A DNA stretch of 64,000 nucleotides, from contig NC_011831.1 in the NCBI RefSeq assembly GCF_000021945.1, positions 2,493,353 through 2,557,352 on the forward strand, read 5' to 3'. The translations under genes and the position numbers were made by a program. The notes beneath the pieces are model-generated. The model did no database searches, was not told the origin of the DNA, and was given only the letters and a program-made list of their open reading frames with translations. Below are positions 1-64,000 of the stretch, in pieces. This stretch comes from Chloroflexus aggregans DSM 9485. GTDB lineage: Bacteria; Chloroflexota; Chloroflexia; Chloroflexales; Chloroflexaceae. How positions within the stretch are numbered: the stretch's first letter is position 1; the number at the start of each line of letters is the position of its first letter.

Positions 1-864
<864 letters not shown>

Positions 865-880
865 CGTATAAATAGGTATG

Positions 881-917
881 CGCCCTCTTTCGGTCGGATT
901 CGGCCGGGAAGAGGGCG
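881..917. terminator. Hairpin between dioxygenase and IclR genes
   Basis: CGCCCTCTT (881-889) pairs perfectly with AAGAGGGCG (909-917) around a 19-nt loop that can itself fold partly. It starts 16 bases after the dioxygenase stop and has no T-run. It may partly terminate or stabilise the dioxygenase message and so separate its expression from the regulator and downstream enzymes. Confidence 0.5.
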
Positions 918-950
918 AACGCGGTATTATCCCGGTGAAAGGAACGAGCT

Positions 951-1757
951 ATGTTGCAGACCCTGCAAAAAGCGGCACGAGCACTCACGCTTTTTACGCC
1001 GCAGTACCCAGAGTGGAGTGTTGGTGAGATGGCAAAAGCGTTGGAGTTGCCAAAATCGAGCGTCTCGGAGTTGCTCAGTAGTTTGGCCGAGCAGGGTTTG
1101 CTTCGTCGGGTGGGGGTGGGGCGTTATCGGTTAGGCTGGCGGCTACTCGAACTTGGTCAAACCTTACTCAAGACAACCGAGTTCCGCGATGAAGCACGAG
1201 CCGTTATGCAGGAGATGGTTGCAGTATGGGGCGAAACCATGCATTTGGCCGTGCTTGAAGCCGGAACAGTCGTTTATCTGGAGAAGTTGCGCGGCCAGCA
1301 AGGGCTGCAGGTGGAATTGTCGGGGATTGGTGTGCGCTTACCGGCGCACTGTTCAGGAGTGGGGAAAGTCTTGCTCGCTTACCAGCCATGGGATGCGGTA
1401 CTGCGTGTGGTCGGCAATGATCAACTGTATCCCTTTACACCCAACACCATCACCTCACTCGACGCACTGGCCGAAGAACTAGCACGGGTGCGGCAGCGCG
1501 GTTACGCCTACGATCTCGAAGAGGTCTCAATCGGCCTCTGTTGCGTGGCAGCACCGATTCGCGACTATGAGGGACAGGTTATTGCCGCCATTAGCTTTTC
1601 GGCGCCAACCCATCGCTTTCGGCTCCACCGTGATCAGTATACGCGAGCAATTATCGAAGGCGCACAGCGCATTTCGGAGCGGCTAGGCTATTATGGAGGA
1701 ACGTCTGCATGCAAGCCGACAAAGTCAAAGTCGCCATCCTCGGTTCCGGTAATATAG
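951..1757 (+). CDS. IclR-family transcriptional regulator
   Basis: Predicted regulator of the meta-cleavage operon. The N-terminal winged helix (about residues 1-60) contains the recognition-helix region [13 protein letters not shown]. The C-terminal effector domain (about 75-250) shows IclR landmarks such as [14 protein letters not shown] and [16 protein letters not shown]. The ATG at 951 follows GAAAGGAA. The last 16 codons overlap acetaldehyde dehydrogenase by 49 bases in another frame, so the tail is unlikely to be conserved. IclR proteins often control aromatic catabolism; that the ligand is an aromatic or ring-cleavage intermediate is inferred from position only. Confidence 0.9.
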
Positions 1758-2620
1758 GCACCGATTTGATGTACAAACTGTTGAGACAGCCGGGACCGAT
1801 GGAGCTGGCGCTGGTAGCCGGGATCGATCCTGCGTCGGAGGGGTTAGCCCGGGCCAGACAGTTGGGCATTCCGACCAGTGCCAGCGGTATTGAGGCGATT
1901 CTGGCCGATCCCGAGATTCGGATCGTGTTTGACGCGACCAGTGCAAAGGCGCATGTGCGTCATGCCAGACTGTTACGGGAACACGGACGTATCGCGATTG
2001 ATCTGACTCCGGCGGCGCGCGGGCCGTATGTCGTGCCACCGGTGAATCTTGGGATGCATCTTGATGCGCCGAATGTCAACTTGATAACCTGTGGTGGTCA
2101 AGCAACCATCCCGCTGGTCTATGCGGTCAGCCGAGTGACACCGGTGCGTTATGCCGAGATGGTGAGCACCGTGTCGAGCCGCTCGGCAGGACCGGGAACG
2201 CGCCAAAATATCGATGAGTTTACCTTTACCACGGCACGTGGCTTGGAGGTCATCGGTGGGGCGCACCAAGCGAAAGCGATCATCATTCTGAATCCGGCCA
2301 ACCCACCGATTCTGATGCGGAATACCATTTATGTATTACCGGAAGGGGAGTTTGACGAAACGGCCGTACAAAACTCTGTAGCACAGATGGTCGCCGATGT
2401 CCAGCAGTACGTTCCCGGGTACCGGTTGAAGAATCGACCGGTAATAGAACGACGGGCGACACCGTGGGGTGAGCGACCGGTGTTGATTATGCTGCTCGAA
2501 GTTGAGGGGGCAGGTGACTTCTTGCCACGCTACGCCGGGAATCTCGACATCATGACATCGGCGGCGCGGCGAGTAGGGGAAGTATTCGCGCAGCACATAC
2601 TGAAGGAGGTGGCAGCATGA
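1709..2620 (+). CDS. Acetaldehyde dehydrogenase (acylating)
   Basis: DmpF/BphJ/MhpF-type enzyme oxidising acetaldehyde to acetyl-CoA with NAD+ and CoA; the last step of the pathway. 303 residues, normal length. The nucleotide-binding motif is [11 protein letters not shown] (G12-x-G14-x-x-G17), and the catalytic cysteine is expected at C128 in [11 protein letters not shown]. Family enzymes form a complex with the aldolase that channels toxic acetaldehyde; the aldolase gene follows at once with a 4-base ATGA overlap, fitting stoichiometric expression. The start lies inside the IclR gene, preceded by ATGGAGGAACGT, a good ribosome site. Confidence 0.96.
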
Positions 2621-3648
2621 AGGCACCGCGCTTGACCGATACAACCTTACGCGACGGTTCGCACCCAATGCGCCACCAGTTTACCCGCGAACAAGTAGCC
2701 AAGATTGTGCAAGCGCTCGACCGGGCCGGCGTACCGGTGATCGAGGTCAGTCATGGTGATGGGTTGGCCGGATCGTCGCTGCAATATGGCTTTTCTCATA
2801 CATCAGAGTTTGATCTGATCGAAACTGCGCGTAGTTATGCCGAACGGGCCAAGATTGCTGCATTGATGCTGCCGGGAATTGGCACACGCCAAGAATTGAA
2901 AGAAGCGGTAGCACGCGGTATTCAGGTGGTACGAATAGCTACTCAGTGTACAGAAGCGGATATTTCCGAACAGCATTTTGGTCTGGCAAAAGAGTTGGGT
3001 CTAGAAACGGTCGGCTTTCTCATGATGGCGCATATGCGTCCACCAGAAGCGTTAGTCGAACAGGCAAAACTGATGGAATCGTATGGCGCCGACTGCGTCT
3101 ACATTGTTGATTCGGCGGGGGCGATGTTACCGCACGACGCTGCGGCACGGGTTCGGGCGCTGAAAGAAGCGTTGTCGGTACAAGTTGGCTTTCATGCACA
3201 CAATAATCTCGGGTTAGGCATCGGGAATACCCTCGCAGCACTTGAAGCAGGCGCCGATCAGATTGATGGTTGTTTGCGCGGATTAGGAGCCGGTGCCGGT
3301 AATGCTGCGACCGAGCTTCTGGCTGCCGTGCTCGACCGGCTGGGGCTGAATCCGGGGCTTGATGTCTTTGGGCTGATGGATGCCGCCGAATATATTGTGG
3401 CTCCGATCATGCCATTTCAGCCCTTTCCTGACCGTGATGCGATCACCATCGGATATGCCGGAGTCTACTCAACCTTCCTCCTACACGCAAAACGTGCAGG
3501 TGAGCAGTACGGCATCGATCCACGTGAGATCCTCGTCGAACTTGGCCGGCGGCAAGCAGTAGCCGGACAAGAAGACTGGATTATCGACGTAGCCCTCGAT
3601 TTGAGTCGCCGGCGGGGCGCAGGGACACGCAAGGAGGCGCACGGATGA
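2617..3648 (+). CDS. 4-hydroxy-2-oxovalerate aldolase
   Basis: DmpG/BphI/MhpE-type class II aldolase that splits 4-hydroxy-2-oxovalerate into pyruvate and acetaldehyde. 343 residues, standard length. Expected divalent-metal ligands are D13 in TLRDGSHP and H193 and H195 in GFHAHNN; H20 is the likely catalytic base. A C-terminal communication domain follows the TIM barrel ([15 protein letters not shown] region). It overlaps the dehydrogenase upstream (ATGA) and the flavin reductase downstream (ATGA at 3645), so the three are translationally coupled. Confidence 0.96.
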
Positions 3649-4145
3649 GTAATCAACCAACGACAGTAGCGGTGAACACCATCGACCAGCGCCTGTTTCG
3701 CTCTACGATGGGCTGCTTCGCCACCGGCGTGACCGTCATCACCACCGCCCGCGATGGTTATGTGCATGGGATGACTGCGAACGCCTTCCTATCGGTCTCG
3801 CTCGATCCGCCGCTGGTGTTGGTCTCCATCGGACGATCGGCGAAGATGCACAGTCTACTCGCGCCGGGAGGTCGGTATGGCGTGAGCAAACTGAGTGAAG
3901 AGCAAGAGCATCTTAGTCGTCATTTTAGTGGAAAACCGATTACCGACCTTCAGCCGCAATTCGTTTGGCATAACGAGACGCCGCTACTCGCCGACGCACT
4001 GGCCCATGTTGTCGCCCGCGTTGTTGATGCCCACCCGGCAGGCGATCACACCCTCTTCATAGGGCTGGTGGAGCATCTCGCGTATCGTGATGGGCGACCG
4101 TTGTTATATTACCGTGGTCGGTATGGTCGGATGGCGACACTCTAA
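3645..4145 (+). CDS. Flavin reductase (small component, HpaC/PheA2-like)
   Basis: FMN-binding split-barrel flavin reductase, 166 residues, with the family core [12 protein letters not shown] and [15 protein letters not shown]. Such proteins supply free reduced FAD to a two-component hydroxylase, for example phenol hydroxylase PheA1 or 4-hydroxyphenylacetate hydroxylase. No oxygenase partner is in the window, so it probably lies left of base 1. Inference: the operon degrades phenol or a similar hydroxyaromatic after hydroxylation to catechol. The start ATG overlaps the aldolase stop by four bases. Confidence 0.9.
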
Positions 4146-4149
4146 CCAT

Positions 4150-4168
4150 TATTTAGCAGTTCTAAATA
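4150..4168. repeat. Small inverted repeat before tautomerase gene
   Basis: TATTTAG (4150-4156) and CTAAATA (4162-4168) are perfect inverted repeats with a 5-base spacer, in the 78-base gap between flavin reductase and the first tautomerase gene. The AU-rich stem is too weak for a terminator. It could be a protein-binding site or processing hairpin. This is the only sizeable gap inside the catabolic operon downstream of the regulator. Confidence 0.3.
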
Positions 4169-4223
4169 TCTGTAGTGTCGTTGTGACAGCTTCCCGAACA
4201 CCTTTTCGATAAGGATTACCGTC

Positions 4224-4439
4224 ATGATGTTATTGCGAATTACCATGCTGGAGGGACGCAGCCCCGAACAGAAGGCAGCGCTGGCCCGCGAACTATCGAT
4301 AGCAGCCGCGGAAGCGTTTCACGTACCGCTTGCCGAAGTACGGCTTGTTATCCACGAGGTACCACCCGCGCACTGGACTGTTGGTGGTCAGTCGATGGCC
4401 GAGTTGCGCCGAAATGAAGCAGCAGGGAGCGGACAGTAG
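4224..4439 (+). CDS. 4-oxalocrotonate tautomerase subunit lacking Pro-1
   Basis: Tautomerase-superfamily subunit of 71 codons. Two ATG codons stand in tandem (4224 and 4227); with the second as residue 1, R11 (LEGR), R39 (EVRL) and W50 (HWTVGG) align with R11, R39 and F50 of Pseudomonas 4-OT, but residue 1 is Met, not the catalytic proline. In Chloroflexus aurantiacus a Pro-1-less and a Pro-1-bearing subunit form an active heterohexamer; the Pro-1 partner here is the gene at 7492. Role: supplies substrate-binding arginine(s) for 2-hydroxymuconate to 2-oxo-3-hexenedioate conversion. Confidence 0.88.
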   Translation: MMLLRITMLEGRSPEQKAALARELSIAAAEAFHVPLAEVRLVIHEVPPAHWTVGGQSMAELRRNEAAGSGQ

Positions 4440-4481
4440 GTGAGTCGCATGAACAATATCGCAAGCGATAGGGAGAATGGC

Positions 4482-5216
4482 ATGGAACTCGCGAGCGCCG
4501 AACTCGCGTTAGCCGACACAATTGCCGATGCACGATCGGCGCGGCGGCCGATTGCGAGCCGCAATCGTGATTGGGGTGTTGATCTAGCAGGGGCATACCG
4601 GATTCAGCGAACCCGCCTACCCGATCCAACGTGCATCGGTTACAAACTTGGCCTGATCAGTCCGGCTAAGCAGCGCCAAATGGGGATCGATCGGCCGATC
4701 TACGGTCGGATCGGCCGGTCGATGATTCGGGAGCGTGTGGTGCCGTTGAACGAATACATTCAGCCGCGGCTCGAACCGGAATTGGCAGTGGTGTTAGATA
4801 GAGCGTTACCGGCGATGGCCGAGCCGGGAATGGCGGCACGTGCGATTGGCGGTATCTTTCTCGGTGTCGACATCCTCGATAGTGTGTGGTCAGACTATCG
4901 GTTTAGTGCGGTAGAGGTCATTGCCGACAATGCGTCAGGCGGTGGTTTTCTGCTCGGTGAACGTCTTCACGAACAGATACCGGTAGGCGAATTACGGCTC
5001 TACCTTAACGGCGAGTTGCGCACTGCCGGGCCGGTAGCAGCGTTGGGCAACCTCGATCAACAACTCTGCTGGTTAGCGCAGGCAGTGGGCGGTTTGGCAG
5101 CCGGGCAGATCATCTTTCTCGGCTCACCGGCACCGGCCATCCCGGCAATGCCCGGTGTGCTTGAAGTGACAATCGGTAACGACATCTTACAGGCACAGTT
5201 AGTGGGAGAAGCCTGA
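4482..5216 (+). CDS. 4-oxalocrotonate decarboxylase
   Basis: DmpH/XylI-type decarboxylase giving 2-oxopent-4-enoate. It is paralogous to the hydratase at 6652; features such as KLGLISPAKQRQMGID and RPIYG fit the decarboxylase. The likely metal ligands are E98 and E100 (LEPELAVVL, counted from 4482) and D130, where the family usually has Glu. ATG 4482 has AGGGAG six bases upstream and gives a 244-residue protein beginning like its relatives. GTG 4440, directly after the tautomerase stop, is an alternative giving 258 residues. The family acts in complex with the hydratase. Its stop overlaps the next start (TGATG). Confidence 0.88.
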   Translation: MELASAELALADTIADARSARRPIASRNRDWGVDLAGAYRIQRTRLPDPTCIGYKLGLISPAKQRQMGIDRPIYGRIGRSMIRERVVPLNEYIQPRLEPELAVVLDRALPAMAEPGMAARAIGGIFLGVDILDSVWSDYRFSAVEVIADNASGGGFLLGERLHEQIPVGELRLYLNGELRTAGPVAALGNLDQQLCWLAQAVGGLAAGQIIFLGSPAPAIPAMPGVLEVTIGNDILQAQLVGEA

Positions 5217-6670
5217 TGGATTACCCATTTTTTCAGGTGCAACACTACATCGACGGCCAGTTCGTCGATGGTGGACCGCGATTTGAGATTATTTACCCGG
5301 CGACCAACCACGTCATAGGTTCGGCGCCGGAAGCCGGCATGGCTGAAGTTGATGCAGCGGTGCAAGCCGCGGCACGCGCCTTTCGGCAGTGGAGTCGTAC
5401 CTCGGTCGCCGAGCGTCGGCTCATTCTAAAGCAGTTTGCGCAACTTATCCGCGAGCATGAAGCTGAACTAGCTGCGATTGAAACGTGGGATGTCGGGCGA
5501 CCGATCAGTGAAAATCGGGCCGGCTACATTCCACGGATTGCAGCGAACATCGAATTTTTCGCCGATTTTGCGGCGACGCACGGGAGCGAAGCCTATCCGA
5601 TGGATAACGGCTATATCAACTACGTGCTGCGTCAACCGGTCGGTGTGGCAGCACTCATTGCACCGTGGAACATTCCGCTTTTGCAGGCCACGTGGAAGAT
5701 GGGACCGGCGCTCGCGTTCGGCAATACGGTTGTTCTGAAACCGGCCGAGTTAACCCCGATTGGAACGTGGCGGTTGGCTCAACTAGCGCACGAAGCCGGT
5801 CTGCCACCGGGTGTGGTCAACGTGATCCACGGTTTTGGCCCCAACTCAGCCGGCGAATTCTTGACCAAACACCCTGATGTGAGGTTGATCTCGTTCACCG
5901 GTGAGACAACCACCGGCAAGGTCATCATGACTGTTGCGGCTGCCACCCTCAAACGAGTCTCCTTTGAATTAGGTGGTAAAGGCGCAAACATCATCTTTGC
6001 CGACGCCGATCTCGAACGGGCGGTAGCGATCAGCTTACGTTCGTCCTTCTTCAATCAAGGTGAATTTTGTCTGGCCGGACCACGGATCCTCGTTCAGCGA
6101 CCAATCTACGAAACTTTTCTCGAACGGTTTCAAGCGGCAGCGCAGCGGCTCAACGTTGGTGATCCGTTCGATCCGGCGACGCAGGTCGGCGCACTGATCG
6201 CCCGCGAGCATCTCGACCGCGTCAGCGGATACATCGAAGTGGCCCGCACAAGTGCAGCACGGATCGTCCTTGGCGGAGGGCGTCCGGAACTACCGGCACC
6301 GTTCGATCAAGGAAACTTTCTACAGCCGACGATTATCGTCGATGTCAAGCCACAAGATCGCGTTTGTCAAGAAGAGATCTTTGGGCCGGTGGTAACGGTA
6401 GCACCGTTTGACGAAGAAGAGGAAGTGATTGCGATGGCCAACGGCGTAAGCTATGGTCTATCAGCAGTAGTCCAGACCCGCGACGTAGGACGGGCAGTGC
6501 GTCTTGGTGCTGCCCTGGAGGCCGGTACGATCTGGGTCAACGACTTCTTTGTGCGTGATCTGCGTGTACCGTTTGGCGGTATGAAAAACAGCGGCATTGG
6601 GCGCGAAGGCGGCCACTACAGCCTGGAGTTCTACACGGAGGCCAAGACGATATGCCTGAGCAATCAGTAG
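5216..6670 (+). CDS. 2-hydroxymuconic semialdehyde dehydrogenase
   Basis: DmpC/XylG-type NAD+-dependent aldehyde dehydrogenase, 484 residues, oxidising the ring-cleavage product to 2-hydroxymuconate. It sends flux into the oxalocrotonate branch; no hydrolase (DmpD) gene is seen. Catalytic landmarks are N152 in IAPWNIP, E251 in FELGGKG and C285 in QGEFCLAG. It is one base overlapped with the decarboxylase and overlaps the hydratase by 19 bases, so coupled translation is likely. Confidence 0.95.
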   Translation: MDYPFFQVQHYIDGQFVDGGPRFEIIYPATNHVIGSAPEAGMAEVDAAVQAAARAFRQWSRTSVAERRLILKQFAQLIREHEAELAAIETWDVGRPISENRAGYIPRIAANIEFFADFAATHGSEAYPMDNGYINYVLRQPVGVAALIAPWNIPLLQATWKMGPALAFGNTVVLKPAELTPIGTWRLAQLAHEAGLPPGVVNVIHGFGPNSAGEFLTKHPDVRLISFTGETTTGKVIMTVAAATLKRVSFELGGKGANIIFADADLERAVAISLRSSFFNQGEFCLAGPRILVQRPIYETFLERFQAAAQRLNVGDPFDPATQVGALIAREHLDRVSGYIEVARTSAARIVLGGGRPELPAPFDQGNFLQPTIIVDVKPQDRVCQEEIFGPVVTVAPFDEEEEVIAMANGVSYGLSAVVQTRDVGRAVRLGAALEAGTIWVNDFFVRDLRVPFGGMKNSGIGREGGHYSLEFYTEAKTICLSNQ

Positions 6671-7473
6671 CGAGCAGCGGCGTCACGGAAGCAACAATTG
6701 CAACGTTAGCGCAGCGTCTCGACCGAGCGTGGGAAGAGCGTTTCACCATTGCCCCGCTGACCGAGAGCGAGGGAATTGAAGATGCTGCAACCGCGTATCG
6801 CATTCAAACGCACTGGACAACGTTGCGGTTGGCGCGGGGTGAGCGGATCATCGGGCGCAAAATTGGCCTGACCAGCAAGGCTGTACAAGAGCAGATGGGG
6901 GTCAACGAACCGGATTACGGCACGCTCTGGGCATCACGCTACTTCCCGGCGGTCAACGGGCGCGCCGAGGCACCGGCAGCGATCTTTCTCCAACCGAGAG
7001 TTGAGGGGGAACTTGCATTTCTCATTGGTGAAACACTCGATTGGCCCGAGATTACGCCACAACAGGTGATGGCGGCAACGGTAGCGTTGGCTGCTGCGAT
7101 TGAGATTGTCGATAGCCGGATCGACCGTTGGCGGATCAAACTCGCCGACACCATCGCCGACAATGCCTCGTATGGTGGGATCACCCTTGGCCCGTGGAGC
7201 AAAGCCCTACGAGGGAGCGATCTGCGAACCATCGGTATGGTGATGAGTCACAACGGCAAACCGACAGTGTTTGGTGCCGGTGCAGCGGCACTCGGTCATC
7301 CGGCGGTGGCAGTTGCATGGCTGGCCAACAAACTGCGCAGCTTTGGCATCCCGCTCCAAGCCGGTGATATTGTCATTTCAGGCGCGCTAGCGGCCACCAT
7401 CCCGGCGCAGCAAGGTGATATTTTCGTATTAGAAATGCATGGTCAGCCGCCACTCAGCTTGCGGTTTACATAG
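6652..7473 (+). CDS. 2-oxopent-4-enoate hydratase
   Basis: DmpE/MhpD-type hydratase that adds water to 2-oxopent-4-enoate to form 4-hydroxy-2-oxovalerate, the aldolase substrate. 273 residues. The E-x-E pair E118/E120 (RVEGELAF) and E151 (IEIVDSRI) have the spacing of the MhpD metal ligands (E106, E108, E139). EPDYGTLW and DTIADNASYGG favour hydratase over decarboxylase. Its start lies inside the dehydrogenase gene; the final tautomerase gene follows after 18 bases. Confidence 0.92.
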   Translation: MPEQSVASSGVTEATIATLAQRLDRAWEERFTIAPLTESEGIEDAATAYRIQTHWTTLRLARGERIIGRKIGLTSKAVQEQMGVNEPDYGTLWASRYFPAVNGRAEAPAAIFLQPRVEGELAFLIGETLDWPEITPQQVMAATVALAAAIEIVDSRIDRWRIKLADTIADNASYGGITLGPWSKALRGSDLRTIGMVMSHNGKPTVFGAGAAALGHPAVAVAWLANKLRSFGIPLQAGDIVISGALAATIPAQQGDIFVLEMHGQPPLSLRFT

Positions 7474-7491
7474 ATATCATGAGGTTAATGT

Positions 7492-7692
7492 ATGCCAATG
7501 CTCGAGGTGTTTTACAGTGGCGATCATCCACCGACACGCGAACAGAAGCGCGCCTTTGCCACTGCGGCCAGTACGATTTTCCAGCGGGTGATCGGGACCC
7601 CGCCGGGGCGTTTACAACTGATGATACGGGTTCTCGAACGTGAAGATACGTTAGCCATCCTCGACGACGGGGAGAAGGAGGAGAAGGAATAA
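7492..7692 (+). CDS. 4-oxalocrotonate tautomerase subunit with Pro-1
   Basis: 66-codon tautomerase-like protein beginning Met-Pro, so after Met removal Pro-1 is free as the general base. R39 (PGRLQL) aligns with R39 of Pseudomonas 4-OT, but R11 is replaced (SGDHPP region). It therefore complements the subunit at 4224, which has R11 but no Pro-1; the two should form a mixed active site in a heterohexamer, as shown for the C. aurantiacus enzyme. The tail (DDGEKEEKE) is acidic/charged and probably disordered. Last gene of the operon. Confidence 0.85.
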   Translation: MPMLEVFYSGDHPPTREQKRAFATAASTIFQRVIGTPPGRLQLMIRVLEREDTLAILDDGEKEEKE

Positions 7693-7730
7693 GGACGACC
7701 GCGGGGGATTACCCCAACGGCGGATACGGT

Positions 7731-7814
7731 AGGGCCCCCCGTGGGTGCCCCAACGGACGCCCCAACAGGTATCGAGGTAGGGGCACTCCCCCGTGGGTGC
7801 CCCTGCGGTCGCCC
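7731..7814. repeat. GC-rich duplicated motif with hairpin
   Basis: The 15-mer CCCCGTGGGTGCCCC occurs twice, at 7737-7751 and 7789-7803, each followed by a diverged C-rich tail. AGGGGCAC (7779-7786) pairs with GTGCCCCT (7797-7804) across a 10-base loop. It fills the gap between the convergent tautomerase and rsmI genes. It may act as a bidirectional terminator, or be a copy of a dispersed REP-like family; this window alone cannot tell. Confidence 0.5.
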
Positions 7815-8681
7815 TTAGGTACCGAAGATGTCTTGCCACACGTCGTAGACTGCATTTTTAGGGACCCTTAATTCCTGGGCAGTACGACGCACAGCAGTGC
7901 TACCACTGACCCCTTGTGCGACAAGTTCACGCAAATAGGCGGCGATAGCCTCTGGCGAAACCGTCTCGGCAGTGGCTCGGAGACGACGGCGATCGCGCTT
8001 TCGTTCCCCAGACGGCACTGCCCCGGCGATTACGATTGTAAACTCGCCGCGGGGCGTGTGTTGGGTAAAATGCTCGACCAGTTCCGCCGCCGTGCCGCGC
8101 ACAATCGCCTCAAACCGTTTGGTGAGATCATTGGCGACGGCTAATTGACGCGCACCCAACGTGGCGGCGATGTCGTGGAGCGCCTCAAGCAAGCGGTGCG
8201 GCGTCTCGAAACAGATGATCGTCAACGTCAGATCGGCGATCTCGCGCAACAATTCGCGCCGTTCACGCGGCCGGCGCGGCAAAAAACCGATGAAGGCAAA
8301 CCGGTCGGTTGCCATACCCGAAGCGACAAGCGCCGCTACCGGCGCGCTCGGGCCGGGGATCGGGATCACGGTATGCCCTGCTGCCAGACACACCTGGACC
8401 AGCTCTTGGCCCGGATCGGCAATGGCCGGCGTGCCGGCATCAGATACCAACGCAACATCACCCGTCTGCAACGCAGCCAGTATCTCATCGCGCCGGACCA
8501 GCTTGTTGTGTTCGTGGTACGAAATGCACGGCGTCGCGATCTGATAGTGATCGAGCAAGATGCGGGTATGGCGTGTATCTTCGGCGGCGATCAACCGCAC
8601 CTCGCGCAACACACGCAAGGCGCGCAAGGTAATGTCTTCGAGATTGCCGATCGGCGTAGCAACGAGATACAACGTGCCCAT
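7815..8681 (-). CDS. rsmI: 16S rRNA 2'-O-ribose C1402 methyltransferase RsmI
   Basis: SAM-dependent tetrapyrrole-methylase-fold enzyme that 2'-O-methylates C1402 of 16S rRNA. Hallmarks: LYLVATPIGNLEDIT at the N-terminus, AAEDTRHTR, VSDAGTPAIADPG and IPGPSAPVAAL. The start at 8681 (MGTLYLV) is preferred over a TTG at 8702, because it places the family N-terminus correctly and leaves one base after the stop of the upstream gene. The C-terminal 50 residues look like a small helical add-on (SPEAIAAYLRELV). Cotranscribed with the dehydratase/reductase gene at 8683. Confidence 0.95.
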   Translation of the reverse strand: MGTLYLVATPIGNLEDITLRALRVLREVRLIAAEDTRHTRILLDHYQIATPCISYHEHNKLVRRDEILAALQTGDVALVSDAGTPAIADPGQELVQVCLAAGHTVIPIPGPSAPVAALVASGMATDRFAFIGFLPRRPRERRELLREIADLTLTIICFETPHRLLEALHDIAATLGARQLAVANDLTKRFEAIVRGTAAELVEHFTQHTPRGEFTIVIAGAVPSGERKRDRRRLRATAETVSPEAIAAYLRELVAQGVSGSTAVRRTAQELRVPKNAVYDVWQDIFGT

Positions 8682-8682
8682 A

Positions 8683-9651
8683 CTACGACCGTGGAACGCC
8701 AAGTTGTGCCCGCCAATACGCTAATACCTCGGCCACAATCTGCTCGATCCCGATCTCAGGCTGCCAGCCGGTGACTGCACGTAGTTTGCTGTTGTCGCCT
8801 TGTAAAATCGGTTCATCGACCGGACGCAAACGCGCTGGATCAACGTGTACCGTCACCGGCACACGCCCCATTGCCACCACCATATCGACAATATCGCCAA
8901 TACGTACAGCTCGACCCGAACAGAGATTGTAAACCTCGCCGGGTGTGCCGTGTTCCAGCAACAACCACAATGCGCGTGCTACATCACGGGTATGGGTAAA
9001 ATCGCGACGCGGCGATAGATTACCTACATAGATCACTGGTGACTGCCGGCCCGCTTCGATCAAGGCCATCTGGCGGCAGAAGGTCTGGATCGAGCAGCGG
9101 TCGCCCTGGCGCGGCCCGACATGGTTGAACGAGCGGGTGACGACAACGTGCAGGCCGTAGCTGGCGTGATATTGCAAACCACTCAGCTCGGCGGCGACTT
9201 TGCTCACGCCGTAGGGACTGGCCGGGCGGAGTGGATGCTCCTCACGGATCGGCACCTCATCGGGTCGTACCGGCCCATACTCGGCACTGGTCCCGGCAAT
9301 GTGGATGCGGGCATGCGGCACATGACGACGGGCCGCTTCGAGCACGTTAATCGTGCCCTCTACATTGGCTCGCATTGTCAGAATCGGTGCATCCCACGAC
9401 GCACTAGGGTAGCTCTGGGCGGCAAGGTGGAAGATACGGTCGGGCCGGGCAGCAGCGATTGCGCGGTCGACCGAAAAAGCATCCTCAATGTCGCCCTCGT
9501 GAATCGTGATCTTGCTCAGCAAATGCTCAATCGGGCGCGGATCGCTACGCCAGCGTTTGAATGCGTGAATATCAAGACCGGGTATGGTCAGCAGGTAATC
9601 AGCCAGAAAGCTGCCGACCGGACCGGTAATGCCGGTGATAAAGACTCGCAT
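8683..9651 (-). CDS. NAD(P)-dependent sugar epimerase/reductase, RMD-like
   Basis: Extended short-chain dehydrogenase, 322 residues. Rossmann motif TGITGPVGSFL at residues 6-16, and active-site YxxxK in SPYGVSKVAAE. Most similar by eye to GDP-4-keto-6-deoxy-D-mannose reductase (RMD) and GDP-mannose dehydratase relatives (FNHVGPRQGD, DFTHTRDVARA). A GDP-mannose 4,6-dehydratase lies at 55508; together they could make GDP-D-rhamnose, but they are 46 kb apart and the product is inferred. It shares an operon with rsmI. Confidence 0.8.
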   Translation of the reverse strand: MRVFITGITGPVGSFLADYLLTIPGLDIHAFKRWRSDPRPIEHLLSKITIHEGDIEDAFSVDRAIAAARPDRIFHLAAQSYPSASWDAPILTMRANVEGTINVLEAARRHVPHARIHIAGTSAEYGPVRPDEVPIREEHPLRPASPYGVSKVAAELSGLQYHASYGLHVVVTRSFNHVGPRQGDRCSIQTFCRQMALIEAGRQSPVIYVGNLSPRRDFTHTRDVARALWLLLEHGTPGEVYNLCSGRAVRIGDIVDMVVAMGRVPVTVHVDPARLRPVDEPILQGDNSKLRAVTGWQPEIGIEQIVAEVLAYWRAQLGVPRS

Positions 9652-9741
9652 ACAACCTCTCCATTGTGCGTGCCATCGCTATCATACCACGTTATGCCGC
9701 CACGTTCGGTGATACCCGCCACTACGTGCTGTTGCAGCTAT

Positions 9742-9770
9742 TTGACACTTTCGGTAAGATGGTGCATTAT
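9742..9770 (+). promoter_or_regulatory. Sigma70-type promoter of metal ABC operon
   Basis: Perfect -35 TTGACA (9742-9747), 17-base spacer, and -10 CATTAT (9765-9770, four of six matches). It lies 37 bases upstream of the substrate-binding protein start and directly before an operator-like palindrome, so transcription would start within or just after that palindrome. Confidence 0.65.
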
Positions 9771-9775
9771 GTAAT

Positions 9776-9790
9776 TGAAACATAGTTTCA
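9776..9790. promoter_or_regulatory. Fur/Zur-like palindromic operator candidate
   Basis: TGAAAC-ATA-GTTTCA is a 15-base palindrome directly after the -10 box, where a bound repressor would block initiation. Its 7-1-7 layout resembles Fur-family boxes (TGATAAT-N-ATTATCA type). Given the downstream metal importer, a zinc- or manganese-responsive repressor is the natural candidate. No repressor gene is nearby. Confidence 0.5.
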
Positions 9791-9807
9791 TTAAGGAGGC
9801 AGATACT

Positions 9808-10869
9808 ATGCGACATTTGCAGCGAATCATCGGTATCCTATTGACAACATTGCTAATTGTCGCATGTGGTCAAACCCCGGTCGCCCAACCGACCGGAACA
9901 CCGGGTAACGAAACAGCCGCCCTGCCGACCACTGCGCCAACAACAGCACCAGCTCCGACCGAAGTACCAACTGCTCAACCGACTGTAGCGCCCGAACCGC
10001 TTGCCGTCATGGCCAGCACGACCATCGTGGCCGACGTAGTACGTCAGATCGGCGGTGAACGGGTGAAGGTGGAGACGATCGTACCGCCCGGCGCCGATGG
10101 TCACAACTATGAGCCAACACCACAAGATTTAGCTCGGGTAAGCACGGCCAGGATAATCTTTACCGTTGGCGCCGGATACGAAGAGTTTCTCGATCGGCTG
10201 ATCGCCAGTTCGGGGACGAAGGCCGAAGTCGTTAGCTTGTCCGAGAACCTCGCCTTGCGCACACTACGCGAGGAAGAGGTTGGCAATGTTATGCATAGCC
10301 ACGAGCATGGTGATGAACACGGTGATGAACACGGTGTTGGTGCAACCGATCCCCATACATGGACCGATCCGAGCAACGTCAAGATTTGGGTCGATGTGAT
10401 TGCCTCAAATCTAAGTCGGCTCGATCCGGCAAATGGATCATTCTACACCGAGCGTGCCGCCGCTTATCAGCGCCAACTCGATGAACTCGACCGTTGGATT
10501 GCCGAGCAGTTTGCCGCAATCCCTGCCGAACGACGGTTGATCGTGGCGGATCATATTCTTTTCGGCTACATGGCCGATCGATACGGTTTGCAGCAGGTCG
10601 GTGCCATTATTCCCGGTGTTAGCACCAGCGCAACACCTTCGGCCCAAGAACTTGCTGCCTTGCAAGATCTGATCACCAAGCGGGGAATCAAGGCGATCTT
10701 TGTCGGTGAAATAGCCAACTCGCAACTGGCCGAGCAGATCGCACGCGATACAGGAGCCAAGATCGTGACGGTTCTTACCGAAACCCTGACCGATGCCAAC
10801 GGGCCGGGGGCAACGTATATCGACTATATGCGCTTTAACGTACAACAGATAGTTAATGCGCTGCGCTAA
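9808..10869 (+). CDS. Zinc-type ABC transporter substrate-binding lipoprotein
   Basis: Cluster A-I (ZnuA/TroA) solute-binding protein, 353 residues. The ATG at 9808 has AAGGAGG eight bases upstream; an earlier ATG at 9775 lies in the operator and is rejected. Lipobox LIVAC gives lipid-modified C20, followed by a Pro/Thr-rich linker (24-65). Expected metal ligands are H99 (DGHNYEP), H183 (DPHTW), H249 (VADHILF) and E301 (FVGEIAN). A His/Asp/Glu loop (163-176) encoded by a 12-base tandem repeat is typical of zinc importers. Three His ligands plus the loop favour zinc over manganese. Confidence 0.88.
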   Translation: MRHLQRIIGILLTTLLIVACGQTPVAQPTGTPGNETAALPTTAPTTAPAPTEVPTAQPTVAPEPLAVMASTTIVADVVRQIGGERVKVETIVPPGADGHNYEPTPQDLARVSTARIIFTVGAGYEEFLDRLIASSGTKAEVVSLSENLALRTLREEEVGNVMHSHEHGDEHGDEHGVGATDPHTWTDPSNVKIWVDVIASNLSRLDPANGSFYTERAAAYQRQLDELDRWIAEQFAAIPAERRLIVADHILFGYMADRYGLQQVGAIIPGVSTSATPSAQELAALQDLITKRGIKAIFVGEIANSQLAEQIARDTGAKIVTVLTETLTDANGPGATYIDYMRFNVQQIVNALR

Positions 10870-10904
10870 TAGCTCGGTTTCTCGGTTACAATACAGACAG
10901 CAAA

Positions 10905-10929
10905 GTGGGCGATGCAATGCGTCGCCCAC
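10905..10929. terminator. Intra-operon hairpin after substrate-binding gene
   Basis: GTGGGCGA (10905-10912) pairs with TCGCCCAC (10922-10929) across a 9-base loop, 35 bases after the binding-protein stop and before the ATPase. With no T-run it is probably a 3' stabiliser or attenuator, giving more binding protein than membrane components, a common pattern in ABC operons. Confidence 0.5.
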
Positions 10930-10961
10930 ACCTTCATCATATTGTGCGGGTGGAGTTATCT

Positions 10962-11798
10962 ATGACGGTTGCAGTATCCCCCGCTTCGGTGCAAATTGCC
11001 GATTCGACAATTGCGCCGGCGCTTGACATTCGCCATCTCACCGTTCGCTATCGCGAGATTGAAGCGATTAGCGATGTTTCAGCCACAATTGCCGTGGGCG
11101 AACATATCGCGATTATCGGTCCAAATGGAGCCGGCAAAAGTACGCTCCTAAAGGCAATTGCCGGTCTGCAACCAATTGCTACCGGTGAAATTCGCTGGTT
11201 CGGCAATACCCAAGCCGAACCGAACACCATCGCGTATGTTCCGCAACGACTGCAAGTAGACTGGCGCTTTCCGGTGTCCGTCAGTGACGTTGTGTTGATG
11301 GGGCGGGTTGGCCGGATCGGTTTATTCCGCCGGCCATCGGCCCACGATCGTTTGCTCGTTCAACGGGCACTCGAACGAGTAGGACTGGCTGCATTTGCCA
11401 ATCGTCAAATCGGGCAGTTGTCGGGTGGGCAGCAGCAACGGGTCTTTTTGGCACGAGCGTTAGCCCAAGAAGCTCGTCTGTTGTTGATGGACGAACCACT
11501 GGTGGGGTTGGATATCCCATCGCAAGATGAGATATTCCGTGCATTGGCCTCACTACGGAGTGAGCGGGTGACGGTCTTGACCGCATTGCACGATCTGCAA
11601 CAGGCGAGCCGGTATTTCGACCGTGTGATGCTGCTCAACCGACGGCTCATTGCCTTTGCGCCGGCTCGTGAAGCGTTTACCGCGATGAATCTCGTCGCCA
11701 CCTACGGCGGCCATCTCCATCTGACCAGCAGCGGCGATAGCATCTTGACTATCGCCGATAGTTGTTGTGATTCCTCACAAATGACACACCATGATTGA
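10962..11798 (+). CDS. Metal ABC transporter ATP-binding protein
   Basis: ZnuC/MntB-family ATPase, 278 residues from ATG 10962, which has GGTGGAG just upstream. Walker A IIGPNGAGKST (about 51-61), Q-loop YVPQRLQVDW, signature LSGGQQQ (153-159), Walker B LLLMDE (173-178) and switch H210 (ALHDLQ) are all intact. YVPQR and WRFPVSVSDVVLMGR are typical of zinc/manganese importers. It overlaps the permease gene by eight bases. An upstream in-frame ATG at 10905 lies within the hairpin and is unlikely to be used. Confidence 0.93.
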   Translation: MTVAVSPASVQIADSTIAPALDIRHLTVRYREIEAISDVSATIAVGEHIAIIGPNGAGKSTLLKAIAGLQPIATGEIRWFGNTQAEPNTIAYVPQRLQVDWRFPVSVSDVVLMGRVGRIGLFRRPSAHDRLLVQRALERVGLAAFANRQIGQLSGGQQQRVFLARALAQEARLLLMDEPLVGLDIPSQDEIFRALASLRSERVTVLTALHDLQQASRYFDRVMLLNRRLIAFAPAREAFTAMNLVATYGGHLHLTSSGDSILTIADSCCDSSQMTHHD

Positions 11799-12627
11799 TC
11801 TTCTGACAGCTCCGTTGGCGTATTCCTTCATGCAGCGCGGACTGATCGCAGCGCTGTTGGTCGGTATTGTCTGCTCCGTCGTCGGTGTGTATGTCGTACT
11901 ACGCGGGATGGCGTTTTTGGGCGATGCACTGGCCCACGCCATCTTACCCGGCATTGCCGTCGGCTACCTCGTTAACGGGGCCAACCGCGGGACGCTGTTT
12001 TGGTGGGCATTGGGAACGGCGCTGGTCAGCACATTTTCGATTGGCGCCATCAGCCGGGCTACTAAGATTCGTGAAGACACCGCCATTGGGATCGTCTTTG
12101 CCGCGATGCTCGCGCTGGGTGTCGCCCTCATTTCAACCGTGCGCAATTCGGCGGTTGATCTGTCACACTTCCTGTTTGGCAATATTTTGGGGGTCAGCGA
12201 GAGCGATCTCTGGCGGATCACCCTCTTCGGCATAGTGGTCATCACGGTGATTATCCTCTTCTACAAGGAGCTGATGGTGATCACCTTTGACCCGATTCTT
12301 GCCGCGACCTTGCGCTTACCGGTACGATTCTTCGATGTGCTCTTGCTCACGTTACTGGCTATCGCGATTGTCGTTGCCATTCAAACGGTCGGCGTCGCGC
12401 TGACCATCGCCATTCTGGTGACACCACCGGCAACCACAGCGTTCTTTACCCATCGTATGCACACCATGATGATCGCGGCCACCGGCCTGGCAATGATTGC
12501 CGGCGTGGTGGGACTCTATGCCTCATACTACTTTAGCATCGCTTCGGGGTCGGCGATTGTGCTGACCAGCACCCTCATCTTTGTGTTGGTATGGATCGGT
12601 TCGCGTCTGCGTCGGCGTAACGTCTGA
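11791..12627 (+). CDS. Metal ABC transporter permease
   Basis: ZnuB/TroC-family (ABC-3) integral membrane protein, 278 residues with about eight hydrophobic segments. Family motifs include YVVLRGMAFLGDALAHAILPG near the N-terminus and IAIVVAIQTVGVALTIAILV later. It completes a binding protein-ATPase-permease importer, presumably for Zn2+. The start overlaps the ATPase stop, indicating coupled translation. Confidence 0.93.
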   Translation: MIDLLTAPLAYSFMQRGLIAALLVGIVCSVVGVYVVLRGMAFLGDALAHAILPGIAVGYLVNGANRGTLFWWALGTALVSTFSIGAISRATKIREDTAIGIVFAAMLALGVALISTVRNSAVDLSHFLFGNILGVSESDLWRITLFGIVVITVIILFYKELMVITFDPILAATLRLPVRFFDVLLLTLLAIAIVVAIQTVGVALTIAILVTPPATTAFFTHRMHTMMIAATGLAMIAGVVGLYASYYFSIASGSAIVLTSTLIFVLVWIGSRLRRRNV

Positions 12628-12772
12628 TCATGTAGTACAATTGTTGCAATCGGCACACGCGGTCGTCGTGTGGCGATGGTGTGATCAGACAATAGGCGTG
12701 ATCATCGTTCCCCGACACAGCATCGGAACTGTTGCTACGAGTGGAACGGCAACCCACGCACTGCGACGCGGT

Positions 12773-15361
12773 ATGAACATCCGGCATTGGCTTGCAATCG
12801 TAGCCTTCCTGGTGGTGATCCCCGTTCGCACGGTCACTGCCCAGTCCACCACGGCATCGCTTTGGGCACTGAATCGATGTGGCGCCGGGGATACCGTTCA
12901 GTATACGCTGCTGGCGGCCGGTGCGATTGATCCAGCAGCACTTGCTCCCGGTGGTGTGGAAATTCCCAGCTACACTGAGGCGTTTAGGCCGTTGCAGCCA
13001 TTCTTGGCGGCAGCCGATCTAGGGATGGCAATACTCGCCGGTCCGCTCGCCGGTGGAACCGCACCGGCATTTGCGACAGCGTTGGCCGAACATAAGTTGT
13101 TACTGCTGGGGGCAGCGCATCCCCGCCTTCTCGACCTCGGCCCGTCCGGTGTTACCGCTACACTCCAGACGTTATCACGCTACGGTATCTATCAGCACGG
13201 TGCTGCCGATAGCCGGGATGCGCCACCGTTCTTGAAAGTTACCGTTCCCCATCCGAGCGCACCACTGACCGTTGGCTTTCTTAGTGCGACATGGGGGTTA
13301 GATGGTAACGCCGATCCACGAAGTCAGATCAATATCTTAGCCGACGTAGCCGGGGTATTGCCGAGCATTACCACGGCGATTGAACAGGCTCGCCAACAAA
13401 CCGAACTCGTTGTGGTCATGGCAATATGGGGGCAACCGAACGACCCCGATCCCACCCAAGCGCGGCTCAACGCAGCGCGTAACCTGATTGCCGCCGGAGC
13501 CGATGTGGTAATCGGAAGTATTCCGGGAACGACTGCTACCGTCGATTGGGTGCGGGCCGGTGATCGGGAAGGGTTGTTGATCGTTTCACCGGGTGACTTG
13601 ATCGGTAGCGCAACCTCACCGGCATTCCTTGCTTACATTGGTGTGGCCCGTGATACCGATGGTGCCGTGCGCGTGACCGGCTTTCGCTATTTGCCGATTA
13701 ATCCCGGCAACGGCAATCGCGGACCCACCCCGTTGCCGGACGTGCCCAACGAGTTGGCAACGTTGCTCGGCGATCCTGGCCGGCTCCATGCTGTGCCATC
13801 AACGCCACCGCCTACCAAGGTCGAGGTGTGTCCGGCAATCGTCTTGCCTGAAGCGCCGAACATACCGATCCCCGGTGATTTTGCCCGCTTTTACCAGACG
13901 TTCGGGAATGATCGATCGCACGACCTGATCAATGCAATCGCTTTGCTAGGCTTGCCACTTGGATCACCTCGACGTGAATTAACCGGAGATTGTCGTCAAG
14001 AGGTTGCCGTGCTCTATACCGAACGTCAACGCTTAGAGTTACACCCAGAGAACGATTGGCCATACCGTGTCCAAGGTTCGCATCTCGGTACCGTTGCCTT
14101 TCGTTACAGTTATCCCAACGAATCGGTTATACCACGCACCAATCTCGACGACCCGGCAACCTTTGCGCATCCGCGCTTTCGTGCCTTCTACGAACGCTAC
14201 GGTGGGCTAAGCATGTTTGGATATCCGATTAGCGGTGCTCTGATCGAACGCGACCCCAACACCGGGCGGGATCTGGTGGTGCAATACTTTGAGCGGGCCA
14301 GATTTGAGCTAGACCCGGTTATTCCGCCTCCAGAAAATCCACTGTGGCAAGTACGTTTGGGCTTGCTCGGACGTGAAGTAGGATCATTAGCGATGAACAT
14401 TCTCTGCCCAACCAGCATCGCACCGGCAGCGAGTAGTAGTCTACCGGCGACAATCCCTGCGCTTACCCCGACGATCGCCGACGTAGCCCAACGTGACGGT
14501 GGAGAAACATTGGCGATTACAGCGCTCATCGTCCTCGCGCTCGCTTTCGTCGGAACCCTCATGGTCGCAATGTACGATTTGTATCGTTATGCCGAACGAC
14601 ACCCGATCGCCGGCCTTAACAGACGACGCGGCCATCCAGCGACGAGCAGCGATTCACTATCTCCACGAACTGAAACATGGCAAGAACAACTGAAGAGGTT
14701 TCCTTCGTGGCGCAGACCGGCATCATCCTCGGAGTCAGAGTCACGTGAAGACACAGCCATGCCTACTGCACCTAAATCTTTCTTATTAAAATGGCACAAA
14801 GGTAAACGTGATACTGAAAGCGCAACACCCAAGCGACCGGCATGGCGCCAACCTTCACGTTCGCGCACAAACCAGACCCAACCAACTGAATCGTCATCTG
14901 CTCACATCACTGACCAACGGCCGGCACTAACCAATCCAAGGTCAATAGATACCTTGCGGCAGCCTACAAACGAGTCTGGATCACCCGAGTCATCGCACAA
15001 CCGGGCAGAACGAGAGTGGCTCGATGAAGCGACGTCCAACCTGTTCCCGAACAGAACCGACCATCCGGTAGACTGGAGTGATCTCCCACCGGCCGAGCGC
15101 GAGCGGTGGATGCAAGAATTGGGACCATTGACCGAGACAATGGACACCGATGTACCACCGGCAGAGCGCGCTCGTTGGCAAGCGGAAATCGAAACACCGA
15201 CCCCAATGGACGAACCGGATTGGGACCACACCGAACCCCCGGTCTCACCACCGGCGAACAGTCGTGCCACGCGCCGTCTTGAAGATACGACTGCCGAACC
15301 ACCGCAGCAACCACCCGGTGATGACGACGAACTATTGCGAAAACTGCTTGGTATATACTAA
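12773..15361 (+). CDS. CapA-like secreted/membrane protein with disordered tail
   Basis: About 862 residues from ATG 12773, where a signal peptide begins (ending near TVTAQ); longer in-frame extensions lack this logic. Residues about 60-320 resemble the CapA/PgsA metallophosphatase-like fold (VVVMAIWGQPND, GADVVIGSIPGT). A following module (about 360-545) is of the type common in Chloroflexi extracellular proteins (GLSMFGYPISG, QYFERARFELD). A membrane helix lies near 580-605, then about 250 hydrophilic residues. These include two copies of a PPAER.RW motif and end in a DDDELLRKLLGIY block. No function assigned; possibly cell-surface polymer or envelope anchoring. Confidence 0.7.
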   Translation: MNIRHWLAIVAFLVVIPVRTVTAQSTTASLWALNRCGAGDTVQYTLLAAGAIDPAALAPGGVEIPSYTEAFRPLQPFLAAADLGMAILAGPLAGGTAPAFATALAEHKLLLLGAAHPRLLDLGPSGVTATLQTLSRYGIYQHGAADSRDAPPFLKVTVPHPSAPLTVGFLSATWGLDGNADPRSQINILADVAGVLPSITTAIEQARQQTELVVVMAIWGQPNDPDPTQARLNAARNLIAAGADVVIGSIPGTTATVDWVRAGDREGLLIVSPGDLIGSATSPAFLAYIGVARDTDGAVRVTGFRYLPINPGNGNRGPTPLPDVPNELATLLGDPGRLHAVPSTPPPTKVEVCPAIVLPEAPNIPIPGDFARFYQTFGNDRSHDLINAIALLGLPLGSPRRELTGDCRQEVAVLYTERQRLELHPENDWPYRVQGSHLGTVAFRYSYPNESVIPRTNLDDPATFAHPRFRAFYERYGGLSMFGYPISGALIERDPNTGRDLVVQYFERARFELDPVIPPPENPLWQVRLGLLGREVGSLAMNILCPTSIAPAASSSLPATIPALTPTIADVAQRDGGETLAITALIVLALAFVGTLMVAMYDLYRYAERHPIAGLNRRRGHPATSSDSLSPRTETWQEQLKRFPSWRRPASSSESESREDTAMPTAPKSFLLKWHKGKRDTESATPKRPAWRQPSRSRTNQTQPTESSSAHITDQRPALTNPRSIDTLRQPTNESGSPESSHNRAEREWLDEATSNLFPNRTDHPVDWSDLPPAERERWMQELGPLTETMDTDVPPAERARWQAEIETPTPMDEPDWDHTEPPVSPPANSRATRRLEDTTAEPPQQPPGDDDELLRKLLGIY

Positions 15362-15399
15362 TATAGTGTCAGGCGGGCACAAGATCGTTCGCATGATGG

Positions 15400-15428
15400 T
15401 TGATCGGTGAATGGTTGAATGCTATACT
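15400..15428 (+). promoter_or_regulatory. Promoter of ANTAR response regulator
   Basis: TTGATC (15400-15405), 17-base spacer, TATACT (15423-15428), 70 bases before the start of the response regulator. Four of six and five of six bases match the sigma70 consensus. Confidence 0.55.
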
Positions 15429-15498
15429 GCCTGCATGTATACAACGCACAGCAGTGCAGCCTACACAGGTTGTTAATCACGATAGAGGAGAAGAGCGT

Positions 15499-16074
15499 AT
15501 GCCCCAGACGCGACTGGTGATCGCCGACGATGAATCGATCATCCGCATGAATCTAAAAGAAACGCTCGTCAGTCTCGGCTATCTGGTAGTCGGCGAAGCC
15601 GGTGATGGCGTAAGCGTCATCAACCTCGCCCGTGAGTTACGTCCTGATCTCGTCTTGATGGACATCAAGATGCCGAAACTTGACGGTATTCAGGCCGCAC
15701 GCATTTTGACCGAAGAGAAGATCGCGCCGGTTCTGCTACTGACGGCATACTCCGACCGCGATCTCGTTGAGCGCGCCAAAGAGGCGGGGGTCGTCAATTA
15801 TATTGTGAAGCCATTCCGCGAGGCCGAGCTTTTGCCTGCCATCGAGATTGCCATTGCCCGCTATCAAGAGTTCCTCGAAATGGATCGGCAAGTCGCCGAT
15901 CTGAAAGAGACGCTCGAAACACGCAAACTGGTCGAGCGCGCCAAAGGCATTCTGATGGACACGCAAGGCTTGAAGGAAGCCGAGGCCTTCCGCAAGATAC
16001 AGCAACTGTCGATGAATACGCGCAAGTCCATGAAAGAGATCGCACAAGCAATTCTGCTGGCGCACGAGATTTAG
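15499..16074 (+). CDS. ANTAR-domain response regulator (AmiR/NasT type)
   Basis: 191 residues from ATG 15499, with GAGGAG eight bases upstream. The receiver domain (1-120) has D10/D11, phospho-acceptor D55 (LVLMDIKMP) and the switch lysine in IVKPFREAE. The C-terminal ANTAR domain (about 125-185: LVERAKGILMDTQGLKEAEAF) binds RNA hairpins and prevents transcription termination. No histidine kinase is adjacent, so it is an orphan; its RNA targets are unknown. Similar proteins in Actinobacteria and Chloroflexi are often paired at a distance with PAS kinases. Confidence 0.93.
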   Translation: MPQTRLVIADDESIIRMNLKETLVSLGYLVVGEAGDGVSVINLARELRPDLVLMDIKMPKLDGIQAARILTEEKIAPVLLLTAYSDRDLVERAKEAGVVNYIVKPFREAELLPAIEIAIARYQEFLEMDRQVADLKETLETRKLVERAKGILMDTQGLKEAEAFRKIQQLSMNTRKSMKEIAQAILLAHEI

Positions 16075-16228
16075 GGGCGCATCGCAAGGGGGACGAGCGG
16101 GTCGTTGTGTGAATGTACAGCCATAAAGTTACCCTTCGCCGTACTCGATACGGGTAGTTTGATGGCGGTTTCCCCGCTACGTTCCTCTTCCTCCCGCGGA
16201 TGTTGCAGTCGCTTATGAGGTCAGGTCC

Positions 16229-16813
16229 ATGTCATCCGCCGATGCCCCTTTACCGCCCGAACCACCATTACCGGTACGTTGGCGACGGTATCTAGCGCTG
16301 ATCGGGCCACATCTCGTGACACTTATCGTGAGTTTGTTGTTGTTCACTGCTCTTCACTACTGGTTTCTCCCCACACCATCATCGAGCGGCCCACAATTCG
16401 TGACCGCCACCCCTGCGCCCACCATCCCCCCAACGCCCATACCTACCCCGTTACCGACCGTACCGGCAGCACCACTTGACGATGGCTTGATCCGTCTCAC
16501 TATTCTCGATCTGCAAGCCGAAAACGCCCGTTTACGGGCGGCAACGCTGTTGCTTCGCGCGGCCATCACCATTGATGAAGCGGTCAGCGCACTGCAACGG
16601 AACGACTTCGCCGAAGCCGACCGCGCTTTAATGTCGGCTCGTCGGGCGCTTGATCGTGCGTATCAACTTAGCGTTGAGCCACAAAAAGGGCCTATCGATA
16701 CTATTCGCTTGCAGATGAGCCAGATCCGCGACGATCTCGGCATTCGACCCGAAGGTGCTGACCGCCGGCTGTGGCAGGTGCGACGACTCATCCTGACCCT
16801 CGTCGACGAATGA
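16229..16813 (+). CDS. Single-pass membrane protein, coiled-coil, unknown function
   Basis: 194 residues. A short Pro-rich cytoplasmic N-terminus precedes one hydrophobic helix (about 22-45), then a Pro/Thr-rich linker (about 50-80). An Ala/Arg/Leu-rich helical region (about 85-190) follows, with heptad-like patterns such as LQAENARLRAATLLLRAA. Topology suggests an extracytoplasmic helical domain. No family is recognised. It lies between the ANTAR regulator and msrP with 150- and 80-base gaps, so it is probably its own unit. Confidence 0.7.
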   Translation: MSSADAPLPPEPPLPVRWRRYLALIGPHLVTLIVSLLLFTALHYWFLPTPSSSGPQFVTATPAPTIPPTPIPTPLPTVPAAPLDDGLIRLTILDLQAENARLRAATLLLRAAITIDEAVSALQRNDFAEADRALMSARRALDRAYQLSVEPQKGPIDTIRLQMSQIRDDLGIRPEGADRRLWQVRRLILTLVDE

Positions 16814-16893
16814 AACCGGCCATCCTTTTCGCAGCGAGCGTCGTATAATACCCATGACGACTGCATAAGGCTGGCAATCTAGAAAGCTCTGCT

Positions 16894-17841
16894 ATGTACT
16901 GCGATCCTACGATACGTTCGTCAGAGATCACCCCCGAATCGGTCTATTTCAGTCGCCGCACCATCTTGCGCGGTTTGGGTGTAATCGGATTGAGTGCGCT
17001 GCTGAATGCCTGCGGCGTACCGTTATCTGCCGATACTACCGGCTCGCCGTCGGCGAGCAACACGACCGGTCTGCGCGATGAGCTTGGTGATCCGGCGAAC
17101 AGCTTTGAGCAAATTACGAACTATAACAACTTCTACGAATTTACGACGGATAAAGAGGATGTAGCCCGCCGCGCTGCCAATTTCGTCACTCACCCATGGA
17201 CGGTTGAGGTGACGGGAATGGTGCGTAACCCACAGATTTTTGCAATTGAAGATATCTTAACGCAGTTCGATCAAGAAGAACGGATCTACCGTCTGCGCTG
17301 CGTTGAAGGCTGGTCGATGGTCATCCCGTGGCAAGGTTTTCCGCTTCGTAAATTGCTGGCCATCGTTGAGCCGACAGCACAGGCCCAATACGTCCGTTTT
17401 GAGACCCTTTACGACCCCGATCAGATGCCGGGACAACGCGATCGCTACTTTCCCTGGCCGTATGTCGAAGGGTTGCGTATCGATGAAGCAATGCACGATC
17501 TGACGCTCCTCAGCACCGGCCTCTATGGGCGAACCCTCTTGCCCCAAAATGGTGCGCCGCTACGGTTGGTTGTTCCGTGGAAGTATGGCTTCAAGAGTAT
17601 CAAATCGATTGTTAAGATCGAACTAACCGACCAAATGCCGGTTTCGTTGTGGATGGCAGTCGCCCCGCACGAATACGGCTTCTACGCCAACGTTAATCCC
17701 GACGTACCACACCCGCGTTGGTCGCAAGCGACCGAGCGGCGTATCGGCGAGTTGGGCCGCCGAAAGACGTTACCGTTCAACGGGTATGCGGAACAGGTAG
17801 CGGCACTCTACGCCGGTATGGATTTACGCAAGAATTATTAG
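16894..17841 (+). CDS. msrP: Protein-methionine-sulfoxide reductase catalytic subunit MsrP
   Basis: YedY-family molybdopterin enzyme, 315 residues, which reduces methionine sulfoxide in envelope proteins. The twin-arginine signal SRRTILRG (20-27) fits Tat export; C40 (LLNACG) could alternatively be a lipid-anchored cysteine. Molybdenum ligand C136 lies in [15 protein letters not shown]. The C-terminal motif [17 protein letters not shown] is typical. The membrane partner MsrQ follows after 143 bases. Confidence 0.93.
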
Positions 17842-17984
17842 CTTTACCACATGAATGGACCGCTAGATTGGTAGCGCGAAGTTCGTTGTGCGGCTTACCG
17901 CGATGGAACCACCGAGTGGTTTTGCACCGTGGGTGTTCAGACCTGCTGCTACCAACTCCACGTTACCCTTCGAGGGTATTGACG

Positions 17985-18587
17985 ATGACGAAATTGATAC
18001 GTCTGGCCCCACACCTGATCGGCTGGCTACCTCTCGCCTTGCTCATCGGCGATGCGCTCGGTAATCGACTAACGGTGAATCCGATCCAATATCTGACCCA
18101 GCGAACCGGCTGGTTTGCGTTGGTCTTGTTACTGGCGACATTAGCATGCACCCCGCTGAACCGCTGGCTAGGCTGGAAACAAGTTATGCGCTGGCGCCGC
18201 CCGCTTGGCCTCTACAGCTTTGCGTATGCCGGAATGCACGTCGCCATCTTTGTAGGCGTGGATTATGGGCTTGATCTTGGCCTGATCGTCCAAGCCATCG
18301 GCGAGAAACGCTACATTATCGCCGGAGTATTCGCTTTTCTGCTGCTCGTACCACTCGCCATCACCTCGACAACCGGTTGGCAACGACGCCTCAAACACTG
18401 GTGGCGTCGCCTCCATCGCCTCGTTTACCTCGCGGCCTCGTTGGCAGTGCTCCATTACCTATGGCTGAGCAAAGACCCCCGCCCGGCATTCGTGGCCGGT
18501 GGCGTCCTGATCGGACTACTGCTTGCCCGTTGGCTACGGGTGAGACTACCGAGACAGCACGCGCGGCTGAAAACCGATGTGGAGTAG
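17985..18587 (+). CDS. msrQ: Heme-binding membrane subunit MsrQ
   Basis: YedZ-family protein of 200 residues with about six transmembrane helices, passing electrons from the quinone or flavin pool to MsrP. The start at 17985 has GAGGG nine bases upstream, and the membrane protein begins there; an earlier ATG at 17718 overlaps msrP in another frame and is rejected. Conserved features: YSFAYAGMHVAIF, with a likely heme histidine; ITSTTGWQRRL; and WRRLHRLVYLAASLAVLHY, carrying further histidines. Confidence 0.92.
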   Translation: MTKLIRLAPHLIGWLPLALLIGDALGNRLTVNPIQYLTQRTGWFALVLLLATLACTPLNRWLGWKQVMRWRRPLGLYSFAYAGMHVAIFVGVDYGLDLGLIVQAIGEKRYIIAGVFAFLLLVPLAITSTTGWQRRLKHWWRRLHRLVYLAASLAVLHYLWLSKDPRPAFVAGGVLIGLLLARWLRVRLPRQHARLKTDVE

Positions 18588-18660
18588 AGCTTTCACACGG
18601 AGCAAGGTGATGGTATCATACCGCCTAGGCAAAGTCGGATGGACGTGATACAATACAATC

Positions 18661-19404
18661 ATGAGCGAATTAAAAGACAAACTTGTCCTCGTCGTTGATG
18701 ACGAGCCGCGCATGATCGCCTTCATGCGCATGAATTTAGAACTCGAGGGGATGCGGGTGACTACTGCCACCAATGGCCGTGAGGCCGTCGAGAAGGTGCG
18801 CGAGGAGATGCCCGACATCGTTTTGCTCGACGTGATGATGCCGGTGATGGACGGGTTCGAGGCACTTCGCCGCATCCGTAGCTTCTCGCAAGTACCGGTG
18901 ATCATTCTCACGGCAAAAGATGAGGAAGAGGATCGGGTGCGTGGCCTTGAACTTGGGGCTGACGATTACGTCGGCAAACCGTTTAGCCAACGTGAACTGA
19001 TCAGTCGCATCCGAGCCGTCTTACGCCGTCACTACACCCAACCGCCCATCCCACAAACGCTGGTCAAGGTCGACGACCGGCTCAGCATCGATTTCGCCCG
19101 CCGTGAAGTGTTGGTTGACGGGAAGCGGGTCAATCTGCGCCCCACCGAATATCGCTTGCTGTACCATCTGGTGCAGAACGCCGGTTATGTGTTAACCCAC
19201 GAGATGTTGCTGAGCAAAGTGTGGGGGCCAGAATATCGTGACGAAAGCCATTATCTGCGTTTGTACATTACGTATCTGCGCCAAAAGATTGAAGAAGACC
19301 CTTCCAATCCGCGTTACATTTTGACCGAACGTGGGGTAGGGTATCGGTTTGTTGACTTTCCCGGCGCACGCCGGCTCAATACGACCGAAACACCGGTGGT
19401 CTGA
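18661..19404 (+). CDS. OmpR/PhoB-family response regulator
   Basis: 247 residues. The receiver has D13/D14, phospho-acceptor D57 (IVLLDVMMP) and K106 ([10 protein letters not shown]). A winged-helix DNA-binding domain covers about 130-232 ([40 protein letters not shown]). No kinase gene is adjacent. Two overlapping TACAAT boxes (18649-18659) end just before the ATG, so a leaderless or very short-leader transcript is possible. Confidence 0.93.
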
Positions 19405-19465
19405 ACGACCGTACCGGTTGATAGGCCGGCGATCTTAACAGGAACCACCGCCGTGGGCAGCACCG

Positions 19466-20500
19466 TTAGTGCCGACACTCGGCTAACAGTCGTTCGGGCT
19501 GACCCCGATACGTATCCCACGCCAATTCACCACGCGCGATTCCACCTAAAATCCGCCATAACCCGGCATTGACCGGTGCAGCTAGCCCATGCGCCTGCGC
19601 CGTTGCAGCAACCGCGCCGTAGAGAAATTCACCCTCGGAACGCGACCGCCCGGCACGGAGATCGCGCAACAGGGACGGGTCCTTGCCGCCGCGTCCACCG
19701 GCCACCCGCTGCCGCAAGATCGGGTCGAGCACGACCGGCGGTATCCGGCGGACACCAAACGCCAATAGGGCCGCCGGATAGCGTGGTAAATTGACCGGCT
19801 TAATGCGCAGTGCCTCCATCACCGCTAACGCTTCACGCACCGCCGCTCGCTCAAGTGCAATCAGCCGGCGATCAGCATAGACTTTAGTGACCGGCCAATC
19901 GAGAATTGCAGCCGTCGCGTTGCCCAACATATTCAACAACGCCTTTGACCATTTCATTGCCCGATAATCGGGGTAGCGCCGAACGATAAATCCGGCGGCA
20001 CTCAAGGCCGTCTCGGCCAACACCAGATCGCTCGCCGCACCGACCGGTGCTAATCCAATCCCACCGGCTTTCGTGACGGTAATCGTCGTTGGGCCGGTCG
20101 CATCTACTGAGGTGGTAATCGCACCGGAAATGATCCGGTCGGCGCCGAATGCTGCTGCCAACGTCTCTTCATGACCGATCCCGTTTTGCAACGTGAGGAT
20201 AGCAGCCGGGTTCAGAGCTTGCAAGGACGGAATCGCCCCGACGGTGTCGTACCCCTTTACACAAACAATCGCCAACGCCGGTCGGCGAAATGTCGATGGT
20301 AATTCGGTCACCGAGCCAGCGACAGTGAGATCCGTCAATGTACACGCACCGACTCCACCGACCGATAATGGATGAGCACGCAGTGCTTCGACACCCTTTG
20401 GCCGTGTCAGCAGCACTACCGGTGGGATGTTGGCAGCTTGCGCTAACCGCGACAGGACGAGCAGCCCAATCGCACCACCACCGACGATTACGATAGCCAT
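19466..20500 (-). CDS. Ketopantoate reductase family protein (PanE/ApbA-like)
   Basis: NADPH-dependent 2-dehydropantoate 2-reductase family, 344 residues from the ATG at 20500, which has GGAGGTG upstream. N-terminal Rossmann motif IVGGGAIGLLVLSRL, then LQNGIGHEE and the catalytic-helix region AMKWSKALLNMLGNATAAI with the conserved lysine. Family members either make pantoate for coenzyme A or act on other 2-oxo acids; no other pantothenate gene is near, so panE itself is not asserted. The longer frame up to 20683 has no supporting features. Confidence 0.82.
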   Translation of the reverse strand: MAIVIVGGGAIGLLVLSRLAQAANIPPVVLLTRPKGVEALRAHPLSVGGVGACTLTDLTVAGSVTELPSTFRRPALAIVCVKGYDTVGAIPSLQALNPAAILTLQNGIGHEETLAAAFGADRIISGAITTSVDATGPTTITVTKAGGIGLAPVGAASDLVLAETALSAAGFIVRRYPDYRAMKWSKALLNMLGNATAAILDWPVTKVYADRRLIALERAAVREALAVMEALRIKPVNLPRYPAALLAFGVRRIPPVVLDPILRQRVAGGRGGKDPSLLRDLRAGRSRSEGEFLYGAVAATAQAHGLAAPVNAGLWRILGGIARGELAWDTYRGQPERLLAECRH

Positions 20501-20653
20501 GCACACCTCCAACGCGGCTTGACCGCAATCCGGCGCCCGCCGGATGAACCCTTTCAACACCGGTGTAGTATACCTGAAAACAACCGGCAGACAGCACCGT
20601 TTTTTCGTGGTAGCATGATCGTGCTGGATTCGGATTGAGAAGGAAACCGAGCT

Positions 20654-21127
20654 ATGACAACTCCACCACAAGTTGGCGATCAAGCCCCCGATTTTACCTT
20701 GCCGAACGAAGCCGGCGAACCGGTTTCGCTCAGCCAGTTTCGCGGAAAGCGCGTCATTCTCTATTTCTACCCGAAAGACGATACGCCCGGCTGCACATCA
20801 CAGGCGTGCGGGTTTCGCGATGCGTACCCGCAGATCGAAGAGCAGAATGCGGTTGTGATCGGGATTAGTCCTGACAGTACCAAATCGCACACGAAGTTTA
20901 AAACTAAGCACAATTTGCCGTTCATCTTGCTCGCCGATGAAGAACATCGCGTGGCCGAAGCGTATGGTGTGTGGGGCGAGAAGTCGATGATGGGCAAAAA
21001 GTATATGGGCATTATCCGTTCCCACTTCGTGATCGATGAAGAGGGACGTATTGTACAAGCCGAAGTGAAAGTTAGCCCTGCCGATAGCGTCAAACGAGCT
21101 TTAGCTGCGTTGGGCGTAAAACCGTGA
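20654..21127 (+). CDS. bcp: Thioredoxin-dependent peroxiredoxin (Bcp/PrxQ)
   Basis: 157-residue thiol peroxidase. The peroxidatic cysteine is C47 and the resolving cysteine C52 in DTPGCTSQACGFR, the five-residue spacing of the PrxQ class. It reduces hydrogen peroxide and alkyl hydroperoxides with thioredoxin. Divergently placed from the ketopantoate-reductase-like gene; it ends 12 bases before the convergent hybrid sensor gene. Confidence 0.95.
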   Translation: MTTPPQVGDQAPDFTLPNEAGEPVSLSQFRGKRVILYFYPKDDTPGCTSQACGFRDAYPQIEEQNAVVIGISPDSTKSHTKFKTKHNLPFILLADEEHRVAEAYGVWGEKSMMGKKYMGIIRSHFVIDEEGRIVQAEVKVSPADSVKRALAALGVKP

Positions 21128-21139
21128 AACGGCTTCCCC

Positions 21140-24100
21140 TCAGATCGTACTTCGCCCCTGTCGGCGATATTCTTCCGGTGATTGACCGGTCTCCTTACGA
21201 AACACGCGACTGAAATAACTGCTGCTCGAAAAGCCAACTTCTAGCGCAATATTGGTAATGCTCTTATCGCTCTCGAGCAGCAGTCGGCGTGCCTGCAACA
21301 CCCGATAGCGGTTGAGATAATCAACCGGCGTGGTGCCGAGTTCTTGCCGAAAACAGTGGGTAAGATAGTCTTCACTCATGCCGACGTAACGCGCAATATC
21401 TTGCCGTGTGAGGGGGTGGTCGTAATGGCTGTGAATATACGCCATGGCCTTACGTACCAGTGTCTGCGCCTGATCGCTAAGCCGTCGGCGACGTTCGAGC
21501 GCAGCTTGCAGGCGGGCGAGAGTCTCGTGCGCGCTGAACACACCTTTGCTCAGTACCGCAGTTACCCCTTGATTGAGACGAGCCATATCCTCTTCGCTGA
21601 GGACACGTCCGGTAATCACGATTACCGGAATCTCCCGCATCTGCTTATGGTTCCGCATTGCCGCCAGCACGTCAAACCCGTCCATCTCCGGCATCATCAG
21701 ATCAAGCAACACCAAATCGACGCGCTGCTGTTCCATCAATTCCAGCGCTTCGCGCCCCGAACGTGCCCGCAAGACCAGTTTTGCGATACCGTGGGCCTGT
21801 ATCAGGCGCGCATGCAGATCGAGCGTATCGGGATCGTCATCAACCACGAGGATGGTCTGGGGCGTACCGATGGTACCGGTAACTCGCCAGTACTGATCGA
21901 GCGCACGCGACAAATCGGCCAACTCAATCGGCTTGGTCAGGTAGTTAAACTCCATCACCGCACCGTGCTGCTCGTTCATGGCGTAACACAAGAGTGGCAA
22001 ATCGCGTGTCGTGGGGTTGGCTTTCAACACTTGGATCGTCTGCCACCATGCCCGCTCACCTTGGGTGGCATGCAAAACGACCGCACTGTAGCTACGGTGA
22101 AGCAGTTCATTCAACCATGCAGCACTCTCGTCAATGGAAAAGACGGTCACGATAAAGCCTCGCTGTTCGAGGTAACGCTGCAACGGTTCATCGTGGTCGG
22201 CAGAAAGGAGCAACACACGCGGCTGGACAGGCAACGCCGGTGGATTGTGTCGCCGACGTGGTGTGGGGGCAGTGATAGTCGGCAAGCGGAAGAAAAACTC
22301 TGCCCCTTCACCCTCAATACCACGCGAACGCACTCCAATCTCCCCACCGTGCATCGCGACCAACCGTTTACAGATTGCCAACCCCAGGCCGATCCCACCA
22401 TAACCCTGACTGACACTCCGTTCTGAACGCTGAAACTCCTCAAAGATATGCGCCTGTTCGGTAGGCGGCAAGCCAATGCCGGTATCACGCACAGTAACGG
22501 TAACTGCATCGGTTTCAGGGGTAACAATCAGGCCAACACGACCGCGAGCAGTGAACTTTATCGCATTGACAACGAGATTAAGCCCGATCTGTTGGAGGCG
22601 GGTCCGATCACCCCAAACCCACGGCCCTTCGGCAGGAATCGAGTCGTACCACGTCAACTGTTTATCGGCAGCCATTTGCCGACCGGCATCAGCCACTACC
22701 CGCATCACTTCACCGAGATCAACTACCTCACAGTTCAGCCGCAATTGGCCGGCATCGCTGCTTGCCAAATCGAGCACATCGCTAATCAACCGACCGAGAT
22801 GTCGAGCACTAGCATAGATGCGCCTGAGATCATCACGGATCGATGACGGTAATGGGTCTCCGCTCTGAGCAATCTCGCGCAGAAGGAGACCACTCATTCC
22901 GACGATCAGATTCAGCGGTGTCTGCAATTCGTGGCTTACCATTGACAGAAAGCGACTTTTGAGTTGATTAGCCTCTTCGGCCAGCCGCTGCCCCTCACTC
23001 GCCGCTCGGTACAGCCGAGCAGTGTTGAGAGCGGCATTGATCTGTTGGGTAATGGTGCCGTAGAGTTCAAGGCGTGATGCATCAAACGTCACAAAACCCG
23101 CCTCACTACCCGTCCCACCAAGTGGGATCAAGGCAAGCTGGAACGATTGGCGAGTCGGTAACCACTGCCGAGGCGGAAAGGTCCGGCTGCGAATGCGCAC
23201 AACGGGCTGCTGTGGCGCCGTCACGGCGCGCAGCCGACACCACGCGACCGGATCACCGTTTTCGGCCTCAAAGAAGCCAATCCAGAGCAAGGGAATATTG
23301 AGTTCGGGGAGATGGTGAGCCAAAATCTCGTAAATATCACTTTCAGCCAGCGTATGTAACAAGCGTGCGGTCAATCGCCCTACCCGATTGTTGGTCTGTT
23401 GTTGCCGATTGAAATACTGCCAATACTGCCAACGCATCGCCGCACTTGTCGTCACACGAGCTTCGTCGAGTAACTCCAAGGCAAGCGGTTGCAACGTCGG
23501 ATCGAACATCCGCGGCACAAGATCGCGCAAGAAGGAAATAGCAATTTGCCAATCGTGGGTGTCATCGCCGGCAGCAGCGACTTGCTTGAGCACCTGTGCC
23601 AGCTCGGTACGAAAGGCAACCGGACGAGCAGATTGCACACTCTGCCTGAATGCCGTGATAAGCTGTTGGCAAAGTCGAGACACTTCGCTGGCTGTTAACC
23701 CATGCATTTTAGGCGCCAGCATCGTGCTCATCGCTTGGGCGGCTTGTACGGGCAAGTTGGCCACAGTCGGTTCAGTTGGGTGGTGGGCAATCATCTCCAG
23801 TGTGTCGGCCAATACAGCACTCTGGCTGCACCCACATGACTCACGGACGATCAAGCGCGTAGGTACCTGCACCAATTCGGGCAACGGTTCACGCTCACGT
23901 ATATGGCGCACCATCAGCTCAAGCGCCTGATAGCCTAATTTGAAGAGAGGGATCCGTACCGTTGTTAGGGCCGGTTCTTGCAACAATCCCTCGATCCGAT
24001 CATCAAAGCCGATGATCGCAATATCGTGCGGCACTCGCTTACCGGCTTCACGCAGAGCTGTGATGGCTCCAATTGCCGACTCGTCATTACTCACCAACAC

Positions 24101-24745
24101 CGCGGTGAACGGTACGCCGGTCGCCAATAACCGGCGCATCGCTTCATAACCACCGGTAAAGACATGCCGACCAAACACGATCAGCCGCGGATCGATTGGC
24201 AAGCCAAACTCGATCATCGCCGCCTGAAAAGCACGTAATCGATCACCAGAATCACCTTCGAGATCGGTCTGACTACCGGCAATAAAGGCAATCTGGCGAT
24301 GACCATGTTCTACGATATGGCGCAGTGCTGCGTAGACCCCACCGACGTTGTCGGCGACAATGGTTGGTCCTCGTTCCCCCGACCCCACAAAGATCACCGG
24401 ATGACCGGATGCACGGATAGCCTGTACCGCCTGCGACCGTTCGGGGCGTTGCAGGGGGTTGATGATAATCAGTCCGTGGGTGTTCCATGGCCCCACCGGT
24501 ACGAAATCGGTATCTTCGATCACATCGAACCAAGCCGGACGTAGTGGCTCGTTGATCTGACCGGACGGACCCATACCGCAGGCTAACAAGAGGTTACAGC
24601 CGAGATCATACGCAGCCTGACGAATACCCTGATAAATCGGGCTAAGGTAGCTCATCGTCAGCATAGTGCCATAAAACTGCCAGCCAGCGATGGCTCCCAC
24701 CGTTGGGCGTCGTCGGTGTTGCTTCGTTGCAGCAATGGTGTGCAT
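21140..24745 (-). CDS. LacI-type sensor/histidine kinase/receiver/AraC hybrid
   Basis: 1201 residues. A sugar-binding LacI/GalR-type periplasmic-fold domain without its DNA-binding head is at about 14-305 (VGAIAGWQFYGTMLTMSYL, IGFDDRIEGLLQEPALTTV). A linker and GAF-like region follow (about 320-585). The histidine kinase has a HisKA box near H604 (LSMVSHELQTPLN) and an ATPase domain (GIGLGLAICKRL). A degraded receiver-like segment precedes a full receiver (ILVVDDDPD, phospho-Asp near 1015 in LVLLDLMMPEMDGF). An AraC helix-turn-helix domain lies at about 1100-1198 (GMSEDYLTHCFRQELG). No transmembrane segment is seen, so it likely senses a cytoplasmic ligand and regulates transcription directly. 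Confidence 0.9.
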   Translation of the reverse strand: MHTIAATKQHRRRPTVGAIAGWQFYGTMLTMSYLSPIYQGIRQAAYDLGCNLLLACGMGPSGQINEPLRPAWFDVIEDTDFVPVGPWNTHGLIIINPLQRPERSQAVQAIRASGHPVIFVGSGERGPTIVADNVGGVYAALRHIVEHGHRQIAFIAGSQTDLEGDSGDRLRAFQAAMIEFGLPIDPRLIVFGRHVFTGGYEAMRRLLATGVPFTAVLVSNDESAIGAITALREAGKRVPHDIAIIGFDDRIEGLLQEPALTTVRIPLFKLGYQALELMVRHIREREPLPELVQVPTRLIVRESCGCSQSAVLADTLEMIAHHPTEPTVANLPVQAAQAMSTMLAPKMHGLTASEVSRLCQQLITAFRQSVQSARPVAFRTELAQVLKQVAAAGDDTHDWQIAISFLRDLVPRMFDPTLQPLALELLDEARVTTSAAMRWQYWQYFNRQQQTNNRVGRLTARLLHTLAESDIYEILAHHLPELNIPLLWIGFFEAENGDPVAWCRLRAVTAPQQPVVRIRSRTFPPRQWLPTRQSFQLALIPLGGTGSEAGFVTFDASRLELYGTITQQINAALNTARLYRAASEGQRLAEEANQLKSRFLSMVSHELQTPLNLIVGMSGLLLREIAQSGDPLPSSIRDDLRRIYASARHLGRLISDVLDLASSDAGQLRLNCEVVDLGEVMRVVADAGRQMAADKQLTWYDSIPAEGPWVWGDRTRLQQIGLNLVVNAIKFTARGRVGLIVTPETDAVTVTVRDTGIGLPPTEQAHIFEEFQRSERSVSQGYGGIGLGLAICKRLVAMHGGEIGVRSRGIEGEGAEFFFRLPTITAPTPRRRHNPPALPVQPRVLLLSADHDEPLQRYLEQRGFIVTVFSIDESAAWLNELLHRSYSAVVLHATQGERAWWQTIQVLKANPTTRDLPLLCYAMNEQHGAVMEFNYLTKPIELADLSRALDQYWRVTGTIGTPQTILVVDDDPDTLDLHARLIQAHGIAKLVLRARSGREALELMEQQRVDLVLLDLMMPEMDGFDVLAAMRNHKQMREIPVIVITGRVLSEEDMARLNQGVTAVLSKGVFSAHETLARLQAALERRRRLSDQAQTLVRKAMAYIHSHYDHPLTRQDIARYVGMSEDYLTHCFRQELGTTPVDYLNRYRVLQARRLLLESDKSITNIALEVGFSSSSYFSRVFRKETGQSPEEYRRQGRSTI

Positions 24746-24831
24746 AGGGTCTGTCTCTAAGTCGGTGAATGTCTCGTGTATGTAGAATCATAAAGCAGAA
24801 TGGGCTGATCAACAAATCAGACCACGCCGTG

Positions 24832-26280
24832 TCATCGCCCCTCAATCAGTGCAAGCGCCGTCTCTGCCCGTCTACGCCACCGGCTTGCCGGCGCTTGATC
24901 GGCTACTGCAATGAGTGCGGCGCGACCTCCGGCCAGATCACCGGTTGCACTGAGCGCCAAGCCGTAGTAGAACCGAGCCTCAACCCCTGCACCGGCAGCA
25001 AGCGCTGTCGCTGCGGTATCCCTTGCATCGGCAAAATCGCCACAGTAGTAGCGAGTACCGGCGAGAATCGTTAGCGCCTCCGGATCGGACGGCTGCGCAT
25101 TGACTGCCGCCTGCGCGGCCAGCAACCCGCTTGTACAACGCTCAAAGCCACTATCGAGATGAAAACGGGCGGCCAAGGTAACGTAGCGCGCTCGGTCGGC
25201 AGCCGGTGCTACGATCACCGCCTGTTCATAGGCATCGGCGGCAGCAACGAAATCGCGTTGTGCCAGAGCCAGCCCGGCTTGGGCCAACGCCAGCGCTGGG
25301 CCACTGATGCCGGCATCGCGGATCCGTTGTAACCGCGCGGCGGCGGCATCGAGGTCCCCACTGTTGACATAGGCCAGTGCCAACAGTGGGCCAAGCCGTG
25401 GATCGTTCGGGTGCGCGGCAGCCAAGTGTTCGAGTTGCTCGATGCCTTGTTGACGGTCACCGAGCCGGAGATGAGCATAGGCACGATAGATGGCAGCAGC
25501 TAATCCATATGGCCCTGTTGGATCAACCTGCGCAAAGAACGCGAGAGCGAGACGGTCGTAGCCCAGATCGAGCGCCAATTGACCAAGCAGTTGTGGTCGC
25601 GCTGCCGGTTCTGCCGCCAACACCTCGGCCAGTGTTACCGGATCGGGTGTCGGCGGTAGTAATGGCCGTAACAGTGGATCGGACGGGATATCGGTGGATA
25701 CAGCAGGGAATACCGGCGGTCGCGCCGGATCGAGTAACGTTGTGAGCCACACCCGCCGTACCGTGATCAATGATGCCCAATCGCCAGGCAATAACTCGAG
25801 GGGTACACGGTGATAGCCGGCCAACGCTTCCTGAAACCGTCCGGCAACAAGATCATCATCGGCCAGCAACACATCACGTACTGCGCAATGGATTGGTGTG
25901 CAGACGGTCAGCAACTGCCACGTGCGACGCGCCGCATCGCGGTCACCTTCTAGCAAAGCCACGTGGCCGAGATAAAGCACGGCACGTTGATAATCAGGTG
26001 GACGCAGCCCGGCCTGAATAGCGGCTGCTAATGCCCGGCGCGCCGGATCGGCCTCACCTCGCACCGTATACACAATGCCACGGCGCAACGCTGCCTCAGC
26101 CAGATCGGCACTGAGCGCCGTATACGTAGTGAGAGCAGCACGATACGCACCAACGGCAAACTGCGTGTCGGCTGCCCGGAGCGCATCGTGAGGATCAGGC
26201 CGGAGTGCGATAGAGACGGCGATGTATGCCGTCAGTGTAATACCGAGCCAAGTAATGATCCGTTGCCAGCGGTGATTCAC
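24832..26280 (-). CDS. TPR-repeat membrane-anchored protein
   Basis: 482 residues starting at a GTG. An N-terminal hydrophobic helix (about 9-27) is an anchor or signal. The rest is Ala/Leu-rich helical pairs of tetratricopeptide type, for example AADTQFAVGAYRAALTTY and LALAQRDFVAAADAYEQAV. TPR arrays are protein-interaction scaffolds. No catalytic residues or partner are evident; it is monocistronic or loosely linked to the hybrid sensor. Confidence 0.8.
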   Translation of the reverse strand: MNHRWQRIITWLGITLTAYIAVSIALRPDPHDALRAADTQFAVGAYRAALTTYTALSADLAEAALRRGIVYTVRGEADPARRALAAAIQAGLRPPDYQRAVLYLGHVALLEGDRDAARRTWQLLTVCTPIHCAVRDVLLADDDLVAGRFQEALAGYHRVPLELLPGDWASLITVRRVWLTTLLDPARPPVFPAVSTDIPSDPLLRPLLPPTPDPVTLAEVLAAEPAARPQLLGQLALDLGYDRLALAFFAQVDPTGPYGLAAAIYRAYAHLRLGDRQQGIEQLEHLAAAHPNDPRLGPLLALAYVNSGDLDAAAARLQRIRDAGISGPALALAQAGLALAQRDFVAAADAYEQAVIVAPAADRARYVTLAARFHLDSGFERCTSGLLAAQAAVNAQPSDPEALTILAGTRYYCGDFADARDTAATALAAGAGVEARFYYGLALSATGDLAGGRAALIAVADQAPASRWRRRAETALALIEGR

Positions 26281-26442
26281 GGATATGTGAGACGAAGTGG
26301 TATCAACGTAGCGTTAGGAGGAACTGCTTATCTGAGTGTCGAGCAATTCGCGTGGTAGCTTTGGTCAACACAACAATAAGCCTTCGTGCCCAACTGAGAA
26401 GCACTGTACATAACGCAACCAGCACACCGACGGTTTCCAACC

Positions 26443-26646
26443 TCACTCTTCCTCCTCCGGCAGGGGCGTAGCCGCGCGCCGCCGTAAGGATGCGGCTTCT
26501 CGACGATTGCGGCACTTGGGGCAACGTGTTGGCTCGTGGAGAAAGCCTTTATCAGCGTAAAACTCTTGCTCACCGGCGGTGAAGATAAATTTCGCGCCGC
26601 AACTGCGGCAAATCAATTCCATATCACGGTAAAAGATTATAGCCAT
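26443..26646 (-). CDS. Small zinc-ribbon protein
   Basis: 67 residues with two CxxC pairs, C13/C16 (LICRSCGA) and C42/C45 (RCPKCRNR), around the conserved block FTAGEQEFYADKGF. This is a widespread family of small presumed zinc-binding proteins of unknown role. The basic/acidic tail (RRRAATPLPEEEE) is probably disordered. A second in-frame start at residue 9 (26622) would still keep the whole ribbon. Confidence 0.85.
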   Translation of the reverse strand: MAIIFYRDMELICRSCGAKFIFTAGEQEFYADKGFLHEPTRCPKCRNRREAASLRRRAATPLPEEEE

Positions 26647-27102
26647 AAGTGCCTACCACATGCATGATCATATACCGCGTTGTTGTTGTTATTGTACCAT
26701 AAGCAACACCTCATGTGCTATAGAGACTAACACTGTACGTCAGCGCGTGTTTCACCGCGAACACCTACTGGTAAGACAATGTTTCTTCTTGAAAACTCAA
26801 CTGCCCCAACCGAGCATACGCTGGTTCTACCAGACCAACCAGATCTAGCCTAATCCAGGCATGCGGGGGCTAAAAAACCAGTCTGGAAGCACCACCTCTG
26901 CTGCCAGTACGAGAGCAGCCGCCGGCATCCCCGCAGCGCCTGACACTCCCAACCCCACGCCCCTTCTACCCTCCGCTTCATTGCAACCTCCTTTGGACAT
27001 CTATCAAGTTGCGTTACACTGGATTACGCAACGTTGCCTTCTCATCTCGCTTTTATTGCGATCTCTCTTTGGACATTCCCAACATCGTCTACCTTGACGA
27101 TC
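26647..27102. other. Non-coding stretch with relic of repeat gene
   Basis: No convincing gene in 456 bases; short open frames here lack ribosome sites and recognisable protein. At 27072-27101 the minus strand matches 28261-28290, inside the adjacent repeat-protein gene, at 28 of 30 bases; it would encode IVKVDDVGN. This points to decayed or partly duplicated repeat-unit DNA just beyond the stop codon. Confidence 0.55.
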
Positions 27103-28611
27103 TCACGGCCCCTTCACCACTAGGGGCAGATGGAGTCGATACCGGCAGCGGTTCTCCGTCTGCGTCTCTGGAATCGCGCTTGGGAACGCAGTCGTTCCAA
27201 CAGTCAGCGGAGCCGGGCTGCTGTCCACCACCCCAAACGTCTGCACGGCGATCGCCGGCGTCGCCGTCACCGTCGTTGCCGGCGCCGAGTTACACGTGCC
27301 CTCGCCGAGGTCATCAGTCCGCACGACATACATGTCATCATAGGCGGTAGAGTCCGGCCATGTACCGCCTGCCAGGAGAAAGCCTCCGTCCGCGGCCATC
27401 ACTGCTGTGGTGATACTTTCACCTCCGCCACCGTCATAGGTTCGGCTCCATTGGACGTTCCCCGCCCCATCGATCTTCAGCATATAAGCATCAAAACCCG
27501 AACTGGAATTGTAGGTATTTCCAGTCAGTAAGAAGCCTCCATCCAGTGTCTGAACCACGGCCGTGCCTCCCTCATCCAGGACGCCAGCCCGCCCATAGGT
27601 TCGGCTCCACTGGAGATTCCCCGCACTATCCAGTTTCACCGCCAGCATATCGTCGTCTCGCACGTTCCCGTTCGCTCCAACTACAGTGGTCCCTACCAGC
27701 AACACACCTCCATCGGTTGTAATCCCTATGTTTCCCAGGCTAATGTCTCCAAAGCTTGGATTGGTCAGCTCCCATCCTTGATGAACTGTTCCATCTGCGT
27801 TCAATTTCAATAAGATAATGGAATAGGTATATTGGCCTGTCCGATAGTCATAGACGGTTCGGTTCCCTCCTAGAAGAAATCCCCCATCAGAAGTCTGAAC
27901 CGCGGAAGACAGGGACGTTCCTGTTCCTCCGTTCGGGTAGTAGAAAACCTCATAGGTGCGGCTCCACTGCACACTGCCTGATCCGTCCAGCTTGACCATC
28001 AGCGCCTGCACAGGAGAGGGGTAGCCAGGCGAAGTGCTGCCCACCAGCAGAAAACCACCGTCGGAGGTGGCCAGGATGGTTCCTGCTCCCTCCAAGGCGC
28101 CTCCATCGTAGGTGATGGCCCGCTGCACGTTCCCGTCCGCATCCATCTTCACCAGGTAGATGTCGCGGTCGGTAGAGCCGGCCAGCCAGAACCCCCCATC
28201 CGCAGCGGCTACGGCGCCGCCAGTCCCTTTGTTTCCGTCGCCATACGTCCGACTCCACCGGACACTCCCAACACCGTCTACCTTGACGATATAAGGTCCT
28301 AGATACCAGGGTGAGTTTCGATTGGTGAAACCGACCAGTATAAACCCATTATCAGACGTGGGTAGCACCGTAATAACTCTCTCATTGCTCCCTGCCAAAC
28401 CGTAGCTTCGGTGGAAGTGGGTTCCAGCCGCGGCACCGTTCGTCGCGGCCTGGCAGACGACCGCCGGCCCACCAGCGGCGCCCGTGAAGGGAATCCTCCA
28501 CCACCCGCTCATCACCGGCGCCAGCATAGCCACCATGATTAGCATGCTGTATCGCAGTCGCTTCCCTGTCCCTTGGTTTAGACAGCTTGACTGACTAGAA
28601 TACCGGAACAT
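27103..28611 (-). CDS. Secreted repeat (beta-propeller-like) surface protein
   Basis: About 502 residues from ATG 28611, preceded by AGGGGGG; the GTG at 28632 is less likely. An N-terminal hydrophobic signal is followed by about seven repeats of some 50 residues with the pattern DGGFLLVG...KLDGSGNVQWSRTY, typical of delta-60-like or propeller-forming repeats. A Thr/Pro-rich spacer (about 440-485) leads to a C-terminal YRLHLPLVVKGP, a short LPLV-type ending seen on many Chloroflexi exported proteins. It stands isolated in gene-poor DNA, and its wording and codon style look unlike the neighbours. Function unknown; surface adhesion is a guess. Confidence 0.75.
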   Translation of the reverse strand: MFRYSSQSSCLNQGTGKRLRYSMLIMVAMLAPVMSGWWRIPFTGAAGGPAVVCQAATNGAAAGTHFHRSYGLAGSNERVITVLPTSDNGFILVGFTNRNSPWYLGPYIVKVDGVGSVRWSRTYGDGNKGTGGAVAAADGGFWLAGSTDRDIYLVKMDADGNVQRAITYDGGALEGAGTILATSDGGFLLVGSTSPGYPSPVQALMVKLDGSGSVQWSRTYEVFYYPNGGTGTSLSSAVQTSDGGFLLGGNRTVYDYRTGQYTYSIILLKLNADGTVHQGWELTNPSFGDISLGNIGITTDGGVLLVGTTVVGANGNVRDDDMLAVKLDSAGNLQWSRTYGRAGVLDEGGTAVVQTLDGGFLLTGNTYNSSSGFDAYMLKIDGAGNVQWSRTYDGGGGESITTAVMAADGGFLLAGGTWPDSTAYDDMYVVRTDDLGEGTCNSAPATTVTATPAIAVQTFGVVDSSPAPLTVGTTAFPSAIPETQTENRCRYRLHLPLVVKGP

Positions 28612-29206
28612 CGTTTCCCCCCTGTCTGTCACGACAAGCGCAAACGATTCTGACCGACGTTACCGGAATTCAACAGTATCTGATCGCAAGTGAGCAGGTT
28701 TGGCGACGACCCATTTCCTTCGCCATCATCGCCAGGTGTATCCTATACTCCCAGGGTCCCTATACAGGTCCTGTCCGGTGGGTACAGGCACATGCAATAC
28801 AGGGATATGTGCTATTGTTATTCATTCATGAGCGCCCGGACATCACCGATAGCACACGGAAATAAGCAGTTGCAATGCATTTCCTACCTAAGGACGGCAA
28901 CTGCTTGGGTATTCTCGGCGTCGGAGCTTACATTAACGACCTCCTCACTGCTTGGTTAGGAGGTGGCAACAATACGATATATTTAGTTTTTACTATAAAC
29001 AGAGGCAAGACCATCTGTCAATAGTTTGGCATGTGCAGGACGTAATCGACATTTATAAAAAAGAACAAATGAGCGATTCCGTATACCTGCCCCGTCGTCA
29101 TACCCCGACTACCATCCCATCCCCAGACGGGCACAGCGATGCTATGCCTCAACCACCCTACCACCAAACGTAACCCCCTGTCGCACCCTCCGTCACCCGC
29201 GCCCCT

Positions 29207-29293
29207 CCCCCCTGCGTCGTTGCGGTCCCGAAAGAACCACTGCCGCGCATCCCTCCCCCTGCGCCGTTGCAGCCCCGACAGCGCACTGCCGTG
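29207..29293. repeat. Imperfect tandem repeat of about 43 bases
   Basis: Unit A (29207-29249) contains CCCTGCGTCGTTGCGGTCCCG and unit B (29250-29293) the matching CCCTGCGCCGTTGCAGCCCCG, each followed by a short spacer and CACTGCCG. A shorter third relative (CTCTGCGCCTTTGCGTTA) is at about 29312-29330. Non-coding; origin unknown. Confidence 0.5.
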
Positions 29294-29375
29294 AGGACTC
29301 TACGATTGCGCCCTCTGCGCCTTTGCGTTATCAAACTTTGCGTTAACCCGATGCGCTACCGTTTAGACGATGCGC

Positions 29376-29405
29376 TTGTGGTATGATGAACAACGATACT
29401 ATACT
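29376..29405 (+). promoter_or_regulatory. Candidate promoter of M50 protease gene
   Basis: TTGTGG (29376-29381), 18-base spacer, TATACT (29400-29405), 20 bases before the ATG at 29426. The -10 is good, the -35 moderate. Confidence 0.45.
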
Positions 29406-29425
29406 GATACCAAGGATTCGCCACT

Positions 29426-30520
29426 ATGTTCGACGTTGACCCTACCGTTGCCCTCCGCATGCTGGCTACTGAGGTGATGATGGTTACGACCGGCGAAGAG
29501 CTGGTTCACGGCGAACAACACGCTTTTCGTTACCGTGGTCAGTTGTTACGTGAAGCGCAAGCTGCCCACGATGCGATCGTGACCCGTGCTCAAGCGCTCG
29601 GTTATACACCGCTGTTCCAAGCCGATCCGGCCGGTGCCGCTATTCTGTTTATTCCCACGCCTCCCAAAGCGCCACCGTCGCGGCTCTGGTTAGCTGTGCT
29701 TCTGTTTGTCCTAACCGTCGCCTCGACAATGTTCGTCGGCGGGCAAGAGTACATCGAGAGCACAGGGCAAGTCGTCTTTAACTGGGGCTATGCACTTAGC
29801 TTTAGCGGTTCGTTATTAGCCATTCTGCTCGCGCACGAGATGGGACACTTTATTGTTGCCCGCCGCGAGAAGGTAGCGGTGAGTTATCCCTTCTTTATCC
29901 CGATGCCGCTATTCCTTCTCGGTACGATGGGGGCCTTTATCGCCATCAAAGATCTCGTTCCCAATCGACGCTCCCTGTTGGCGATCGGGATCGCCGGTCC
30001 ATTAGCCGGCCTAGTCGTAGCCATTCCTGTTCTTGCCATCGGTCTGAGCATCTCCGAAGTGAAGCAAGTTGTTCCGTTACCGGGCAGCTTTACCGAAGGC
30101 AACTCATTGCTTTACGCAGCTATGAAAATTCTGATCTTTGGCCGCTTTTTGCCGAGCGGTGGTGAAGATGTCTATCTGCATCCGGTGGCACTGGCCGGCT
30201 GGGCCGGGTTATTGGTGACCGGTCTGAATCTGCTACCGGCCGGTCAACTCGACGGTGGTCATATCTTTTTTGCGCTGTTTGGCCCGCGTGCGGCCCGGAT
30301 CATGAGTATGATCGTTGCCGTCGCCTTGCTCGGCTTAGGCTTTTTGTGGTCGGGATGGTTTATTTGGGCAGTGATGATTGCCCTGATCGGGCAACAACGC
30401 AGCCCGCTGCGCAACGAGATTTCACCGCTTGAGGGACCATGGCGCTGGTTGGCTTATCTTGGCATCTTGACGTTTCTTCTGGTCTTTACACCCATTCCGA
30501 TTACTGTCACGGTGCCGTAA
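29426..30520 (+). CDS. Site-2-protease-like M50 membrane metalloprotease
   Basis: 364 residues. A soluble N-terminal 85 residues precede about six to seven membrane helices. The zinc site is H137-E138-x-x-H141 (LLAHEMGHFIVA), with the third ligand in the LDG motif near D274 (PAGQLDGGH). This matches plant EGY-like and cyanobacterial S2P families with a similar N-domain. No PDZ domain is visible. Such proteases cleave membrane-bound regulators; the substrate is not indicated by the neighbours. Confidence 0.88.
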   Translation: MFDVDPTVALRMLATEVMMVTTGEELVHGEQHAFRYRGQLLREAQAAHDAIVTRAQALGYTPLFQADPAGAAILFIPTPPKAPPSRLWLAVLLFVLTVASTMFVGGQEYIESTGQVVFNWGYALSFSGSLLAILLAHEMGHFIVARREKVAVSYPFFIPMPLFLLGTMGAFIAIKDLVPNRRSLLAIGIAGPLAGLVVAIPVLAIGLSISEVKQVVPLPGSFTEGNSLLYAAMKILIFGRFLPSGGEDVYLHPVALAGWAGLLVTGLNLLPAGQLDGGHIFFALFGPRAARIMSMIVAVALLGLGFLWSGWFIWAVMIALIGQQRSPLRNEISPLEGPWRWLAYLGILTFLLVFTPIPITVTVP

Positions 30521-30589
30521 CGCATAGGATCGTATCTCTGTGAAACTACACCAGAAGACCGCAGTATGAGTGTTTGTTGGGGAGGCTGT

Positions 30590-31453
30590 ATGAAATTGTT
30601 GACGTACCGATACGACGGATTTGAACGTGTAGGCGCGCTGCGCGGTGATGAGGTGATCGATCTGTCGCTGGTGGCAGCATCAATGTTGGCGCTCATTGAG
30701 GGCGGACCGTTGCTGTTGGCCGAAGCGCGTAAGGTGGTGGAGGAAGCCGCCGGTGGGCCGGCATTGGCCGCCGTTGAGCTGCGCGCACCGATCCCTCGAC
30801 CACGCAAGAATATCATCTGTCTGGGGATGAACTACGCTGCCCACGCCATTGAATCCTTGCGTGCGAAGGGGTTACCCGAAAAATTGCCGCAACATCCGGT
30901 CTTTTTCAGCAAGATGCCTACGGCTGTGAATCATCCAAATGCGCCGGTCCCGCTGTTGGCGCACGTGTCAACGCAGCGCGACTGGGAGGTAGAACTGGCA
31001 GTGGTTATCGGACGACAGGGACGCGATATTCCGGCGAGCGAGGCTTACGAGTACGTGTTCGGCTATACCATCCTCAATGACGTGAGCGCACGTGATTTGC
31101 AGTCACGGCACCAACAGTTCTTCTATAGCAAGAGCCTCGACGGCAGCGCACCAATGGGACCGTGGATCGTTACTGCCGATGAGATTCCCGATCCGCACGC
31201 TCTTGGTATTCGCCTCCGCCTCAACGGAGAGTTGGTGCAAAACTCGGTGACCCGCGATATGATCTTCGATATTCCGACCTGTATTGCTACCTTTAGCCGC
31301 GGTGTTACGCTCGAACCCGGTGATATTATCGCTACCGGTACTCCCGCCGGTGTCGGTATGGGTATGACGCCGCAGCGTTGGCTTAAGGCCGGCGATGTGA
31401 TGGAGGCGGAAATCGACGGCATTGGCGTATTGCGGAACGTCGTCGTGGAATAG
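30590..31453 (+). CDS. Fumarylacetoacetate hydrolase family protein
   Basis: 287 residues from ATG 30590, preceded by GGGGAGG; the earlier ATG at 30566 has no site. FAH-fold motifs: NIICLGMNYAAHA, the metal-binding E-x-E in DWEVELAVVIG, NDVSARDLQ and the loop IATGTPAGVGMG. The family includes hydratases, isomerases, decarboxylases and acylpyruvases acting on 2-oxo acids. It could act on aromatic-degradation products, but it is 23 kb from the catechol operon and its substrate cannot be fixed from sequence. Confidence 0.85.
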   Translation: MKLLTYRYDGFERVGALRGDEVIDLSLVAASMLALIEGGPLLLAEARKVVEEAAGGPALAAVELRAPIPRPRKNIICLGMNYAAHAIESLRAKGLPEKLPQHPVFFSKMPTAVNHPNAPVPLLAHVSTQRDWEVELAVVIGRQGRDIPASEAYEYVFGYTILNDVSARDLQSRHQQFFYSKSLDGSAPMGPWIVTADEIPDPHALGIRLRLNGELVQNSVTRDMIFDIPTCIATFSRGVTLEPGDIIATGTPAGVGMGMTPQRWLKAGDVMEAEIDGIGVLRNVVVE

Positions 31454-31481
31454 GATACGTCATACCCTATCTGGTGAACAG

Positions 31482-31516
31482 CATTGGGGGCGATTTTGGT
31501 CTCCCCGCCCCCAATG
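31482..31516. terminator. Bidirectional terminator
   Basis: CATTGGGGGCG (31482-31492) pairs perfectly with CGCCCCCAATG (31506-31516), an 11-bp stem with a 13-base loop, between the convergent FAH-family gene (stop 31453) and the flippase gene (stop 31523). It ends the long leftward polysaccharide operon. Confidence 0.75.
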
Positions 31517-31522
31517 AGCCAA

Positions 31523-33058
31523 CTAACCTACCCTAACACGACCTGGCCGACGACGCACAAACGGAAGCCGTTCGAGCACCTTGACCAGCGCCTCTTTGAT
31601 CAGCGTCATCTCCTCGTTCGGTAGCGCACGGAAGGCCAGTACCAACCCAATATAAACAACTGCACCGAGCGGCACACCGAGCAAGAAGAACGCAGTCGCA
31701 CGCAGCCACCAAATCGCCGCAACCATCCCAATCCCGGCTACACCGGTCAATACTGCTACCCGCCAATTCTGCGCACCGAGCGTCCCTTTCGGCAAGGCCA
31801 TGATGGCAGCAACCAGAATACCCAGCTCGGTAATAGTGTAAGCCAATGCCCCTCCCAACGCACCGTTATCAAAGGCTTGATCTGTCCACGGTACCAACAC
31901 AAAATCGAGTGGAAGGGTAGCTACCGTCGCTGCAATCATGATTATGTTCAGCACAGCCGTGCGCTCGGCAGCGATCAGCAATTGGCTGAGCACTGTATTG
32001 AGGTACGTACAGATCAGCACCAGACCCATCACGGCCAGCACCGCGCCGGTAGGCCGGAACGCTTCGCCGTAGAGGAGCAGCGCAATCGGTTCGGCCAATG
32101 CCAACAATCCCAGACCGATCGGCATACTCAGCGCCAGCATAATGTTGAAGATTGGGCGAACCGCTTGACGCAAATGATCTTGACCGGCGGCAAAACGTCG
32201 GGTCAACGTAGGGAAGATTACCGTACCGATGGCAACCGGAAAAAACATCAGCGTACCGAAGAGATTAACCGCCGTACCATACCATCCTACCGCCTCTGTT
32301 GAGGCAAAAAGTGCGATAAATAGCCGGTCCACCTGTTGGTAAACCATCAAGGTCAAGGCCGTCACCAGATATTGCTTCGAGTCAAGTAACATCTGACGTG
32401 CGGCGACCAGATCAACACTCCAGCGTGGTCGGTGATGGCGAAAGAGAAAGAAGGCATCGCCGAGAAACGCAACAAAGGCTGCTAACACGTTGGCCCAGCC
32501 GATCCAGATCACGTCAAACCCGGAAAAGAGTAGAGCAAGGCTGACGACGGTCAACACCACCTTACTGATCACCGTCACTAAAGAAACATAATGAGTTTGT
32601 TCGAGACCATTAAGTGCTGCAATCAAGCCGCCGCTGAGCACGGAAAAGAGGGTCATCAAACCGATAATCCAGATCAGCGCCGTTTGGGTAGGATCAGCCG
32701 AAATCACGGCCAGATCATACCCAAAAACCACCAAACAACTAATGGCCCACAACCCAACCCGCACCAGCATACTTGTCCCGATCAAAGCACCGGTGTGCTG
32801 CGGGTCACGCGCAACGGCCTTCATCAGGAACGTATCCATCCCGAACGTGATCAGCACGCCGGCAATCATCCAGATCGAGAGCGCAATCGAAAGCTGCCCA
32901 ATCGCAAGCGGTCCCAGGATGCGGGGCTGAAAAATCGTTACCAGGAATGCCATCGCCCATGTCAGTAACTGGGCAGCCATCATTGCACTCGCATTGCGAG
33001 CTAGGCGCATTCCGCTGATCGGTGGTGGAACCGAGTCGGTCGAAGCCTCAGTGCTCAC
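31523..33058 (-). CDS. Polysaccharide flippase (Wzx/MATE-like, MOP superfamily)
   Basis: 511 residues with about 12-14 hydrophobic segments; starts GTG, overlapping the stop of the glycosyltransferase at 33055 by four bases. The N-terminal pattern MRLARNASAMMAAQLLTWAM and repeated family features such as LMVYQQVDRLFIALF are typical of the oligosaccharide repeat-unit exporters. It would flip lipid-linked units built by the sugar transferase and glycosyltransferases of this locus. Last gene of the leftward operon, followed by a strong terminator. Confidence 0.9.
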   Translation of the reverse strand: MSTEASTDSVPPPISGMRLARNASAMMAAQLLTWAMAFLVTIFQPRILGPLAIGQLSIALSIWMIAGVLITFGMDTFLMKAVARDPQHTGALIGTSMLVRVGLWAISCLVVFGYDLAVISADPTQTALIWIIGLMTLFSVLSGGLIAALNGLEQTHYVSLVTVISKVVLTVVSLALLFSGFDVIWIGWANVLAAFVAFLGDAFFLFRHHRPRWSVDLVAARQMLLDSKQYLVTALTLMVYQQVDRLFIALFASTEAVGWYGTAVNLFGTLMFFPVAIGTVIFPTLTRRFAAGQDHLRQAVRPIFNIMLALSMPIGLGLLALAEPIALLLYGEAFRPTGAVLAVMGLVLICTYLNTVLSQLLIAAERTAVLNIIMIAATVATLPLDFVLVPWTDQAFDNGALGGALAYTITELGILVAAIMALPKGTLGAQNWRVAVLTGVAGIGMVAAIWWLRATAFFLLGVPLGAVVYIGLVLAFRALPNEEMTLIKEALVKVLERLPFVRRRPGRVRVG

Positions 33059-34020
33059 GGCAAAACTCCTCTCTGAGACCGATCACCGGATACCTGTTCA
33101 AACGGTGCATAACGGCAAGCAGCCCGATTCACCGGATATTGCCAGCTCTTCCTGAGGCCGACGAAGGGGTAATAGAGTTGGTCAAGACCGAGCAGTACTT
33201 TATCGCGGCGACGCCATTTGATAATGCCCGACACAATCTGACGTAACCCTTGGCTCAAAAGCCACTCACTCAACAACACCAGCCCACCAAGATCCCCACA
33301 GCGCACATATTTGCCGGCAATGGCGCCGGCACCAATCCCGTAGGAACGAAAACTCCGCCGTACCCCCTGCCAACTTTGCCAATGGTGATGGTATGCAACC
33401 GCTTGCGGTGTAAAGACAATCCAGCCACCAGCCTTGAGAGCGCGGTACCCTAGATCGCGCTCTTCCCACGCCCCAAGCGGCGCACCTGCCCCAATCAGCT
33501 CATCAAAACCGCCGAGCCGCTCAAACGCATCGCGCCGCACCCCCATGTTGTGGCCATGACCGAAACCCAAATTAAACCGATTGTCCCGAAACACGCGGCG
33601 CACCCCGTTGCACGTACCAAGGACTAACTCATCGGTATCGGTCAGGTGTGGCCCCGGCAGCACTGCACCAAATGCTAGCCAAACCCGTTCATCACGCAAC
33701 TCGGCTACCAGACCACCGATCCAATCCGGATCGAGCACACAATCGTCGTTGGTGAACAGGATATACGGCGCGCTACCCATTGCCGCTCCGGCATTGCGCG
33801 TCGCCGAAATACCACGCACCGGCCGCCGTAGATAGCGAATGCGCGGGTCGAGATCGGCATAGCGGCGAACACACTCTTCTGTGCGGTTATCTTCGCTCTG
33901 GTCAAGAACCCACAGGGTAAAGAGGGGATACGTACTTTGGCGAATACTGGCGATAGTAGCGTCGATTGCGGCGCCTCGCCCATAGGTCGAAATGACCACA
34001 TCCACTGACGGCGTACTCAT
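33055..34020 (-). CDS. Family 2 glycosyltransferase
   Basis: 321 residues, GT-A fold. VDVVISTYGRG begins the nucleotide-binding half. The metal-binding acidic motif is in LFTNDDCVLDPDW, and a likely catalytic acidic region in GAPLGAWEERDLGYRA. It resembles rhamnosyl- and other sugar transferases of exopolysaccharide loci; the sugar is unknown. Coupled to the flippase by a 4-base overlap. The upstream gap of 111 bases to the receiver gene holds no clear terminator. Confidence 0.9.
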   Translation of the reverse strand: MSTPSVDVVISTYGRGAAIDATIASIRQSTYPLFTLWVLDQSEDNRTEECVRRYADLDPRIRYLRRPVRGISATRNAGAAMGSAPYILFTNDDCVLDPDWIGGLVAELRDERVWLAFGAVLPGPHLTDTDELVLGTCNGVRRVFRDNRFNLGFGHGHNMGVRRDAFERLGGFDELIGAGAPLGAWEERDLGYRALKAGGWIVFTPQAVAYHHHWQSWQGVRRSFRSYGIGAGAIAGKYVRCGDLGGLVLLSEWLLSQGLRQIVSGIIKWRRRDKVLLGLDQLYYPFVGLRKSWQYPVNRAACRYAPFEQVSGDRSQRGVLP

Positions 34021-34131
34021 AGCCTTGCTACCTGCCTACTGCCATGGTCGTTGACGACAGCAGTGTACGCCCAAGAGCTTAAACTTCGCTGAAATTGGGT
34101 ATTACTCATAGTTAACGAGACCGTCACGTTC

Positions 34132-34518
34132 CTAATCGGATCGTTTGAGCGAAAGTTGACACATCAGTCGCTCAATCTCGCCGACCAAGTCGTCAGAATC
34201 GAACGGTTTGGTTAAGAAAGCGTTAACCCCAACACCGGCTGCTTTCACTTCATCCTGTTCTTTCGGGCTTGCGGTAATCATAATAATCGGCAATGTAGCG
34301 TAGCGCTCATCGGCACGGATCGCACGTACCAGTTCGATCCCGTCCATGCGCGGCATCGTCAAATCGGTTACAACGAGATCGACCGCAAACTGCTCAAGCC
34401 GACGCAACGCTTGTTCACCATCAACAGCGGTGACCACCGTATAGCCATGCTGTTCAAGGACAAAACTCATAAGCCGATGGCTTGGAATATAGTCATCTAC
34501 GATCATGATCGTCGTCAT
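34132..34518 (-). CDS. Single-domain response regulator (CheY-like)
   Basis: 128 residues from ATG 34518, with AAGGAGC eight bases upstream. Receiver only: D8/D9 (IMIVDDYIP), phospho-Asp in LVVTDLTMPRMDG, and switch lysine in FLTKPFDSDDL. No output domain, so it signals by protein contact. It is the last of four regulatory genes (STAS, SpoIIE-type phosphatase, RsbW-type kinase, receiver) and lies 13 bases from the kinase gene. It may feed two-component input into partner switching. Confidence 0.92.
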   Translation of the reverse strand: MTTIMIVDDYIPSHRLMSFVLEQHGYTVVTAVDGEQALRRLEQFAVDLVVTDLTMPRMDGIELVRAIRADERYATLPIIMITASPKEQDEVKAAGVGVNAFLTKPFDSDDLVGEIERLMCQLSLKRSD

Positions 34519-34531
34519 GAGAGTTTGCTCC

Positions 34532-34963
34532 TTATGCAAGATGTTTCATCAGATGCCAGTGATTCCCATCAGGACGCGACGTATAACTCACTCGATCCAT
34601 CAAATGACGGATAAGAAACAGCCCATAACCGTGAATTTGTGCCTCGTTCAGATTGGGCTGCGGCACCGATTCCGGCTCAAACGTTTCGCCGGTATCGTGC
34701 AGATCAATCTCTAGTCGCGGCGGTTGGGGATGAAGAGTGAGCGTGATTCGAATCCGACCCTCACCGTCACGCCAATGCCGATAGGCATGACTGACAATAT
34801 TGGTACAGACTTCGTGGGCTGCTAATTGCACATTATAGATCAATGTTTCGTTGTGCGCACCGATCTGCCGGAGCATTTCGGCAATTGTTTCGCTCAGCAA
34901 GCGCAAGTAGGCATAGCGAGCCGGCAAATCGAGCCGGATTACTTCACTGTGTTGCAGGCTCAC
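34532..34963 (-). CDS. RsbW-like anti-sigma/serine kinase (HATPase_c)
   Basis: 143 residues from a GTG with AAGGAG upstream. GHKL ATPase N-box LAAHEVCTNIVSHAYRH, with catalytic Glu and Asn; G1 region DLHDTGETFEP; and GYGLFLIRHLMD. Family members phosphorylate STAS antagonists on Ser and sequester a partner protein. Phosphorylation targets nearby are the STAS protein (36491) and the STAS domains fused to a glycosyltransferase (38586). No sigma factor gene is in the locus. It overlaps the phosphatase gene by four bases. Confidence 0.9.
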   Translation of the reverse strand: MSLQHSEVIRLDLPARYAYLRLLSETIAEMLRQIGAHNETLIYNVQLAAHEVCTNIVSHAYRHWRDGEGRIRITLTLHPQPPRLEIDLHDTGETFEPESVPQPNLNEAQIHGYGLFLIRHLMDRVSYTSRPDGNHWHLMKHLA

Positions 34964-36498
34964 GGCTCCGCTCCTTTGAGAACAATAAGGGTCTGATCGT
35001 CATCTTGCGGATGACCGGCACTAAACCGATCGATAGCGCTGAACAGGCCGTCGGCAATCTCACGCGCCGATCGTTCGGCCAATTCATCAATTGCAATTAA
35101 TAAACGCTCAATCCCGAACATTTCATCGTCTGCATTGCGCGCATCACTAAAGCCGTCGGTCGCAACTACAAGCAGATCACCCGGCCTGAGCGGCAGATAA
35201 CGATTTTGAAAATGATTTACCGGCAAAATGCCTATCGCAGTGTTGTCGGCCAACAATAGTTCGGCGTTACCACTGCGCGGACGGTAAATAACCGGAGCGT
35301 GGCCAGCGTTAGCGTATGCAATCTCTCGGCGTTCGGCTTCGTATTGTCCAACAAAAACGGTAGCAAAAACACCAATCCGGGTAAAATCGTTGTAGAGGTC
35401 CTTGTTCGACTGTCGCATCACCGACGCCGGTGTCGGCGAAGGCATAAACTGCGCTTTACTGTGTAACGCAGTGCGCGTCATTGACATCAACAGCGCCGCC
35501 GAAACCCCTTTTCCACTAACGTCACCAATCGTGAAAATGAACGGGTGATTGGGAGCGGTTATGAAATCGAAGAAATCACCACCGACCTGAAGCGCCGGTC
35601 GTGAATAGGCGTACAGGTCAAGACCGGGTACGTCGGGCAACGTCCGTGGTAAGAGATCGGTCTGCACCCGACGGGCCAGATCCATCTCGCTCCGCAGCCG
35701 CGCTTGCTCGATCATTTCCTGATAGAGCAAGATCCGCTCAATTTGAGCACTGGCTTGCTCGGCAATCGCCCGTCCCAACTTCAATTCCGGTGTTCCAAAG
35801 TCACCACTCCGATCGATCAGGCCGATGCTCGCCATGATCATACCGCGTACCCGGATCGGAAGGAGTAAGAGATTGCGCACACCGGGTGGCCGTCGCAGAT
35901 CACCATCACTTTCATTCAGTACGATGGGGCGATCTTCGGTTTGTAGTTGCCAATATAACCGCCAAATACTCTCCGGACTCAAGCGTTGCTCCGATGACTG
36001 TACGAGCAACGGTTCGCCGCCATTGGTCGGAACATACGTTGCAAACCCGGCCTGTGCTTTTACCATCCGCTTCGCTTCAACAATGACCGTATCGAGCGTC
36101 TCCCGGATTGTCACCAAATCACGCATGGCTTGAGTGAGCCGGTAGAGCGCCAACTGTTGATCTTGACTGGCGACGAGATCGGCTGTCATACATTGCAATT
36201 CGTACTCAAGCTGCAAGATATAGCCGATCAGATTCGCTTCAGCTTGCAACCGGCGACGCGCAGCTTCATCGCGCAAACCGGTCAACCGCAACTCACCGGC
36301 GACCTCGCCGTATTGGTAAATGGGGGCCGTGATGTCGGGCGCCAAGAGCCGCTGCCCTGCCGGCCAATACGCTAATGCCCTGCCATTCGCATAAACGCCA
36401 AACGCCTGCGCACCATGTGCTAACCACGCCTCGGCAAGTGCTTGAATGCGATCGTATTGCAGGCTGAGTAGAGAGAGCAACATGGGCGCCTCATGCAT
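34960..36498 (-). CDS. SpoIIE/RsbU-type PP2C phosphatase with GAF domain
   Basis: 512 residues. A GAF-like sensor region occupies about 130-255 (LDTVIVEAKRMVKAQAGFA, LLLPIRVRGMIMASIGL), joined by a helical linker to a PPM phosphatase domain (about 275-510). Metal-binding motifs are VGGDFFDF, FTIGDVSGKGVSAAL and DLLVVATDGFSDARN. It would dephosphorylate STAS antagonists, opposing the RsbW-like kinase. The first ATG (36498) overlaps the STAS gene by eight bases; an ATG at 36483 with GAGG upstream is an equally good start. Confidence 0.92.
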   Translation of the reverse strand: MHEAPMLLSLLSLQYDRIQALAEAWLAHGAQAFGVYANGRALAYWPAGQRLLAPDITAPIYQYGEVAGELRLTGLRDEAARRRLQAEANLIGYILQLEYELQCMTADLVASQDQQLALYRLTQAMRDLVTIRETLDTVIVEAKRMVKAQAGFATYVPTNGGEPLLVQSSEQRLSPESIWRLYWQLQTEDRPIVLNESDGDLRRPPGVRNLLLLPIRVRGMIMASIGLIDRSGDFGTPELKLGRAIAEQASAQIERILLYQEMIEQARLRSEMDLARRVQTDLLPRTLPDVPGLDLYAYSRPALQVGGDFFDFITAPNHPFIFTIGDVSGKGVSAALLMSMTRTALHSKAQFMPSPTPASVMRQSNKDLYNDFTRIGVFATVFVGQYEAERREIAYANAGHAPVIYRPRSGNAELLLADNTAIGILPVNHFQNRYLPLRPGDLLVVATDGFSDARNADDEMFGIERLLIAIDELAERSAREIADGLFSAIDRFSAGHPQDDDQTLIVLKGAEP

Positions 36499-36829
36499 TC
36501 AAAACGTTGAGCGCGTGTTCTGCATCAACAAAGATGTTAAACGCTTTATCGAGCCGTGTCAGTTCAAAAATCATGAGCACCGGACGACGCAAACCACACA
36601 GAGCAAACTCACCTTGCACCTGCTGACACCGCTTCATCGCCGAGACTAAGGTCGCCAGTGCGGTTGAGTCAACAAAGGTCGTTTCTGAGAGATCAACCAA
36701 TACCCGCGCTCCGGGGGCAGTGGTTGCCTGTTCGAGCCAATGTTGCACCGGCGGCGCAGTGTTGGCGTCAAACCGGCCCTCTATCGCCAGTATCGATACA
36801 TTGCCGACGGTTCGCGGCTTCATTTCCAT
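36491..36829 (-). CDS. STAS-domain anti-anti-sigma factor
   Basis: 112 residues from ATG 36829, ten bases after AAAGGAGG; the TTG at 36838 is too close to that site. Single STAS domain with phospho-acceptor S55 in TFVDSTALATLV, the D-S-x-A pattern of SpoIIAA/RsbV. It is expected to be phosphorylated by the RsbW-like kinase and dephosphorylated by the SpoIIE-type phosphatase directly downstream. Same operon as the polysaccharide enzymes upstream. Confidence 0.93.
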   Translation of the reverse strand: MEMKPRTVGNVSILAIEGRFDANTAPPVQHWLEQATTAPGARVLVDLSETTFVDSTALATLVSAMKRCQQVQGEFALCGLRRPVLMIFELTRLDKAFNIFVDAEHALNVLNA

Positions 36830-36880
36830 GGTTGCCAATCCTCCTTTAGCGCAAACTAAAAAACGCTCACCAACAGTTTA

Positions 36881-38581
36881 TCACCGGCTTTGTGGTGGCG
36901 CGAGATCGGCGGTGACAATCCGACCGCTTGTTCGCTTCGCCTTTACCCGACGGTACCAGGCAATTGGAGTGCGGATCAACAGATTCAAATCACCTTGCCA
37001 GGTATGCGTTGCGCTGTAGTATACATCGGCTATAATCACTGCATCCAGATCATCATCGGCAGCTTGGAGATACCACAAACCGGTCACACCGGGAACAATC
37101 TCGTGCCGCCGCTGCTGCCACTCTTCGCGCAACCGTTCAGCTTCTTGCGGGGTCAGTGGTTTGACCCCAACCAGTTGTACATCACCCCGTACCAAGTTTA
37201 ACAATTCAGGCAAGCGGTGGAACTCATAGGCCTCTAGCCAAGCCCCAAACCAGAGGTACCGTCCGTCGGGGTGACGAGTGCGCCATCGCCAGAGGGTGAA
37301 GGAACGCAGGGTCGTTTGGCCGTTTGGCAACATCACCCGTTCACCAACCCGCGGTACACCTACCAGTGGCCGGCCACCACTGCCAATAGTCGCCAATAAC
37401 CCCGTCAGTAACCATAACGGGCTGAGCACGATCAGGGCAATCAGAGCGCCGATCCGATTGAGCGTGCCGGCCAGCCGTCCCATCCCGGCGGTAGCCGCCG
37501 ATACCCGCCCGATCAAGAATGGATCGACGATGGCCGTCTGCTCACCGGTCTCCGGATCAATAACCATACCGGGATAGACGATCCGCTGATTGATATTGAC
37601 CAACTGACCAACATAGGTATCGGCCCAAATCGTGCTCGCGGTGACCGTAGCTTCATCGTCGATCATGCACCCTGCACCAATGACCGTACCGGGACCGAGT
37701 TCGGCTTCACGCCCGACCCAACAGTTGTCACCAATGTACAGTGGTGGTGCGATGCGGACACCAGGATGGATCGAGTCGTTTCGCCCCACCCAAATCCCAG
37801 GTGCAATCTTACGCCCACCGATCGAAGGGTATCGGACCGTCTCGACCGGTCCATCGGTGATCGTCGGATCAAGGGCACGATAGGCACTGTAGAGAAAAAC
37901 CTGTTGCGCTGCGTGGTAATCGGCTAGGGTATGCAAGGGATTCCAATAGCCCTGCAACAGAAAACTCTGTATCGGAATGTCTTGCTCAAGGAGACGTGGG
38001 AGGAGATCGGTGGCAATCCGATAGCGAGTACGCAGTGGAATCTGGCTCAAGAGGGGCGGTTCAATAATATACGCCTCGGTCAAAGCTACGGCATGTGGCT
38101 CAGACATATCGGGGAGGATGGCCTCAATCAAGCCATTGCCGGTTACAATCGCTCCCGGCGTTTTCCATTGCTTATGCGGAGCATGGGTGATGGCAGTGAT
38201 CATTGCCCCACTCTGTTGATGATAGGCCAGTGCCTCCTCGATGGGCAAATCGATGATTGCGTGACCCGGTAGCACAAGACACGTCTCGTTAATCAACGGC
38301 CCTACCCAACGCAATGCACCCCCATCGGCCCACGCTTCGTTGAGCGTCACGTATTCAATCTCCACCCCCCATCGTTTACCACTGCCAAACGCAGCCGTGA
38401 TCGGCGCGCTCTGTTCGTATAAGGCTATCAGGATGCGCTTGACACCGGCACGCGCCAGTATCTCAACCGTTGTCGCCATCACCGGACGATCAACAATCGG
38501 GAGTAACACATTTGGCAAGACATCGGTCAGTGGGGATAACCGCCGATCCTCTGCTGTCGCTATCAAGAGGGCTATCGTCAT
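36881..38581 (-). CDS. Degenerate nucleotidyltransferase/beta-helix/sugar-transferase fusion
   Basis: 566 residues. The N-terminal third looks like an NDP-sugar pyrophosphorylase, but its signature loop is changed (ATAEDRRLSPLT in place of the Gly-rich loop; PNVLLPI where PKPLLPV is usual), so the catalytic lysine is lost. A left-handed beta-helix follows (about 240-345; WVGRNDSIHPG, NCWVGREAELGPGTVIGAG). A membrane helix and a sugar-transferase-like domain (about 375-550) come last, in which the catalytic Asp-Glu of DELPQL is replaced by His-Arg (HRLPEL, 455-460). It is probably inactive in both domains and may be a scaffold or regulator. Confidence 0.8.
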   Translation of the reverse strand: MTIALLIATAEDRRLSPLTDVLPNVLLPIVDRPVMATTVEILARAGVKRILIALYEQSAPITAAFGSGKRWGVEIEYVTLNEAWADGGALRWVGPLINETCLVLPGHAIIDLPIEEALAYHQQSGAMITAITHAPHKQWKTPGAIVTGNGLIEAILPDMSEPHAVALTEAYIIEPPLLSQIPLRTRYRIATDLLPRLLEQDIPIQSFLLQGYWNPLHTLADYHAAQQVFLYSAYRALDPTITDGPVETVRYPSIGGRKIAPGIWVGRNDSIHPGVRIAPPLYIGDNCWVGREAELGPGTVIGAGCMIDDEATVTASTIWADTYVGQLVNINQRIVYPGMVIDPETGEQTAIVDPFLIGRVSAATAGMGRLAGTLNRIGALIALIVLSPLWLLTGLLATIGSGGRPLVGVPRVGERVMLPNGQTTLRSFTLWRWRTRHPDGRYLWFGAWLEAYEFHRLPELLNLVRGDVQLVGVKPLTPQEAERLREEWQQRRHEIVPGVTGLWYLQAADDDLDAVIIADVYYSATHTWQGDLNLLIRTPIAWYRRVKAKRTSGRIVTADLAPPQSR

Positions 38582-38585
38582 CGCT

Positions 38586-40103
38586 TTAAGCTCCTTCGGC
38601 AGCTACATGCGAATTTCCTACCGGTGCAGTGGTAGCCGCGCGAACATCAGGGAAAATGGCGAGCACCAGATCGAGTTTCACCAATTGCAGCGTGCGAAGA
38701 ACATCTGGAGAACAACCGGCAATCCGTAAGGCACCCCCTTGCTCACGGGCGAGACGGTCGAGCTTCACGAGCGTAGCCATACCGGCGCTGGCCATAAACG
38801 TCGTACCGCTGCAATCGATCACTACCCGCGCAGCTTTGTTCAAAGCTGCACTGACCTGTTCAAGCACGGTCGGTGCGGTTGTGGCGTCGAATAATCGTGG
38901 CGCCGGAATGATCGCCCAACCGTGATCGGAAGCCGGTACGGTGGGCGCCGGCTGTTGTTGTTGGGCAATCCATGCTTCGATTGACGGCAAATCGGGAAAC
39001 TGCTCGAAAAAACGGTTCAGGCGGAGCAAGTCAAGAATGCGCAAAATTGGCTCCTGCACATTGAGTAACAAGAGATCGCCACCCTGGGTGCGAGCGCGTT
39101 TAGCAAGCGCAACCAACGCACCGAGCGCCGAGCTGTCGAGAAACTGAGTGACGCTGAGATCGAGGATCAGGTATGGACTGGTCTCGAGTAATTGATATGC
39201 GGTTTGGTTAAACGGCTCAAGATTACCCGCCTCAAGCCGTACACCCACGGTCAATACCGGCCACGGTACGGTAGGTGTCGGTGGTGCGGGCGGTTGTTCT
39301 GATGCAGATGGTGACGCCACCGGGACTATGCTCAACGCTCGTCCACGCTGCATCGCCCACCACTGACGAGCAAAAAAGTATCCGAAATAGACAAAATCAT
39401 GAACGTAACGTTTCCACAGTCGGCGCGGCTCTTGGATCAGCCGGTAGACCCATTCGAGACCACTACGCTGCATCCAAAGCGGCACCCGTTTGGTCACGCC
39501 AACGATCATGTCAAACGTCCCGCCAACCCCAATAGCAATCGGCACCCGCAGCTCGTGTGCATACATGCGGATCCATTTCTCTTGCTTGGGATTACCAAAC
39601 GCGACCAGCAGGATATCGGGCTGAGCCGCTTTGACTGCTTCCACCACCGAACGATCCATCTCCAATACCGAACTCGGCGGTGGCGAGAGCACACCGGCCA
39701 CGCGCAAACCGGGATAACGTTCTTGTAAAATTGCCGCGGCCTTGGCTGCCACTCCCTCGCGAGCACCCAGGAAGAAGATGGAATACCCACGCTGCGCCGC
39801 CCGCTCGGCCAATGCCGGCACCATATCGGCACCGGTTACCCGCCCCGGCAACGGCCCACCGAGCAACCGCGAGGCCCATACCAACGGCATCCCATCGGCT
39901 GTGGCCATATCGGCCTCTTGCAGGATGCGCCGTAATTCGGGATCGTGTAGGGCATTTACGACAAAATCGGCATTAACCGTCGCAATCTGGTGAAGACGAC
40001 CGGTTGCGCGACCTACAGCGATAAATTCATCACAGCGGTCGAGCGCCTCAGCCATAGTCAGGTTATCAATCGGCACACCGAGAATGACGAGAAGTTTGCG
40101 CAT
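38586..40103 (-). CDS. WecG/TagA-type glycosyltransferase fused to two STAS domains
   Basis: 505 residues from ATG 40103 (MRKLLVILGVPIDNLTM). Residues 1-245 are a GT26 (WecG/TagA/CpsF) transferase with NADF (D46), the proposed base in TADGMP (D70), FLGAREG and FGNPKQEKWI. After a Pro-rich linker come STAS domain 1 (about 282-385), with D323-S324 in FLDSSALGALV, and STAS domain 2 (about 395-490), with FMASAGMATLV, where Ala replaces the Asp before the phospho-serine. GT26 enzymes add the second sugar to a lipid-linked first sugar made by the phosphoglycosyl transferase encoded just upstream. The fusion directly couples chain initiation to partner switching. Confidence 0.92.
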   Translation of the reverse strand: MRKLLVILGVPIDNLTMAEALDRCDEFIAVGRATGRLHQIATVNADFVVNALHDPELRRILQEADMATADGMPLVWASRLLGGPLPGRVTGADMVPALAERAAQRGYSIFFLGAREGVAAKAAAILQERYPGLRVAGVLSPPPSSVLEMDRSVVEAVKAAQPDILLVAFGNPKQEKWIRMYAHELRVPIAIGVGGTFDMIVGVTKRVPLWMQRSGLEWVYRLIQEPRRLWKRYVHDFVYFGYFFARQWWAMQRGRALSIVPVASPSASEQPPAPPTPTVPWPVLTVGVRLEAGNLEPFNQTAYQLLETSPYLILDLSVTQFLDSSALGALVALAKRARTQGGDLLLLNVQEPILRILDLLRLNRFFEQFPDLPSIEAWIAQQQQPAPTVPASDHGWAIIPAPRLFDATTAPTVLEQVSAALNKAARVVIDCSGTTFMASAGMATLVKLDRLAREQGGALRIAGCSPDVLRTLQLVKLDLVLAIFPDVRAATTAPVGNSHVAAEGA

Positions 40104-40117
40104 GGTGGTATATCTTG

Positions 40118-40861
40118 TCAGTATGCACCGCGACCCAGTAAAACCGCCGGAATGGTGCGGAGCAAGATCTCGATATCCTTCCAAATACTCTGCTCAGCAA
40201 TGTATTGCAGATCAAGTTCAACCCACCGCTTGAAGTCGAGATCACTGCGCCCCGATACCTGCTGCAAGCCGGTGATGCCGGGAATAGCGTGGAGACGACC
40301 AATCTGCTCGTAGGTATATTTTGCGACCTCGCTCGGCAGTGCCGGTCGCGGTCCTACGAGGCTCATTTCACCTTTCAAGACGTTAAAGAGTTGCGGCAGC
40401 TCATCGATACTCAACTTGCGGATCACACGCCCAACCCGCGTGACCCGTGGATCGCGCTTCATTTTGAACACCGGTCCGTCGGCTTCGTTCTTCGCTTGCA
40501 ATTCTTTCAGGCGTTGTTCGGCATCGACGTACATCGAACGAAACTTATAACAATAGAAATGTTCGCCATCTTTCCCAACCCGCACTTGCTTGAAGATGAC
40601 CGGACCCGGCGATTCGAGTTTGATGGCAATCGCGGTTATCACCATAATCGGCGCCGAGAGGATGATTGCCACCGTAGCTACCGAGACATCTAACACACGC
40701 TTAAGCCGAGCCAATAGCTTGGTACGAATAACCCAGAGCGATAACGTGAAGCGCAAGCGCTGATTGGCGCGTGTGCGTTGAAATCGCCGTTCGGCAAAAA
40801 TGGTCAGCATACGCTGACTTTTCGGATCAAGCGTTTCTTGCGAAGGTTTGATCGCTCGCAT
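40118..40861 (-). CDS. Monotopic phosphoglycosyl transferase (sugar transferase)
   Basis: 247 residues from ATG 40861, with GAGGTG seven bases upstream; the GTG at 40876 is less likely. WbaP/PglC-like domain. A membrane re-entrant helix (about 50-80) precedes [12 protein letters not shown] and [10 protein letters not shown]. Catalytic D153-E154 lie in [11 protein letters not shown], then [12 protein letters not shown]. It transfers a sugar-1-phosphate to undecaprenyl phosphate and starts the repeat unit. First gene of the leftward run that includes the STAS-glycosyltransferase (14-base gap). Confidence 0.93.
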
Positions 40862-41208
40862 AGAGAAGCACCTCACATCTAATGCTTGACCGTACTATAC
40901 ACCGGCGAGCGAACAAAAACCTTACACCAGTTGACTGAACGGTTACGAATATTTCACTGACTACCGCATTGTTTGACACAGAGTACGCTGGCAATATCTT
41001 TAACAATATTAGATGTTTATATTATACATAATTCATTAGTATATTTGTGGAAGTATCCCCATTAGATAAACTCATCTGGCCGAGTAGCACTGTGATGATG
41101 TACTGAATGCAATGAATCATCAGCCCCTTACACATCAATTTGTCAACAAGTCATGGGACAATCAGCTCAGTACTATGTTCCAACGCATCCCTATCCTTGA
41201 GGTTTTCA
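40862..41208. other. AT-rich divergent regulatory region
   Basis: About 350 bases between the leftward polysaccharide operon and the rightward glycosidase gene, no gene. The segment 40975-41055 is far more AT-rich than its surroundings, with TATATTATACATAAT (41016-41030 region) containing several -10-like boxes on both strands. It is the likely site of divergent promoters and possibly of regulator binding. Confidence 0.5.
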
Positions 41209-42816
41209 ATGATATGCCGTCATCGCTCCCTCATAGTCTGGTTAGTCTTGTGGCTCACCGCTTGTGGCGCACCGGTCACCACACCCACTGCTACGACCGT
41301 CCCCGCCGCTTCGACGCCAACATCGGTTATTGCTGAACCATCAACGCTGCCTACCTCAACGGTACTTCCCTCCGGCCCGGTGATTGTGATCGATTCGACC
41401 CAGACCCGGCCTTTTCCACGCCAACTCCTCGGGACAAATGTTCCGGCGTGGCTTAACCCTACGCGACTCGGTGATGAAACATTTATCAGCCGCACTGCCG
41501 ATCTGGGCCTGAGCCTACTCCGCATGCCCGGTGGTAGCTGGAGCAATGCGTATGCGTGGGCCGATTGCGAAACCGGAGGCGAAGGTTGCTACTGGCCGTG
41601 GGCCGCCAAACCTTCAGATTTTCTGCGCTTCGCCCGTGCGGTGAATGCCGAGATTATCTGGACGGTCTCGATCAACAGCTCGGCCCAAGAGGCAGCGGCG
41701 CTGGTCGCCTTCTTCAACGGTGCAACCGATGATGAGCGCCCGCTCGGCGTTGATGCACGCGGGCGCGATTGGCTCACGGTTGGTCATTGGGCGCGTCTGC
41801 GGGCCGAAACCGGTAATTCCACACCTTTCCCGGTACGTTACTGGGAAATCGGCAACGAGGTGTATGGTGCCAAACGGGATGTGGGGCCTAATTGTGCAGA
41901 ATGGGGCTGGGAAGATGTTTGGACATGCGATCCGGATGAGTACCTCCACGGGGCAACTGTCAATGGAATTGCCTACGATGGCTATCTGGCTTTCTACGAT
42001 GCGATGAAAGCCGTTGATCCTTCGATCCAGATCGGGGCCGTGGGGGTAGAAAAACCCGATGAATGGAGTAATTGGGGGAACCGGGTAATTGCCGGCGCCG
42101 GCGAGAAACTCGATTTTTATGTTGTTCACTATTACCCCTACTTCCAACCCCCAGAAAACCCAGCCGGCGCATTGCAGCAACCTCAGCGCAGTTGGTCAAC
42201 GATCATGGCCGACCTCCAGGCCGCGTTTAGACGCTACAGCGGGCGGCAAATACCGGTGGCCGTCACCGAATATAACCTTGTGGCCTTTCAAGATGCCGAC
42301 AACGGCCAATTGATGCGTCGGGCGGTAAACATGCTCTTCATCGCCGATACCATCGGCCAGATGGCAACCAACGGTGTTACCATCGCTAATCAGTGGGATC
42401 TGGCAAATGGCCGAGCGTATAACGGTACCGATTACGGGTTGCTCGATGCCGATACGTTTGAGCCAAACCCGGCTTACTACGCTCTCCAACTCTGGAGTCG
42501 GTTTGGGGATGAATTGCTAACGACCCAAACACCGTTCGATCCGGCGCAGACCCTGAGTGTCTATGCGGGTCGCCATACCGATGGCACACTGACGCTGCTG
42601 GCAATTAACAAAACCGCACAACCGCAGACGGCAACGATCATCGTACCAACGGGTCCATGGCGCGTTGCCACCACGGTAGTACAAGCCTCTGATCTACTGG
42701 CCGAATCTGTCGCCCTCGACATCCGTGATAACGGCATAACAAGCGATGAAAATGCTAACTACGAACACACCTTTGCGCCATATACGCTCACCCTCTTAAC
42801 GTTCACAGAACCGTAG
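41209..42816 (+). CDS. Glycoside hydrolase lipoprotein (GH51/GH39-like)
   Basis: 535 residues from ATG 41209 (TGAGG upstream). Lipobox WLTACG makes C19 the lipid-anchored residue, followed by a Thr/Pro linker. The TIM-barrel enzyme has a likely acid/base E217 in YWEIGNEVYG and nucleophile E354 in VAVTEYNLV, the clan GH-A pattern of arabinofuranosidases and xylosidases. A small beta-sandwich follows (about 450-535). Its position beside polysaccharide genes suggests trimming or degrading the exopolymer outside the cell. Exact specificity not assignable. Confidence 0.82.
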   Translation: MICRHRSLIVWLVLWLTACGAPVTTPTATTVPAASTPTSVIAEPSTLPTSTVLPSGPVIVIDSTQTRPFPRQLLGTNVPAWLNPTRLGDETFISRTADLGLSLLRMPGGSWSNAYAWADCETGGEGCYWPWAAKPSDFLRFARAVNAEIIWTVSINSSAQEAAALVAFFNGATDDERPLGVDARGRDWLTVGHWARLRAETGNSTPFPVRYWEIGNEVYGAKRDVGPNCAEWGWEDVWTCDPDEYLHGATVNGIAYDGYLAFYDAMKAVDPSIQIGAVGVEKPDEWSNWGNRVIAGAGEKLDFYVVHYYPYFQPPENPAGALQQPQRSWSTIMADLQAAFRRYSGRQIPVAVTEYNLVAFQDADNGQLMRRAVNMLFIADTIGQMATNGVTIANQWDLANGRAYNGTDYGLLDADTFEPNPAYYALQLWSRFGDELLTTQTPFDPAQTLSVYAGRHTDGTLTLLAINKTAQPQTATIIVPTGPWRVATTVVQASDLLAESVALDIRDNGITSDENANYEHTFAPYTLTLLTFTEP

Positions 42817-42836
42817 TCTCACCTGGGAGGTGTTCC

Positions 42837-44078
42837 ATGCGATGGGGGGTCGTTATCCTACTTATGGTTGGTTTGCTCAGTAGTGTAGCCATCACACAAC
42901 CTGTACAAGCAGCAATTACCAATATCGGGGCCGGTGGCTGCCCGGTGAATACTATCGTGGGCGGCGATAATGTGGTCCAGAACGGCAATTTTGCCCAGGG
43001 TGCGGTCGGCTTCACCTCACAACTGATCAATCGCGGTGACGGTGTCTATCCTGATGACAACAACGGTGGCGGTTTTTCGATTCAGATTGGAACGATAGTG
43101 TATCCTCCATTTGAAACTAACCCCTATATCTACGGACGGTCATTTCCCGGTGATCCACAACGTGATGTACCGCCTACCGACACCTATTTTTATTCAAACC
43201 CAAGTGCAGCCAACTATCAGGCAGGTAATGGCCGCGTCAACTTGTGGACGCAAACGGTAGCAGTTGCTCCCAACACGACGTACAACTTCTTTGCCTATTT
43301 CGACAATCTCCTCGACCCGGTGAAGAGTGCGAACGGTGCTGCCGATCCGATCATCGAATTGCGGGTCAACAATACCTCAGTTGGCACGACCGTGATCCCC
43401 AAAACGCCAGATCGTTGGGTGCCGGTGCAGTATGCCTTTACGACCGGTGATAATGTCACGAGTATCACTTTGAAAATCGATAGCCTCACCAATAACACAT
43501 TTGGTGACGATTTTGCAATGACGCAGATCAATCTCAAACAATGCGTCAGTGGGGTGGGCGTCGCCAAATTTGCCTTCCCGCCCGAAGCTGCTACCCACAA
43601 CGGTGTAGAAGGGTTTCGGCTTGAGTATTGGATCACCATCCGGAACTTAGGTGCTGATCCGGTGACCAATCTGGCCGCTATCGATGATCTGGCTACCGTT
43701 TTTGCGGCTGCTGAAGATTGGGATGTGCTCGAACTCAGTGCCATTAATGAGAGTGGGTTTACCGTGTTGACGGTAAATCCCGCGTTCGATGGAAGTAGTG
43801 ATCGCAATCTTCTCGCTACCAATCAGAGTCTTGGTCCTGGTCAAAGCGCACGGATACGGTTGGTTGTGTGGGTCAACCCCCCGGAAGGTCCGACCGTATT
43901 TACCAACAGCGTCCAACTATCGGCGCTGTCAGGGAACGTAGTAGTCACCGATCTATCAATGCCCGGTCTCAATCCCGATCCCAACGGTAATGGTGACCCC
44001 AAAGAAGACGGCGAGATCGGAGTTACCGTCTCAATCTTCTCACCGTACCAAACATGGGTACCGATAGTGACCCGCTAG
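42837..44078 (+). CDS. Secreted protein with C-terminal VPIV motif
   Basis: 413 residues. The signal peptide is cleaved near VQAAI (about residue 25). The N-terminal module (30-235) looks like a carbohydrate-binding or beta-sandwich domain (VVQNGNFAQGAVGFTS, VNLWTQTVAVAPNTTYNF). A second module (about 240-395) resembles a DUF11-type surface repeat (WITIRNLGADPVTNLAAID). The protein ends FSPYQTWVPIVTR, a short terminal motif like that of the repeat protein at 27103. Twenty bases separate it from the glycosidase, so the two are probably cotranscribed and act together at the cell surface. Confidence 0.8.
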   Translation: MRWGVVILLMVGLLSSVAITQPVQAAITNIGAGGCPVNTIVGGDNVVQNGNFAQGAVGFTSQLINRGDGVYPDDNNGGGFSIQIGTIVYPPFETNPYIYGRSFPGDPQRDVPPTDTYFYSNPSAANYQAGNGRVNLWTQTVAVAPNTTYNFFAYFDNLLDPVKSANGAADPIIELRVNNTSVGTTVIPKTPDRWVPVQYAFTTGDNVTSITLKIDSLTNNTFGDDFAMTQINLKQCVSGVGVAKFAFPPEAATHNGVEGFRLEYWITIRNLGADPVTNLAAIDDLATVFAAAEDWDVLELSAINESGFTVLTVNPAFDGSSDRNLLATNQSLGPGQSARIRLVVWVNPPEGPTVFTNSVQLSALSGNVVVTDLSMPGLNPDPNGNGDPKEDGEIGVTVSIFSPYQTWVPIVTR

Positions 44079-44096
44079 ATGATAGGCGGTGTGGCT

Positions 44097-44660
44097 TTAT
44101 CCGGCCAAAGAACGGATCGGTTTCGCCGGCACACCGCCGACCAGTGTATTGGCCGGTACCGATCGCGTCACTACGCTACCGGCAGCAACAATGCTGCCGG
44201 TACCAACCACAATTCCGGGCAAGAGCAAAGCCCGTGCCCCAATCCACGCCCCTTCCTCGATCCGCACCGGCGCCGTGGTCAAGGGTCCGGCCCGGTGCTC
44301 AGCCCCACTAATCTGATGCGAGGTCGTGAGGATCATGACTTCATGACCAAGACTAACGTGATCGGCAATAGTGATATGATCGTTCAAATCAAAGAAACAA
44401 TCGGTGTTTATGACACAATTTGCCCCAATCTGTAACCGACGTTGCACCTTGCCGTAGCCATGCAGGCGCATCGGCCCCATTATCACCGTGCCATGTCCGA
44501 TCTGACAACCGGCTAAGCGCAACAAACGCGGGCGCAACCGAGAAGCGGTGTAACGGGGTAACAGCCGTAACAATCCGCCAATGAACAAGAGTCGCGGTTG
44601 CAACGCACCCAGCTCTTCGGTGATAATGCGGTGGATTTTCGATGAAGGAGTGTTTTGCAT
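44097..44660 (-). CDS. Hexapeptide-repeat O-acetyltransferase
   Basis: 187 residues. A left-handed beta-helix of hexapeptide repeats (HGTVIMGPMRLHG, CVINTDCFFDLNDHITIAD) includes the catalytic-site histidine region VSLGHEVMILTTSHQ. The C-terminal WIGARALLLPGIVVGTGSIV and VPANTLVGGVPAKPI are typical of WcaF/NodL/LacA-like acetyltransferases. It likely acetylates a sugar of the exopolysaccharide. Convergent with the secreted-protein gene, 18 bases apart. Confidence 0.9.
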   Translation of the reverse strand: MQNTPSSKIHRIITEELGALQPRLLFIGGLLRLLPRYTASRLRPRLLRLAGCQIGHGTVIMGPMRLHGYGKVQRRLQIGANCVINTDCFFDLNDHITIADHVSLGHEVMILTTSHQISGAEHRAGPLTTAPVRIEEGAWIGARALLLPGIVVGTGSIVAAGSVVTRSVPANTLVGGVPAKPIRSLAG

Positions 44661-45037
44661 GGTACTTCCTGTTGACTATTCTGAGCACGCCAGCCGCTGC
44701 ACGTTCGCAGCGAGCGCGACCGGCATCGTTAGCACTATCTTTTGCCCCTGATAGCTCTATTGTGCCAGATCGGTTCGCCTGATACGATAGGATGGAACTA
44801 GTCTGACGAAACTGTCAAGCACTGTCGCACACGAGTGGGAAGCATTGAATAGCTCCCGCCACAATACAAAGCCATTCCGATGCGCCGTTTTTCAATTCAC
44901 CCCCGAACAGTTAGGGACGACATAAATGACGAATTAACAAACTACCATTCACCCAAAATCATCGCTAAAACTGGTATGATGCTATTGGCGCCATCGAGCA
45001 ATGTTGCGCTATCCATGAGTATAGAGAGGTTTGCAGT
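44661..45037. other. Divergent intergenic region, no gene
   Basis: 377 bases between the acetyltransferase (leftward) and the Wzz-like gene (rightward). A TATGAT box (44975-44980) is a possible -10 for the rightward export operon, without a good -35. No open frame with protein character is seen. Confidence 0.45.
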
Positions 45038-46087
45038 ATGGTGCGCTTGATCATTCTGCGCTTACTAGAAAGCTTCTTCCGCCGGCCTTTGCTGAGTGTT
45101 GCACCTTTTGTGATCGGGGTGCTATTAGGTGCCGGCTACATCTTACTCTCTCCACCAGAATTTTTGTCGAGTGGCAAGATTTATATTGAAAAAGATAGTC
45201 TCCTTGCGTCGCTCACCTCATCCAAAAGCGACGCTTCATGGTGGGTAACGCCGGCCCAAGCAACGACGAACGAACTGTATGAGTTACTCGCTACCAACGC
45301 TTTTGTGCGGGCGGCGATTCAGCAAACCAAACTCGAACCGTACATGTCCGGTGGGCCAGATGTCGTCTGGGAAACGTTTACCTTCTTCCGTGACACGATT
45401 AGCATTAACCCATTAGGCGATAAACTGGTTGAAATTCGCGCCACGACCGACGATCCTGAACTATCATATCAGATGGTCGTAGCGACGATGGATACCTACT
45501 TGAAATGGAAGTTGAACACCGATTTTCAAGAGAGTGTCGCGGCCCAAAAGTTTTTTGAAGATCTGATCGCTCCGTATCAAGCCGACGTTGATCAGGCTCG
45601 TCAGGCATTAATCGACTTTCTCAGTGCTAATCCCGAACCGGTACGCGGCGATCGCCCGCCCGGTGAGCAGTTTCAACTCGACCAATTACGGGCAGCACTG
45701 GCCCGCGCCGAAGAACGTCTGAGCACGGCCCAAGAGAACGAAGAGAGCGCACGCTTGGCGTTGGTCAAGAACGAGAGCTTGATCCGGCAGACATACCAGA
45801 TCGTTGACCAGCCCGAAATCCCGCTCAGAGCCGAATTCTCGATCACGACGTTCGTCAAGAATATGATCATTTTTGTCGTGATTGGTTTATTCCTTTCAGT
45901 GAGTTTGATCGGTGGCGGTGCTCTCATCGATCGCAGTCTGCGTTTTCCGATTGACGTGCGTAATAGTCTGAATCTGCCGCTGCTCGCAGTGGTACCGCTG
46001 AGTTGGGAACCGCTCACACCGACACCGATTGCAACGATCACAGAGACTGACCAACCGACACTGCAAGCTCAAGTACAGGTGAAATGA
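45038..46087 (+). CDS. Polysaccharide chain-length/export protein (Wzz-like)
   Basis: 349 residues. Membrane helices lie near 16-36 and 268-292, flanking an extracytoplasmic domain that includes a coiled coil (about 160-245; QARQALIDFLSANP, LARAEERLSTAQENEES). This is the polysaccharide co-polymerase topology. It lacks a fused kinase domain; a BY-kinase-like protein follows 56 bases later. It is expected to control chain length of the polymer made by the ligase/polymerase at 47087. Confidence 0.87.
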   Translation: MVRLIILRLLESFFRRPLLSVAPFVIGVLLGAGYILLSPPEFLSSGKIYIEKDSLLASLTSSKSDASWWVTPAQATTNELYELLATNAFVRAAIQQTKLEPYMSGGPDVVWETFTFFRDTISINPLGDKLVEIRATTDDPELSYQMVVATMDTYLKWKLNTDFQESVAAQKFFEDLIAPYQADVDQARQALIDFLSANPEPVRGDRPPGEQFQLDQLRAALARAEERLSTAQENEESARLALVKNESLIRQTYQIVDQPEIPLRAEFSITTFVKNMIIFVVIGLFLSVSLIGGGALIDRSLRFPIDVRNSLNLPLLAVVPLSWEPLTPTPIATITETDQPTLQAQVQVK

Positions 46088-46143
46088 CGCAAGGACGATA
46101 GTGGTACCTCGATGTTGTCCCTTCGTCTGCGAAGAGGAATGCT

Positions 46144-46923
46144 ATGTTTAAGCGACAGAAAAAAGCGACGACCACTACGCCGACCGACCTCCCACTCACA
46201 ATCGAGACGGCCAACGGCGCGTTGCGTCGCTCGTTTAGTGGCGAACAGATTGGTCAACTTCGCCGTATGATAACCGATTTGCTGGTTGATCAACGCTTAC
46301 CAACGCGGATCGGCTTTACTGCAGCACTGCGTGGTGAGGGAGTCAGTTTTATTACGTTGGCAAGTGCAGTGACGCTGGCCCACGATACCGGTAAGCAAAT
46401 TTGCGCCGTTGAGTTGAACTGGTTAGCACCGGGCATGCTACATAACCTCAATCCACCACCACCGGTTAGTGGCAAAGGGCGTCGCCGTGAACCGGCCCCA
46501 CCACCACCGGTACCCGACCTACCCGGCATTGCCGAGGTTCTGCGTGGCCAGGCGACCATCGATGAGGCACTCCTGGCGACGAACCATACCGGTCTATGGC
46601 TCCTACCCGCCGGTGTCGTTACTCTCGAACAGCGACCATTGCTGGCCCGTAGTCCTGAACTGCGTACTCTCCTCGATCGGCTCGGTGAACGGTTTGACCA
46701 TATTTTGCTCGATCTGCCGGCGATTCTCCAGACGAGTGATACACTGGCGTTGGCGGCACTCGCCAATGCGTATGCACTGGTAGTTCGCCATGGGGTTACC
46801 CCGATCACCGAAATCCGACAAGCGCTGAGCGACATCGAGCACGTACCGGTGCTTGGCGTGATCCTCAATCAGGCGCGGATTGCCACTCCTCGCTGGATTC
46901 ACCGCCTGATTCCGCAGGAGTAG
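46144..46923 (+). CDS. BY-kinase-like/ParA-type protein with degraded ATP site
   Basis: 259 residues in the position of a CpsD/Wzc-type autokinase. The fold is recognisable: a Walker A position at 63-71, Walker A' near 88-92 (CAVELN), and Walker B at 187-192 (HILLDLPAIL). The P-loop reads RGEGVSFIT, with Val67 where the essential Lys should be, and the Walker A' Asp is Glu90. A Pro-rich insert (104-126) is unusual, and no C-terminal tyrosine cluster exists. It is probably a non-catalytic partner of the Wzz-like protein. Confidence 0.8.
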   Translation: MFKRQKKATTTTPTDLPLTIETANGALRRSFSGEQIGQLRRMITDLLVDQRLPTRIGFTAALRGEGVSFITLASAVTLAHDTGKQICAVELNWLAPGMLHNLNPPPPVSGKGRRREPAPPPPVPDLPGIAEVLRGQATIDEALLATNHTGLWLLPAGVVTLEQRPLLARSPELRTLLDRLGERFDHILLDLPAILQTSDTLALAALANAYALVVRHGVTPITEIRQALSDIEHVPVLGVILNQARIATPRWIHRLIPQE

Positions 46924-46926
46924 ATT

Positions 46927-47070
46927 ATGAAGTTCTTCGTCGGCTTTCTCGTGCTATGCCTGCTTATCGGCGCGCTTACACCACACTGGCGGCTACGCGA
47001 TCTGGTGGTCATTATGATCGGGCTGAGTGCGCTTGTTGTGGCAGCCTATTACTTCTTGAACGTAATCTGA
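46927..47070 (+). CDS. Small two-helix membrane protein (47 aa)
   Basis: ATG 46927 with AGGAG six bases upstream opens a 47-codon frame, three bases after the kinase-like gene and 16 before the ligase/polymerase. The product is almost entirely two hydrophobic helices (FFVGFLVLCLLIGAL and VVIMIGLSALVVAAYYFL) around a short basic turn (HWRLRD). Tight spacing and a good ribosome site support a real gene. It may be an assembly partner of the Wzz-like/kinase-like pair or of the polymerase. Confidence 0.7.
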   Translation: MKFFVGFLVLCLLIGALTPHWRLRDLVVIMIGLSALVVAAYYFLNVI

Positions 47071-47086
47071 CCGGCACTAACGGTCG

Positions 47087-48631
47087 GTGAATAACCCTAT
47101 GCTTGATCTCCTGGTTCTGCGTTATCCTGATGTGATGACGGTCGCTCGGCGCAACGAACGGCGCTGGTGGCTCCTCTTTCTGGCGGTGTGTCTTCTCGCC
47201 GGCGTGGTGATGTTCTTGCTGCGCCGACGGATGAGTCCCGAGTCGGTGTTGTCGTTTTTGATCTTTGGCGGCGTCCTGTTCGCTACTGCCGTTCAACCAC
47301 GGTTTGGCGTGTACGCTATTCTCGGTCTTACCCTTTTTGGCGACCGTTCATTGCATCCGTGGTACCCGTTTACCAAAAACTTATCGAGCCGCGAATCGAT
47401 CATGTTCGTGTCCGACTCGTTTTCGCTCAGCCCGCAAGAGATCACGATTGTTTGGACGTTAGTGGTCTGGCTGGTGCGAGCAGCGACCGAGCGGCGCTTA
47501 CGGATTCATTTTGGTCCACTCTTCTGGCCGGCGGCGATCTTTCTGGTCTTCAACGCGATTGGGCTTGTGTATGGGCTGGCTAACGGCGGCAATCGGGTTA
47601 TTGCCCTTTGGGAAGTGCGCTCCATCTTCTATCTACCGTTAATGTTGTTGTTAGCCGGCAACTTGATCGAGAACCGCGCCCAACTGAATACACTGTTCTG
47701 GATTGCTACGATTGCTCTGTTTGCCAAAGGTGTAGCCGGGGTTTGGTATGTTCACGATGTGCTGAAGTGGGATTTGGAAGGTGTTGAACGGATCGCCGAG
47801 CACGCAATGTCGATCCATTTCAACTTCTTCTTTGTCTTGCTGATCGCTGCTTGGCTCTATCGCGATAGCGCGGCACGTCGTTTCTCGATGATGCTGATGG
47901 CGCCATTCGTCCTTTTCAGCTTGGTCGCCAACTTTCGTCGGGCCGGTTTTCTCACCCTCGGCATCGCGGTTGGCTTGATCGTTCTCTTGCTCTACATCGA
48001 AAATCGTCGCCTCTTCTATATTATTGCCCCGACCGGTACCATCGCAATGGCTGCGTATCTCGTGGTCTTCTGGAATAATCAGGGACCGCTTGGTATTTTA
48101 GCCCGCGCCATCCGGTCGGTGATCGGCCAGCCGAGCGCCCGTGATGCCGCGTCCAACATCTATCGCGATTTGGAGAATATCAATATTATGTTCACCATCC
48201 GCCAGGCCCCGCTCACCGGTATCGGGTTTGGTAACAAATTTTATATCGTGGTGCCGATGCCTGATATTAGTGTATTTGAATGGTGGGAGTACATTACGCA
48301 CAACTCGATCATGTGGGTTTGGATGAAGATTGGCGTGATCGGGTTTTACGCGCTGATCCTGTTACTCGCGATCACGATGCTCTACGGCGCACGGATGGTA
48401 CGACTGATGCCACGTGGTCAGATGCGGGTGTTTGCCCTTACTGCCACGCTGTACATCTTTACCCACTTCGTCTACGCCTATGTGGATATGTCGTGGGAAA
48501 ACGGTAGTATGGTGTTTGTCGGTACAATGATGGGCGTGATTAATGCCTTACCACAAATTGCCGCCGGCAAACCGGCCCCGATCTGGCCATGGCGTGTGTT
48601 TACCCCGCCGCCCAACGAACCACGCACATAG
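47087..48631 (+). CDS. O-antigen ligase/polymerase-family membrane protein
   Basis: About 514 residues with some 11-12 hydrophobic segments. A large extracytoplasmic loop after about residue 330 carries the O-antigen ligase (Wzy_C/WaaL-like) character (TGIGFGNKFY, WEYITHNSIMWVWMKIG). FRRAGFLTLGIAVGLIVLL is typical. It starts at GTG 47087 or ATG 47099; neither has a strong ribosome site. It would polymerise or ligate lipid-linked repeat units flipped by the Wzx-like protein. Confidence 0.87.
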   Translation: MNNPMLDLLVLRYPDVMTVARRNERRWWLLFLAVCLLAGVVMFLLRRRMSPESVLSFLIFGGVLFATAVQPRFGVYAILGLTLFGDRSLHPWYPFTKNLSSRESIMFVSDSFSLSPQEITIVWTLVVWLVRAATERRLRIHFGPLFWPAAIFLVFNAIGLVYGLANGGNRVIALWEVRSIFYLPLMLLLAGNLIENRAQLNTLFWIATIALFAKGVAGVWYVHDVLKWDLEGVERIAEHAMSIHFNFFFVLLIAAWLYRDSAARRFSMMLMAPFVLFSLVANFRRAGFLTLGIAVGLIVLLLYIENRRLFYIIAPTGTIAMAAYLVVFWNNQGPLGILARAIRSVIGQPSARDAASNIYRDLENINIMFTIRQAPLTGIGFGNKFYIVVPMPDISVFEWWEYITHNSIMWVWMKIGVIGFYALILLLAITMLYGARMVRLMPRGQMRVFALTATLYIFTHFVYAYVDMSWENGSMVFVGTMMGVINALPQIAAGKPAPIWPWRVFTPPPNEPRT

Positions 48632-48696
48632 CACGACTGCGGTATACTTCCTGTGAGCCGCCAGACAGCACCGAGGTCCCATGTGGTGAAAGTTGT

Positions 48697-49506
48697 ATGC
48701 TACGACGTTCAACGTTGTGTTTCCTCTGTGTTGTGATCATCCTCACCGGCTGTAGTCGTCGCTCAAGCGCCGATCCACCGCCGATCGTGACTGCGACTCC
48801 AACGGTTGCTCCGGTGTTTCAGGAACGACCGACGGCAAGTCCGTTTGTACCACCACCTACCCGTACCCCATTGCCAACGCGCCCACCGGTCACAGCAACG
48901 ACCGTCGGCGACGACGACCGTAGTCAGTTGCAGGTTGATCCGGTCTATCGTGATGCACTGAGCACCGGCTGGAGCATCGCCAATAGTGCGTTACTGACCA
49001 GCGTGACCCTTACCGAGACGCAGGTCGTCGCATTGGGCCGCTATGCCATCGCCGTCACACCGAGCGAGAGTACCGGTATCTTGTTCTTCACCATTACACC
49101 TGAGAGTGGGATTGAACTCCGCCGCGATCAGGTAGCTGCGTTGCGACTCCGGCTAAGTGGCGGCAATCTACCAATCGCCAACGATGCGATGACGATTGCA
49201 GTGGTGGGAAGTAATCGCTTCCCATACTGGACGCCAAATGACGATTCGGTCACTCTGAGCGGTCGTGTTACCAACAGCACCGAACCACTCTTCCCGGAAA
49301 CCCGTCTCTATTTTCTGGGTGTTAATCGCGCCATTGCACCGGGAGAATGGGCCGAGATTTACGTCTGGCTTGACGATTTGATCTATGAACCGGAGTATAC
49401 CTACGTTACCGGTTTTTATCTTAAGACGAGTAACGATTTGGTACCGCAGTATTACGTTGATCAGATAGAATGGTTGGTGCGAGCAGAGTCATCAGCTAAC
49501 CCATAG
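48697..49506 (+). CDS. Lipoprotein of polysaccharide locus, unknown function
   Basis: 269 residues from ATG 48697. Signal and lipobox ILTGC make C19 the anchor, then a Pro/Thr-rich linker (25-70). The globular part (about 80-265) has beta-sandwich character (VDPVYRDALSTGWSIANSA, GEWAEIYVWLDDLIY) like carbohydrate-binding modules. It overlaps no other gene and follows the ligase/polymerase by 65 bases; a role in holding polymer at the surface is only inferred. Confidence 0.75.
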   Translation: MLRRSTLCFLCVVIILTGCSRRSSADPPPIVTATPTVAPVFQERPTASPFVPPPTRTPLPTRPPVTATTVGDDDRSQLQVDPVYRDALSTGWSIANSALLTSVTLTETQVVALGRYAIAVTPSESTGILFFTITPESGIELRRDQVAALRLRLSGGNLPIANDAMTIAVVGSNRFPYWTPNDDSVTLSGRVTNSTEPLFPETRLYFLGVNRAIAPGEWAEIYVWLDDLIYEPEYTYVTGFYLKTSNDLVPQYYVDQIEWLVRAESSANP

Positions 49507-49513
49507 AGCATCA

Positions 49514-50719
49514 CTATGGACGTTGCGCCCGATTACGAGCCGTGCGAATCCAATCGCGCGGTTTAACGCCGAGTAACAAGCGAATGTAGAGCCAGAGCTT
49601 CCACCCTAAAAAGAAGGGGGTAAACAACAACGACCGGTAGATCGACCACGGCGCACGTACTAGCAGCAACCCACTGAGGACATATACTACTTGCCCACCA
49701 ATGATGAAACCGGCCAGTGCCAGTGCTGCCGGTTCGCGTAGTACGATCGCTACCAACGCCACCAGAATACTCATACCGGTGACCACCGAAAATGGCGGGA
49801 TCAGTTGCTCAATCGCTGCATCGATCAGCAAAAAGCTGCGTCGGCGCAATCCCTCGCGCAGCAATTGCGGTACATACCGACGCACCATCTCCAGCCGGCC
49901 CCTTTCCCATCGCTCATTTTGGCTCTGGGCCGCCCGGAGACTATCGGGCATCTCGGCCCATACCACTGCATCAGGTGCAAACATTGCGCGCTCACCGGCA
50001 AGAATCAGGGTCATGTGATATTCAATGTCCTCGGTGAGTGATGCCGTCCAGCGGTAGCGCCGCAAAATATCGGCGGCAAAGACCATGCCATTGCCCTTCA
50101 AACCGGTCGAACCACCCAAAACCATGCGCCCTAGCGGACGCAGGTAGTGAAGGACGATCAACGCCACCGCCCGTATCCCCGCACTCCACGCCCCTTCCGG
50201 CTGACGTACCGCGTAATAGGCCTGTATCACCCGCTCGCCCCGCGCAAGGCGAGCATCCATCACGCGCAGAAAGGTCGGTGAGACAACCGAGTCGGCATCA
50301 AGAATAACAACGGCGTCGTGCGGTTCGTTGCGTGCCCAAATCTGCTGTAACAGCCATTCGAGCGCGTATCCCTTCCCACGCAGCGTCTGGTCAAATCGCT
50401 CATAGGCAATCGCACCATGGGCCATCGCCACAGCAGCCGTGCGGTCGGTGCAGTTGTCGGCAACAACGTGAATGCTGTACAGGTCACGTGGATAATCGAG
50501 TTGGTTGAGATTGGTTAGCAGATCGGGCAACAGGCGCTCTTCATTATGCGCCGGAATCATAATCACGAAGCGCGTAGTCGGTTGCGCGCGCAGCGGTGTT
50601 GTGCGGCGGGCAAACAACGCAGCTCCCGTCAGTAACAGCAGATAGCCCACGATCAACGCCAGCACAATGCCGGCAACCCAGTACACGACCGTCAGCACCA
50701 ACCAGACGAGCGCTATCAT
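49514..50719 (-). CDS. Membrane-bound family 2 glycosyltransferase
   Basis: 401 residues with an N-terminal helix (about 5-33) and C-terminal helices (about 305-385). The GT-A domain has FVIMIPAHNEE, the acidic motifs DADS in VILDADSVVSPTFL and SLTEDIEYHMTL, and the processivity-type box QNERWERGR. This resembles cellulose/hyaluronan synthase-like and NodC-like enzymes. AAAGGAGC precedes the start. It is the last gene of a three-glycosyltransferase leftward operon. Confidence 0.9.
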   Translation of the reverse strand: MIALVWLVLTVVYWVAGIVLALIVGYLLLLTGAALFARRTTPLRAQPTTRFVIMIPAHNEERLLPDLLTNLNQLDYPRDLYSIHVVADNCTDRTAAVAMAHGAIAYERFDQTLRGKGYALEWLLQQIWARNEPHDAVVILDADSVVSPTFLRVMDARLARGERVIQAYYAVRQPEGAWSAGIRAVALIVLHYLRPLGRMVLGGSTGLKGNGMVFAADILRRYRWTASLTEDIEYHMTLILAGERAMFAPDAVVWAEMPDSLRAAQSQNERWERGRLEMVRRYVPQLLREGLRRRSFLLIDAAIEQLIPPFSVVTGMSILVALVAIVLREPAALALAGFIIGGQVVYVLSGLLLVRAPWSIYRSLLFTPFFLGWKLWLYIRLLLGVKPRDWIRTARNRAQRP

Positions 50720-51828
50720 AACCGCTCCTTTGGCTGCAACGGTGGCAGATCAACCCCGGTCTCACTTATCGTCTCGTAGAGAATATCGGTCAATCTCACA
50801 GCGTAATGATCAAGATTCATCGTAGTCTCGATCAGACGTCTACCAGCCCGGCCCATCCGCGCCGCTCTGTCTGGATCGGCTAAGAGCCGTTCGATGGCAG
50901 ATCGCAAAGCCTCTGGATCGCGTGGTGGTACGTACAACCCGGTTTCACCCTCAACCACCACATCGGTTTGGCCGGGCGTGCGCGTACAGATGACCGCCCG
51001 CTCCATCGCCATTGCCTCAAGAATAGCCGTCACGCCGGCTTGGAACTCAACCGGTTCGAGCGGCATGACCAAAAACCGGCTATCACTGTAGAGTTGACGC
51101 AAATCGTACTGGCTAAACTTCTGCACCTGCACGTTGGGCGGAATCGGTTGGCCTTGCGTACTATTACGTTGCTTCGACCACGGGCTAGCGGCGGCCACCA
51201 CCACATCAGCGTTGAGACCGGTCACGGCGCGCAACAGGGTCGGGTAGTCGCGCCGTTCGAGACCAACTGCACAAATCTGTGGACGGTTGGTGGGACGGGG
51301 CGGCGCATAACGCGGATGAAAAAATTGATCGTCAACCATGAACGGAGTGAACGGCACCCGTTGCTTCGGCACCTGCCAGCGCTCGGTGATAAAACGCTGC
51401 TGCCACGTCGAATAGACGATGAAGCGGTCGATATGACTATGTACGCCAAATCGATCAAGAAAGATCATTTTCTTGGGAACCGACAGAATATGCACGATCA
51501 TCAGGTGGCGGGGACGGCGATTGGGGCTGAAAAACTTGAGCAATGCCGCGAGCGGCAACCCCACCTGCTCACCGTCGGTGAAAATCGCTTGATAGCGATG
51601 GCGACGGCTAAAACACGCCCACGCCAACATCAGATTTGGCCCACCTAGCCGCTCGAACAGCCGACCGACGATACCACTCGTTGCCCGTGCCGTTCGGTAA
51701 TCGAGGAGATCGGCACCGAAATGACGGGCTAGTTCAAGATAATCGGCACGTGGGCGACGACCGGCAGCAATCTGTTGTTCAATATTGTTTGGGATCACCC
51801 CTGAAACGGTGAGCAATACGTGATTCAC
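50716..51828 (-). CDS. Family 4 glycosyltransferase (GT-B)
   Basis: 370 residues, GTG start overlapping the upstream gene (GTGA). GT-B fold with C-terminal nucleotide-sugar motif in VMPLEPVEFQAGVTAILEAM (catalytic-site Glu region) and TGLYVPPRDPEALRSAI. ICAVGLERRDYPTLLRAV begins the C-domain. Adds an unknown sugar to the growing repeat unit. Four-base overlaps on both sides show tight coupling. Confidence 0.88.
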   Translation of the reverse strand: MNHVLLTVSGVIPNNIEQQIAAGRRPRADYLELARHFGADLLDYRTARATSGIVGRLFERLGGPNLMLAWACFSRRHRYQAIFTDGEQVGLPLAALLKFFSPNRRPRHLMIVHILSVPKKMIFLDRFGVHSHIDRFIVYSTWQQRFITERWQVPKQRVPFTPFMVDDQFFHPRYAPPRPTNRPQICAVGLERRDYPTLLRAVTGLNADVVVAAASPWSKQRNSTQGQPIPPNVQVQKFSQYDLRQLYSDSRFLVMPLEPVEFQAGVTAILEAMAMERAVICTRTPGQTDVVVEGETGLYVPPRDPEALRSAIERLLADPDRAARMGRAGRRLIETTMNLDHYAVRLTDILYETISETGVDLPPLQPKERL

Positions 51829-52949
51829 GCCGGGATCCTCTCTCTGATACGCGACAGCTCAATTTCACCTTTGATCACATCTAATAACCGACCGGCATTA
51901 TGACGAGCATCGTACATACGTGCCACATGGGAGAGCGCTTGTTCGCCGAACCGTAACCGCTCATCGGGCCGCAACACTAATCGGCGTAACGCCTCGGTGA
52001 GCGCAGACACATCACCGGGTGGCACAAGCAGGCCGGTCTCATTATCACGCACGATCTCTGGGATGGCAGCAACTCGCGTACTGATCGCCGGTAAGCCGGC
52101 TGCCGCTGCTTCTGACAGCACCATTGGTAAACAATCACCGAATGTTGGTAGAACAAAGATATCAGCTTGATGGTAGAGTGCTTTAAGTGGCGCACTGTTG
52201 GGTTGCATACCGTGGTACACAAAGACCCCCGGCTCGTCCGGCACCTGATCTTTTGTCACGAGATGAAGCTCGACCACCAACGGACGCAGCCTGCGAAACG
52301 CTTCCAACAGCAACAAACCACCCTTTCGTTCGAGATTAGCACCGACAAAGAGAAGCTTCACCGGCCCCTCATGCGGAGCACGCGGCGTGGGCCGCTGCCA
52401 CTCATGCACATTCACACCGGGGGGAATGACGGTAATCTTATCTGCCGGCACCCCATACCCCTCGATCAAGCCCTCTTTCGCCCACTGACTCCACGTGACC
52501 AGATGACGAGCCAAGCAAAAACAGCGCCGGTTAAGCTGCCACTTGATCCGTTCCAGCCACGGCGGGCCGGGGTCGTGTTGGTAGAAGGCACCGAGTTGAT
52601 CGTATTGCAACGGCGTGGCGTCGAGCGAAACAACACTTGGGTAGCGGCGCATCCAATCGGCAGCCAAGACGGCGGGTACCTGGGTATGGAAGAAAAGGGC
52701 ATCAATCGTCGCGTGCCTGGTCAGTCGGCTCAGTGATCGCCGTGCGCGCAATCCGGCCCGGACCGTCCAATTACTCTTGTAAAGCGGGATACGCGCAGCA
52801 AGCCCATGCGTCTCGAAAGGAATAAGCGCCCAATGGGCGCGCACATCAGGATCACGAGCGACGTTTGTCTGTAAGTTTTTAGCGTGCGTCACATGACCAA
52901 GCGCTTGTTCAAGCACAAAACCGATGTTGTACAATGCTGTCCCATTCAT
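51825..52949 (-). CDS. Family 4 glycosyltransferase (GT-B)
   Basis: 374 residues from ATG 52949 (GAGG eight bases upstream). A TTG-initiated extension to 53081 would add 44 residues without clear homology. GT4 motifs: LLFVGANLERKGGLLLLEA, VLPTFGDCLPMVLSEAAAAG and TGLLVPPGDVSALTEAL. First gene of the three-glycosyltransferase operon; the divergent partner is the NHL lipoprotein at 53237. Confidence 0.88.
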   Translation of the reverse strand: MNGTALYNIGFVLEQALGHVTHAKNLQTNVARDPDVRAHWALIPFETHGLAARIPLYKSNWTVRAGLRARRSLSRLTRHATIDALFFHTQVPAVLAADWMRRYPSVVSLDATPLQYDQLGAFYQHDPGPPWLERIKWQLNRRCFCLARHLVTWSQWAKEGLIEGYGVPADKITVIPPGVNVHEWQRPTPRAPHEGPVKLLFVGANLERKGGLLLLEAFRRLRPLVVELHLVTKDQVPDEPGVFVYHGMQPNSAPLKALYHQADIFVLPTFGDCLPMVLSEAAAAGLPAISTRVAAIPEIVRDNETGLLVPPGDVSALTEALRRLVLRPDERLRFGEQALSHVARMYDARHNAGRLLDVIKGEIELSRIRERIPA

Positions 52950-53236
52950 AACGATTGCCTCAGCTACGCGATCACTCACCGCTCCCCAAACTTGTCGGTT
53001 CGTTACGTTGAGTATAACGAAACGGTATAACCTTTCTGTTAACGCAAAAACAGCTTGGCTTGCAATGTTGTTATGTACCAATTGACAGTACCGTGAGTGG
53101 GGAAATAGAGTATGATGATACGGTTATGAAGAGTATTGTCAGATCGATCACATCGGACAACCGACACCAAACCGTCATCACCCAAAGCTGCTAAGATATT
53201 CCGCGCGAAGCTCGGCTTGACAGAGAAGGAACCGGC

Positions 53237-55219
53237 ATGCGTCTACGTTTGCTGATCGCCTTACTCCTTACGACACTGATCAACGCTTGTGGGACACCAC
53301 CGCTTCCAACACCGGAACCGGTCGCGCTTGGTCCGACGGCAGTGATATTGAACGAAGCGACCACGTTTAGCGAATTGAACGTGCGGTTACGCTTACCTGC
53401 CGGCTGGCAGAGCCGCATCGAGAGTGGGATGTTGCGACTCGCTCCCAACATGACAACCCTCGAAGCCGATGTCATCAATGAGCCGATGATCCTCCTTGAT
53501 ACCACATCACTTACCACCTTGACCACGCAATACGGTTCGTCGGCCGCTAACCCGGAAACCATTTTCGAGCTGGCGAGTGGTGCGATCCAATCGGCCGGTT
53601 ATACCATAGCACCTACCAAACCGATACACCTTGGCAACGCACATGGCGTAGTTGCCGACATTACCGGACCGACCAGTACCGGTCGATTACTCGTCCTCAT
53701 TGACGAGACCCGTGCAGTACGCATTTTGGTACAGGCGGCAAACGACCAGTGGGTACGATCACAAGCGCTGATCGACAGCATACTGGCAACCATCGAACTG
53801 CTCCCCGTACCATCCCCTACACCTACCCCGACCAATCTTGCCGCCCAACCACAAATTGTGCGCTCTGGACCACCGGGCTTTGTGATGCGGATCGGTGGGC
53901 GGAGTGGCCCGGCCAACAGCCGCTTCATTGCCGCCCGCGGCTTAGCCGCCGCACCCGATGGGACGATCTACTTGGCCGAAAGCGGACGTGGGGTCTGGGT
54001 CTTTGCCCCCGACGGGACATTACGCCAGACGTTCGGCGCCGATGAGCTACTCGACGCCTACGACGTAGCCCTCGGCCCTACAGGCGACATCTACGTCGCC
54101 GATTATGGTCGTAACGCTATCGTCCGTTTTAGCAGCGATGGCACCTTCCTCAGTCGATGGGGCGGCCATGGCGACGCACCTGACCAATTTGGGCTTTCAG
54201 CACCCCAACGGATTGCAGTGGGGAATGACGGCAGTGTCTACGCGCTCGATACTCGTCCTGGTGCGGATGGGCTAGCCGCAAGTAGTATTGTGCGTTTCAG
54301 TGGTGAAGGGCGCTTCCTTGAACGGATCGAACTACCACCCGATTTAGCGCCGGCCGATTTAGTCGTCGACCCCGGTGGTGTCATCTATCTGGCCGAGAAT
54401 TTTGCCGGCGTGATCGTTAAGCTTGCCCCCGACGGTACAGTTATCGCCCGCTTGGGCGATCCGGCCGATCCTACGCAATTCGCCGGACCGGTACTCGATC
54501 TTGATCGGGCCGGTTATCTCTATCTTGCCACCTATACCGGCATCATCTTACGACTGGCGCCCGACGGAACGATTGTCGCACGCGGGGGTAGTCCGGCTAC
54601 CCCCGGCAGCCTGCCGAACCCCGGAGAGATCAGTCTGCCCAACGGAATTGTGGCTGCACCCGGTGGTGTTGTATGGGTGAGCGACAACAGTGGTGAGTAC
54701 AGCGCAATCTCGGCATTTCGGCTCCAAACCGACGCCGCGGCCCTAGCCACGGCAATGGCACTCACGCCTACCGCCCTCACAGTGGTCGAAACAGCGCAGC
54801 AGTGGGCGGTTGCGGCTACCGCCAGCAGCTTCTACGCTCCCGACTACGATCCTGACGGCGTCATCGGCCCACCCAACGTACCTGGCTGCCAAGACAGTCC
54901 TGACGCTTGGGCGCCGGCCATCCCCGGCAGCCGTGAAACCCTCACCGTCACCTTTGCCGAGCCAATGTTTGCCAGTGCTCTGACCATTTATCAAAACCAC
55001 CAACCCGGATACATCACGCATGTCGAACTTATTGATGAGCAGGGCACTGTGCGAACAGTCTACCGCGCCGACCCCACCCCTGCGCCAGAGTGTCCGTTTG
55101 TCACCACGATCACCTTCGAGCAAACACTCACACGTATTGTTAAGGCGCAAATCACGCTTAATCAGCGGGATGGCAGTTGGAGCGAGATCGATGCGGTGGC
55201 CTTAATCGGCATACCCTAA
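53237..55219 (+). CDS. NHL-repeat beta-propeller lipoprotein
   Basis: 660 residues. Lipobox LINAC gives C18. An N-terminal PsbP/LpqN-like module (about 40-190: LNVRLRLPAGWQSR, LLVLIDETRAVRIL) is followed by a Thr/Pro linker and six or so NHL blades (about 215-495: GLAAAPDGTIYLAESGRG, LGPTGDIYVADYGRNAIV). A C-terminal discoidin-like sandwich (about 520-660: YAPDYDPDGVIGPPNVPG) closes the protein. It is an extracytoplasmic binding or scaffold protein; the ligand may be polysaccharide. No enzyme motif is seen. Confidence 0.82.
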   Translation: MRLRLLIALLLTTLINACGTPPLPTPEPVALGPTAVILNEATTFSELNVRLRLPAGWQSRIESGMLRLAPNMTTLEADVINEPMILLDTTSLTTLTTQYGSSAANPETIFELASGAIQSAGYTIAPTKPIHLGNAHGVVADITGPTSTGRLLVLIDETRAVRILVQAANDQWVRSQALIDSILATIELLPVPSPTPTPTNLAAQPQIVRSGPPGFVMRIGGRSGPANSRFIAARGLAAAPDGTIYLAESGRGVWVFAPDGTLRQTFGADELLDAYDVALGPTGDIYVADYGRNAIVRFSSDGTFLSRWGGHGDAPDQFGLSAPQRIAVGNDGSVYALDTRPGADGLAASSIVRFSGEGRFLERIELPPDLAPADLVVDPGGVIYLAENFAGVIVKLAPDGTVIARLGDPADPTQFAGPVLDLDRAGYLYLATYTGIILRLAPDGTIVARGGSPATPGSLPNPGEISLPNGIVAAPGGVVWVSDNSGEYSAISAFRLQTDAAALATAMALTPTALTVVETAQQWAVAATASSFYAPDYDPDGVIGPPNVPGCQDSPDAWAPAIPGSRETLTVTFAEPMFASALTIYQNHQPGYITHVELIDEQGTVRTVYRADPTPAPECPFVTTITFEQTLTRIVKAQITLNQRDGSWSEIDAVALIGIP

Positions 55220-55246
55220 CCAAAACGCTCTGTTCGGCAAAACAAG

Positions 55247-55274
55247 CCGCCCTGCCCGATACAAGGCAGGGCGG
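55247..55274. terminator. Bidirectional terminator
   Basis: CCGCCCTGCC (55247-55256) pairs perfectly with GGCAGGGCGG (55265-55274) around an 8-base loop, between the convergent NHL lipoprotein and the small-protein/gmd operon. Confidence 0.75.
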
Positions 55275-55301
55275 TAAGAGGCAGAGACCGGATGCGAGGC
55301 G

Positions 55302-56485
<1,184 letters not shown>

Positions 56486-56659
56486 TTATCTTCCTCTCAC
56501 GTATGCAACGCAAAACGCCGGCAAGACCACCTTGCCGCAACGTCGATAAACGATGCTACTATACAACGGATCGGCGTTTGCGTCTGCTAAGTGAGTCACT
56601 ATTATACCCATGAAAGAACCGCCTGATCAACGGACTGACCGCTGACGCAATGACCATAG

Positions 56660-57033
56660 CCGGACACAGCACGTGTCAGCCGAGCGTCTTGCCAACTCAC
56701 GAATAGCGATCTCGTACATCGAGTTGGGATTATCATAACCGGCGCGCACACGATCAATCTCCTTGCCGGTTTATTTAAGCTCGTCGGCGGAACAGAGCAT
56801 CTTGCGATTGCGTCGAGCGACTCCCGTTTGGCGCTTGCCGCTCCACCGCAGTCGAGTGACAACTCGTGCGCCTCCACCGTGATCGAGAAAGGATTGCTAC
56901 ATTAGCTTTCGCCGCCGAGCGGGCCACCATTCTGCGGGAAGCGTGGTATCGGCGGCTGGAACAGCTCGCACAGAAAACACCCGATCCACCGGCGCAAGCG
57001 TTGCGCGCTGCTGCGTGTCGGGATGGTTGTTAG
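56660..57033 (+). pseudogene. Possible decayed coding segment, two frames
   Basis: Frame 1 is open from 56660 to a TAG at 56905, reading IIITGAHTINLLAGLFKLVGG. Frame 2 is open from a GTG at 56866 to a TAG at 57031-57033, reading AFAAERATILREAWYRRLEQL. Both have codon use like nearby genes, but neither has a ribosome site or a recognised family. A frameshifted or truncated gene remnant is possible; chance open frames are the alternative. Confidence 0.25.
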
Positions 57034-58178
57034 CTCACCAATTCGCCACGGGCGGCTGCTACCGCCTTCTGGGCGCCTTCGGCCAGCGTTGCCGCCGGGA
57101 TCAGCTTTGAACCGGCCAGCAGGGCGCGACCGACCTCTTCATTGGTACCGACAAGCCGTGCCACCATCGGCACATCCGTCGGCACCTCTTCGAGGGCAGC
57201 AAGGATACCACGGGCCACTTCATCGACTCGCGTAATACCGCCAAAGATATTGAACAACACGGCCTTGACGTTCGGGTCGGAGAGAATAATCTGCAATGCC
57301 GCCTTCACCTTCTCTTTGCCGGCACCACCTCCGATGTCAAGAAAATTGGCCGGCTCACCACCCGACAACTTAATTACGTCCATCGTTGCCATTGCCAGCC
57401 CGGCACCATTAACCATGCAGCCGATGTTACCGTCGAGCTTGATAAAGGTAATATCGGCCTCACGCGCACGCCGTTCGGCTTCAGGCTCGGCAGAGGGATC
57501 GCGGAGGGCAGCGAGATCGGGATGGCGGAACAAGCCGCTCTCATCGAGTAGTACCTTGGAGTCGAGGGCAAGCAGGTTGCCATCGTTCTTAATAACGAGA
57601 GGGTTAATCTCGGCCAATGATGCATCTGACTCAACGAAGGCGCGGTACAGGGCACCGGCGATCTGGGCAAACTGGCGTGCCTGTTTACCATCGCGTAAAC
57701 CGATGCGGAACGCCAACTCGCGAGCCTGAAAATCGAGTAAACCCATTGTCGGGTGGGCAGCAATCTTAACGATTGCAGAGGGGTTAGTCTTGGCGACCTC
57801 TTCGATCTCAACCCCACCCTCGGCAGAAGCAATCATTGTAATTCGCTTGCTGCCACGATCAAGGATGGCTGAAAGGTACAACTCGCGCTCGTAGCTAATC
57901 GCTTCGGCAACCAACACCTTCTCGACCGTTAGCCCCTTGATATTCATCCCCAATATCTGACCGGCCACCTGTTCGGCTTCCGCCGGCGTTTGGGCTAATT
58001 TGACACCACCAGCTTTGCCACGACCGCCTACGTGTACCTGTGCTTTAACCACCACCGGCCCACCGATCTGCTCGGCAATAGCATGGGCTTCCGCCGGAGT
58101 TACGGCAACTCCACCACCCGTCACCGGAATACCGTAGCGCGCCAACAGATCGCGGGCTTGATATTCATGCAATTTCAT
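57030..58178 (-). CDS. sucC: Succinate-CoA ligase (ADP-forming) subunit beta
   Basis: 382 residues, ATP-grasp domain first ([37 protein letters not shown]), then the CoA-ligase domain ([35 protein letters not shown]). It catalyses succinyl-CoA/succinate interconversion with nucleotide phosphorylation. The alpha-subunit gene sucD does not follow within the window, so it must lie elsewhere. Its promoter appears at 58260-58289. Confidence 0.96.
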
Positions 58179-58259
58179 GCCAGCTCTCCGCTACCAAACA
58201 GGAGGTATATCGAGTTAGAACGGTCGTTCCAATCTGATCTTTGCGTGATAACTGCTGGA

Positions 58260-58289
58260 ATAGTAGCACGAGAGTAGGTGAAATGTCAA
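58260..58289 (-). promoter_or_regulatory. Candidate sucC promoter
   Basis: On the minus strand, TTGACA (58289-58284), an 18-base spacer and TACTAT (58265-58260), about 80 bases upstream of the sucC start. The -35 box lies inside the left arm of the 20-bp inverted repeat, so a factor binding the repeat could control this promoter. Confidence 0.5.
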
Positions 58290-58388
58290 ACGTTTTGCCC
58301 GTACAAAACCTGTGCAGAGGATAGATATTTCCTTGACTACATGCGTCTTTGAAGGGTCAACTAGTGCAGCAAAACGTTTGACATTTCA
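58279..58388. repeat. 110-bp element with perfect 20-bp inverted ends
   Basis: TGAAATGTCAAACGTTTTGC (58279-58298) is exactly the reverse complement of the bases at 58369-58388; 70 bases lie between. Each arm contains the palindrome AAACGTTT and a TTGACA hexamer pointing outward. It could be a pair of operators for one regulator, a long-loop RNA hairpin, or a MITE-like element with terminal inverted repeats; no clear target-site duplication is seen in the flanks. Confidence 0.7.
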
Positions 58389-58426
58389 AGCATGCATGTT
58401 GGGTGTACGGAGCTGGGTTGATGCGT

Positions 58427-59344
58427 TCAATCACTTGCCAGCGCATAATGAACCGCCACCGCAGGAGAAAAACTACACGCGATCAACTCTTCGACGAAGC
58501 CACGGCGCGTTCCATCGCAATTGATTTTGCGACTCGCCAACACGACATCTACCGTTTCCGCATCGGCGTAGAGTTGGCGGGCCAAGTCCGTTGACGAATT
58601 TGACAGCATCACGTAGCAATTACGTGCGGCCAGTTGATGAAAAACCTGCGCCAAGCGACGCTGTTCGGCTTCATCAAAGCCACGGCGGGTATAGCCGGTA
58701 AAGGAGGCCGTCGGGCTAACCGGGACGTAAGGTGGGTCGAAGTAGATGAAATCTCCCGGCTGCGCATGATCGAGCACCGTCGCGAAATCAGCCACACGCA
58801 GTTCGACGGCACGCAGCGCACGACTCACTTCACGCAGATTATCACTATCGACGATCTGCGGGTTCTTGTAGTAGCCGAAGGGAGCGTTGAACTGGCCTTT
58901 GTTGTTGAGACGGTACAGGCCGTTGTAACAGGTACGGTTGAGGAAGATGGTACGAGCCGCGCGTTCGACACGGGGACGACGCGCGAAATTGGGTTGGCGA
59001 TCCCAAGCACGGATCTCGTAGAAGAAATCGCGGTCGGTGGCATACGGGCGTAAGCGCTGCAATAGTTCGATCAGCGTCTCCACCTCATCACGCACGGCGA
59101 TATAGCAATCGATCAGCTCTGCGTTCAGATCGCTGAGGATCGCCCCTTGCCGCAAGTGGCCATGGTTCCATAGGTAGAAGAAGAACGCACCACCACCCAC
59201 AAATGGTTCATGGTAGCGGCCAAAATGGTCTGGAATCCGCCGTGCAAGCTCGGGCAAAAGCTGGCTTTTGCCGCCAGCCCACTTGAGAAAGGGTCGCGCA
59301 GGCACACGAAGCTCCCTGACCGGCGCGGCAAACGCACCCGTCAC
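58427..59344 (-). CDS. Dam-family N6-adenine DNA methyltransferase
   Basis: 305 residues, alpha-group methyltransferase of the Dam/M.DpnIIA type. SAM motif FLKWAGGKSQLL (19-30), motif EPFVGGGAFFF, catalytic DPPY at 203-206 (IYFDPPYVPVS). The target may be GATC, but specificity must be tested. No restriction endonuclease gene lies next to it, so it looks like an orphan with a possible regulatory or replication role, or part of a split restriction system elsewhere. Confidence 0.92.
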   Translation of the reverse strand: MTGAFAAPVRELRVPARPFLKWAGGKSQLLPELARRIPDHFGRYHEPFVGGGAFFFYLWNHGHLRQGAILSDLNAELIDCYIAVRDEVETLIELLQRLRPYATDRDFFYEIRAWDRQPNFARRPRVERAARTIFLNRTCYNGLYRLNNKGQFNAPFGYYKNPQIVDSDNLREVSRALRAVELRVADFATVLDHAQPGDFIYFDPPYVPVSPTASFTGYTRRGFDEAEQRRLAQVFHQLAARNCYVMLSNSSTDLARQLYADAETVDVVLASRKINCDGTRRGFVEELIACSFSPAVAVHYALASD

Positions 59345-59473
59345 CCAGAATGATCGCAGAGCCGCATTATACCATATCGCTATACCCGGGGAACGTCGTG
59401 AATCGCTATATAATGGAAGCCGCCGACAGCCTGTGCTTTACCTATTGGTATGAACCCATCGTTAGAGGAAGTT

Positions 59474-60247
59474 ATGCAGATCACGATCCGGCCCATCGCC
59501 ACGTATGCCGAATACCTTGCCTGCGAACAACTCCAACGTCTCGTTTGGGGCAGTGATTTTACCGTGCCGTTGAACATGCTGGTCACCGTACAGCGCAACG
59601 GCGGATTGGTGTTGGGTGCCTTCGCCGGTAATGAACTCGTTGGCTTTGTGTTTGGTTTTTTGGCCCGCACTGCCGATGGCCGATTAAAACACGCCTCACA
59701 TATGGCCGCCGTCCGGCCCGATCTCCGTGATCTGCGGATCGGTGAGCGCCTCAAGCGGGCGCAACGTGAGTTTGTCCGATCCCAAGACCTCGAATTGATC
59801 ACGTGGACGTTTGATCCCTTGCTGGCCCGCAACGCTCATCTGAACATTCACAAGCTCGGTGCTATTTGCCGCACCTATATGCGGAATGTGTATGGGCCGG
59901 AGCCGGAATTGCTCGATGGTATCCTCCCAAGTGATCGGTTTCAGGTCGAATGGTGGGTTGTTCAATCGCCGGTTGACCGACCACCGACCGAACACGTTGC
60001 GACAGCACCTCTGATCAATCCGTCGCTCGATGCGCCACCGGATATTGGGCACGAACCGGTCGTTCGGTTGCGCATTCCGCTTGATTTCAGTGCTATACAA
60101 CAACACGATCCTGGGGCGGCACAAGCCTGGCGTTACCATTTCCGTTCCTGCGCCGAAGCGGCTTTTGCCGCCGGGTACGTGGTGGTCGATTTTGGTCGGA
60201 TCGATCCGACTTTCGGCGCGTATGTGTTGGTCAAGTCGGGCAGCTAG
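59474..60247 (+). CDS. Predicted GNAT-superfamily acetyltransferase
   Basis: 257 residues from ATG 59474 (AGAGG five bases upstream); the upstream ATG at 59450 is less likely. The N-terminal half has a GNAT-like core (LVLGAFAGNELVGFVFGFL, HMAAVRPDLRDLRIGERLK), and ITWTFDPLLARNAHLNIHKLG matches a conserved group of predicted acetyltransferases (COG3375 type). Substrate unknown. It stands alone between the methyltransferase and the glgE operon. Confidence 0.8.
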   Translation: MQITIRPIATYAEYLACEQLQRLVWGSDFTVPLNMLVTVQRNGGLVLGAFAGNELVGFVFGFLARTADGRLKHASHMAAVRPDLRDLRIGERLKRAQREFVRSQDLELITWTFDPLLARNAHLNIHKLGAICRTYMRNVYGPEPELLDGILPSDRFQVEWWVVQSPVDRPPTEHVATAPLINPSLDAPPDIGHEPVVRLRIPLDFSAIQQHDPGAAQAWRYHFRSCAEAAFAAGYVVVDFGRIDPTFGAYVLVKSGS

Positions 60248-60305
60248 ACCTGAAACCGATCGGTGATCTGCCACTGTCGGCCAATCAGTACCGCATGCAA
60301 CCAGT

Positions 60306-60334
60306 TTGACACATCCCGCCAAGCACCGTACAAT
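60306..60334 (+). promoter_or_regulatory. Consensus-like promoter of glgE-treS
   Basis: TTGACA (60306-60311), 17-base spacer, TACAAT (60329-60334): six of six and five of six matches. It leaves a leader of about 140 bases before glgE, room for post-transcriptional control. Confidence 0.7.
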
Positions 60335-60481
60335 CAAACTGCAGTCATACTGAACATTGTCATAGCAATCACCGACAGCCCGTACTCACGCAGTGCGTAG
60401 TGCAGGCATGACTATTGTTGACATCTAAACATCATAAGGAACGCAACCCGCACGTATGGTACGTATGGTTAAGGAGGAGCC

Positions 60482-62521
60482 ATGACCGTTAAGGCGCCAC
60501 GCGCTCGCTCGCGCCGCACGGCGACCCCGTCTGTCCCCGACCTGGCTGCCGTTGGCGAGGGTCGGCGGCGGGTAATCATCGAAGCGGTTGAACCGATCAT
60601 TGATGGCGGACGTTATCCGGTGAAGCGGATCGTCGGCGACACCATCACTGTGCGCTGTGATCTGTTTGCCGACGGTCATGATGAGCTGGCAGCAGTTGTG
60701 CGCTACCGTCCACTTGGCGCTAAGGCATGGCATGAAGCAGCGCTACGCCACTTAGTCAATGATCGTTGGGAAGGACAATTTCCGCTCACGAGCATCGGTC
60801 GTCACGAGTTTCAGGTTGTGGCATGGATCGACCGCTTTGCGACGTGGGTGCATCAGCTCGAAAAGCGGTTAGCAGCCGGTCAAGATGTGCAGGTTGATTT
60901 GCAGATTGGGGCCGCGCTGGTCGGTGAAGCAGCACGGAATGCCGATGGCGCTGACGCGGCCGTCCTGCATGTTGCCGAGGCGGCACTGATTGCCGGCGAT
61001 GTCGATACGGCCTTTGCCGGCGAGATTTATGCGCTGATGGCCATCCATCTCCCACGCCGTTTTGCCACCGAATCGGAGATCTACCCGATCACGGTCGAAC
61101 GGGAGCGCGCACGGTTTTCGGCGTGGTACGAACTCTTCCCCCGCTCGACGGCGACCGAGCCGGGACGACACGGTACCTTCCGTGATGTGATCAAGCGGCT
61201 CCCCTACGTTGCCGAACTCGGATTTGATGTGCTCTACTTGCCACCGATCCATCCGATTGGGCACACCTTCCGCAAAGGCAAGAATAATAGCCTCACCGCC
61301 GGCGCCGACGATCCGGGCAGCCCGTGGGCGATTGGCAACGCCGATGGCGGACATATGAGCGTTCACCCTCAGTTGGGTACGCTCGACGATTTTCGTGCGT
61401 TGGTGGATGAAGCCCGTAAGTATGGGATTGAGGTCGCCCTCGATATTGCGTTTCAATGCTCACCCGACCATCCATACGTGCGTGAACATCCAGAATGGTT
61501 CCGCGCACGCCCCGACGGTACCATTCAGTATGCCGAGAATCCACCCAAGAAGTACCAAGATATTTATCCGTTCGATTTTGAGACGGATGCGTGGCAGGAG
61601 TTGTGGCAAGAACTGCGTCAAATTTTCGTCTTCTGGATCGAGCAGGGAGTACGCATTTTTCGCGTTGATAATCCGCACACCAAAAACTTTCGATTTTGGG
61701 AGTGGTGCCTCAACTCGCTGAAAGCTGAATATCCTGATCTGATCTTTCTCTCGGAAGCGTTTACACGCCCGAAGGTGATGTATCATCTGGCGAAAATTGG
61801 TTTTACCCAGAGTTATACGTACTATACATGGCGTACCACCAAGGCCGAAATCACGCAGTACATGCGTGAACTGACGACGCCACCGGTCAGTGATCTGTTC
61901 ATTCCCAACTTTTGGCCTAATACACCCGATATCCTTACCCCTCAGTTCTACCGAGGGCAACGCGCGGTATTCATCACCCGCGCTGCAATGGCAGCTACGC
62001 TCACGGCCAGTTGGGGCATGTACGGCCCGGCGTATGAGTTGATGGAACACACGCCGGTACCCGGCCGTGAAGAGTACATCGACAACGAGAAGTACGAAAT
62101 TCGGTACTGGAATCTTGATGCGCCGCACAGTCTGCGTGGCTTCATCGCGCAACTCAATCGAATTCGGCGCAACCACCCGGCCCTCCACCGCAACGACACC
62201 CTACGCTTTCATCGCGTTGATATTGATTTTCACGAGCACGAGTGGTTGCTGGCCTACAGTAAGACCTCGCTCGACGGGCAAGATATTATTCTGGTAGTGG
62301 TTAATCTCGACCCGGATCACACCCATCGAGGTTGGGTACAGGTACCGGTAGCCGATTGGAACCTTACCAACATCTATCAGGCCCATGACCTGTTAACCGA
62401 CGCTCGCTATCAGTGGTCGGGCGAATTTAACTATGTCGAACTTAGTCCGGCAGCTCCGGTGCATATTTTCCGCATTCGCCGCCTCCGCCGCGACGAGCGA
62501 GGGTTTGAGTACTTTGCCTGA
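60482..62521 (+). CDS. glgE: Alpha-1,4-glucan:maltose-1-phosphate maltosyltransferase
   Basis: 679-residue GH13 enzyme that extends alpha-1,4-glucans with maltosyl units from maltose-1-phosphate. An N-terminal DUF3416-type sandwich (about 30-130) and helical insert precede the barrel. FSAWYELFPRSTA is a GlgE landmark. Nucleophile D396 (FRVDNPHTKNF) and acid/base E425 (FLSEAFTRP) match the positions known in Streptomyces GlgE (D394, E423). AAGGAGGAGCC precedes the ATG. The treS gene follows, together giving the trehalose-to-glucan route. Confidence 0.95.
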   Translation: MTVKAPRARSRRTATPSVPDLAAVGEGRRRVIIEAVEPIIDGGRYPVKRIVGDTITVRCDLFADGHDELAAVVRYRPLGAKAWHEAALRHLVNDRWEGQFPLTSIGRHEFQVVAWIDRFATWVHQLEKRLAAGQDVQVDLQIGAALVGEAARNADGADAAVLHVAEAALIAGDVDTAFAGEIYALMAIHLPRRFATESEIYPITVERERARFSAWYELFPRSTATEPGRHGTFRDVIKRLPYVAELGFDVLYLPPIHPIGHTFRKGKNNSLTAGADDPGSPWAIGNADGGHMSVHPQLGTLDDFRALVDEARKYGIEVALDIAFQCSPDHPYVREHPEWFRARPDGTIQYAENPPKKYQDIYPFDFETDAWQELWQELRQIFVFWIEQGVRIFRVDNPHTKNFRFWEWCLNSLKAEYPDLIFLSEAFTRPKVMYHLAKIGFTQSYTYYTWRTTKAEITQYMRELTTPPVSDLFIPNFWPNTPDILTPQFYRGQRAVFITRAAMAATLTASWGMYGPAYELMEHTPVPGREEYIDNEKYEIRYWNLDAPHSLRGFIAQLNRIRRNHPALHRNDTLRFHRVDIDFHEHEWLLAYSKTSLDGQDIILVVVNLDPDHTHRGWVQVPVADWNLTNIYQAHDLLTDARYQWSGEFNYVELSPAAPVHIFRIRRLRRDERGFEYFA

Positions 62522-62553
62522 CAACGTTCTCAGTTCGGTGAACGGGAAGTGGC

Positions 62554-62574
62554 AAGCCGCACAAGGTGCGGCTT
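62554..62574. terminator. Hairpin between glgE and treS
   Basis: AAGCCGCAC (62554-62562) pairs perfectly with GTGCGGCTT (62566-62574) with a 3-base loop, 32 bases after the glgE stop; a weak T content follows. It could attenuate or stabilise the message between the two genes. Confidence 0.5.
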
Positions 62575-62726
62575 CTGGCGTCTCTGCTAGAAGGTCGTAC
62601 AACCCAAGAGCGCTTTCGAGGGCCGGCAAGCTACGCACCGGCCGAGAACAATGCTTAGCATACGCATCCGGGGGATAACCGACGGCTACGCCACCGATCT
62701 TGACCTGTTTGAAAGAGGAAACCTGT

Positions 62727-64000
62727 ATGCCCCGCACACGGCCTGCCAAGACACCGACGATTATCGCCGATGATCCACTCTGGTACAAAGACGCCATCAT
62801 CTACGAGGTGCATGTCCGCGCGTTCTGCGATAGCAACGGTGACGGTATCGGCGATTTTCCCGGTCTGACCAGCAAACTCGATTATTTGCAGGATCTCGGC
62901 GTCACAGCAATCTGGTTGCTCCCCTTTTATCCCTCACCGCTGCGTGATGACGGGTACGATATTGCCGACTATACCAACATTCACCCCAATTACGGCACCT
63001 TATCCGATTTCAAGGTCTTCATACGCGAAGCGCATCGGCGCGGTGTGCGCGTCATTACCGAGTTAGTCTGTAACCACACCTCGGATCAACATCCGTGGTT
63101 TCAACGCGCCCGCCGCGCGAAACCCGGTTCGTCGGCACGTAATTTTTATGTGTGGTCGGATACCCCCGACCGCTATAAAGACGCACGGATTATTTTTAAA
63201 GATTTCGAGACAAGCAACTGGACGTGGGACCCGGTGGCCCAAGCCTACTATTGGCACCGTTTTTATAGCCATCAGCCCGATCTGAACTTTGAGAACCCGG
63301 CGGTACAACGCGCCGTGTTTAAAGCGATGGAGTTTTGGCTCGATCTCGGTGTTGACGGTATGCGGCTCGATGCCATCCCCTATCTCTACGAAGCCGAAGG
63401 TACCAATTGTGAGAATCTGCCCGAAACCCATGCGTTTCTCAAGCGCCTACGCCGGCATATGGATGAAAAATACCACGGCCGTATGTTTCTGGCCGAAGCC
63501 AATCAATGGCCGGAAGATGCGGTGGCCTATTTCGGTGATGGCGATGAGTGCCACATGGCCTTTCACTTCCCGGTCATGCCACGCCTCTTTATGTCGGTTC
63601 ATCTCGAGGATCGCTACCCGATCATTGATATTATGCGGCAGACACCACCCATTCCTGAGAACTGCCAGTGGGCGATCTTCTTGCGCAACCACGATGAGTT
63701 GACGCTTGAGATGGTTACCGATGAAGAACGTGACTATATGTACCGGGTATACGCCCGCGATCCACAAGCCCGGATCAATCTCGGCATTCGTCGCCGACTC
63801 GCGCCGCTGCTCGGCAACCATCGCCGTAAAATCGAATTGATGAACGGTCTCCTCTTCTCATTACCCGGTACACCGGTGATCTACTACGGTGATGAGATCG
63901 GGATGGGTGACAATATTTACCTCGGTGATCGCAACGGGGTACGCACACCGATGCAATGGAGCGGCGACCGTAACGCCGGTTTCTCACGCGCGAATCCACA
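62727..64000 (+). CDS. treS: Trehalose synthase (maltose glucosyltransferase), 3'-truncated
   Basis: GH13 enzyme interconverting maltose and trehalose; ATG 62727 has AGAGGAA six bases upstream. 424 complete codons are present; the frame runs off the window. Motifs: [19 protein letters not shown] at the N-terminus, TELVCNHTS, nucleophile D215 ([10 protein letters not shown]), acid/base E257 (FLAEANQWP) and D323 ([12 protein letters not shown]). Full-length enzymes are about 550 residues, or about 1100 when fused to a maltokinase domain; which applies here cannot be seen. Confidence 0.93.

Follow-up and report, generated by a model that had tools for sequence, protein, structure and literature searches.

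Nine leftward genes were found by ORF and Pfam profile searches on the minus strand between positions 31523 and 40876 of the window (the whole analyzed stretch of 64,000 nucleotides from Chloroflexus aggregans DSM 9485), and each of them gave Pfam matches that agree with the domains listed in a first-pass annotation of this DNA. Seven of these genes constitute the core of the locus: a phosphoglycosyl transferase (PGT), a GT26 glycosyltransferase with two STAS domains (GT26-STAS), a predicted-dead fusion of nucleotidyltransferase (NTase), left-handed beta-helix (LbH) and PGT parts, a stand-alone STAS protein, a GAF-SpoIIE phosphatase, an RsbW-type kinase, and a single-domain receiver. By ORF coordinates, the PGT gene lies 14 bases from the GT26-STAS gene, provided that the latter, whose reading frame is open to position 40184, starts at the ATG adopted here (40103); gaps of 4 and 42 bases separate GT26-STAS from the predicted-dead enzyme and the latter from STAS, and the next genes overlap by 8 (STAS/phosphatase), 4 (phosphatase/kinase) and 8 (kinase/receiver) bases. 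A glycosyltransferase gene of the GT2 family follows after a gap of 111 bases and overlaps a flippase gene by 4. Scanning for regulatory sites gave 6 promoter-like and 9 terminator-like sites versus 7.2 and 9.8 in shuffled sequences, and therefore provides no evidence on transcripts; Rfam and tRNA scans of the whole window returned no matches.

The first core gene (40118..40876, minus strand) encodes a PGT of 252 residues (PF02397, 229.9 bits), in which the catalytic dyad, Asp158-Glu159, is intact; the dyad is present in 22 of 22 aligned orthologues. The second gene (38586..40103, minus strand) combines a GT26 (WecG/TagA/CpsF) domain (PF03808) with two PF01740 stretches. Its membership in GT26 is indicated by both the family profile and the fold, and Asp70 and the PKQEKWI motif are invariant in alignments A1 and A4. 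The AlphaFold model of the fusion (pLDDT 88, pTM 0.84) matched TarA/TagA in Foldseek with E = 5.7e-16, followed by SpoIIAA and RsbV chains. The two STAS domains differ at the canonical phosphorylation position: STAS1 (38958..39257, minus strand) carries Asp323-Ser324, a pair found in 27 of 28 aligned rows, the remaining row being a gap, while in STAS2 (38613..38927, minus strand) Ala438 replaces the Asp and Ser439 is kept, the Asp being absent from all 26 rows with residues (A-S in 19, S-S in 6, S-Q in 1; the other two of the 28 rows are gaps). The loss in STAS2 would fit an explanation in which the tails of GT26 are structural, serving dimerization or membrane attachment, the predicted-dead enzyme is structural or decaying, and the switch proteins are co-expressed with the sugar enzymes without contacting them. 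The same explanation is favored by several Acidobacteriota GT26 proteins, whose tails carry STAS-like domains devoid of the Asp-Ser motif, and by the modest tail-domain scores obtained outside Chloroflexota, whereas the Asp-Ser pair retained by STAS1 in every row with residues speaks against it.

The third gene (36881..38581, minus strand; Pfam NTP_transferase, LbH and Bac_transf) had been labeled a pseudo-enzyme fusion, and this label holds as a prediction for both the NTase and the PGT parts. The GxGTR and PK motifs of the NTase are missing in all 23 orthologues, and the PGT dyad is broken in the same 23, with the Glu lost in 23 and the Asp in 21 (HR in 13, QR in 3, DR in 2, and other letters in 5). 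Against the term "dead", which is used below in this predictive sense, the dyad Asp is retained in 2 of the 23 Chloroflexota proteins and in several of 20 Verrucomicrobiota copies that have lost the Glu. An Armatimonadota homologue (L147) has a GVGSR...PKP version of the NTase signature. The best Foldseek matches of the dead enzyme are NTase-LbH folds of the pyrophosphorylase type, found with a weak structural model (pLDDT 66.5). In the search of Armatimonadota with an alignment of the dead enzyme, among the matches listed, 2 of 291 genomes (G468 and G959) match through the PGT part, and the other matches listed end before this part or at its start.

The remaining four core genes include what the first-pass annotation called the classical parts of a partner switch, and profiles and motifs bear it out for the kinase, the STAS protein with its Asp-Ser pair and the SpoIIE phosphatase. 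The stand-alone STAS protein (36491..36838, minus strand; PF01740, 66.9 bits) has Asp57-Ser58 at a site that aligns with SpoIIAA (1th8_B), and the Asp-Ser pair occurs in 21 of 21 rows; by these features, it is predicted to be of the antagonist type with a phosphorylatable Ser. A plasmid search with this protein gave 38 records, every one below 60% identity. The phosphatase (34960..36498, minus strand) consists of a GAF domain (PF01590) and a SpoIIE-type PP2C domain (PF07228, 151.7 bits), whose motifs GGDF, GD, TDG and DDQT are conserved in 18 of 20 rows; the two exceptions are truncated sequences. The kinase (34532..34963, minus strand; HATPase_c_2, PF13581, 94.5 bits) matches the RsbW structure 6m36 with E = 5.5e-9, and both N-box residues (Glu and Asn) are found in all 20 rows, one of which (L093) is broken further along. 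The receiver (34132..34539, minus strand; PF00072, 102 bits) retains the phospho-acceptor Asp in 15 of 16 rows. The host genome is rich in domains of this kind (34 STAS and 31 HATPase matches), so that cross-talk with other switch proteins is possible. A second locus of the same genome (L097), with GT26 near two HATPase kinases and STAS, was not counted as a module, as carboxyltransferase and transposase genes intervene.

Genes related to the module were sought by a scan of genome contigs, which yielded at least 80 loci. Of 35 GT26-STAS loci checked, the window itself being excluded, 20 contain the complete set of seven core genes, and six of these 20 come from outside the host's order; among the other 15, several are cut by contig ends. 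Synteny in relatives, proposed earlier as a check, is thus conserved for the seven-gene set both inside and outside the order. The nine-gene unit described in the first-pass annotation was real as a gene set and was rejected as a core: by neighborhood comparison, the GT2 gene (33055..34020, minus strand; PF00535) and the Wzx-type flippase gene (31523..33058, minus strand; PF01943 and PF13440) follow the receiver as a pair in 5 of 5 complete loci of the same genus and in none of the other genera; among the latter, L093 has a remote GT2 (30% identity) immediately behind the receiver, and L082 has flippase-like ORFs about 1.3 kb past the kinase. The pair was apparently added in the host's genus, which makes GT2 and the flippase unlikely core targets.

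Within 82 genomes of the host's order, GT26-STAS and the dead enzyme were both present in 27, each alone in 1 and neither in 53, a co-occurrence for which the Fisher value of 2e-19 ignores relatedness and the sets were compiled by hand. A relative of the phosphatase (E 1e-60) was found in 29 of 29 genomes of the order having GT26-STAS and/or the dead enzyme, with G002 included on account of a phosphatase that is less closely related (42% identity). In two split versions (G039 and G040), PGT, GT26-STAS, the dead enzyme and the kinase lie together, and STAS, phosphatase and receiver lie elsewhere; in G025, GT26-STAS and STAS are present and the dead enzyme is absent. In a sample of the phylum, the fusion was detected at E 1e-95 in 16 of 400 genomes, all within the host's order, which marks the module as rare elsewhere. 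Phosphatase matches were found inside 5 of 26 GT26-STAS loci versus 0.33 expected, these 26 having been chosen by title after earlier locus results were known, with about 10 similar records left out, among which a phosphatase match was seen in L192 alone. In one Armatimonadota and one Acidobacteriota locus (L147 and L187), the sugar set is present and neither kinase nor phosphatase was found nearby; these loci, like G025, count against the model set out below. Related cassettes were also seen in L122, where the neighbors are genes such as that for anhydromuramic-acid kinase rather than polysaccharide synthesis genes, and in L123, among glycosyltransferase and flippase genes.

The dead enzyme recurs in a second phylum, Verrucomicrobiota, in the company of switch proteins. 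Of 20 dead-PGT loci sampled, 19 contain STAS, compared with none of 20 loci with an ordinary PGT; the former were our choice among the matches listed that cover the LbH part, some of them possibly close relatives, and the latter were PGT-only rows of the same listing with long ORFs (468-837 residues), which leaves small PGTs uncontrolled. The 19 include STAS anywhere in the stretch, in one case 5 kb off (L232) and in another on the opposite strand (L238); within 1.2 kb and on the same strand, it was found in 17 of the 20. A kinase or phosphatase accompanies 13 of the 20 dead PGTs, including L240, where the kinase match lies at the edge, versus none of the controls, and is absent from the stretch read in the other 7. 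A PGT with the dyad lies within 1.2 kb in 19 of the 20 loci. No PGT-type Asp-Glu motif was found in any of the 20 dead-PGT homologues, in 4 of which the PGT-like part was undetected by profile, while all 20 control PGTs have it. The repeated association of the dead PGT with STAS, kinase and phosphatase in different phyla, set against the empty controls, is poorly compatible with a purely structural role for it and for the STAS tails, and we regard that explanation as improbable. GT26 was found in only 5 of the 20 loci, STAS lying mostly beside PGT and the dead PGT, and the initiation step is therefore a better target than glycosyltransferases in general.

The Verrucomicrobiota loci also bear on the role of the receiver. 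In an arrangement of the EpsW-EpsZ style, the phosphorylated receiver would itself bind and activate the PGT, and STAS, kinase and phosphatase would merely adjust expression or have a different target. The EpsW-EpsZ precedent and the single-domain receiver of the module, with its well-conserved phospho-acceptor Asp, are in keeping with such an arrangement, and a STAS-receiver fusion (L223) fits both it and the partner-switch reading. On the other hand, the regulatory neighbor most often seen beside the dead PGT among the 20 sampled loci is STAS; several of these loci have receiver, PP2C phosphatase and kinase joined in one protein, which points to the receiver as an input into the switch; and the sugar-enzyme fusions found involve STAS, as in GT26-STAS, and the kinase, as in L224, where an RsbW-type kinase is fused to the dead PGT. 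Direct activation by the receiver appears the least likely of the three alternatives considered.

In the third alternative, the cassette would be an anti-sigma switch of the usual kind, its target a group 2 or ECF sigma factor encoded elsewhere, and the sugar genes would merely be co-transcribed with it. The absence of a sigma factor reported in the first-pass annotation was borne out for the window, and no sigma factor of the SigB/F/G type scored over the TIGR02980 family cut-off in the genome, both of which disfavor this alternative; the genome contains 22 Sigma70_r2 matches, the nearest about 190 kb from the module, and other sigma types are possible partners. A switch of Chlamydia acting on the housekeeping sigma factor, described in a review, lends the idea a precedent. 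It also gains from four genomes (G012, G024, G026 and G027, the phosphatase frame being shifted in the first) that keep the STAS-phosphatase-kinase-receiver cassette and have neither GT26-STAS nor the dead enzyme: the cassette can thus have another target, a poor fit to a dedicated switch. The link of the cassette with PGT and dead PGT nevertheless recurs in the second phylum, with controls, and the STAS-GT26 and kinase-dead-PGT fusions join switch domains to sugar enzymes, so that a distant sigma factor, the strongest of the alternatives, still seems unlikely.

Taken together, gene order, the two fusions and the Verrucomicrobiota controls support the assignment of the switch to the sugar genes, as far as sequence comparison can indicate. 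We consider it fairly probable that the seven core genes form a sigma-free partner switch, the output of which is the machinery that initiates the polysaccharide chain, and the data suggest that such a switch turns polysaccharide production on and off directly. The substrates of the RsbW-type kinase would be Ser58 of the stand-alone STAS protein and, probably, Ser324 of STAS1 in the GT26 fusion; a signal would prompt the GAF-SpoIIE phosphatase to remove the phosphate, and the receiver would provide a two-component input. The phosphorylation state would determine whether STAS, or else the kinase, docks on a putative initiation complex in which the active PGT would transfer the first sugar and GT26-STAS the second, with the predicted-dead NTase-LbH-PGT as scaffold or docking subunit; docking may either activate or inhibit. 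The first two sugar-transfer steps would thereby be gated, and carbon and undecaprenyl phosphate would be committed to the polymer only when the switch is on. The earlier proposal that the kinase or STAS proteins gate the glycosyltransferases accordingly survives in its link to the sugar genes and its lack of a sigma factor, and is modified in its targets, the initiation step being favored over GT2 and the flippase.

The kinase, STAS and phosphatase belong to the same families as RsbU/V/W-SigB and SpoIIE/AA/AB-SigF of Bacillus, from which the module set differs in having no sigma factor. The claim that no described system has exactly this design needs qualification, as several neighbors exist: SypE/SypA, SiaC, EpsW, HfiA and All4160. 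All4160 of Anabaena is, like GT26-STAS, a glycosyltransferase with a STAS domain and is needed for the heterocyst envelope polysaccharide; its STAS is N-terminal, and the available text on it describes no partner-switch operon. In HfiA-HfsJ of Caulobacter, a protein directly inhibits an enzyme of the WecG/TagA family, and mutations that confer resistance lie close to the C-terminus of that enzyme, but HfiA is a 68-residue inhibitor controlled at the level of expression, and a phosphorylation switch is not part of the available description. In SiaABCD of Pseudomonas aeruginosa, the phosphorylation-controlled partner SiaC reportedly binds and activates an enzyme, in that case a diguanylate cyclase rather than a sugar transferase. 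Post-translational control of the first committed polysaccharide step has few known cases, as stated in the paper on EpsW-EpsZ of Myxococcus xanthus, where a single-domain receiver of the eps locus controls the initiating PGT; the module resembles it in the co-location of receiver and PGT. EpsZ is a large monoPGT, unlike the small PGT of the module, and the main text of that paper uses "STAS", "partner-switch" and "anti-sigma" 0 times and describes neither an RsbW-type kinase nor a dead PGT. The SypE/SypA system of Vibrio fischeri shares with the module a STAS protein with a phosphorylated Ser and a serine kinase/phosphatase within a polysaccharide (syp) locus, with no sigma output shown in the published account; in the module, too, the partner-switch genes lie inside a polysaccharide set with no sigma gene among them. 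SypE unites kinase, receiver and PP2C domains in one protein, whereas kinase, phosphatase and receiver are three separate genes here, and the module unit further includes the GT26-STAS fusion and the dead PGT. A switch of the SypE/SypA type has STAS as its downstream output, active in the unphosphorylated form. According to the same account, SypA exerts its effect below the level of transcription, on a target stated to be unknown, with no evidence of an anti-sigma antagonist role. By combining the switch, in a conserved manner, with three sugar-enzyme genes (those for the initiating PGT, the GT26 of the second step and the dead PGT), the module provides named candidates for a SypA-like target; it also hints at a function for this family of pseudo-enzymes, seen in at least two phyla. 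More tentatively, the Chloroflexota and Verrucomicrobiota loci could represent a widespread and previously undescribed class of partner switches with a glycan-initiation complex as output, in which a dedicated, predicted-dead PGT docks STAS and the kinase; the initiating PGT, or the transferase that partners it, would then be the SypA-like target.

In the window, which lies in a genome of 4,684,931 bases on a single contig (G000:C1:2493353-2557352), nine leftward genes occupy positions 31523-40876, and their ORF coordinates and domain matches confirmed the domains named in the first-pass annotation; the genes encode a phosphoglycosyl transferase (PGT), a GT26-STAS fusion with two STAS domains, a predicted-dead nucleotidyltransferase-LbH-PGT, a stand-alone STAS protein, a GAF-SpoIIE (PP2C) phosphatase, an RsbW-type kinase, a receiver, a GT2 glycosyltransferase and a flippase. 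Four of the junctions are gaps of 14, 4, 42 and 111 bases, and the remaining four are overlaps of 4 to 8 bases. Elsewhere in the window, a Wzy/O-antigen-ligase-like protein and glycosyltransferases are encoded at 47087-53081, perhaps by further polysaccharide genes, and a 1201-residue protein at 21140-24745 combines a periplasmic-binding-type domain, a histidine kinase, a receiver and an AraC DNA-binding domain. In the same genome, a carboxyltransferase domain is apparently split across two overlapping frames adjoining an IS605-type transposase gene (L097:6016-7582).

The GT26-STAS protein was searched in 82 genomes of Chloroflexales, the DNA around the matches was read, and the presence of core genes was scored with profiles built from orthologues. 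With the window excluded, the first seven genes occur together in 20 of 35 GT26-STAS loci, several of the other 15 being cut by contig ends; the full set was found in 14 of the 28 loci of the order (two of them from a single genome) and in 6 of 7 loci from MAGs that fall outside the order and carry the labels Anaerolineae, Chloroflexi or Chloroflexota. Synteny in relatives held for these seven genes, but not for the GT2-flippase pair, which follows the receiver in all five complete same-genus loci and in no locus of another genus; among the latter, L093 has a distant GT2 immediately 3' of the receiver and L082 has flippase-like ORFs downstream of the kinase. Judged from gene order, the conserved core is thus one of seven genes, not nine. 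A sample of 400 genomes of the phylum yielded the fusion in 16, each a member of the order.

GT26-STAS and the dead enzyme are each present in 28 of the 82 genomes (both in 27, neither in 53), the exceptions being G025, with GT26-STAS only, and G005, where the dead enzyme stands alone and the contig ends. A relative of the phosphatase (E 1e-60) was detected in 29/29 genomes with either protein versus 14/53 others. GT26-STAS lies away from the remaining module genes in three genomes (G013-G015), and in G039-G040 the kinase adjoins the PGT, GT26-STAS and dead-enzyme genes, with STAS, phosphatase and receiver encoded elsewhere. Four genomes (G012, G024, G026 and G027) carry the STAS-phosphatase-kinase-receiver cassette without the sugar enzymes, which counts against control of these enzymes by the switch; in G012 a GT1-type gene lies upstream. 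In G012, a member of the same genus, the module-type phosphatase is frameshifted (L115:7769-9302), which may reflect decay or a sequencing error. A related STAS-PP2C-RsbW-STAS-receiver cassette, flanked by a GT2-GT1 fusion on one side and a flippase-like gene on the other (L123:4619-11162), is, by its predicted gene content, another polysaccharide-linked switch.

The catalytic dyad of the gene 1 PGT is intact in 22/22 sequences. None of 23 gene 3 sequences has the GxGTR and PK motifs, and all 23 have a disrupted PGT dyad (Glu lost in all, Asp in 21). Signalling residues are retained in the kinase (N-box Glu/Asn, 20/20), the phosphatase (motifs, 18/18 untruncated rows), the receiver (Asp, 15/16) and the stand-alone STAS protein (Asp-Ser, 21/21). 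In GT26-STAS, STAS1 has Asp-Ser in 27 of 28 rows, the other being a gap, and in STAS2 the Asp is gone from every one of the 26 rows that cover the site; this pattern is identical in the seven loci outside the order. A confident structure model of GT26-STAS-STAS (pLDDT 88, pTM 0.84) matched TarA/TagA, with weaker matches to SpoIIAA and RsbV chains. The dead-enzyme model was poor (66.5) and best matched proteins of nucleotidyltransferase-LbH type, among them GDP-mannose and ADP-glucose pyrophosphorylases.

Among the 80 loci listed by a contig scan, GT26-STAS fusions also occur in Verrucomicrobia/Opitutaceae and Chthonomonadales/Armatimonadetes records, and GT26 proteins with STAS-like tails in Acidobacteria records. 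Of 26 Verrucomicrobiota-type loci, 5 include a SpoIIE phosphatase within the stretch, versus 0.33 expected from the density of this phosphatase in the genome (Poisson P 2.6e-5). In L163, GT26-STAS-STAS is adjoined by STAS, kinase-PP2C and receiver genes, and in L166 and L145 a degenerate nucleotidyltransferase-LbH-PGT is directly upstream of STAS and kinase-PP2C genes.

As an independent test, the dead-enzyme alignment was searched in 288 Verrucomicrobiota genomes, and 20 of the matches listed, each covering the LbH part, were compared with 20 PGT-only matches from the same list; in 4 of the 20 LbH-covering matches the profile missed the PGT-like part, so that assignment as a dead PGT there rests on the LbH part and position. 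STAS was found in 19/20 dead-PGT loci versus 0/20 controls (Fisher 3e-10), and a kinase or phosphatase in 13/20 versus 0/20 (Fisher 1.3e-5), a comparison weakened by the controls being long PGTs. A stricter rule, by which a feature had to share the strand and lie no more than 1.2 kb away, left STAS in 17/20 and a PGT in 19/20, with the dyad in 19/19; GT26 is present in 5/20. The PGT-type Asp-Glu motif occurs in none of the 20 dead-PGT ORFs (several retain the Asp alone, and one has an unrelated Asp-Glu-x-Pro) versus 20/20 controls. In L224:7514-9478, a single 655-residue ORF joins the dead nucleotidyltransferase-LbH-PGT to an RsbW-type kinase (PF13581, residues 536-641) and is followed by a STAS gene. 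A STAS-receiver fusion lies immediately 3' of a dead PGT in L223:8668-9531.

Among the matches listed from 291 Armatimonadota-group genomes, two genomes matched through the PGT part. One Armatimonadota homologue (L147:11131-12729) keeps the nucleotidyltransferase motifs and has a broken PGT dyad; a STAS gene is nearby, and no kinase or phosphatase was found in its neighbourhood. This single sequence, a possible intermediate, suggests that PGT activity may have been lost before the N-terminal activity.

The first-pass annotation had noted no sigma factor with the module, and indeed none of the 22 Sigma70_r2 matches of the genome falls in the window. A family-profile search found no SigB/F/G-type sigma factor over the cut-off in the whole genome; of 14 control genomes, 1 had a match above it in the same search. 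Less probably, the target of the switch might be a sigma factor of group 2 or ECF type. The earlier reading that the switch gates the sugar enzymes was partly supported, in a form narrowed to the seven-gene core, the initiation step and the dead PGT as recurring partner. STAS phosphorylation would be set by the kinase and phosphatase, and STAS or the kinase would then act on the PGT, dead PGT and GT26-STAS, an order of control that we infer. We moderately favor the initiation machinery as the direct output, and propose with less certainty that the dead PGT is a docking subunit.

Among the literature titles and abstract openings listed, which cover few subscription papers, none described control of PGT or GT26 enzymes by a partner switch; the fusions may have been described in the monoPGT network work (O'Toole 2021) or in Wang 2007. 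The module was compared with SypA, which according to a 2023 paper acts below transcription on a target stated there as unknown, with HfiA-HfsJ, all4160, SiaC-SiaD and EpsW-EpsZ, and with reviewed STAS-only proteins.
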